Positions 1 through 32,728 of a stretch of 32,728 nucleotides of DNA are shown here, piece by piece (the first letter of the stretch is position 1; each line of letters begins with the position of its first letter). The notes beneath the pieces were generated by a model. That model made no database searches. It was given only the letters and a program-made list of their open reading frames with translations, and was not told the DNA's origin. Position numbers and translations under genes: made by a program. The DNA comes from Chitinophagales bacterium 62-2. Lineage in GTDB: Bacteria; Bacteroidota; Bacteroidia; Chitinophagales; Chitinophagaceae. The DNA lies in the NCBI GenBank assembly GCA_002050375.1, contig MWYU01000736.1:1-32728 (forward strand), in the 5' to 3' direction.

Positions 1-188
1 GTCATAAAAGAAGCAAACCAGGTGGCAGAGGCAATTATGTAAATAACAGAATTTTGTTCGTCATTTAGCAGGAAGAAATCGAATACAAAATGTCCTATCC
101 GGAACAAAAGAAAGGAGAGTATTATATCTGTTAATGCCTGCTTTCTAAGCGGAAGCTGTTTATACCAAATTAAAATTCTTTTTGTCAT
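1..188 (-). CDS. Partial CDS running off the left edge; small hydrophobic protein (N-term MTKRILIWYKQLPLRKQALTDIILSFLLFRIGHFVFDFFLLNDEQNSVIYIIASATWF...)
   Basis: Frame open from CAT(186-188) on the minus strand to the window edge; starts 2 bp after the stop of the upstream gene; hydrophobic segments. Confidence 0.5.
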   Translation of the reverse strand, partial: MTKRILIWYKQLPLRKQALTDIILSFLLFRIGHFVFDFFLLNDEQNSVIYIIASATWFASFM

Positions 189-190
189 AA

Positions 191-970
191 CTAAAACTTT
201 TCTACAACACCTAATCCAAATAAGGCAAAGTCATATTTTGCCGGATCATCTTTATCTAATTGCTTAAGATAAGAAGTTAGTTCAAGAGCCGCAAGCCAGT
301 CAACCTGCTTTCGCGTCAACAGGTTAAAATGGGAAGCCACTCTTGCTACATGAACATCTATAGGACAAACCAACTGCGAAGGAGAAATATCTCGCCATAT
401 ACCAAAATCAACTCCTTTTTTATCCCTTCTCACCATCCATCGCAGGTACATATTTAGCCGTTTACATGTAGAATTTTTGTCAGGCGAGGCGATATGTTTC
501 TTGGTTCTTGAAGGCACACTTTCCAATGAAAAAAAATACCGGTAAAATCCATTTAGTCCATTCTCAATACTGGCATCTGTTTTTTTTATTGCAATTGAAA
601 AAGCAGTTTCTAAACTTGCATGCATCGAATAATGAAACTGAAGGAAGTCCATAAAATATAATAAGTCCGTATCGTTGAAAGTACGATGTTTAAAACCTAA
701 CAATTTCTGAAGATCAGAGTCGGTATGGTTTGAAACAAAGTCATGGGGAGCATTATCTATGCGGTTTAGTAGTTCTTTACTTTTTTTAATGATAATAGTT
801 CGGTTGCCCCATGCAAAAAGTGCGGCAAATAGACCTGCAATTTCTATGTCCTGCTTCTTTGTGAACAGATGCGGAATACAAATGGGATCATCTTTAATAA
901 ATGAAGGCTGGTTGTATTCTTTTACCTTTTTATTAAGAAAGTCTTTGAGCTGATTGGTTACTTCGGTCAC
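191..970 (-). CDS. TIGR02757 family protein (DUF2400)
   Basis: 259-aa ORF; 'YNQPSFIKDDPICIPHLFTKKQDIEIAGLFAALFAWGNRTIII' and 'MYLRWMVRRDKKGVDFGIW...PLDVHVARVA'-like segments are typical of this family. Confidence 0.88.
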   Translation of the reverse strand: MTEVTNQLKDFLNKKVKEYNQPSFIKDDPICIPHLFTKKQDIEIAGLFAALFAWGNRTIIIKKSKELLNRIDNAPHDFVSNHTDSDLQKLLGFKHRTFNDTDLLYFMDFLQFHYSMHASLETAFSIAIKKTDASIENGLNGFYRYFFSLESVPSRTKKHIASPDKNSTCKRLNMYLRWMVRRDKKGVDFGIWRDISPSQLVCPIDVHVARVASHFNLLTRKQVDWLAALELTSYLKQLDKDDPAKYDFALFGLGVVEKF

Positions 971-974
971 TGCA

Positions 975-982
975 CAAATTTA
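975..982 (-). promoter_or_regulatory. Bacteroidota-type -7 box TAAATTTG (TAnnTTTG) for the TIGR02757 gene
   Basis: Reverse complement reads ...GAAAGTAAATTTGTGCAGTGACC; box lies 4 nt before the GTG start. Confidence 0.45.
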
Positions 983-1125
983 CTTTCAATAGATTGAAAC
1001 TTTCTAAACGGCCTCTAATAGTCGTAGGATCACCTTTATAAAGTACAATTAAAAATAACTGGAATAAAGGCTGGATGCATTTATCAAGATCTCAAGAAAT
1101 AACTTTTGTTCTCAAAGCCTACCCT

Positions 1126-1133
1126 TATTTTTG
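1126..1133 (+). promoter_or_regulatory. Bacteroidota-type -7 box TATTTTTG (TAnnTTTG) for the carB C-terminal half gene, with TTTTG upstream (1104-1108)
   Basis: cTTTTGttctcaaagcctacccTTATTTTTGcacaatttcttaaaaATG; box sits 15 nt before ATG at 1149. Confidence 0.5.
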
Positions 1134-1148
1134 CACAATTTCTTAAAA

Positions 1149-2342
1149 ATGTCAAACGCTTTAGTATCCAACGAATCGGTACGTTCCGGAAAGAAAAAAA
1201 GTATTGTTTTAGGTAGTGGTCCTAACCGCATTGGGCAGGGAATTGAATTTGATTATTGCTGCGTCCATGGCCTCTTAGCGATAAAGGAATGTGGCTATGA
1301 AGCCATTATGGTTAACTGTAATCCTGAAACGGTCAGTACCGACTTCGATATTGCCGATAAATTATACTTCGAGCCGGTTTACTGGGAGCATCTCTGGGAA
1401 ATTATTGAACTTGAAAAACCAGATGGTATCATTGTTCAGCTTGGCGGGCAAACGGCTTTAAAGCTTTCAAAAAAGCTTCACGAAAGAGGCATCAGGATTG
1501 ATGGAACTTCCTACGATAACATGGATATCGCCGAAGATCGCGGCCGTTTTAGTGATATGTTGAAAGAACTTGAAATTCCTTATCCCGAATATGGTACTGC
1601 CTATGCTGCCGAGGAAGCAATTGAAGTAGCTAACAGGGTTGGTTATCCTGTTCTTGTTAGACCAAGCTATGTTTTAGGCGGGCAAAGAATGCGGATTGTA
1701 ATTAATGATGATGAGGTGGAAAGTGCAGTAGTAAGCCTGCTAAAACATATTCCCGGTAATAAAATTCTGATTGACCATTTTCTTGACCGTTGCCAAGAAG
1801 CAGAGATAGATGCAATTTTTGACGGCGAAGATTTTCATGTGATGGGCGTAATGGAACATATTGAACCGGCGGGTATACACAGCGGCGATAGTAATGCCGT
1901 ATTACCGGCGTTCAACTTAACGCCGCTTGTTATTACTACGATGGAGTATTATTCTGAAAAGATAGCACGGGCTTTAAATATTCAGGGTTTGATTAATATT
2001 CAATTTGCTATAAAAAATGGAAAGGTATATGTGATAGAAGCCAACCCAAGAGCTAGCCGGACAACCCCGTTTATTGCAAAGGCTTACCAAATACCTTATT
2101 TAAATATTGCCACTAAAATAATGCTTGGCGAGGCTAAACTTAAAGACTTCACCTTCGAGAAAAAGCTTGAAGGCTTTGCAATTAAAGAACCTGTTTTTAG
2201 CTTTGATAAATTTCCGGGAGTAAGCAGGGAACTTGGCCCCGAAATGAAAAGTACTGGTGAAGCTATCCGTTTCATTAAAGACCTTCGCGATCCTTACTTC
2301 AGAACTTTGTATAAAGAAAGGAGTATGCACCTTAGCAGGTAA
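1149..2342 (+). CDS. carB: Carbamoyl-phosphate synthase large subunit, C-terminal synthetase half only (split or truncated CarB)
   Basis: GSGPNRIGQGIEFDYCCVHG, NCNPETVSTD, QLGGQTALKL, VRPSYVLGGQRM, EANPRASRTTPFIAKA are hallmarks of the second ATP-grasp half of CarB. No first half is present upstream; the adjacent gene is divergent. The ORF track starts at TTG 1131; ATG at 1149 is more likely. Confidence 0.9.
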   Translation: MSNALVSNESVRSGKKKSIVLGSGPNRIGQGIEFDYCCVHGLLAIKECGYEAIMVNCNPETVSTDFDIADKLYFEPVYWEHLWEIIELEKPDGIIVQLGGQTALKLSKKLHERGIRIDGTSYDNMDIAEDRGRFSDMLKELEIPYPEYGTAYAAEEAIEVANRVGYPVLVRPSYVLGGQRMRIVINDDEVESAVVSLLKHIPGNKILIDHFLDRCQEAEIDAIFDGEDFHVMGVMEHIEPAGIHSGDSNAVLPAFNLTPLVITTMEYYSEKIARALNIQGLINIQFAIKNGKVYVIEANPRASRTTPFIAKAYQIPYLNIATKIMLGEAKLKDFTFEKKLEGFAIKEPVFSFDKFPGVSRELGPEMKSTGEAIRFIKDLRDPYFRTLYKERSMHLSR

Positions 2343-2361
2343 TTTTGCGGAAAAAGTATTT

Positions 2362-2585
2362 ATTATTGAAATTAAGCATTGAAATTGAAATTAATATTGA
2401 ACACTCAATATCCAACACTCAATACTCAATATTCAAGATATAAGACTAAATTCATTTCCCATTGACCTATTTGATTATTGAACATTGATTATTGAATATT
2501 CAATACGCAATAAACAACACTCAATATTCATTTCAAGAACAAGACCCCCCAAATGACTTACTGACTTTAATGACCAATGACTAAT
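2362..2585. repeat. AT-rich island of degenerate heptanucleotide repeats (GAANATT / CAATANT units) in inverted arrangement
   Basis: 2399-2440 reads GAACACT CAATATC CAACACT CAATACT CAATATT CAAGATA; 2473-2528 reads GATTATT GAACATT GATTATT GAATATT CAATACG CAATAAA CAACACT CAATATT. Confidence 0.75.
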
Positions 2586-2590
2586 TTTCC

Positions 2591-4678
2591 ATGCCCTCAA
2601 CTCCTATTTACTTATGGAAACAGATGCCCTTTGTAAGGCTCATCATTCCATTAATGGCAGGTATAATTCTTCAATGGTATCTTCAATTTTCACTTTCCTC
2701 CCTTATTGTTTTTGTTGTATCGGTGGGTGTGCCTTTGCTTTTTTTTTCATTCCTGCCTCTTTCATTAAAGTATTCTTTACAATGGCTACAAGGCGTTACT
2801 GTAACACTTTTCATTGCTGCAATTGGCCTTCTGACTACTTATAACAAAGACATAAGTAATCATACAGATTGGTTGGGCAACCATTACAATGAAGGTGTGC
2901 TGATGCTGGTTACTTTACAAGAGCCATTAGTTGAAAAAGCAAAATCTTACAAAGCTGAAGCAACCGTTGATGCGATACAATCGGACGGGCAATGGCAAAA
3001 GGTAACGGGAAGAATTCTTGTTTATTTTAATAAGGACAGTACAATACCAAAGGTAAAATATGGATCGCGGGTTTTATTTCTTAAACCGCTACAGCTTATA
3101 AAAAATTCGGGTAATCCCGGAAGTTTCGATTATAAACGATACAATGCTTTTCAGGACATCTATCACCAGGTTTTTTTGAAGAAGGATGAATACACTGTTA
3201 CTACTACAACTAATATTAATCCGTTTAAGCAGTGGCTTATTGATATCCGTTTTTTAGTAATCAATACACTCCGGAAATATATAAACACAGACCGTGAAGC
3301 AGGTGTGGCAGAAGCTTTACTCATTGGTTACCGTGATGATCTTGACAAAGACCTTGTTCAGGCTTACAGTAATACCGGTGTTGTTCATATTATAGCTATC
3401 TCAGGTTTACATCTTGGTATGATATATGGCGTTCTTCGCTGGGGGTTTAGTTTTTTTAAAAGAAAGAAATTGACAAGATGGGTTAAACCTGCAGTTATAC
3501 TTTCAGTATTGTGGATATTTACTTTTATTGCAGGTGGCGTACCTTCCATTTTGCGTTCGGCTGTAATGTTCACCTTTATTGTTTTGGCCGAAACTATCAG
3601 CAGAAAAAGCTCTATCTATAATACTTTAGCGGCCTCAGCTTTTGTAATGCTTTGCTATAACCCGTTTTTTCTTTGGGATGTAGGTTTTCAACTTTCGTAC
3701 ACAGCAGTATTAAGCATTGTTGTTTTTTTTAAGCCTGTTCACAACTGGTTTTTCATTAGGAATAAATCGCTTAATTGGTTATGGGAACTTACTGCTGTTA
3801 CAATAGCTGCACAAGTGTTAACCACGCCAATTATCTTCTATCATTTTCACCAGTTTCCTCTCTTATTTCTTATAACCAACTTCGTAGTTGTTCCCTTGTC
3901 ATCCATTATATTGTTTGCAGAGTTAGCATTGCTTGCGGTATCGCCTCTTCCGGTTATTGCAAACGTTATTAGCAATGTTACAACAGGCCTGCTGCGTTTT
4001 ATGAATGACTTTATAGAACGGCTCAATCAACTGCCTTTTGCAGTCTACAATGGCATTCAAAACACCATATTTCAAACTATCCTTTTATACATCATCATTA
4101 TATTTTCGTGCTGGTGGCTTTTGCAAAAAAGTAAACCTGCTCTGTTTACTGCACTGCTTGCAGGCTTGCTTTTTATTACAGTAGAAAGCTTCCAAAATAT
4201 ACAACGTGAGAAGCAGTCAAAACTGATTGTGTACAACGTTCCTAAACTGCAGGGTATTGATTTCTTTGAAGGAAAAAAATATCTCTTTTTTGGTGATACA
4301 GCTCTTATGGCTGATGGGTTCATCAAAAATTTTCATATTCAGCCTTGCCGTACACTGCACAAAGTTGAACCCGCAGAATACCTTGATAAATTAATTGTTG
4401 GTCTTCCGTTTATGCAATTTCACGAGAAAAAAATTTTACTGTTAGATCAAAACTTTACATTCGAATCTCCCCGAAAAATCCCGGTTGACCTTATTGTTAT
4501 CTCAAAAAATCCACAGGTACGTATTTCTCAGCTTGCCGCTGTTTTTGATTGCCGGCAATATGTATTTGACGCATCAAATAGTGTGTGGAAAATCAGCAAA
4601 TGGAAAAAAGATTGTGACAGCCTACATTTGCCGAACTATTCAACCTTAGATAAAGGAGCTTTTGAGTGGAAATTATAA
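2591..4678 (+). CDS. comEC: ComEC/Rec2-family competence protein
   Basis: 695-aa polytopic protein; 'VAEALLIGYRDDLDKDLVQAYSNTGVVHIIAISGLHLGMIYG' and 'GGVPSILRSAVMF' are the ComEC competence-domain signature; DUF4131-like N-terminus. Confidence 0.93.
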   Translation: MPSTPIYLWKQMPFVRLIIPLMAGIILQWYLQFSLSSLIVFVVSVGVPLLFFSFLPLSLKYSLQWLQGVTVTLFIAAIGLLTTYNKDISNHTDWLGNHYNEGVLMLVTLQEPLVEKAKSYKAEATVDAIQSDGQWQKVTGRILVYFNKDSTIPKVKYGSRVLFLKPLQLIKNSGNPGSFDYKRYNAFQDIYHQVFLKKDEYTVTTTTNINPFKQWLIDIRFLVINTLRKYINTDREAGVAEALLIGYRDDLDKDLVQAYSNTGVVHIIAISGLHLGMIYGVLRWGFSFFKRKKLTRWVKPAVILSVLWIFTFIAGGVPSILRSAVMFTFIVLAETISRKSSIYNTLAASAFVMLCYNPFFLWDVGFQLSYTAVLSIVVFFKPVHNWFFIRNKSLNWLWELTAVTIAAQVLTTPIIFYHFHQFPLLFLITNFVVVPLSSIILFAELALLAVSPLPVIANVISNVTTGLLRFMNDFIERLNQLPFAVYNGIQNTIFQTILLYIIIIFSCWWLLQKSKPALFTALLAGLLFITVESFQNIQREKQSKLIVYNVPKLQGIDFFEGKKYLFFGDTALMADGFIKNFHIQPCRTLHKVEPAEYLDKLIVGLPFMQFHEKKILLLDQNFTFESPRKIPVDLIVISKNPQVRISQLAAVFDCRQYVFDASNSVWKISKWKKDCDSLHLPNYSTLDKGAFEWKL

Positions 4679-4711
4679 ACTTTATCTCCTGCCCCTCAAA
4701 ACTTTAATTGT

Positions 4712-6223
4712 ATGCGTAAGAAGATTAAATCTGCACTTATCTCTGTTTTTTATAAAGATGGCATTGATACCATTGCCCATCAACTCCATCGCCTGGGAAT
4801 AACGATTTATTCTACCGGCGGAACAGAAAAGTTTATTAAAGATATTGGTGTTCCCTGCGTGCCTGTTGAAAGCCTCACATCGTTTCCTTCCATTTTAGGT
4901 GGCAGGGTTAAAACTCTTCACCCAAACGTTTTTGGTGGCATTTTAGCAAGAAGAACCGAAGATCAGGATGTGCAGCAAATGAAGGAATATAATATTCCTG
5001 AAATAGACCTTGTAATAGTTGATCTGTACCCTTTTGAAGAGACGCTGGCTAATACAACCGACGAAAAATTAATTATTGAAAAGATAGACGTTGGAGGCCC
5101 ATCGATGATACGTGCGGCTGCAAAAAATTTTAGTGATGTTTTGGTTATTGCAGCCAAAGAAGAGTATCGTTTATTAGAGGATTTATTAGTAGCGCAGGAA
5201 GGCGAGACCACACTTGAACAACGCAAAGATTTTGCAGCTAAAGCATTTGAGATAGTAATGCATTACGATATTGCGATTAGTAATTATTTCAATGCAAGCA
5301 AGCCTTTACGTTCTATAGACTATAAGTTTGAGCAATCATTGCGTTACGGTGAGAACCCGCACCAGCAGGCAGTGTTTTATGGGGACTTGAAAAAGATATT
5401 TACTCAGTTGCATGGCAAAGAAATATCTTATAACAACCTTGTAGATATTGATGCAGCTATCAATCTTATAAAAGAATTTTCTGAAACAACGTTTGCTATA
5501 ATTAAGCATACTAATGTTTGCGGAATAGCATCGAGACATACGATAAAAGAAGCATGGACAGCGGCATTGCAGGGAGACCCGGAAAGCGCTTTTGGGGGGG
5601 TACTAATCTGTAATGGAAACATTGATAAAGCAACTGCTGAAGCTATTAATGAAATTTTTTTCGAGGTATTGATTGCACAACATTTTGATGCTGATGCAAT
5701 GCAAATTTTAAGAAGTAAAAAGAACCGTATACTTCTTTTATGCAGACCTTATAACATGAAGAGTAACCAGCAGGTTAAATCTGTTGCCAACGGTATTCTT
5801 ACCCAGCAGAACGATGAAGGCAATTACATTGAATGGAAAGAAACAGGCGGAAGAGAAACGACCGCATTGGAGAAAGAAGATCTCACTTTCGCTAACCTTG
5901 TATGCAAGCACCTAAAGAGCAATGCAATTGCATTGGTAAAGAACAAACAGTTAATTGGTAAAGGTTGCGGGCAAACTAGCAGGATAGATGCATTGCGGCA
6001 ATCCATTGAAAAAGCAAAGCAATTTAATTTTGATCTCAACGGTGCAGCGCTTGCCTCTGATGCTTTTTTCCCTTTCAATGATTGTGTGCAAATCGCACAT
6101 GAAGAAGGCATTCAATCGTTCATACAACCCGGTGGTTCAATAAGAGATAAAGACAGCATTGAATATTGTGTTGCCAATAACCTTGCAATGGTTTTTACAG
6201 GGATGCGGCATTTCAGGCACTGA
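4712..6223 (+). CDS. purH: Bifunctional AICAR transformylase/IMP cyclohydrolase PurH
   Basis: 503 aa; 'YSTGGTEKFIKD', 'GGRVKTLHPNVFGGILARR', 'IDVGGPSMIRAAAKN', 'LRYGENPHQQAVFY', 'IKHTNVCGIA', 'ASDAFFPFND', 'QPGGSIRDKDSIEYC'. Confidence 0.97.
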   Translation: MRKKIKSALISVFYKDGIDTIAHQLHRLGITIYSTGGTEKFIKDIGVPCVPVESLTSFPSILGGRVKTLHPNVFGGILARRTEDQDVQQMKEYNIPEIDLVIVDLYPFEETLANTTDEKLIIEKIDVGGPSMIRAAAKNFSDVLVIAAKEEYRLLEDLLVAQEGETTLEQRKDFAAKAFEIVMHYDIAISNYFNASKPLRSIDYKFEQSLRYGENPHQQAVFYGDLKKIFTQLHGKEISYNNLVDIDAAINLIKEFSETTFAIIKHTNVCGIASRHTIKEAWTAALQGDPESAFGGVLICNGNIDKATAEAINEIFFEVLIAQHFDADAMQILRSKKNRILLLCRPYNMKSNQQVKSVANGILTQQNDEGNYIEWKETGGRETTALEKEDLTFANLVCKHLKSNAIALVKNKQLIGKGCGQTSRIDALRQSIEKAKQFNFDLNGAALASDAFFPFNDCVQIAHEEGIQSFIQPGGSIRDKDSIEYCVANNLAMVFTGMRHFRH

Positions 6224-6262
6224 TGGTTGAGTTGGGTTTCTAAACTCTACTAAAAAGGAATT

Positions 6263-6356
6263 GTTAACCGCAGAGAAAAACAAGAGGTAATCGCAGAGAA
6301 CGCGGAGCATCCTTTGTGCACTCTGTGTTTCTTCCTTTGAGACCTTCGTGGTAAAA
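6263..6356. repeat. Imperfect palindromic dispersed-type repeat with CGCAGAG/CTCTGTG arms
   Basis: gttaaccgcagagaaaaacaagaggtaatcgcagagaacgcggag...ctctgtgtttcttcctttgagaccttcgtggtaaaa; left and right arms are approximately reverse complements. Confidence 0.65.
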
Positions 6357-6384
6357 TACTATTCCTATGCTTATTGTCTGAGAC

Positions 6385-7698
6385 TTATCGAGTGATAATA
6401 GAATGCCTCTTTATAAATTCTTCATACACTTCTTTCCAGCCGGTAAACATTTTATCTGTTCCTAAAAAATGGTTATGCCATATGGTGATTAGTAAACCAC
6501 TTACGTTTTTAGTTACCTTATAGTAATGTTCTAATTCTTCCAACGCACGATCGGCAGAATATTTTTGTTCAAAATAAGAATTGGCTTCCATATAGCAAAA
6601 AGGATAAATTGAAAGAGGTGTTGTAGTGTTCTTTTCTAAATCAAACCATTTATAAGGCAAACAATATGATGCTCTGAAGCCGTTAATACTTCCATAGCCC
6701 ATTGAATAATCTTCTTTGATACCTGCGGCAATTAAAAGCCGGTAAGTATCAGGAAGCTTCATGCGAATATAATGTTGACGACTTTTAGATATTTGTTTAC
6801 CGCTAATGCTTTCTAAACTTGCAATTTCTTTTGTAAGCAACTTGTTGTTATCACCGCTTTGCCACGAAGGATGTATACCGATTGGATGAGTTCCAGCAGT
6901 CCTTTTAATCATACCCCTATAGCCTGTGTTCGTTGGTGAAATATTTTTATCATAGCCTTTATTTTTATTTGCTAATAAAAAGAAATAAAGAGGCTGTAGT
7001 TTATGAATCTTATGCAAGTTATCTAGCCAGTTATAGCTGTCAAATGGGTCTTTCTGTTTTCCCTGCAAAACCTTTACTCTTTCCTTCACCATTGCCCATT
7101 GCCCATTGCCCATTGCCCTTACAAATGCTCCTGTGTTCCTAAGCCAGCCTTTATTTAAATAGCTCCAGGCAATGTCAATATCATAAGTAGGCAGAAAGTT
7201 GAAGGCGGAAGGCTTAAGGCTTAAGGCAGGGAATGATTGCTCTAATACCTTCATAAACTCATTTAGCCAAAGGTTTACAAGAGGCAGTTGTAAAACACCT
7301 CCTTTAAATGCAAGACTGTTTTCGTGGGCATACCTGCCATACATATCTAAGGAATAAGGCAAATACTCTTCATAGCGCGAGAGTAAATAAAACGATGCAG
7401 CAAAAATGTCAAAAGGGAGATCTTTACCGAACGTTTTGAAAAATGCAGTTTGCTCTCTCCATAAAAAAACCTCAATACTTTGGGGCTTTATATCTTCTTC
7501 AAACAATAATGATACCGGTGCTATCCAAATTTCCTGTTCGCTAATCGCTGCTTTTGAATAATTAATCCGGGGACCTTTAAAAGCAACATATACTTCGATG
7601 TTTGTTGTTATCTCATATTGCTCTACTCCTATTGCCTTCAACAGCACGTCTGTGATGTATGTTAAACGGTTAGTTACCGCAGAGGAATAAAGCAGCAT
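6385..7698 (-). CDS. Polysaccharide deacetylase family protein
   Basis: 437 aa; 'FDIFAASFYLLSRYEEYLP', 'FLPTYDIDIAWSYLNKGW', 'GTHPIGIHPSWQSGDN', 'SMGYGSINGFRASYCLPYKWFDL' are typical of Bacteroidota DUF7033/polysaccharide deacetylase proteins. Confidence 0.85.
   Translation of the reverse strand: MLLYSSAVTNRLTYITDVLLKAIGVEQYEITTNIEVYVAFKGPRINYSKAAISEQEIWIAPVSLLFEEDIKPQSIEVFLWREQTAFFKTFGKDLPFDIFAASFYLLSRYEEYLPYSLDMYGRYAHENSLAFKGGVLQLPLVNLWLNEFMKVLEQSFPALSLKPSAFNFLPTYDIDIAWSYLNKGWLRNTGAFVRAMGNGQWAMVKERVKVLQGKQKDPFDSYNWLDNLHKIHKLQPLYFFLLANKNKGYDKNISPTNTGYRGMIKRTAGTHPIGIHPSWQSGDNNKLLTKEIASLESISGKQISKSRQHYIRMKLPDTYRLLIAAGIKEDYSMGYGSINGFRASYCLPYKWFDLEKNTTTPLSIYPFCYMEANSYFEQKYSADRALEELEHYYKVTKNVSGLLITIWHNHFLGTDKMFTGWKEVYEEFIKRHSIITR
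7088..7118. repeat. Tandem heptanucleotide repeat (CCCATTG, ~4 copies) inside the polysaccharide deacetylase CDS
   Basis: 7088 ACCATTG CCCATTG CCCATTG CCCATTG CCC 7118, encoding ...MGNGQWAM... on the minus strand. Confidence 0.9.
7202..7229. repeat. Second tandem heptad array (AAGGCNN x4) inside the same CDS
   Basis: AAGGCGG AAGGCTT AAGGCTT AAGGCAG at 7202-7229. Confidence 0.85.
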
Positions 7699-7704
7699 CT
7701 TTCG

Positions 7705-9084
7705 TTATTTATACCATTTTCTCTCTTCCCATAACTGGTTAAAAGTTTTCTGGCTAAAGTTAAGTTCGGTTCTATGTGCTGTCCAGCCTTTAAAAAGTTT
7801 ATTGACTATGCTGTTCTTTAGTTTACCGTTGCCCATGTTCATCATCTTTCTGTTTAAGCTGGCAATCTTCCAGGCCTTCCATGCTATTTTTTCGGTTAAG
7901 GGAGCCATGCCTGCGTCAACAGCCTCATGCCTGTTTTCCAATAACAACTCATGCAGGTTAATTTTTACTGCACAAACCTCCGTGCAATTACCACATAATG
8001 ACGAAGCATTGCTGAGGTGCTTATACTCATCCATATAGTTTAAATGTGGAGTGATTATGCTGCCAATGGGTCCGCTGTAGGTTGCTCCGTAAGCGTGACC
8101 CCCAATATTTTTATAAACAGGGCAGGCATTCAAGCAAGCACCGCACCTGATGCAATATAAAGCCTCGCGGGTTTTAGGGTTTTTTAGGAGATTGGTACGA
8201 CCGTTATCAAGTAATATTACATACATATCTTCAGGTCCATCGGTTTCGGCTGGTTGTTTAGGACCATTTACTATTGTATTATAAACTGTAACTTTTTGCC
8301 CGGTTCCATAAGTAGCAAGCAGAGGCCAGAACAATGCCAGATCAGTTAATGAAGGAATAACCTTTTCTATACCGACGATTACAATATGTGTTTTAGGAAA
8401 GGCGCAACTTAAACGGGCATTACCTTCATTTTCGGTAATAGCAATTCCGCCAATGTCTGCAATGATGAAGTTTGCGCCTGTTATGCCTACTTCAGCCTGC
8501 ACAAATTTTTTCCGTAGCGTTTGGCGCGCAACCATTGTTAATTGCTCAGGTGTAAGATTGGGAGGTGTACCAAGTTTATCTGTAAAAAGTTTAGCAACAT
8601 CCTCTTTGTTTTTATGCATAGCTGGCGTTACAATATGGTAAGGAGCTTCACCATCTAACTGTTGAATGTATTCGCCAAGATCCGTTTCAACGCTTTCAAT
8701 TCCCTGCTTTTCGAAGAACTTGTTCAGGTGAATTTCTTCCGTAACCATGCTCTTGCTCTTTACCACCGTTTTACAGCTTTTATCTTTACATATTTTTGCA
8801 ACTTCCTGTAACGCCTGGTCTCCGGTTTCGGCCCAAATAACCTTTCCGCCACGTTTTGTAAATAAACGTTCAAAATTTTCCAGTTGCTGGTCTAATGTTT
8901 CAATCGCTCTCCACTTAGCATTCTTTGCCCTTTCACGAGCCATCATTACATCAGTAAACTGCAGCTTACCTGCCGGCACTACTGCATTGTATTTGCTGAT
9001 ATTAAAATTTATCTTGTCCCTGTGCTTAGTATCAGATGCTTTAATGGTACTCTTAGTAATAAATGTTGCTGCCGTATCTGTCAT
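7705..9084 (-). CDS. lutB: LutB-type lactate utilization iron-sulfur protein (LUD domain + 4Fe-4S)
   Basis: 459 aa; 'KSKSMVTEEIHLN', 'GITGANFIIADIGGIAITENEGNARL', 'YCIRCGACLNACPVYKNIGGHAYG', 'LCGNCTEVCAVKINLHELLLENR'. Confidence 0.93.
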   Translation of the reverse strand: MTDTAATFITKSTIKASDTKHRDKINFNISKYNAVVPAGKLQFTDVMMARERAKNAKWRAIETLDQQLENFERLFTKRGGKVIWAETGDQALQEVAKICKDKSCKTVVKSKSMVTEEIHLNKFFEKQGIESVETDLGEYIQQLDGEAPYHIVTPAMHKNKEDVAKLFTDKLGTPPNLTPEQLTMVARQTLRKKFVQAEVGITGANFIIADIGGIAITENEGNARLSCAFPKTHIVIVGIEKVIPSLTDLALFWPLLATYGTGQKVTVYNTIVNGPKQPAETDGPEDMYVILLDNGRTNLLKNPKTREALYCIRCGACLNACPVYKNIGGHAYGATYSGPIGSIITPHLNYMDEYKHLSNASSLCGNCTEVCAVKINLHELLLENRHEAVDAGMAPLTEKIAWKAWKIASLNRKMMNMGNGKLKNSIVNKLFKGWTAHRTELNFSQKTFNQLWEERKWYK

Positions 9085-9114
9085 AATCTAAAAAGTTTGT
9101 TCTTTGCCTTCTAA

Positions 9115-9723
9115 CTATTTTTTGCCTCTTTTTGTTACTAGCTTATTTTCTTCCAGGTGCTGTGCAGTAGCTTCAAGGGTTTTGTAAAATTCCTCTCCGT
9201 ACTTTCTTATTATTGCTTCTTTTAAAAAAAGGTAGGTAGGCACTTTAAGTTTTTTACCCAGTTTACAGGCAGCAGCACAAATGTCTTCGCGAGGCTCGTA
9301 GTTTACATACTCGGTTTTTTTGTCACTGCTTTTTTTTATTCGTATAGGGAACAAATGACAGCTTATAGGTTTCTTCCAGCTAATCTTTTCATCGTTGTAT
9401 GCCTGTTCTATAGAGCACTTTACAATACCTTGTTTATCCCTGTAACCGTAAGCACAAATTTTACCATTTACGGTTGGCGTTACCCAGCCAAATTCTTTGT
9501 CGTATACATACTTTCCCTGGCGCTCAATTTCTTTTACTCCTTCGGGAGTCATGTACGGCTTTATGTCTTCAATAAAGTTTAGAAGTTGATTGAGTTCCTG
9601 CACCTCTAATGGCGCTCCGGCATCTCCATCTTCGCAACATCCGCCTTTGCACTTGGTAAGGTCGCAAACAAACTGTTCTTCAACCACCTGATCACTTACA
9701 AGTATATTATCAATCGCTATCAT
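9115..9723 (-). CDS. DUF3109 family protein
   Basis: 202 aa; 'FVCDLTKCKGGCCEDGDAGAPLE', 'CAYGYRDKQGIVKCSIEQAYNDEKISWKKPISCHLFPIRI'. Confidence 0.9.
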   Translation of the reverse strand: MIAIDNILVSDQVVEEQFVCDLTKCKGGCCEDGDAGAPLEVQELNQLLNFIEDIKPYMTPEGVKEIERQGKYVYDKEFGWVTPTVNGKICAYGYRDKQGIVKCSIEQAYNDEKISWKKPISCHLFPIRIKKSSDKKTEYVNYEPREDICAAACKLGKKLKVPTYLFLKEAIIRKYGEEFYKTLEATAQHLEENKLVTKRGKK

Positions 9724-9876
9724 TGTCTCTTCACCGGTTTAGAGATAGTTTTACGAAGATAGTTTTTATATTATCCTTAATTCGAAAGGAGGACGTTCTA
9801 AATTTCTCTATTCTTTTTAATGCCATAGCTAAAGTGCAATCCCTCAAACATTAATTTCAAAATAATCTAAAAAGGT

Positions 9877-10530
9877 TTACTTCCACCTAAAAGTATTGAT
9901 CATGTGCTTAACATCTTCTATTAAAAAGTTGTTTACTATACCAAGTGAGTCTTCATTAGGAGTTGCATCAAAATACAAAGCTCCGCGAAGAAAATGCTTT
10001 GTTGAATCGGTTAAAAAAAACTGGTTTGCGGTAGCTACATTTCCACCTACTCTAAAAAAAGTTCCATATATATTGTTTGGTGTTACTATTAAACTGTCCT
10101 CTATGCTGTAAGCTTTTGAAGTGTGCTTATTGGTGATGGTGTAAGCATCATTCACCAGCTTATCTAACCTGTTAGCACCTATTTTTTTATAACTGACATA
10201 TACCGTTCCGTTAAATTGAGGATATGTAATGTTTATCCACCACGGGTTCTCTGTTTCCTGGCCAAAAAAACTACTGTCTTTTATAACTTCTGCATAAACG
10301 GGATATTCAAACGAATAAGGATAACCAGGGCGGTTAAAAAGTTGGTATTGCTTTTTAGGAAAATTAATCCGAAAATAACCTTTCGGCTTTGGAGTATAAT
10401 CGCTGTTGCAGGAGGGAAATGTGGCGATAAACAAAAGTCCGCCGAACATTGGAAGAAATATGATTATTTTTCCTAAACACCTAACATGGGAACAAACAAA
10501 GGAGAAAGCTTTTTTCAAAGTAACTTTCAT
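9877..10530 (-). CDS. gldD: Gliding motility lipoprotein GldD
   Basis: Lipoprotein signal; 'DYTPKPKGYFRINFPKKQYQLF...YPYSFEYPVYA', 'NPWWINITYPQFNGTVYVSYK'; adjacent to gldE. Confidence 0.9.
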   Translation of the reverse strand: MKVTLKKAFSFVCSHVRCLGKIIIFLPMFGGLLFIATFPSCNSDYTPKPKGYFRINFPKKQYQLFNRPGYPYSFEYPVYAEVIKDSSFFGQETENPWWINITYPQFNGTVYVSYKKIGANRLDKLVNDAYTITNKHTSKAYSIEDSLIVTPNNIYGTFFRVGGNVATANQFFLTDSTKHFLRGALYFDATPNEDSLGIVNNFLIEDVKHMINTFRWK

Positions 10531-10546
10531 TTCGTCAAAGCTACAC

Positions 10547-11887
10547 TTACTGTGTAACTGAAGGTTTTATGGCAACCTTAATTTTTTGCAAACGATTTTT
10601 TTCAATCTCCAATACTGTAAAATCGAAGTCGCCGCTTGATATAGTTTCATTAACTGCAGGTATTTCGCCCGCGAGCTCTAATACAAGGCCTGCAAGGGTT
10701 TCATTGTCGCCTTTCACTTCATCAAATGTCTCTGTTGGCAACTCCATTGCTTTACATACATCATGTATTATTATTTTCCCATCAAATAGATAGTTATGAT
10801 CATCGAGCTTTTTAAAAGCAATATCTTCTTCATCAAACTCGTCCTTAATATCTCCTATTATTTCTTCCATTATATCTTCTAATGTAACGATGCCGCTTGT
10901 GCCTCCAAACTCGTCAACAACAATTGCAAAATGTATTCGTTTGGTTTGAAACTCCTTCAACAAATCTTCTATCATCTTTTGCTCGTGAATAAAGTAGGGA
11001 GGCCGCATTAGCGTATGCCATTCAAAATCGTCGGGTTGCTCTAAATGCGGCAACAAATCTTTTGTATGTATCATTCCTACCACATTGTCAAGGTCTTCCT
11101 TATAAACAGGCAACCGGCTGTAATGCAGTTCTTCTACCTTTCTTACCAGGTCGTCAAAGCTAGTAGCATATTCAATTCCGCTTACATCAAGCCTTGTTTT
11201 CATAACCTGCTTAGCTGTGATATTGCTGAATTTTACAATACCCTTTAAAATATTCTTTTCCTTTAAAGATGCTTCGCTATTTGTCGTTATGTCAATTGCA
11301 TGATCTAATTCCTCAAGGCTATAAGCCGTATTTGATTTTCGGGCAAGCTTTTTTTCGATAAAATCTGAAGTAGCAACCAATTGCCTGCTTAGTCCTTTAA
11401 ATAATAGGGACACCGTCTCTACTAATGCTCCTGCCTCTTTTGCGAACCGAATATTGTTTTGGGTTGCCATAACCTTTGGCATAACCTCTCCAAAAAGCAC
11501 CAACAGAAAAGTAACAGAGAGCACTTTAATTAAAAATTTAACCCACCACAATTGAGTTTCAAGAGGTAGCATTTCATCTATAACGAAGTTCGAAATAATG
11601 ATGATGCCAATATTTACGAAGCTATTAGCAACAAGCAGCGAGGCAAGTAAGGTTTTTGGCTCTTCCAAAAGGTCAACAATACGCTTATAACTCGGTTGCT
11701 GTTTCGCCTTGAGCATATTAATATCCTTATAACTTAATGAGAAAAAAGCTACTTCGGCTCCGGCCAAAAAAAAGGAGATCAACAGTAAAATAATAAGGAG
11801 AAAAATTAATATTGTAGTAGCCTGGGTGTTAATAGCGGCAGGGTTGACTTGAAACAATAAGTACAATAGTGCCGGGTGATGATCCAA
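10547..11887 (-). CDS. gldE: Gliding motility-associated protein GldE (CNNM/CBS-domain hemolysin-like family)
   Basis: 446 aa; DUF21-like N-terminal membrane domain, CBS segments 'VMKTRLDVSGIEYATSFDDLVRKVEELHYSRLPVYKEDLDNVVGMIHTKDLL' and 'FAIVVDEFGGTSGIVTLEDIMEEIIGDI'; synteny with gldD and ssb. Confidence 0.9.
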   Translation of the reverse strand: MDHHPALLYLLFQVNPAAINTQATTILIFLLIILLLISFFLAGAEVAFFSLSYKDINMLKAKQQPSYKRIVDLLEEPKTLLASLLVANSFVNIGIIIISNFVIDEMLPLETQLWWVKFLIKVLSVTFLLVLFGEVMPKVMATQNNIRFAKEAGALVETVSLLFKGLSRQLVATSDFIEKKLARKSNTAYSLEELDHAIDITTNSEASLKEKNILKGIVKFSNITAKQVMKTRLDVSGIEYATSFDDLVRKVEELHYSRLPVYKEDLDNVVGMIHTKDLLPHLEQPDDFEWHTLMRPPYFIHEQKMIEDLLKEFQTKRIHFAIVVDEFGGTSGIVTLEDIMEEIIGDIKDEFDEEDIAFKKLDDHNYLFDGKIIIHDVCKAMELPTETFDEVKGDNETLAGLVLELAGEIPAVNETISSGDFDFTVLEIEKNRLQKIKVAIKPSVTQ

Positions 11888-11969
11888 TGCAAAGGGGTTT
11901 GGTTAAGAAAAATCAGGTTGGTTGAAACATGAGTGAACTATGTAAATATAACTAATACAAAGTCTCTAT

Positions 11970-12398
11970 TTAGAAAGGAAGGTCTTCAGAGGATTCACTA
12001 ACAGGAGGAACATCAGCATTGCTTATTCCTTCCATATCATGTGCACCAGGTATACCATGTCCCTCGCCGCGTTTATCCAGCATTATAAGGTTATCTCCAA
12101 CTACTTCTGTTGCAAATTTTTTATTGCCTTCTTTATCTTCCCAACTGCGTGTTCTTAAACGGCCCTCTATATATACCAAACTTCCTTTATGAAGGTATTT
12201 TTGCGCCAGGTCTGCGAGACCTCGCCATAGCACAACTGTGTGCCATTCGGTTTGCGAGACCAGCTTCCCCCCACGGTCTTTATACGTTTCGGTAGTAGCC
12301 AGGCTAAATTTTGCCACTCCAATGTTTCCTTCCAGGTATTGTACATCCGGGTCTTTACCTAAATTTCCAATTAACATTACTCGGTTAACACCTCTCAT
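11970..12398 (-). CDS. ssb: Single-stranded DNA-binding protein
   Basis: 142 aa; 'RGVNRVMLIGNLGKDPDVQYLEGN', 'EWHTVVLWRGLADLAQKYLHKGSLVYIEGRLRTRSW', acidic tail ending DLPF. Confidence 0.96.
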   Translation of the reverse strand: MRGVNRVMLIGNLGKDPDVQYLEGNIGVAKFSLATTETYKDRGGKLVSQTEWHTVVLWRGLADLAQKYLHKGSLVYIEGRLRTRSWEDKEGNKKFATEVVGDNLIMLDKRGEGHGIPGAHDMEGISNADVPPVSESSEDLPF

Positions 12399-12631
12399 AA
12401 TAATCGTATTTAAATTTGTCGGGCTCTATAAGATTTTAGCTTTTTTAAAATTAACTTTTTTTATAAAACAATTCAATTGTTAACGGAATTGTTTCAATTA
12501 AAAATTATAATAATCCCTTTTGAATGAATAATAGCGGAATGGAGTGTACATTTCAGATGAAAAGTGATTATCAAAGGATTGATGCTAACCCTATCATTAA
12601 TATTCTCCAGCAGATTTTAGAACGGCTTGAA

Positions 12632-13750
12632 TCATTTTTTAGTTATCAATTCATTTTTCTGTCTTTTTAGAGGATACGCCTGGAGATAATTATTTATAAG
12701 TTTTGGAAACGCAAGTAATTCTAAGTCCAATACTTTTATACACTCTAAATGCTTTAGAGACACGGGAATTACTTTTAGATCAATCACGATAAACTGACCT
12801 TGCAAAAGCTGGTGGGTTAGCTGCTGATGAAACTTTTCTGACAATTGCAAAAGCCTGTACTTTTTAATACCAAGCTGCTCTTTAAGCCATCGGTTTATTG
12901 CATCATGTGTCCAGTCTATAGGTTTTTCATATTCATATAGGTAAAACTCGTGCAAATTTTGCCATATGTCCTTCTCTTTCCGTTTATTAATAAGCACAGA
13001 ATTGTTACACAGAAAAATAAAGTAATAGAACCACCGCCTACTTTTTTGAAGTTTCTTTTCCTTTATAGGTAATTTATTTACAAGACCGTTTTTATAAGCG
13101 GAGCAATTTTTTTGCAAAATACACTCCTGGCACTCGGCAATTTGAGGTTTGCATATAGTGGCGCCAAAATCCATAATTGCCTGGTTATAACTTGCGGCGT
13201 CAGATTTATAAAGCACTTCATTGGCTAACCCGGTAAAATAAAGCTTACCTTTTTCTGAATCAATTGCCAGGGTTTCCCCAAAATATCTTGCTAAAACCCT
13301 GAAAACATTACCATCTACAACTGCATGTGGAAGTCCATACGCAAAAGAAGAAATCGCCGCTGCAGTGTACGGCCCTATTCCTTTCAACCCTAAAATTTCG
13401 TCATATGTATCAGGAAATCTTCCGTGAAGATTATTTGAAATATGCCTGGCAGTGATAAGAATGTTCTTGCACCGGGAATAATATCCTAATCCTTCCCACA
13501 TTTTAAAAACTGCGTTATCTTCAGCTTCAGCCAAAGTTTTTAGGGTAGGAAATTGGGTAATAAAATTATGATAATATAAAAGTCCTTGTGCTACACGTGT
13601 TTGTTGTAAAATAATTTCACTAATCCAAATTTTATAAGGGTCTTTTTCACCCTTCCATGGCATGATTCTTTTATTACCTTGCTGATTCCAAAGCATAATA
13701 TCATTAGTGAAGAATTTTTTCCTACCGTCTTTAGAAATAGGGGTTGGCAT
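12632..13750 (-). CDS. mutY: A/G-specific adenine glycosylase MutY
   Basis: 372 aa; 'RIMPWKGEKDPYKIWISEIILQQTRVAQ', 'WEGLGYYSRCKNI', 'LKGIGPYTAAAISSFAYG', 'AVVDGNVFRVLARYF', FeS motif C-x6-C-x2-C-x5-C (CKPQIAECQECILQKNC). Confidence 0.96.
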   Translation of the reverse strand: MPTPISKDGRKKFFTNDIMLWNQQGNKRIMPWKGEKDPYKIWISEIILQQTRVAQGLLYYHNFITQFPTLKTLAEAEDNAVFKMWEGLGYYSRCKNILITARHISNNLHGRFPDTYDEILGLKGIGPYTAAAISSFAYGLPHAVVDGNVFRVLARYFGETLAIDSEKGKLYFTGLANEVLYKSDAASYNQAIMDFGATICKPQIAECQECILQKNCSAYKNGLVNKLPIKEKKLQKSRRWFYYFIFLCNNSVLINKRKEKDIWQNLHEFYLYEYEKPIDWTHDAINRWLKEQLGIKKYRLLQLSEKFHQQLTHQLLQGQFIVIDLKVIPVSLKHLECIKVLDLELLAFPKLINNYLQAYPLKRQKNELITKK

Positions 13751-13897
13751 AAGTTTAGCAAGTATTATAAAAAGAGCAACTTATTGATTGATAATTAGTT
13801 TTATTTAAATTATAAGTTATAATAAAACCAGTAATTACAGACTTATACATTGCCCATAGGAATACTGTTAAGTGAGAACAGCAAAAACAAATACCGC

Positions 13898-14188
13898 ATG
13901 AGAAAGTCAGATTTAATAAATCAAATTTCAGAAAAAACGGGTATACCAAAAGTTGATGTTTTAGTTACGCTTGAAACAATGTTTAAAGAAGTAAAAGAGA
14001 GTCTTGCACAAGGCGAGAATATTTACATCCGTGGTTTTGGAAGTTTTATAACAAAAAAAAGGGCAGCCAAAATTGGTCGCAATATAAAGAGAAATGTTGC
14101 TGTTGAAATTCCAGAGCATTTCATTCCTGCTTTTAAACCTGCTAAGGAATTTGTTCACGATGTAAAAAGCAAAAGAAAGCAGGAATAA
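13898..14188 (+). CDS. HU/IHF family DNA-binding protein
   Basis: 'MRKSDLINQISEKTGIPKVDVLVTLETMFKEVKESLAQGENIYIRGFGSFITKKRAAKIGRNI'; the ORF-track start at 13850 is probably upstream of the real ATG (13898). Confidence 0.93.
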   Translation: MRKSDLINQISEKTGIPKVDVLVTLETMFKEVKESLAQGENIYIRGFGSFITKKRAAKIGRNIKRNVAVEIPEHFIPAFKPAKEFVHDVKSKRKQE

Positions 14189-14266
14189 GATTAGTTCTCC
14201 TCTAATTCTACGAGTAATTAAGCCGCTTTTTAACTACTACCAATTCTTTATGCTTAGTATTTGGCT

Positions 14267-14274
14267 TACTTTTG
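14267..14274 (+). promoter_or_regulatory. Bacteroidota-type -7 box TACTTTTG (TAnnTTTG) for the TPR gene
   Basis: ggctTACTTTTGccaactattATG; box ends 9 nt before ATG. Confidence 0.45.
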
Positions 14275-14283
14275 CCAACTATT

Positions 14284-15129
14284 ATGGTTAGAAAACAACA
14301 AGTAGTACTGGTTTCCAGTGGTTTATTATTGCTTATCCTTCTCTTCTTTTTTGGCAAAACAATCCCTGAAAAAAAACCTCAGGCCATAGCTGCTAATACG
14401 CCACACGAAGAAAAAGCTATTGATGTAGAGAAAATGCTTACTCATGCTAAAGAAAGGCTTACCATAACCCAGGTACAAAAAGTTACTTCTTTAGAGAACA
14501 TCGTAAAAAGAGGAGACGTAAAAAATCAGCAAATTAATGCGTATAAACAGCTTGCTTCCTTTTGGGAAGACAGTGTAAGATTGTTTGAACCTTATGCTTA
14601 TTATACTGCACAGGCAGCTAAATTGGAAAATTCTGAAAAATCCCTCACCTTTGCTGCCCATTTGTTTTTAAATAGCTTAAAGACAGAGGAAAAATCGGCT
14701 ATGCAAAAGTGGTTAGCTACAAACGCAAAAGATCTTTTTGAGCAGGCGTTACAAGTAAATCCGGATAATGACAGTAGTAAAATAGGATTAGGGGCTTGTT
14801 ATATTTTTGGGAACATATCCGAAAATCCAATGGAGGGAATTGCCCCGATTAGAGCTATTGTTGAAAAAAATCCGGATAATGTATTCGGACAAATGATTTT
14901 AGGATTAGGTGGAATAAAAAGCGGTCAGTATGATAAAGCCATTGAACGTTTTAAAATCGTCGCGGAAAAACAACCGGACAATCTTGAAGCAGTTTTAAAT
15001 CTGGCAGAAACTTACGACCGCAAGGGAGAAAAGGAAAATGCTGTAAAATGGTATAAAGAGGTGAAACAAAAAATACCTAACCCGGAAGCTCAAAAAGAAT
15101 TAGATGCACGAATAAAAGCCTTACAATAA
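14284..15129 (+). CDS. Tetratricopeptide repeat protein with N-terminal membrane anchor
   Basis: Hydrophobic N-terminus 'VVLVSSGLLLLILLFFFG'; TPR-like 'NPDNVFGQMILGLGGIKSGQYDKAIERFKIVAEKQPDNLEAVLNLAETYDRKGEKENAVKWYKEV'. Confidence 0.85.
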   Translation: MVRKQQVVLVSSGLLLLILLFFFGKTIPEKKPQAIAANTPHEEKAIDVEKMLTHAKERLTITQVQKVTSLENIVKRGDVKNQQINAYKQLASFWEDSVRLFEPYAYYTAQAAKLENSEKSLTFAAHLFLNSLKTEEKSAMQKWLATNAKDLFEQALQVNPDNDSSKIGLGACYIFGNISENPMEGIAPIRAIVEKNPDNVFGQMILGLGGIKSGQYDKAIERFKIVAEKQPDNLEAVLNLAETYDRKGEKENAVKWYKEVKQKIPNPEAQKELDARIKALQ

Positions 15130-15155
15130 ATTGATTTTAAACTTAATTATTAAAC

Positions 15156-15248
15156 ATGCCTTGCGGAAAAAAAAGAAAGCGTCATAAAATTGCTACCCAT
15201 AAACGTAAAAAGAGACTAAGAAAAAATCGTCATAAAAAGAGAAAATAA
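15156..15248 (+). CDS. 30-aa highly basic protein, candidate AURKAIP1/COX24 (mS38/bS22-like) ribosome-associated small protein
   Basis: ATG at 15156 to TAA at 15246-15248 encodes MPCGKKRKRHKIATHKRKKRLRKNRHKKRK; absent from the supplied ORF track (below cutoff); lies between the TPR gene and rng, followed by a hairpin. Confidence 0.75.
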   Translation: MPCGKKRKRHKIATHKRKKRLRKNRHKKRK

Positions 15249-15269
15249 ACTCGTAGAAATATAATAAGC

Positions 15270-15300
15270 AATGCCGGAAAGCAAATACTTTTCGGCATTT
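15270..15300 (+). terminator. Hairpin/terminator-like stem-loop after the 30-aa ORF
   Basis: AATGCCGGAAAG caaata CTTTTCGGCATTT; 12-bp near-perfect stem (one G-T mismatch). Confidence 0.6.
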
Positions 15301-15452
15301 GTAACTTCTTCGCCAACACCTGTTTTGCAACTTTGCCTTTCCCTTATCAAACTTCTTAAAGTAGCAGGATAACTATATGTTGGTAAAAATTTTGATGGAG
15401 TGGATACGTCCGGCTGCAAAGAGAAACTGTGTGAACTTTTAAAAGTTGCGAT

Positions 15453-17006
15453 TTGAACAAAGAATTGATCATTAATTCTACTGCATCCGGAGTAGAAATA
15501 GCCCTTCTTGAAGATAAAAAGTTAGTTGAACTTCACAACGAAAAAACCGATGCTACATTTGGTGTTGGTGATATTTATCTCGGAAAAGTAAAGAAATTAA
15601 TACCGGGATTGAATGCTGCCTTTATTGATGTTGGCTTCGAGAAAGACGCCTTCCTTCACTATACAGACCTTAGCCCATATGCGCGCTCTATTTTAAAATT
15701 TACGCAATTATGTATCAACGACAAATCGGAAAACAGTTTTGATTTCAGTAAGTTTGAAGTGGAGCCCGAAATAGTAAAGACAGGTAAAATAAATGAGGTT
15801 CTTGGTGGCCGGCCAAACGTACTCGTACAAATTTTAAAAGAACCTATTGCAGCTAAAGGTCCACGGTTAAGCTGCGAAATTTCTTTGCCCGGAAGATTTG
15901 TTGTGCTTACTCCTTTCAATGATATTGTTGCTGTTTCTAAAAAAATCCATAGCAACGACGAACGTAAACGTCTTCAAAAAATTGTTGAGGCAATTAAGCA
16001 AAAGAACTTCGGTGTTATAGTACGTACTGCCGCCGAAGGAAAAAATACAGCAGAATTGCATGAAGATTTAACTGCCCTTGTTAATACATGGAAAGCCATT
16101 GAAAAGAATTTAAGAGGGGCTGTTGCACCTGCAAAAATTTTAAGCGAGCAGACAAAGGCTACAAGTATGCTGAGAGATCTTTTAACCGAAGATTTTAACA
16201 GGATAGTTGTAAACGAACAAAATATTTATCAGGATACAAAAAATTATATACAGAAGATTGCTCCTGATAAAGCTGAAATAGTTTCGTTTTACCAAAATGG
16301 TGTGAGCATTTTTGACAATTTTGGGATAACCAAACAGGTTAAGAGCGCATTTGGCAAAACTGTTAATTTACCCAGCGGGGCTTACCTTATAATAGAACAT
16401 ACAGAAGCACTGCATGTAATTGATGTAAACAGCGGCTATAAAAGTATAAGTAATAACCAGGAAGAAAATGCCATGCAAACTAATATGGAAGCTGGCGAAG
16501 AGATAGCAAGACAGCTTAGGTTGCGGGACATTGGGGGTATTATTGTTGTCGATTTTATTGATATGAAGCTTCCTGAAAATAAAAGAAAACTTCAGGATGC
16601 TATGGATGGTTTTATGAGGCCGGATCGGGCAAGGCATGCAGTTCTTCCCATTTCTAAGTTTGGCATTATGCAAATTACCCGGCAAAGAATGCGGCCCGAG
16701 GTAAATATAAATACTGCAGAAGTTTGCCCCACCTGTAACGGAACAGGAAAAATAACTTCTACAGTTTTATTGGTAGATGAGATAGAAAAGAAAATGTCTT
16801 ACTTAATCACCCATCAGCACAAAAACCTTACTTTATCAGTTAACCCGATTGTTTATTCACATTTAACAAAAGGCTGGTTTTTTAATTCAATAAAGTTTAA
16901 CTGGAACAGGAAGTATAAAACTAAGATTAAGGTTTCGGCAAATAACAATCTTCACCTAACAGAATTTCAGTTTTTTGATCAGAATGAGGAAGAAATAAAA
17001 TTTTGA
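15453..17006 (+). CDS. rng: Ribonuclease E/G family protein (Rng)
   Basis: 517 aa; 'GDIYLGKVKKLIPGLNAAFIDVGFEKDAFLHY', 'LHVIDVNSGYKS', 'LRDIGGIIVVDFIDMK', 'RMRPEVNINTAEVCPTCNGTGKI'. TTG start. Confidence 0.95.
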   Translation: MNKELIINSTASGVEIALLEDKKLVELHNEKTDATFGVGDIYLGKVKKLIPGLNAAFIDVGFEKDAFLHYTDLSPYARSILKFTQLCINDKSENSFDFSKFEVEPEIVKTGKINEVLGGRPNVLVQILKEPIAAKGPRLSCEISLPGRFVVLTPFNDIVAVSKKIHSNDERKRLQKIVEAIKQKNFGVIVRTAAEGKNTAELHEDLTALVNTWKAIEKNLRGAVAPAKILSEQTKATSMLRDLLTEDFNRIVVNEQNIYQDTKNYIQKIAPDKAEIVSFYQNGVSIFDNFGITKQVKSAFGKTVNLPSGAYLIIEHTEALHVIDVNSGYKSISNNQEENAMQTNMEAGEEIARQLRLRDIGGIIVVDFIDMKLPENKRKLQDAMDGFMRPDRARHAVLPISKFGIMQITRQRMRPEVNINTAEVCPTCNGTGKITSTVLLVDEIEKKMSYLITHQHKNLTLSVNPIVYSHLTKGWFFNSIKFNWNRKYKTKIKVSANNNLHLTEFQFFDQNEEEIKF

Positions 17007-17102
17007 CCTCAAATTTCAATATTCATTTAGTCTCGCTTGTCTCAGTCATTTTTTTAAACTTTATAGTATTGTATTTGTTACTTTATAGTATGTTTTAATG
17101 TA

Positions 17103-17897
17103 ATGCCTCAGTTTCCCAACTTTTCTCTTCCTTTATATTTTGCCCTGCTAACTATAATAATGTTTTTGGTAGTGGCTGGCCGCTATTTTTTGATAGCCTC
17201 CATTTTTCATATTGCTTTTTTTGTCGTAGGTAAAAATAGATGGACAAACAGAAGGCTTGGCAAAAAAAAATTTGAAAAAAAGCAGTTCTATACCGAAGTA
17301 AAATGGTCTTTAGTTACTTCATTAATATTTGCCCTTGCCGGTGCATTTACGATGGTTCTTTGGCAAAAAGGATATACACGTATTTATATTGATGTTCACA
17401 ACTATCCACTGTGGTATTTACCGGTAAGCCTTGCAATTTCTATGGCAATACATGAAAGTTATTACTACTGGTTGCACCGCTGGATGCATAATCCAAAAGT
17501 TTTTAAGATACTTCATAAAGTACATCATGATAGCAACACAACCAGCCCGTGGACTGCTTTTTCCTTTCATCCTTTAGAGGGATTTTTACAGGCAATCATA
17601 CTGCCATTAACTATCATATTTATTCCCATGCACGTTTACGTTCTCTTATTTCAGCTTACCATAATGACCTTTAGCTCTGTAATCAATCATCTTGAAATAG
17701 AAGTATATCCAAAAAACTTTCATAAGCATCTTCTTGGCAAATGGTTGATTGGCGCTACGCATCATTCTTTGCATCATAAGCAGTTTAAATACAACTTTGG
17801 ATTGTATTTTACCTTCTGGGATAAATTCAAAAGAACTGAAAGCCCAAAATTCGAAAGACTTTTTGAAGAAAAAACTAATAGTAATGCATCAGCATGA
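17103..17897 (+). CDS. Sterol desaturase / fatty acid hydroxylase family protein
   Basis: 264 aa polytopic; histidine motifs 'YYWLHRWMHNPKVFKILHKVHHDS' and 'GATHHSLHHKQFKYNFGLYFTFWDKF'. Confidence 0.92.
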   Translation: MPQFPNFSLPLYFALLTIIMFLVVAGRYFLIASIFHIAFFVVGKNRWTNRRLGKKKFEKKQFYTEVKWSLVTSLIFALAGAFTMVLWQKGYTRIYIDVHNYPLWYLPVSLAISMAIHESYYYWLHRWMHNPKVFKILHKVHHDSNTTSPWTAFSFHPLEGFLQAIILPLTIIFIPMHVYVLLFQLTIMTFSSVINHLEIEVYPKNFHKHLLGKWLIGATHHSLHHKQFKYNFGLYFTFWDKFKRTESPKFERLFEEKTNSNASA

Positions 17898-18034
17898 AAA
17901 AGAAAAATTATTAGAGGCATTTGAATTTATTACAAGAATGCCTCCCACCTTTAAGAGCTCAAAAAATTTCCTCAAAACAGTTCTCCTCTTTCAGCATAAC
18001 TGAAGCATAAAAAAGTACATTTTAAATAAAGGAC

Positions 18035-18061
18035 AGCCAATATATAAATACATTGTTGGCT
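18035..18061. terminator. Weak terminator-like inverted repeat AGCCAA...TTGGCT
   Basis: AGCCAAtatataaatacattgTTGGCTcatttattttct downstream of the sterol desaturase gene. Confidence 0.35.
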
Positions 18062-18165
18062 CATTTATTTTCTCCTAAAGTAGTGGCAAAAGGGGATTGT
18101 ATTTAATTTCGCGTATCAATCAGTCGTTTCTAATTCTTCCATAAGTAAAAATTCTAAAAATCTTT

Positions 18166-18996
18166 ATGACCAGCAGATATGCCATTGGCCCAAACGAAGC
18201 AAAACAATTTGATACAACTGCTTTACGAGAAAATTTTTTGCTGCAAAACCTGATGCAGCCGGATGAGTGTAACCTTGTTTACACGCATTACGACCGGATG
18301 ATTGTAGGTGGTGTTATGCCAGCCAACGAAACTATTGTATTGCCAAAGGAAGCTGCTTTGCGTGCTGAATATTTTTTGGAAAGAAGAGAACTTGGAATTA
18401 TAAATGTAGGAGGTGATGGAAAAGTAACAACGGAAAACGGTGAATACGAGTTAACAAAATTAGATTGTGTTTATATCGGTAAAGGGACTAAGCAGGTTTC
18501 TTTTTCAAGTGATAGTGCAGGTACTCCGGCAGTTTTCTATTTACTTAGTTGCCCCGCTCATCATACTTACGAAAGCCGTAAGATGCCAAAGGAAGAAGCA
18601 ACACCTTCTAATCTTGGCAGCGTAGATACTGCCAACGAAAGAACTATTTATAAATACATACATAATGATGGTATTACCAGTTGCCAACTTGTGATGGGCT
18701 TAACAGTCTTAAAAAATGGCTCAGTCTGGAACACTATACCATCGCATGTACATGACCGAAGAATGGAAGCCTATTTTTATTTTGACGTAAAAGAAGGTCA
18801 ACGGGTAATACACCTGATGGGACATCCGCAGGAAACAAGGCATATGGTTGTAAATAATTATGAAGCTATTGTTTCTCCGCCGTGGTCTATACATTCGGGT
18901 TGTGGTACGGCAAGCTATTCATTCATTTGGGGTATGGCCGGGGAAAATAAAGATTACACAGATATGGATCCTGTAACGCTTGACGATCTTAAATAA
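18166..18996 (+). CDS. kduI: 5-dehydro-4-deoxy-D-glucuronate isomerase KduI
   Basis: 276 aa; 'YTHYDRMIVGGVMPANETIVLP', 'AEYFLERRELGIINVGGDG', 'CVYIGKGTKQVSFSS', 'SHVHDRRMEAYFYFDV', 'PWSIHSGCGTASYSFIWGMAGEN'. Confidence 0.96.
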   Translation: MTSRYAIGPNEAKQFDTTALRENFLLQNLMQPDECNLVYTHYDRMIVGGVMPANETIVLPKEAALRAEYFLERRELGIINVGGDGKVTTENGEYELTKLDCVYIGKGTKQVSFSSDSAGTPAVFYLLSCPAHHTYESRKMPKEEATPSNLGSVDTANERTIYKYIHNDGITSCQLVMGLTVLKNGSVWNTIPSHVHDRRMEAYFYFDVKEGQRVIHLMGHPQETRHMVVNNYEAIVSPPWSIHSGCGTASYSFIWGMAGENKDYTDMDPVTLDDLK

Positions 18997-19046
18997 CCTG
19001 CTTTCATAATTAAGGAAATAATAATTACAACCACTTCCATTTTTTT

Positions 19047-20105
19047 ATGAGTAATCCACCCATTCGTACTGCGCTTTGTTCTTTCGGAATGTCAGGAAAA
19101 GTTTTTCATGCACCTTTTATTAAGGTACATCATGGCTTTGAACTTTACGGTGTTTGGGAGAGAAGTTCGAAGAATGCATCAAAAAAATATCCTCACATTA
19201 AATCTTATGATACTTATGAAGAGATGCTTGCCGATCCTTCTGTTGAACTTGTAATTGTGAATACGCCTAACAGCACACACTTTAATTATGCTAAAAAAGC
19301 TTTAGAAGCTGGCAAGCATGTAATCGTTGAAAAGCCTTTTGTTATTACATCGCAGGATGGAGAAAATTTAATTGAACTGGCAAAAGAAAAAAATAAGAAG
19401 TTATTTGTTTACCATAACAGAAGGTGGGACAGCGATTTTAAAACAGTAAAAGGTGTTTTAAACAAAAAGTTGTTGGGAGATATTGTTGAAGCTGAAATCC
19501 ATTTTGACCGTTACAAAGAAGAGTTAAGTGCTAAAGCTCACAAGGAACTACCCGGGCCGGGAACAGGAACGTTATATGATTTAGGATCGCATTTAATAGA
19601 TCAGGCTCTTCAGTTATTTGGATGGCCTAAGGCAGTCTTTGCAGATGTTGATATTGTAAGAAGCATTTCAAAAGTGGACGATTACTTCGAGTTGCTATTG
19701 TTTTATAGAGATAAAAGAGTACGGTTAAAGGCAAGTTATGTGGTAAGAGAAGCACTGCCTTCATTTATATTACATGGCGTCAAAGGCACATTTATTAAAA
19801 GCAGGGCCGATGTTCAGGAAAATGACCTTCAGGCTGAAAAAATACCGGGAACAGATGGATGGGGTATAGAGCCTGAAACAGAAAAAGGCTTATTGCATAC
19901 CGAAATAAATGGAGAGGTTGTAAGGCAAACCTTGCCTACAGAGCACGGAAACTATATACAATATTTTAATGAGGTATTCGATGCAATAAGAAATAATGGA
20001 GTTGCTCCCGTAAGCGCTGAGGACGGTTTAAAGGTGATCCGGATTATTGAAGCTGCATTTGAAAGCAGCAAACAAAAAAGAGTTGTAGAATTAGTGGAGG
20101 AGTGA
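19047..20105 (+). CDS. Gfo/Idh/MocA family oxidoreductase, no signal peptide (cytoplasmic)
   Basis: 352 aa; 'RTALCSFGMSGKVFHAPFIKVHHGFELYGVWERS', 'VIVNTPNSTHFNYAKKALEAGKHVIVEKPF', 'TGTLYDLGSHLIDQALQLFG'. Confidence 0.93.
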   Translation: MSNPPIRTALCSFGMSGKVFHAPFIKVHHGFELYGVWERSSKNASKKYPHIKSYDTYEEMLADPSVELVIVNTPNSTHFNYAKKALEAGKHVIVEKPFVITSQDGENLIELAKEKNKKLFVYHNRRWDSDFKTVKGVLNKKLLGDIVEAEIHFDRYKEELSAKAHKELPGPGTGTLYDLGSHLIDQALQLFGWPKAVFADVDIVRSISKVDDYFELLLFYRDKRVRLKASYVVREALPSFILHGVKGTFIKSRADVQENDLQAEKIPGTDGWGIEPETEKGLLHTEINGEVVRQTLPTEHGNYIQYFNEVFDAIRNNGVAPVSAEDGLKVIRIIEAAFESSKQKRVVELVEE

Positions 20106-20135
20106 GGAGTAGCCGGGCAAGAAGTAATAAATGGT

Positions 20136-20198
20136 GAAGAGTGAATAGGGAATAATGAATATTGAATAATGAATAGTGAGCAATGAGTAATGAATACT
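20136..20198. repeat. Nine consecutive degenerate heptads (GARNANN)
   Basis: GAAGAGT GAATAGG GAATAAT GAATATT GAATAAT GAATAGT GAGCAAT GAGTAAT GAATACT. Confidence 0.85.
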
Positions 20199-20362
20199 AT
20201 TTACTACCCAATAACTTATTGACCCAATGACAAAGTCTCTTCTTTCTGAAGAAGTTCTAACAACTGATTCGTTTGAAGCGCTGTTTGGAGCAAAGGATTT
20301 TTGTTATTTGTTTCATCGCAGTTTTTTTCATCCATAGCCATGCTCTTATCACAAAGAGCTTG

Positions 20363-20426
20363 CAGGGAAGATTATAATAAAAGCTTTCTGCTATGACAGT
20401 GCTGCGTGTACTAAAAATCTTCCCTG
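20363..20426. repeat. 11-bp perfect inverted repeat CAGGGAAGATT...AATCTTCCCTG with 42-nt loop, between convergent genes
   Basis: 20363-20373 and 20416-20426 are exact reverse complements; flanked by a GCTCTT/AAGAGC hairpin at 20342-20359. Confidence 0.6.
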
Positions 20427-20448
20427 TACCTCTTGCCGTTTCGTGTCT

Positions 20449-21315
20449 TTATATCTTAAGCCTCTTCATGTATTCTGCATCGTCTTTTGCGGCCCCTATA
20501 GGTGTAGTGCCTTCATATTCTTCCTGCTCTACAATAAAATATTCCATTCCCACTTTTTTCGCCACTTGTATAATAGCAGGATAGTTAATTGTACCTGTAC
20601 CTAAAGTAGCGGTTTCATTTCCTTTTTTATCCTTAACATGGCCTAATTTAAAACGTCCGGGGTATTTGTTAAGCCAAACTACAGGGTCTTGCCCTGCAGC
20701 AACAACCCAGTACATGTCCATTTCATAATCTACAAGAGCTTTATCAGTGCTTTGCATCATTACATCCTGCGGGTACTGGCCCTCCACCTGCTTAAAGGAA
20801 TAAGCATGATTATGATAAGCAAAACGAAGTCCTCTTTGCCTGCATATTTCGCCCGACTTATTAAAAGTTTCGGCAGCCTGCTTAAAAGCATCCAATGTTT
20901 TTGGATTTCCTAAAGAAGGGCAAATCAAATACTTCATTCCTATTGCCGCAGCTTCATCCGCTTTTCTTTCAAGCTCTTGTTTGTAATTACAATGGCTCGA
21001 AACCATTTGCATCCCCAAATCATCCAAAAAGCTTTTAAATTCGGTATTCTTCATTCCCCAATAAATACCTTTATTGCCTTCATAGCCTTCTATTTGTTTA
21101 TAACCGAAAGAGGCTACCTGCTTTAATATGCCTTTAGGGTCTGCCGGTAAAACGTCGCGAAGGCTATAGAGCTGTAGTCCAAATACATTGTTATTGCCAC
21201 TCAATTTTGAGCCCGCCTTACAGCCGGCTATCTGACCGCCGATACCCGTTAATGCCACCCCCGACACTAACGTTGAAGCTGCTTTTAAAAAATCTCTGCG
21301 TTTATAGTGCATCAT
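20449..21315 (-). CDS. Sugar phosphate isomerase/epimerase family (xylose isomerase-like TIM barrel), predicted Tat-exported lipoprotein
   Basis: 288 aa; Tat motif 'YKRRDFLKAAS', hydrophobic h-region, lipobox-like 'IAGC'; 'GLQLYSLRDVLPADPKGILKQVASFGYKQIEGYEG', 'FAYHNHAYSF', 'GHVKDKKGNETATLGTGTINYPAI'. Confidence 0.9.
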   Translation of the reverse strand: MMHYKRRDFLKAASTLVSGVALTGIGGQIAGCKAGSKLSGNNNVFGLQLYSLRDVLPADPKGILKQVASFGYKQIEGYEGNKGIYWGMKNTEFKSFLDDLGMQMVSSHCNYKQELERKADEAAAIGMKYLICPSLGNPKTLDAFKQAAETFNKSGEICRQRGLRFAYHNHAYSFKQVEGQYPQDVMMQSTDKALVDYEMDMYWVVAAGQDPVVWLNKYPGRFKLGHVKDKKGNETATLGTGTINYPAIIQVAKKVGMEYFIVEQEEYEGTTPIGAAKDDAEYMKRLKI

Positions 21316-21410
21316 TATTTGTTGTTTTAAGGTTAGCTCATACTCTATCGGCTTTATAAGAAATCCTTTCTTTGTTTTGCCGCTGCCGTTAAAATACCTT
21401 CGCTAATAAT

Positions 21411-22895
21411 TTACGCCGATAAATCCGCAACACTAAATCCCTCCCGGTATTTACGTTTTACAAACTGGTTTACATCCTCAAAATTGCTAACCATCATCTT
21501 TTCATTGTCCCATAATAATTTGATATTCTTTCCCGGATATGTAAAGGCATTACCTACACCATTTGTCTGCCGTGGCTTGCGGAAAGTATTTCCCTTAATA
21601 GCTAAGTTTGCCATTAACAATGCTTCAGTTAAGGGGCCGGCTGTGTCGAAAGGAGAACTCATTTCCATTTTGCCATAACCTGCAATACAACCATTTACCC
21701 ATTGCGCATAGTGCCCTTCGGCGCTTCCCGGTACTCTTGCCAGCTTTTGCTTCACTTTCACCTCCTGATTTTTTGATAGAGGTAAAAGTCGCGGATCGGC
21801 GCCATAGGTGCTGCACATCATTTTACCTTTTGTGCCTAAAAACAGGCAGCCGTTGCCACCGTCGCCAAAAAGTTCAGTCGGTCCTAACTCCTGCGGTCTT
21901 GCAGGTTGTATGCCGCCATCCATCCAATGAACTAATACCGGCCCTTTCGTTTTATTGGTTTTAGGAAAATTGATAGTAACATGGCTCGATGGTGGAAAAC
22001 CTTCAGGAAAATAACCCTGCTGAAACTGATCTACGTATACTGTTCCTACGCTTGCCTGCACATCAGTAATATATTGAAGATTTAAAACGCGAAAAGCAGG
22101 TTCAACTAAATGACATCCCATATCTCCCAATGCGCCGGTACCATAATCCCACCAGCCACGCCAGTTGAAAGGCACCAGTTTCTCTACATAATCTTTTTGA
22201 GGAGCAGTGCCTAACCAGAGGTTCCAGTCTAAAGTTGAAGGCACTTCAGATTTAGTGCCTGGCCAGGGAATGCCCTGCGGCCAAACCGGTCTGTTAGTCC
22301 ATATATACACTGTACTTACATCGCCAATAATACCTTCATCATACCACTCTACTAATTGCCGTACACCATCACCCGATGCGCCCTGGTTTCCCATTTGTGT
22401 TACCACTTTATACTTTTTAGCAGCCTCGGTAAGTACGCGTGCTTCATGTACATCGTGCGTTAAAGGCTTTTGTACATATACATGTTTACCTAATTGCATA
22501 GCAGCTAAAGCAGGCGCGGCATGATTATGATCGGGCGTTGATACAGAAACTGCGTCAAAGTTCTTCGATTCTTTATCCAGCATCTGGCGCCAATCTTTAT
22601 AGTATTTTGCTTTGGGAAAGTTTTTAACTGTTGTGGCAGCTCTTTTATCGTCTACATCGCACAAGTAGGCTATGTCCGCCTTGCCGCTTTTAAAGAAATT
22701 TGCAATGTCACTTTCCCCTTTTCCGCCTACGCCTATACCCGCAATTGTAAGACGGTCGCTGGGAGCAATAAATCCTTTTCCGCCGAGCACGTGCCGGGGA
22801 ACAATCATAAATCCGGCGGCAGCCATCGTTGAATTTTTTATAAAATCTCTCCTGGAATTATTTTCAGAAGGATTAGCTTTTTCATTCTCTTTCAT
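21411..22895 (-). CDS. Tat-exported Gfo/Idh/MocA family oxidoreductase
   Basis: 494 aa; Tat motif 'SRRDFIKNSTMAAAGFMIV'; 'VSVSTPDHNHAAPALAAMQLGKHVYVQKPLTHDVHEAR', 'GWWDYGTGALGDMGCHLVEPAF'. Confidence 0.94.
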   Translation of the reverse strand: MKENEKANPSENNSRRDFIKNSTMAAAGFMIVPRHVLGGKGFIAPSDRLTIAGIGVGGKGESDIANFFKSGKADIAYLCDVDDKRAATTVKNFPKAKYYKDWRQMLDKESKNFDAVSVSTPDHNHAAPALAAMQLGKHVYVQKPLTHDVHEARVLTEAAKKYKVVTQMGNQGASGDGVRQLVEWYDEGIIGDVSTVYIWTNRPVWPQGIPWPGTKSEVPSTLDWNLWLGTAPQKDYVEKLVPFNWRGWWDYGTGALGDMGCHLVEPAFRVLNLQYITDVQASVGTVYVDQFQQGYFPEGFPPSSHVTINFPKTNKTKGPVLVHWMDGGIQPARPQELGPTELFGDGGNGCLFLGTKGKMMCSTYGADPRLLPLSKNQEVKVKQKLARVPGSAEGHYAQWVNGCIAGYGKMEMSSPFDTAGPLTEALLMANLAIKGNTFRKPRQTNGVGNAFTYPGKNIKLLWDNEKMMVSNFEDVNQFVKRKYREGFSVADLSA

Positions 22896-22969
22896 ACTGT
22901 TCAGATTAAATATTTACGATTAAACTTTTTACTTGTTATTATTTTAAGTTACAGTAACTCCAATGTACT

Positions 22970-23854
22970 TTAAACATCACAAAGATTAACGGCATCTCTT
23001 AACGAAGCAATTTTATCTGCTTTTTTAGGAATGAACTCCTGTGCTACATAACCTTTATATCCGGTATCTTTAATGGCCTTCATAATTGCGGGGTAAAATA
23101 ATTCCTGGCTATCATCTAACTCATTTCTACCGGGTACACCACCGGTATGGTAATGACCGAAGTGTTTATAATTATTTTGAATGGTTCTGATAACATCTCC
23201 CTCATCAATTTGCATGTGGTAGATATCGTATAACAACTTAAAATTTTCGCTGCCGAGACGTTTACTTAATTCAATACCCCATGCACTTTTGTCGCACATA
23301 TAATCTTTATGATCTACCCTGCTGTTTAATAATTCCATTTGTATGATAACTCCTTTCTTTTCAGCAACGGATAATATTTGCTTAAGTCCTTCAGTACAAT
23401 TTTTTAATCCTGTTTCGTCATCCATCCCTTTTTTGTTGCCACTAAAGCAGATGAGGTTTTTATATCCTGCTTTGGCAACCAGTTCTATATGGTCTGTATA
23501 ATTTTTAATAAGTTTTTCATGATACTGTTTATCATTCCATCCATTAGGAATGCCAAGGTCAGCACCATTGCACATGGAAGAAAAGATGTTGTACTTCTTT
23601 AGTGTATTCCAATCTTTTGGGCCTACTAAATCCATTGCCGCAAATCCAATTTTTTGGATGTGTTGACATAATTCTTCTAAGGGGACAAAATTATACGTCC
23701 ACCGGCAAACGGAATGGTTAATGTTTCCTTTAAGCATAATCTCTTTTATGGGTTGCTTACGCACAGAAGCAGTTAACGATTTTCCTGCAATAACTGCTGT
23801 GCCTCCTAAAATAAGGTTTTTAAATACTGCTCTGCGATTTGTTTTTTTTTCCAT
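22970..23854 (-). CDS. TIM-barrel protein of the hydroxypyruvate isomerase/xylose isomerase-like family, Tat-like signal
   Basis: 294 aa; 'KTNRRAVFKNLILGGTAVIAG' signal; 'VCRWTYNFVPLEELCQHIQKIGFAAMDLVGPKDW', 'LLYDIYHMQIDEGDVIRTIQNN', 'HYHTGGVPGRNELDDSQELFYPAIMKAI', 'VAQEFIP'. Confidence 0.88.
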   Translation of the reverse strand: MEKKTNRRAVFKNLILGGTAVIAGKSLTASVRKQPIKEIMLKGNINHSVCRWTYNFVPLEELCQHIQKIGFAAMDLVGPKDWNTLKKYNIFSSMCNGADLGIPNGWNDKQYHEKLIKNYTDHIELVAKAGYKNLICFSGNKKGMDDETGLKNCTEGLKQILSVAEKKGVIIQMELLNSRVDHKDYMCDKSAWGIELSKRLGSENFKLLYDIYHMQIDEGDVIRTIQNNYKHFGHYHTGGVPGRNELDDSQELFYPAIMKAIKDTGYKGYVAQEFIPKKADKIASLRDAVNLCDV

Positions 23855-23868
23855 ATTAGTAATGTTAT

Positions 23869-25116
23869 CTAAGTTATAGGGCTTGTTGCTAATCCTGTTT
23901 TTGCTTCTGCCTGGCTAAGGCGTTTTTTTTGCTCATCTTTAAACAGCAAGGCATATAAAAGAAATACCATTGCCGAAATAACTGCAGGTACTATCCAGAT
24001 ACTCTTCCAGTCATGTCCGTTAGCAGTGGTATATTTTTCTGCTACTAAACCTGCTATCCAAAATCCTATCAGCATTCCTACCCCGTAGGTAGCCAGGGTT
24101 ATCATCCCCTGTGCTGAAGAACGAAACTTATCACCTGCCTTATCGTTTGTATAAATCTGACCTGTTATAAAAAAGAAGTCGTAACAAATGCCATGCAGAA
24201 TAATACCTCCATACAACATCCACATTCTACTTCCCGTATCACCAAATCCAAAACATAAATATCTTAGAACCCATGCAGCCATGCCAATAAGTAACATTTT
24301 TTTTACACCTAAACGGCTAAAGAAAAACGGCATTAGAAACAGAAAGCCTAACTCCGACATTTGACCTAAAGTCATTTTGCCTGCGGCTCCTTCCACTTTT
24401 AATTCATTCAAAAAGATATTGGTTTCCTGGTAGTAAAAAGCAAGTGGAATGCAAATAAGTATTGACGATAGAAAGAATACCAGGAAGTTTTTGTCTTTCA
24501 ATAGTCCGATGGCATCCAAACCCAATATTTCGCGAAAGGTAGTTTTAGTGCCAGACTTAGGCGGAGGTGTATCTGGTAAAGCAAAACTAAAAAGCCCCAT
24601 CACTAAAGAAACTATTGCAGCTAACCTAAAAGTTTGTATCAACGTATTTTTTTGTTCCCAGGCAAGCCATGCAATAATAAGCCCGGCAACAATCCATCCT
24701 ACTGTGCCCCAAACACGGATATTGGCAAATTCTTTTTCCGGGTTATTTATTTGCTTAAACGATACTGCATTTACTAAAGCAAGGGTGGGCATAAACAAGA
24801 TCATATAAAGCAACAAAACAGGATAGAAATTAGAAAAGTTATCTATGGTAGAAATGTAATAAAGTAAAAAGGCTCCAACAATATGAAGGATACCTAATAT
24901 TTTTTGAGCGGCAAAAAAACGATCGGCAATAAGGCCGATAATGAAAGGCGCGATAATAGCGCCTAAAGATTGGGTACCATAAGCAATACCAACCTGTACA
25001 TCGGTTACCCCTTTAATAGATTTAAGATATGTACCCATCGTTACGTACCATGCTCCCCAGATAAAAAAATTAAGGAACATCATGGCAGACAATAATAATC
25101 GGGTACTAAATTTCAT
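23869..25116 (-). CDS. MFS transporter, nucleoside permease-like (NHS family)
   Basis: 415-aa polytopic; 'FFIWGAWYVTMGTYL', 'GTQSLGAIIAPFIIGLIADRFF', 'LNAVSF'-like segment, 'IILHGICYDFFFITGQIYTNDKA'. Confidence 0.8.
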   Translation of the reverse strand: MKFSTRLLLSAMMFLNFFIWGAWYVTMGTYLKSIKGVTDVQVGIAYGTQSLGAIIAPFIIGLIADRFFAAQKILGILHIVGAFLLYYISTIDNFSNFYPVLLLYMILFMPTLALVNAVSFKQINNPEKEFANIRVWGTVGWIVAGLIIAWLAWEQKNTLIQTFRLAAIVSLVMGLFSFALPDTPPPKSGTKTTFREILGLDAIGLLKDKNFLVFFLSSILICIPLAFYYQETNIFLNELKVEGAAGKMTLGQMSELGFLFLMPFFFSRLGVKKMLLIGMAAWVLRYLCFGFGDTGSRMWMLYGGIILHGICYDFFFITGQIYTNDKAGDKFRSSAQGMITLATYGVGMLIGFWIAGLVAEKYTTANGHDWKSIWIVPAVISAMVFLLYALLFKDEQKKRLSQAEAKTGLATSPIT

Positions 25117-25380
25117 TGGCGGGAAGAGTTAGCAAGCAACTGAAAAATAAATTTACCTATTTTAGAAATACAACTGTGTTTCGATTATTTCAAGAGTTGT
25201 TGCGTAGTTTTTCAAGCGATCAGAAACTACATCAGAGCATACTCGTTGGGTTTTGTATGCACTTACATTTCAGGTTTCTTCTGAATTATTGGTTCATTTT
25301 GTATAGGCTAGATTATGCTATTGTGGTTGCAAAACCTGCTTCTTTCTGCAACGCATGTATCCATTCAAAATGATAAAAGC

Positions 25381-25405
25381 AATCGTTATCATAATTGAAA
25401 CGATT
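25381..25405 (-). terminator. Inverted repeat AATCGTT...AACGATT directly after the MFS2 stop codon, possible weak terminator or attenuator
   Basis: AATCGTTatcataattgaAACGATT; exact 7-bp arms, 4 nt past the stop on the minus strand, followed by GCTTTTAT. Confidence 0.4.
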
Positions 25406-25409
25406 ATTA

Positions 25410-26651
25410 CTAATGCACAGCCATAGTCATTTCGCTTTCTGTAGCCGTCTTTGAATTCTTTTGCCAGACGAAAAATATGATAAACAGTACAACCAATATG
25501 GAAGGGAAGGTCAACATTTTTAGTAACGCACTTTGCCCGGTAGCCAGTTCCAGTGCGTTTCCTGTAATGCCCCTGGCAGTGTTTGCTGCCCTCGAATTAT
25601 CAATCCAACTACCAATTATAGGTTGGAAGATAGAGGTAGAAAACATGCCTACTCCACCCACAATCGACATACCTAAGGCACTGCTCCGGGGAACTCTTTG
25701 TGCCACTGAACCAATCATTACCGGCCAGAAATAACAAATGCCAAGAGCAAAGATTACGGCAGCCACATATGCCATAGGGCCGGTAACTGTACTGAACATA
25801 TAAATGCCTATGGTTGCTAATATCGCCGAAATCACCAGCACACCTGTCTGGCCTAAGGTGCCTACAACCGGCCCGGCAAAAAATCTGCCCACCGCCATCA
25901 AACCTGAGGTAAGGGCCAGGATTATCATTGGCTCTGCTCCGCTGCTGCTCAAAATAATACTTACCCATTGGTTTGGACCAAACTCGGTGATAGCGGTAAG
26001 GGCCATACAAATAAACAAGAATATATAAACGGGGCTCAACATGGCCTTGAAGTTTTTAGCAAGAGAGGTAGATCCTTCCACTTGCGGCTTTGGGAAGGCT
26101 TTTCCGAAAAACAAAACAGCATAAGTAATAGTTGGAATCATAGTCACCCACATCTGAGCCTGCCACGACAATCCGCTATCGGTCATAAATTTGGAGATAA
26201 GGGCGCCAAGCAAAATTCCACCGGGAAACCACATATGGAACCTGTTCAGCATTTTGTTCATTTTAACTCCTGAATACATGTCTGCAATCATAGGGTTACA
26301 GGCTGCCTCTGTACATCCATTACCAACGCCAATTAAAAGTGTGGAAATAAGTAAGGTTGCATATCCTCCTGCATAAATGGTTAATATAATCCCAATGGTA
26401 TGGCAAACAAAAGCCACCATCATTATATTTTTGGGGCCAAACGTATGATAAACCAAGCCTCCGATAATCATGGAAATCGGAAATCCTAAAAACCACATTG
26501 AATTAATAAATCCGAGTTGTTCGGCAGAAAGGCCAAATGTCTGACCTAATTGGGGCAGAATTCCTGCCCTGATAGAAAAAGTAAAGGCGGTGGTAATAAG
26601 TGCAAAGCAGCTCCCGTTAAACAAGGCGCTTTTATTAATGTTTTCGTTCAT
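25410..26651 (-). CDS. MFS transporter, sugar-type
   Basis: 413-aa polytopic; 'LGFINSMWFLGFPISMIIGGLVYHTFGPKNIM', 'IGVGNGCTEAACNPMIADMY', 'NRFHMWFPGGILLGAL'. Confidence 0.88.
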   Translation of the reverse strand: MNENINKSALFNGSCFALITTAFTFSIRAGILPQLGQTFGLSAEQLGFINSMWFLGFPISMIIGGLVYHTFGPKNIMMVAFVCHTIGIILTIYAGGYATLLISTLLIGVGNGCTEAACNPMIADMYSGVKMNKMLNRFHMWFPGGILLGALISKFMTDSGLSWQAQMWVTMIPTITYAVLFFGKAFPKPQVEGSTSLAKNFKAMLSPVYIFLFICMALTAITEFGPNQWVSIILSSSGAEPMIILALTSGLMAVGRFFAGPVVGTLGQTGVLVISAILATIGIYMFSTVTGPMAYVAAVIFALGICYFWPVMIGSVAQRVPRSSALGMSIVGGVGMFSTSIFQPIIGSWIDNSRAANTARGITGNALELATGQSALLKMLTFPSILVVLFIIFFVWQKNSKTATESEMTMAVH

Positions 26652-26970
26652 TAAATTTAAGTTTTGAGTTTTAAAATTATTGGGTTACTTAGGATTAAAT
26701 GTTGACAGAGGTGATAATAGCTGAAGGTTGCCTTATGGTAAGAGGTATAGTTTAGCATCGTTAGTATTAGAAAGAATACTTTTTAAAGCAATAAATGTAG
26801 TATTTAAAGCTATAATGTTATCTGCTATCTAAAAAAAAATTATACTATAAATAAAAAAGTAAAATAATAAACTTGAATAAACTATAAATTTGAATTTCTA
26901 TTAACTTGAGATCATCAAACGGTTGTTCTTAAAAATATAACTCCATATTTAATCACTACATTATTTGCAT

Positions 26971-28125
26971 ATGAGAAAACTAAGAATGGGAATGGTTGGC
27001 GGAGGTAAAGATGCTTTTATAGGAGCTATACACCGCATTGCTGCTAATGCAGATGGGTTGATAGAATTGGTTTGCGGGGCATTAAGTATAAATAAAGATA
27101 TTGCTATAGATAGCGGCCGTTCTTTGTTTTTGCCCGAAGACAGGATATATACAACCTACGATGAAATGATAGAAAAGGAAAGCCGGTTGCCCGAAGGCGA
27201 AAGAATGGATTTTGTTACTATAGTCACTCCAAATTTTGCCCACTTTGCCCCGGCAATGTTAGCGCTGGAAAAAGGCTTTCATGTAGTGGTTGAAAAACCC
27301 ATAACAGTATCGCTGGAAGAAGCTAAAAAGCTTAAAGAAAAATTAGACGAAACAGGATTAACGCTCTGCCTTACGCATACTTATTCAGGTTACCCTATGG
27401 TTAAGGAAGCACGCGAGCTTATTAAGAATAATGTTTTAGGCAAGGTTCGTAAAATATATGTTGAATACAGGCAGGGCTGGTTAAGCAAACTATCAGAAAG
27501 AGAAGGTAATGCCCAGGCCGCGTGGCGAACAGACCCTAAAAAATCGGGCAAAGCTGGTGGTATGGGCGATATAGGTACACACGCTGCACACCTTGCTGAA
27601 TATATTTCAGGATTAAAGATTACAGAGCTTTGTGCCCAACTAAACATTGTTGTTGAAGGCCGCGCATTAGATGATGACGGAAGTGTATTGTTGAAATTTG
27701 AAAATGGCGCTTCAGGTGTGTTGGTAGCTACACAGGTAGCAGCAGGCGAAGAAAACAATCTTCTTATAAAAGTGTATGGTGAAAAAGGCGGGCTTGAATG
27801 GCACCAGCATGAGCCCAATACTTTATTAGTTAAATGGCTTGATAAACCTGCCGAAATTTATCGTGCAGGCCAGGCTTACTTAAGCCCCATTGCAAAAAAT
27901 AACTGCCGCACTCCCGGTGGTCATCCCGAAGGTTACCTTGAAGCCTTCGCTAATATTTATAAAAGTTTCGCTCAAACATTACTAGCAAAAATCAATAACA
28001 CTCCATTCCAAAATGACGTGGTTGATTTTCCGTCAATAGAAGATGGAATCCGAGGTATGGCTTTTATAGATAACGTGGTAAAGAGTAATGAGAGTAACGA
28101 GAAGTGGACACCTCATACCGTTTAA
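26971..28125 (+). CDS. Gfo/Idh/MocA family oxidoreductase, cytoplasmic
   Basis: 'MRKLRMGMVGGGKDAFIGAIHRIAANADGLIELVCGALS', 'VTPNFAHFAPAMLALEKGFHVVVEKPITVS', 'GGMGDIGTHAAHLAEYISG'. The track start at 26965 is TTG; ATG at 26971 preferred. Confidence 0.94.
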   Translation: MRKLRMGMVGGGKDAFIGAIHRIAANADGLIELVCGALSINKDIAIDSGRSLFLPEDRIYTTYDEMIEKESRLPEGERMDFVTIVTPNFAHFAPAMLALEKGFHVVVEKPITVSLEEAKKLKEKLDETGLTLCLTHTYSGYPMVKEARELIKNNVLGKVRKIYVEYRQGWLSKLSEREGNAQAAWRTDPKKSGKAGGMGDIGTHAAHLAEYISGLKITELCAQLNIVVEGRALDDDGSVLLKFENGASGVLVATQVAAGEENNLLIKVYGEKGGLEWHQHEPNTLLVKWLDKPAEIYRAGQAYLSPIAKNNCRTPGGHPEGYLEAFANIYKSFAQTLLAKINNTPFQNDVVDFPSIEDGIRGMAFIDNVVKSNESNEKWTPHTV

Positions 28126-28130
28126 TACAC

Positions 28131-28161
28131 CACCCTTTAAATCTCCCAAAGGGAGACTTTT
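28131..28161. repeat. Palindromic intergenic repeat unit, left copy (ACCCTTTAAATCTCCCAAAGGGAGACTTTT)
   Basis: Internal hairpin CTCCCaaaGGGAG; reverse complement resembles the unit at 28221-28254. Confidence 0.65.
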
Positions 28162-28220
28162 ACAAACATTTGTAACTGTAAACGATGAGTTATCAGCAAC
28201 CGTTCAAAACATAACATAAT

Positions 28221-28254
28221 AAAAGTCCTCCCCTCGGGGAGAATTTAGGAGGAT
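28221..28254. repeat. Palindromic intergenic repeat unit, right copy in inverse orientation (AAAAGTCCTCCCCTCGGGGAGAATTTAGGAGGATT)
   Basis: Hairpin TCCCCTCGGGGA; contains AGGAGG 6 nt before the ATG at 28259. Confidence 0.65.
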
Positions 28255-28258
28255 TTCT

Positions 28259-29314
28259 ATGCAAACAATAAAAGGTCCGGGTATATTCTTAGCACAATTT
28301 TTAGGAGATAAACCTCCCTTCAACGATCTTAAAAGTATTTGTGATTGGGCAAAAAGTTTAGGATTTGTTGGGGTACAAATTCCCACATGGGATGCCAGGT
28401 GTATCGATCTGCAAAAGGCTGCAGAAAGCAAAACCTATGCCGACGAATTAAAAGGTTTAATAAATGAATGTGGATTACAAATAACGGAACTTTCAACTCA
28501 TTTGCAGGGACAATTGGTTGCGGTTAACCCTGCATATGATACTATGTTTGACGGCTTTGCTCCTGAAAACTTGCGCAACAATCCAAAAGCAAGAACAGAG
28601 TGGGCTGTTCAGCAGGTAAAGTATGCAGCAAAAGCTTCACAAAATCTGGGGTTAAATGCCAGTGCTACTTTTAGCGGAGCATTGCTTTGGCATACCATGT
28701 ACCCCTGGCCGCAACGCCCCGCCGGGTTGGTAGAAACAGGGTTTCAGGAATTAGCCAAACGCTGGTTACCTATACTTAATGTTTATGATGAATGTGGGGT
28801 TAACGTTTGTTACGAAATACATCCCGGCGAAGATTTGCACGACGGTATAACCTACGAAATGTTTTTAGAAAAAGTAAACAATCATGCACGCGCATGTTTA
28901 TTATACGATCCCTCCCACTTTGTTTTACAATGCCTCGATTACCTCGATTACATCGATCATTACCATGAACGTATTAAAATGTTTCATGTAAAAGATGCGG
29001 AGTTTAATGCAACAGGAAAGCAGGGGGTGTACGGAGGCTACCAAAGTTGGGTAAACCGTGCGGGAAGGTTTCGTTCGCTTGGAGACGGGCAGGTAGATTT
29101 TAAAGGAGTGTTTAGTAAGCTCACTGCTTATGATTATTCGGGCTGGGCAGTGATGGAATGGGAATGTGCTTTAAAACATCCTGAAGATGGGGCAAGAGAA
29201 GGAGCGATATTTATTAAAGATCATATTATAAGGGTAACCGAAAAAGCTTTCGACGATTTTGCCGGTTCGGCAAATGAAGATGAGCTTAACCGGAGTATAT
29301 TAGGATTGTCATAA
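28259..29314 (+). CDS. Sugar phosphate isomerase/epimerase family protein (cytoplasmic TIM barrel)
   Basis: 351 aa, no signal peptide; 'SLGFVGVQIPTWDARCIDL', 'VCYEIHPGEDLHDGITYEMFLEKV', 'LLYDPSHFVLQCLDYLDYIDHYHERIKMFHVKDAEF', 'GDGQVDFKGVFSKL'. Confidence 0.93.
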   Translation: MQTIKGPGIFLAQFLGDKPPFNDLKSICDWAKSLGFVGVQIPTWDARCIDLQKAAESKTYADELKGLINECGLQITELSTHLQGQLVAVNPAYDTMFDGFAPENLRNNPKARTEWAVQQVKYAAKASQNLGLNASATFSGALLWHTMYPWPQRPAGLVETGFQELAKRWLPILNVYDECGVNVCYEIHPGEDLHDGITYEMFLEKVNNHARACLLYDPSHFVLQCLDYLDYIDHYHERIKMFHVKDAEFNATGKQGVYGGYQSWVNRAGRFRSLGDGQVDFKGVFSKLTAYDYSGWAVMEWECALKHPEDGAREGAIFIKDHIIRVTEKAFDDFAGSANEDELNRSILGLS

Positions 29315-29343
29315 ACAATATTTGAAAACTTAAAAAAAGCTAC

Positions 29344-29727
29344 ATGAAAAAATTTTTTATCATTCTATCCTTTGGCTGCATTGTTATTAGTTGCGGCGAG
29401 AATAAAGATGCAAAACAAGAACCGGCACAGGAAACAAAAATAGAAACACCCACTGTAGACCCTGATGTTGAAAAAGGTGGAGATCTTGTTGCTAAAAGTG
29501 ATTGTTTAACTTGTCACCGAGTAGCGGAAAAGTTGGTAGGGCCTTCCTATCAATCTGTGGCGCAAAGGTACCAGGCAACCCCTGAAGTGTTAGATACTTT
29601 GTCGGATAAAATTATTAAAGGCGGCGCCGGAAGATGGGGAGCTGTCCCAATGACCCCGCATCCTCAGGTATCAAAAGAAGATGCCACGACAATGGTAAAA
29701 TACGTACTGTCCTTAAAAAATCAATAA
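29344..29727 (+). CDS. Lipoprotein c-type cytochrome (cyt c551/552-like)
   Basis: 127 aa; lipobox 'VISC', single heme motif CLTCH, Met-ligand-like 'VPMTPHP'. Confidence 0.9.
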   Translation: MKKFFIILSFGCIVISCGENKDAKQEPAQETKIETPTVDPDVEKGGDLVAKSDCLTCHRVAEKLVGPSYQSVAQRYQATPEVLDTLSDKIIKGGAGRWGAVPMTPHPQVSKEDATTMVKYVLSLKNQ

Positions 29728-29812
29728 GGAACCGGAACGCCGATGAAGCACTTTTGTAAAACAATGACATGCAAGTGTCAAGGCTGCATATCTATACAAA
29801 AATAATTTACAT

Positions 29813-30556
29813 ATGAAAAAATTAACTTCTCTTATAATTGCAGCAGCTATTATTAATAGCTGCACTTCTCAAAAAATCTCTACTGCCAACTCGCAGGTTA
29901 ATACTTTAACCCCCCAGGAAAAGAAAGAAGGATGGCAATTATTGTTTGACGGAAAAACAACCAACGGCTGGCATACCTATGGCTATAATTCTATTATGAA
30001 AGGATGGAGCGTTAAGGATGGAAGTTTGAGCCTGGATACCGCAGACAGAAAAGAAGTGCGTGTAGCCGGAAGTAAAGATATTGTTACCGATAATGAATAC
30101 GAAAACTATCACTTTAAAACCGACTGGAAGACTTCTCCCGGAGGAAACAGCGGAATAATTTTTAATGTACATGAAGATAAATCGAAGTATCAGAATACCT
30201 ACCAGACAGGCCCTGAAATGCAGGTTTTAGATAATGACCGGCATCCGGATGGAAAGATTATAAAGCACCGCGCCGGTGACTTGTATGATTTGATCTCTTC
30301 TTCATCGGAACCTGTTAAGCCAGTAGGCGAATGGAACACAGCAGAAATAATTCTTAACAAGGGCAAACTCGATTTTTATTTAAATGGAGTTCATATCATC
30401 GACACAAGAATGTGGGACGATAACTGGAAGAAAATGGTAGCTGGCAGTAAGTTTAAATCTATGGCTGCTTTTAGCACTTTTACTAAAGGCAGAATCGCTT
30501 TACAAGAACATGGACACGAGGTTTGGTTTAGAAATATAAAAATAAAAAGGTTGTAG
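29813..30556 (+). CDS. DUF1080 (3-keto-disaccharide hydrolase, PF06439) lipoprotein
   Basis: 247 aa; 'EGWQLLFDGKTTNGWHTYG', 'NYHFKTDWKTSPGGNSGIIFNVHED', 'TGPEMQVLDNDRHPDG', 'GEWNTAEIILNKGKLDFYLNGVHI', 'RIALQEHGHEVWFRNIKIKRL'; putative lipoprotein signal ending 'IINSC'. Confidence 0.94.
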   Translation: MKKLTSLIIAAAIINSCTSQKISTANSQVNTLTPQEKKEGWQLLFDGKTTNGWHTYGYNSIMKGWSVKDGSLSLDTADRKEVRVAGSKDIVTDNEYENYHFKTDWKTSPGGNSGIIFNVHEDKSKYQNTYQTGPEMQVLDNDRHPDGKIIKHRAGDLYDLISSSSEPVKPVGEWNTAEIILNKGKLDFYLNGVHIIDTRMWDDNWKKMVAGSKFKSMAAFSTFTKGRIALQEHGHEVWFRNIKIKRL

Positions 30557-30725
30557 ATGAAACCGTATTTAGTATTGCTTATCGTTAATCAAAGCATTTT
30601 TTTATAGAGTAACCATGGAGGTTATGTTGATTTTGATTGCGTAAGCCCTGCTGCGATTCGAAACTCTATAATGCCTAACTGGGATAAGCAGCTTTACCTT
30701 TCGAATACCTTTTACAAAGGTGATT

Positions 30726-30763
30726 ATAATAATAAACCCCGCTTCGGCGGGGTTTATTATTAT
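30726..30763. terminator. Strong intrinsic terminator: perfect 17-bp stem with TTCG loop, overlapping the ricT stop codon
   Basis: ATAATAATAAACCCCGC TTCG GCGGGGTTTATTATTAT; the TAA of ricT (30760-30762) is within the stem. Confidence 0.9.
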
Positions 30764-32226
30764 TTTTTATCCTCAGGTGGCAATTTTTTATTCTCAGGTG
30801 GTGGCTTTTGTAGTGGCGGCTTTTGCTGAGGATGACCTTGGTTAGGAGGTCTTTGATTGGTTGGTTTCTGTTTAACGGAGGGTTGTAAAGGAGGACGGCC
30901 TTGTTGTCCCGCTCCCTGGTTAGCCGGCCTCTGCTGTTGTACTCCTTGTGCCGGTCTTACTGTATTTCCAGGTACTTGTTGTTGCGGTCTTTGATTATCT
31001 TTTTGTTGCCCATCGGGTTTCTGCTGATTTTGTTGTGTACGGTTAACAGATTGTTGCTGGTAGGGCTGGTGTTGCGTTTCTTTCCTATCCATTTGTTTTG
31101 CTTCACGTACAGGTTCTCTGTCTTTTCTTCTTCTGCTATTCCTTTCAAGGCTGCGTAAACTTATCTGGCCTACTACATCCACAAACTCTGGCTCAACTTC
31201 TTTAGGTTTCGAACTTACAATCTCAACGGGTTCGAGTTCATCAGGCTTTAAACCCTGTGCATTCATTTTCTGAATTTCTTTTACCCGAACAATTGTAAGC
31301 GGATAATACTTATTGCTTTCGGGTAAGGTGTACCACATCAGGTTTTTGAAAATGTCTTTCTTAACAAGGTAAGCTGGTCCGCGGGTAATTTGAATAACAT
31401 CGGCATTATCAGGAAAATGCTGCAAGGCATCGAGGTAGGTATCCAATTCATAATTCAAACAACATTTTAGCCGGCCGCATTGTCCGCTTAGTTTTGTTTG
31501 ATTTATAGATAAATTCTGGTAACGCGCAGCAGTTGTGTTTACGCTCTTAAAATCAGTAAGCCAGGTAGAACAACATAGTTCGCGACCACAACTGCCAATT
31601 CCCCCAACTTTACCTGCTTCCTGGCGGGCTCCAATCTGGCGCATCTCAACCTTCACTTTAAACTCACCAGCAAATAACCTTATCAGTTCTCTAAAGTCGA
31701 CCCGGTCATCGGCAGTATAAAAAAAAGTAGCTTTTTTGCCGTCGGCCTGTATTTCCACTTCGGCCAGCTTCATTTGCAGGTTAAGTGTTCGCGCCATTGC
31801 ACGGCTTCGAACAAGCGCCTCTTTTTCACGCAACTTATTTTCCTTCATCCGGCTAATATCGGTCTCCGAGCTTCTTCGTAAGATCTTTTTAATTTCAGCG
31901 CTAAATTCGTCAACCCCTTTTTTCTTTAATTGTATCCTTACGAGTTCGCCGCTTAAACTTACTTCGCCAACATCAAACCCACTTACTCCTTCAACAGTTA
32001 CATATTCGCCTTTTTCGAAGTGCTGCAGGGTTGGATTTCGATAAAAATCTTTTCGGCTGCCATTATTAAAACTTACTTCAACTACTTTACAGGTACTTTC
32101 AGGGTCGCTAAAAGGCAAATTCATTAACCAATCGTGAACATTCATACGGTTGCAGCTTCCCGTGCTGCAGCCTCCATTGCTTTTACATCCGTTTGGTGTA
32201 CCTGTTCCACAACTTCCGCATCCCAT
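30760..32226 (-). CDS. ricT: PSP1-domain protein RicT (regulatory iron-sulfur-containing complex subunit) with P/Q-rich C-terminal tail
   Basis: 488 aa; Cys-rich N-terminus 'MGCGSCGTGTPNGCKSNGGCSTGSCNR', PSP1 core 'FFYTADDRVDFRELIRLFAGEFKVKVEMRQIGARQEAGKVGGIGSCGRELCCSTWL', 'LSGQCGRLKCCLNYE'. Confidence 0.93.
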   Translation of the reverse strand: MGCGSCGTGTPNGCKSNGGCSTGSCNRMNVHDWLMNLPFSDPESTCKVVEVSFNNGSRKDFYRNPTLQHFEKGEYVTVEGVSGFDVGEVSLSGELVRIQLKKKGVDEFSAEIKKILRRSSETDISRMKENKLREKEALVRSRAMARTLNLQMKLAEVEIQADGKKATFFYTADDRVDFRELIRLFAGEFKVKVEMRQIGARQEAGKVGGIGSCGRELCCSTWLTDFKSVNTTAARYQNLSINQTKLSGQCGRLKCCLNYELDTYLDALQHFPDNADVIQITRGPAYLVKKDIFKNLMWYTLPESNKYYPLTIVRVKEIQKMNAQGLKPDELEPVEIVSSKPKEVEPEFVDVVGQISLRSLERNSRRRKDREPVREAKQMDRKETQHQPYQQQSVNRTQQNQQKPDGQQKDNQRPQQQVPGNTVRPAQGVQQQRPANQGAGQQGRPPLQPSVKQKPTNQRPPNQGHPQQKPPLQKPPPENKKLPPEDKK

Positions 32227-32728
32227 ATCTCAATTACATAAAAGTGAATAAAATTTATTTTCGGGGATAATGTAAGAAAGATGCTACAGATAGTTATACT
32301 ATTGCTATCGGGCTTGCGTTGCCTTGCACACTGTAAGTTGTAGTTGTTTGTTATGCTATTTTCTATTAAAAGCGGCAAACAAAGTATACTCGTTCATATG
32401 TTGGTATGCGTACAAAAAAAATCAACGTTTTCATATCTCTCATCGCCTCAAATCCTGTTCACAAAATCCTTTCTCCAACCAAAGAAACTTCTGTTGGTTA
32501 TCCCTTGGTTTCAAAAATAATGATTTAATAAGAAAATCAAATCATAAACATTGTAAGAGTTTGATAATCAAACATTGGAAAAGAAAAGCTATAAAGTAGG
32601 ATTTAGTTTAGACACCACGAAGTATTTAAAAGAGCGGGTATTCTTACCTATTCACTTTCATGTAATTTCTTGCCGATCATTTTTTAATTTTAATATTCTT
32701 TTCATTACAACGTCCACTACTTTATCAC

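Follow-up and report, generated by a model that had tools for sequence, protein, structure and literature searches.

A conserved gene island of Chitinophagaceae predicted to break glycosidic bonds without a glycosidase

Introduction

In Agrobacterium tumefaciens, a four-enzyme operon (GlycDH-AtOGE-AtHYD-Gfo) carries out oxidation, elimination, hydration and reduction (PMC10628242; structures 8BVK and 8RO4). Structures are also available for the BT2156-BT2160 cluster of Bacteroides thetaiotaomicron and the AL cluster of Alistipes (8TCD, 8TCT, 8TDA and 8TDF; Nasseri et al. 2024, as cited in PMC13273386). In Caulobacter crescentus, lactose use depends on lacABC and a DUF1080 gene and also on two epimerases, a transporter and a reductase; similar clusters have been reported in Algoriphagus and Indibacter (PMC9007349). 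The names given below to the solved enzymes (Kastner 2024 and Nasseri 2024 work) are those of the PDB titles and of the citation in PMC13273386.

We analyzed a 32,728-nucleotide stretch of DNA from Chitinophagales bacterium 62-2 (the window), which carries an island related to these three systems. With the A. tumefaciens operon it shares a hydratase orthologue, a predicted lyase with an AtOGE-like active site, a Gfo reductase candidate encoded beside the hydratase and, as predicted, the same logic of oxidation, elimination, hydration and reduction. It differs in that oxidation and elimination are predicted to occur in the periplasm on exported proteins, in that the first dehydrogenase would be a Gfo/Idh/MocA protein and not a flavoenzyme, and in the addition of a DUF1080 lipoprotein, a cytochrome and a NupG carrier. 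As far as the Bacteroides and Alistipes work is represented by its PDB entries and that citation, the 3-keto-beta-glucoside lyase, the DUF1080 protein and the exported Gfo dehydrogenase all have relatives on the island; the island's dehydrogenase differs in falling under the equivalog cut-off of the BT2158 family. Read from the window genes alone, the island side further has a LacB-like cytochrome and, lacking signal peptides, an AtHYD-type hydratase and the predicted reductase GfoC. It resembles the Caulobacter cluster in having the cytochrome c and DUF1080 genes, and differs in that LacA (GMC) and LacC (PF13618) are not on it; these are present on most relatives' islands and on another contig of the genome, C38.

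Results

Extent and conservation of the island

What was established directly is which genes are present, their homology and co-conservation, and the motifs for export signals and active sites. Every component named in a preliminary description of the region was found present and intact (Table 1), and profile searches of the kind that it had proposed (here with Pfam and NCBIfam) recovered kduI, the MFS and cytochrome genes, DUF1080, three Gfo/Idh/MocA proteins (gfoY, gfoTat, gfoC) and three PF01261 TIM barrels (timLipo, hyiTat, timC). A Pfam scan of 27 proteins from the window turned up no GH or PL family, as that description had said, and neither RNA families nor tRNAs were found in the window.

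Table 1. Coordinates of the island, its neighbours and its non-coding features
Feature	Description	Position	Strand	Basis
kduI	neighbour, outside island	18166..18996	+	PF04962; NCBIfam KduI equivalog, 432 bits vs cut-off 250
gfoY	YdgJ-like Gfo/Idh/MocA oxidoreductase; neighbour, outside island	19047..20105	+	PRK11579, 306 bits vs cut-off 330
timLipo	periplasmic Tat/lipoprotein TIM barrel; predicted Mn-dependent 3-keto-beta-glucoside 1,2-lyase	20449..21315	-	PF01261
gfoTat	Tat-exported Gfo/Idh/MocA; predicted periplasmic glycoside 3-dehydrogenase of BT2158 type	21411..22895	-	SRRDFIK Tat motif
hyiTat	exported TIM barrel; predicted 3-keto-sugar epimerase/isomerase	22970..23854	-	PF01261, hydroxypyruvate-isomerase-like
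nupG	NupG-type H+ symporter; predicted importer of periplasmic product	23869..25116	-	PF03825, 370 bits
mfs2	MFS carrier; predicted sugar importer	25410..26651	-	PF07690, 100 bits
Divergent intergenic region	313 bp; presumed promoters for both arms	26652..26964	.	gene coordinates; divergent layout conserved
gfoC	cytoplasmic Gfo/Idh/MocA protein; predicted 3-keto-glucose reductase	26965..28125	+	PF01408/PF22725
timC	cytoplasmic 2-hydroxy-3-keto-glucal hydratase (predicted)	28259..29314	+	AtHYD homology, active-site motifs
cytC	cytochrome c lipoprotein, LacB-like	29344..29727	+	PF00034; CLTCH at residues 54-58; lipobox C
DUF1080 gene	lipoprotein; predicted periplasmic 3-keto-glycoside lyase/hydrolase	29813..30556	+	PF06439, 169 bits vs cut-off 26.8
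Terminator-like hairpin	strong; closes island	30726..30763	+	17-bp stem, then T run

The conservation across Chitinophagaceae proposed as a further check was assessed from the neighbourhoods of timC in 80 genomes of the family. The gfoC gene lies directly 5' of timC in 74 of these 80 islands and a cytochrome c gene directly 3' of it in 67, adjacencies that are far beyond chance; a DUF1080 gene is found nearby in 71, mfs2 in 39 and nupG in 26. The divergent two-arm arrangement is kept in relatives, and a promoter scan gave scores no better than those of shuffled sequence. The core island, a real and conserved gene set, spans 20449-30556. The left boundary initially placed at 18166 was too wide, since neither kduI nor gfoY occurs on any of the 80 islands; both are bystanders, kduI being unrelated to the island.

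The absence of kduI, which extends to the same-genus islands, also bears on the earlier proposal that KduI processes 4-deoxy-uronate products of the island. In this genome a true KduI, as judged by NCBIfam, is indeed encoded next to the island, and two strong GH88/GH105-family matches are present elsewhere. However, in the 18 genomes carrying kduI and timC on one contig, a distance of about 173 kb or more separates the two, and no KduD exceeded the cut-off in the genome (best 197.6 against 338.85; the genome is 92% complete). We regard this coupling as largely refuted and give it hardly any credence.

The predicted cytoplasmic half

Over its full length (349 aa), the TimC protein shares 69.6% identity with AtHYD (8RO4), the 2-hydroxy-3-keto-glucal hydratase of Agrobacterium, and both carry E186-x-H188, D217, H243 and EWE motifs. 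By sequence it is an AtHYD orthologue and a predicted hydratase. GfoC matches the PDB entry 3V5N (E 1e-110); for the Gfo protein of the Agrobacterium operon, there is preliminary evidence of 3-keto-glucose reduction (PMC10628242).

This identity of TimC to a solved hydratase argues against inositol or cyclitol catabolism, in which the Gfo proteins would be inositol dehydrogenases, the TIM barrels IolE-type dehydratases and the KduI/IolB-family protein a 5-deoxy-glucuronate isomerase. Weak matches to iolE (47.8 and 67.3 bits) and iolG (52.4-87.1 bits) and the membership of kduI in the kduI/iolB family would fit such a pathway, but the scores lie far under the equivalog cut-offs (at best 67.3 against 290 for IolE, 87.1 against 355 for IolG and 31.9 against 205 for IolB), there is no further iol gene among the island genes, and kduI is not co-conserved. 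The inositol pathway was rejected on the NCBIfam cut-offs, and we consider it very improbable.

Predicted periplasmic cleavage

Tat or lipoprotein signals are carried by GfoTat, TimLipo, HyiTat, CytC and the DUF1080 protein, and there is no signal on TimC or GfoC, which upholds the division between periplasm and cytoplasm first suggested. TimLipo matches 8TCD, 8TCS and 8TCT with E-values of 1e-38 to 1e-39 (phmmer), and its AlphaFold model (pLDDT 88) finds as best Foldseek matches 8TCD, 8TCT and 8TCR ('3-Keto-beta-glucopyranoside-1,2-Lyase') and AtOGE (8BVK). Residues H168-x-H170, D200, H226 and E263 are invariant across 19 orthologues, with a spacing resembling that of the AtOGE active site, H132-x-H134, D163, H189 and E233 (PMC10628242). 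Sequence and model together point to a predicted 3-keto-glycoside lyase with an HxH/D/H/E metal and catalytic site.

The DUF1080 lipoprotein is closest to 4JQT in the PDB (E 1.5e-51) and also matches 8TDA, 8RR2 and 9FBE (E 1e-39 to 1e-40); a Q-[DE]-H-G motif aligns at 231-234, and no NCBIfam model was matched. HyiTat is the least certain enzyme assignment. It scores under every equivalog cut-off of NCBIfam; its twin-arginine R7R8 is invariant, as are E174, D210, H236 and E273, and there is no His two residues past E174. As its model matches ketose 3-epimerases and the 3-keto-D-glucoside 4-epimerase YcjR (6WN6), it is probably a 3-keto-sugar epimerase.

Oxidation at C3 and the flavin dehydrogenase

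GfoTat matches 8TDF (E 2e-97) and 8TDH (E 1e-94), and K143 of QKPL and D258..H262 are invariant in 19 orthologues. Homology relates this Tat-exported protein to the BT2158 glycoside 3-dehydrogenase and makes it a candidate for the C3 oxidation of glycosides first proposed, an idea that the island as a whole supports. GfoTat scores 489.6 bits against BT_2158_fam (NCBIfam NF058561), under the 750-bit equivalog cut-off, and the DUF1080 protein is without an NCBIfam match; the substrates and exact reactions of these two proteins may therefore differ from those of their solved relatives, a point that we counted against the pathway proposed below.

Genes for the GMC and PF13618 subunits of the flavin 3-dehydrogenase, found on the island in all seven same-genus islands inspected, had no match in the window at E<=1. 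The island keeps its cytochrome gene without its usual on-island flavin dehydrogenase, which was unexpected. A complete GMC/PF13618/cytochrome unit is present on C38, and CytC matches its cytochrome with 126 bits (phmmer).

An assembly gap was rejected as the cause of the absence: N characters do not occur in the window, and neither of the short junctions, of 95 and 74 bp, holds a coding remnant. The blastn matches at these junctions fall at gene ends; a mis-join there is conceivable. Relocation of the island GMC to C38 was likewise rejected. The C38 GMC is probably a paralogue and not a moved copy, because it, the best GMC match in this genome, is only 65% identical to a same-genus island GMC, against 76-83% identity among gfoTat orthologues, and its closest company in the tree is the GMC of another relative.

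It is conceivable that the island is a decaying remnant that lost GMC and PF13618 and no longer oxidises glycosides, only its cytoplasmic half salvaging 3-keto-sugars from other cells. The loss relative to the same-genus islands is consistent with this, as is the lack of a close island-GMC orthologue elsewhere in the genome, the C38 gene being the best. However, the remaining genes are all intact with conserved active-site residues, GfoTat is itself a candidate C3 dehydrogenase, and C38 carries the full unit, so that we consider decay unlikely.

Proposed pathway

With a probability of roughly three in four, we consider the island a glycoside-utilisation locus in which glycosidic bonds are cut with no glycosidase involved, as the preliminary description had envisaged. 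We infer, as follows, which reactions take place and in which order, what is transported and which substrates are used. In the periplasm, a glucoside or disaccharide would be oxidised at C3 by the NAD-binding GfoTat, with the flavin dehydrogenase from C38 as an alternative or additional oxidant; an 'unusual glycoside or uronide', as first suggested, is not needed. Cleavage would most likely be a β-elimination, with hydration and reduction as the next steps, given the orthology of TimC to AtHYD and the matches of TimLipo to 3-keto-glucoside lyases. TimLipo would act on beta-linked 3-keto-glycosides, and the DUF1080 lipoprotein, also by β-elimination, probably on alpha-linked ones, which we take to be its preferred substrates. 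Elimination would release the aglycone or the second sugar and leave 2-hydroxy-3-keto-glucal, and the NupG-type and MFS carriers would import the product, be it the glycal or 3-keto-glucose. In the cytoplasm, TimC would hydrate 2-hydroxy-3-keto-glucal to 3-keto-glucose, which GfoC would reduce to glucose; HyiTat would probably epimerise 3-keto-sugars.

More tentatively, and with considerable doubt, we suggest that the reactive enone 2-hydroxy-3-keto-glucal formed in the periplasm is itself imported by the NupG-type carrier before its hydration and reduction in the cytoplasm, and that GfoTat replaces the relatives' on-island flavin dehydrogenase. The island lacks that dehydrogenase, and the re-oxidation of the exported, NAD-binding GfoTat is therefore a difficulty for the glycosidase-independent pathway proposed here.

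In B. thetaiotaomicron, deletion of BT2157 or BT2158 caused no growth defect on raffinose-family sugars, unlike transposon data (PMC11501099). We counted this result against the proposed pathway.

Discussion

The chemistry, to oxidise, eliminate, add water and reduce, is not new, since Agrobacterium and Bacteroides are known to use it. The present analysis offers specific predicted assignments for genes annotated merely as 'sugar phosphate isomerase' or 'oxidoreductase' in Chitinophagaceae. The core of the cluster is found in about two thirds of the sampled members of the family (timC in 103 of 150 genomes, nearly all at 66-88% identity). If the assignments are right, a non-hydrolytic glycoside pathway would be near-core metabolism in Chitinophagaceae and would escape glycosidase-based surveys. 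The island layout raises the questions of which species crosses the inner membrane and by which route the exported NAD-binding dehydrogenase is re-oxidised.

The gfoC-timC pairing is found in Bacteroidota and Proteobacteria, the two genes adjoining in Agrobacterium, Sinorhizobium, Phyllobacterium, Sulfitobacter, Novosphingobium, Pseudoalteromonas and Hymenobacter. The pair lies on plasmids in six Proteobacteria and in Hymenobacter, and in Deinococcus a gfoC relative is paired with a more distant TIM partner.

Layout and boundary of the island

All the genes named in the preliminary description are present in the window and intact. The window is contig C11 of a genome in 755 contigs (4.9 Mb, 92% complete). 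The island consists of two divergent arms separated by 313 bp, mfs2-nupG-hyiTat-gfoTat-timLipo on the minus strand and gfoC-timC-cytC-DUF1080 on the plus strand.

Features of the window and two related loci elsewhere in the genome
Feature	Contig	Coordinates	Strand	Position
RNase E/G gene	C11			left of the listed genes
Fatty-acid-hydroxylase-like gene	C11			left of the listed genes
kduI	C11	18166-18996	+	left of the island
gfoY (YdgJ-like Gfo/Idh/MocA)	C11	19047-20105	+	left of the island
Island	C11	20449-30556		
timC	C11	28259-29314	+	island
Hairpin terminator, strong	C11	30726-30763		right of the island genes
PSP1 gene	C11			right of the island genes
PF13618-GMC-cytochrome c	C38 (L260)	6830-9730		off island
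gfoTat paralogue	C177 (L261)	10304-11734		isolated

Homologues of the window genes were mapped in 80 timC-centred stretches (up to 20 kb each) of Chitinophagaceae genomes, with two further queries, GMC and PF13618, taken from a Hymenobacter cluster. gfoC lay directly upstream of timC in 74 stretches and cytC directly downstream in 67; DUF1080 was present in 71, GMC and hyi-like TIM barrels in 62 each, PF13618 in 46, mfs2 in 39, timLipo in 30, nupG in 26 and gfoTat in 14. Neither kduI nor gfoY occurred in any of the 80. Among 150 Chitinophagaceae genomes, 103 carry timC (identity nearly always 66-88%) and 86 carry kduI; in the 18 where an intact kduI shares a contig with timC, coordinate comparison places the two at least ~173 kb apart. 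The left edge therefore belongs at 20449 rather than 18166, and the coupling to KduI proposed earlier does not hold.

Predicted reactions and compartments

The lipoprotein timLipo matches 8TCD/8TCS/8TCT (phmmer, E ~1e-39). The best named matches of its AlphaFold model (19 sequences, pLDDT 88) were 3-keto-beta-glucopyranoside-1,2-lyases from Alistipes and B. thetaiotaomicron, followed by the Agrobacterium lyase AtOGE, whose metal ligands and catalytic His134 are spaced as the invariant timLipo residues H168-x-H170, D200, H226 and E263. The DUF1080 protein matches 8TDA/8RR2 (E 1e-40). hyiTat has a ketose-epimerase fold, with the 3-keto-D-glucoside 4-epimerase YcjR among its matches, and its role as a 3-keto-sugar epimerase is uncertain. 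Judged from sequence motifs, gfoTat (SRRDFIK), timLipo (RRDFLK plus lipobox) and hyiTat (invariant RR) carry twin-arginine motifs, and timLipo, cytC and DUF1080 carry lipoprotein signals; neither signal was found in timC, gfoC, gfoY or kduI.

Homology and context suggest that a glycoside would be oxidized at C3 in the periplasm and cleaved by elimination, timLipo acting on beta and DUF1080 probably on alpha substrates, the latter preference reportedly described by Kastner et al. 2024. The products would enter through the NupG/MFS carriers, be hydrated by timC and reduced by gfoC, glucose then passing to glycolysis. The observation in the preliminary description is sound and its C3-oxidation reading is right in outline; the island belongs to an already published pathway class, its gene complement being uncommon in this one genome. 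Caulobacter fitness phenotypes support a role of such clusters in lactose use (PMC9007349). Deletion of BT2157 or BT2158 left growth of B. thetaiotaomicron on raffinose-family sugars unaffected (PMC11501099); since the genome also holds PF06439 (DUF1080) matches at 15 places (14 above the curated cut-off), redundancy is expected here as well.

The oxidation step

In relatives, the minus arm usually encodes a GMC flavoprotein and a protein of family PF13618; together with the cytochrome, these two resemble the LacABC glycoside 3-dehydrogenase (PMC9007349). In each of the seven same-genus genomes with orthologous gfoTat at the island (G100, G151-G156), the interval from timLipo to hyi, or to the limit of the retrieved sequence, holds GMC together with one or more PF13618 genes. 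Both are absent from the window, which contains no N and where the corresponding junctions measure 95 and 74 bp without remnants, although the cytochrome gene is retained. A complete LacABC-type unit lies on contig C38. Its GMC is 65% identical to one same-genus island GMC; in four relatives, the best-matching GMC shares 64-71% identity with it. gfoTat is related to 8TDF/8TDH (E 2e-97); it matches the BT2158 glycoside 3-dehydrogenase model below the model cut-off and so is not classed as a member, though it may work likewise. Oxidation may therefore fall to gfoTat, to the C38 unit acting in trans, or to the two together. On C177, a gfoTat paralogue with 60% identity has no island gene within 8-10 kb on either side, and comparable paralogues occur in same-genus genomes.

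The cytoplasmic pair

timC shares 243 of 349 aligned residues (69.6%) with AtHYD (8RO4), the 2-hydroxy-3-keto-glucal hydratase of A. tumefaciens, over its full length. The best PDB match of gfoC is 3V5N, with no characterised close relative in PDB; its constant pairing with timC points to a 3-keto-glucose reductase, an activity reported on preliminary evidence for the Gfo protein encoded in the Agrobacterium operon (PMC10628242). The pairing extends to rhizobia, Sulfitobacter, Novosphingobium, Pseudoalteromonas and Hymenobacter plasmids. Against Proteobacteria and Hymenobacter plasmid records (L192-L197, L199), timC is ~66-79% identical and its partner gfoC 43-60%, suggesting that the hydratase is either unusually constrained or transferred.

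As in the window, an RNase E/G gene lies within 10 kb of gfoC in many Sphingobacterium-type loci (L034, L037-L040, L044, L046, L048, L051, L082), where the remaining island genes were not seen. In the same-genus genome G100 (L119, L282) the island lacks gfoC, and a 76%-identical copy lies on a different contig.
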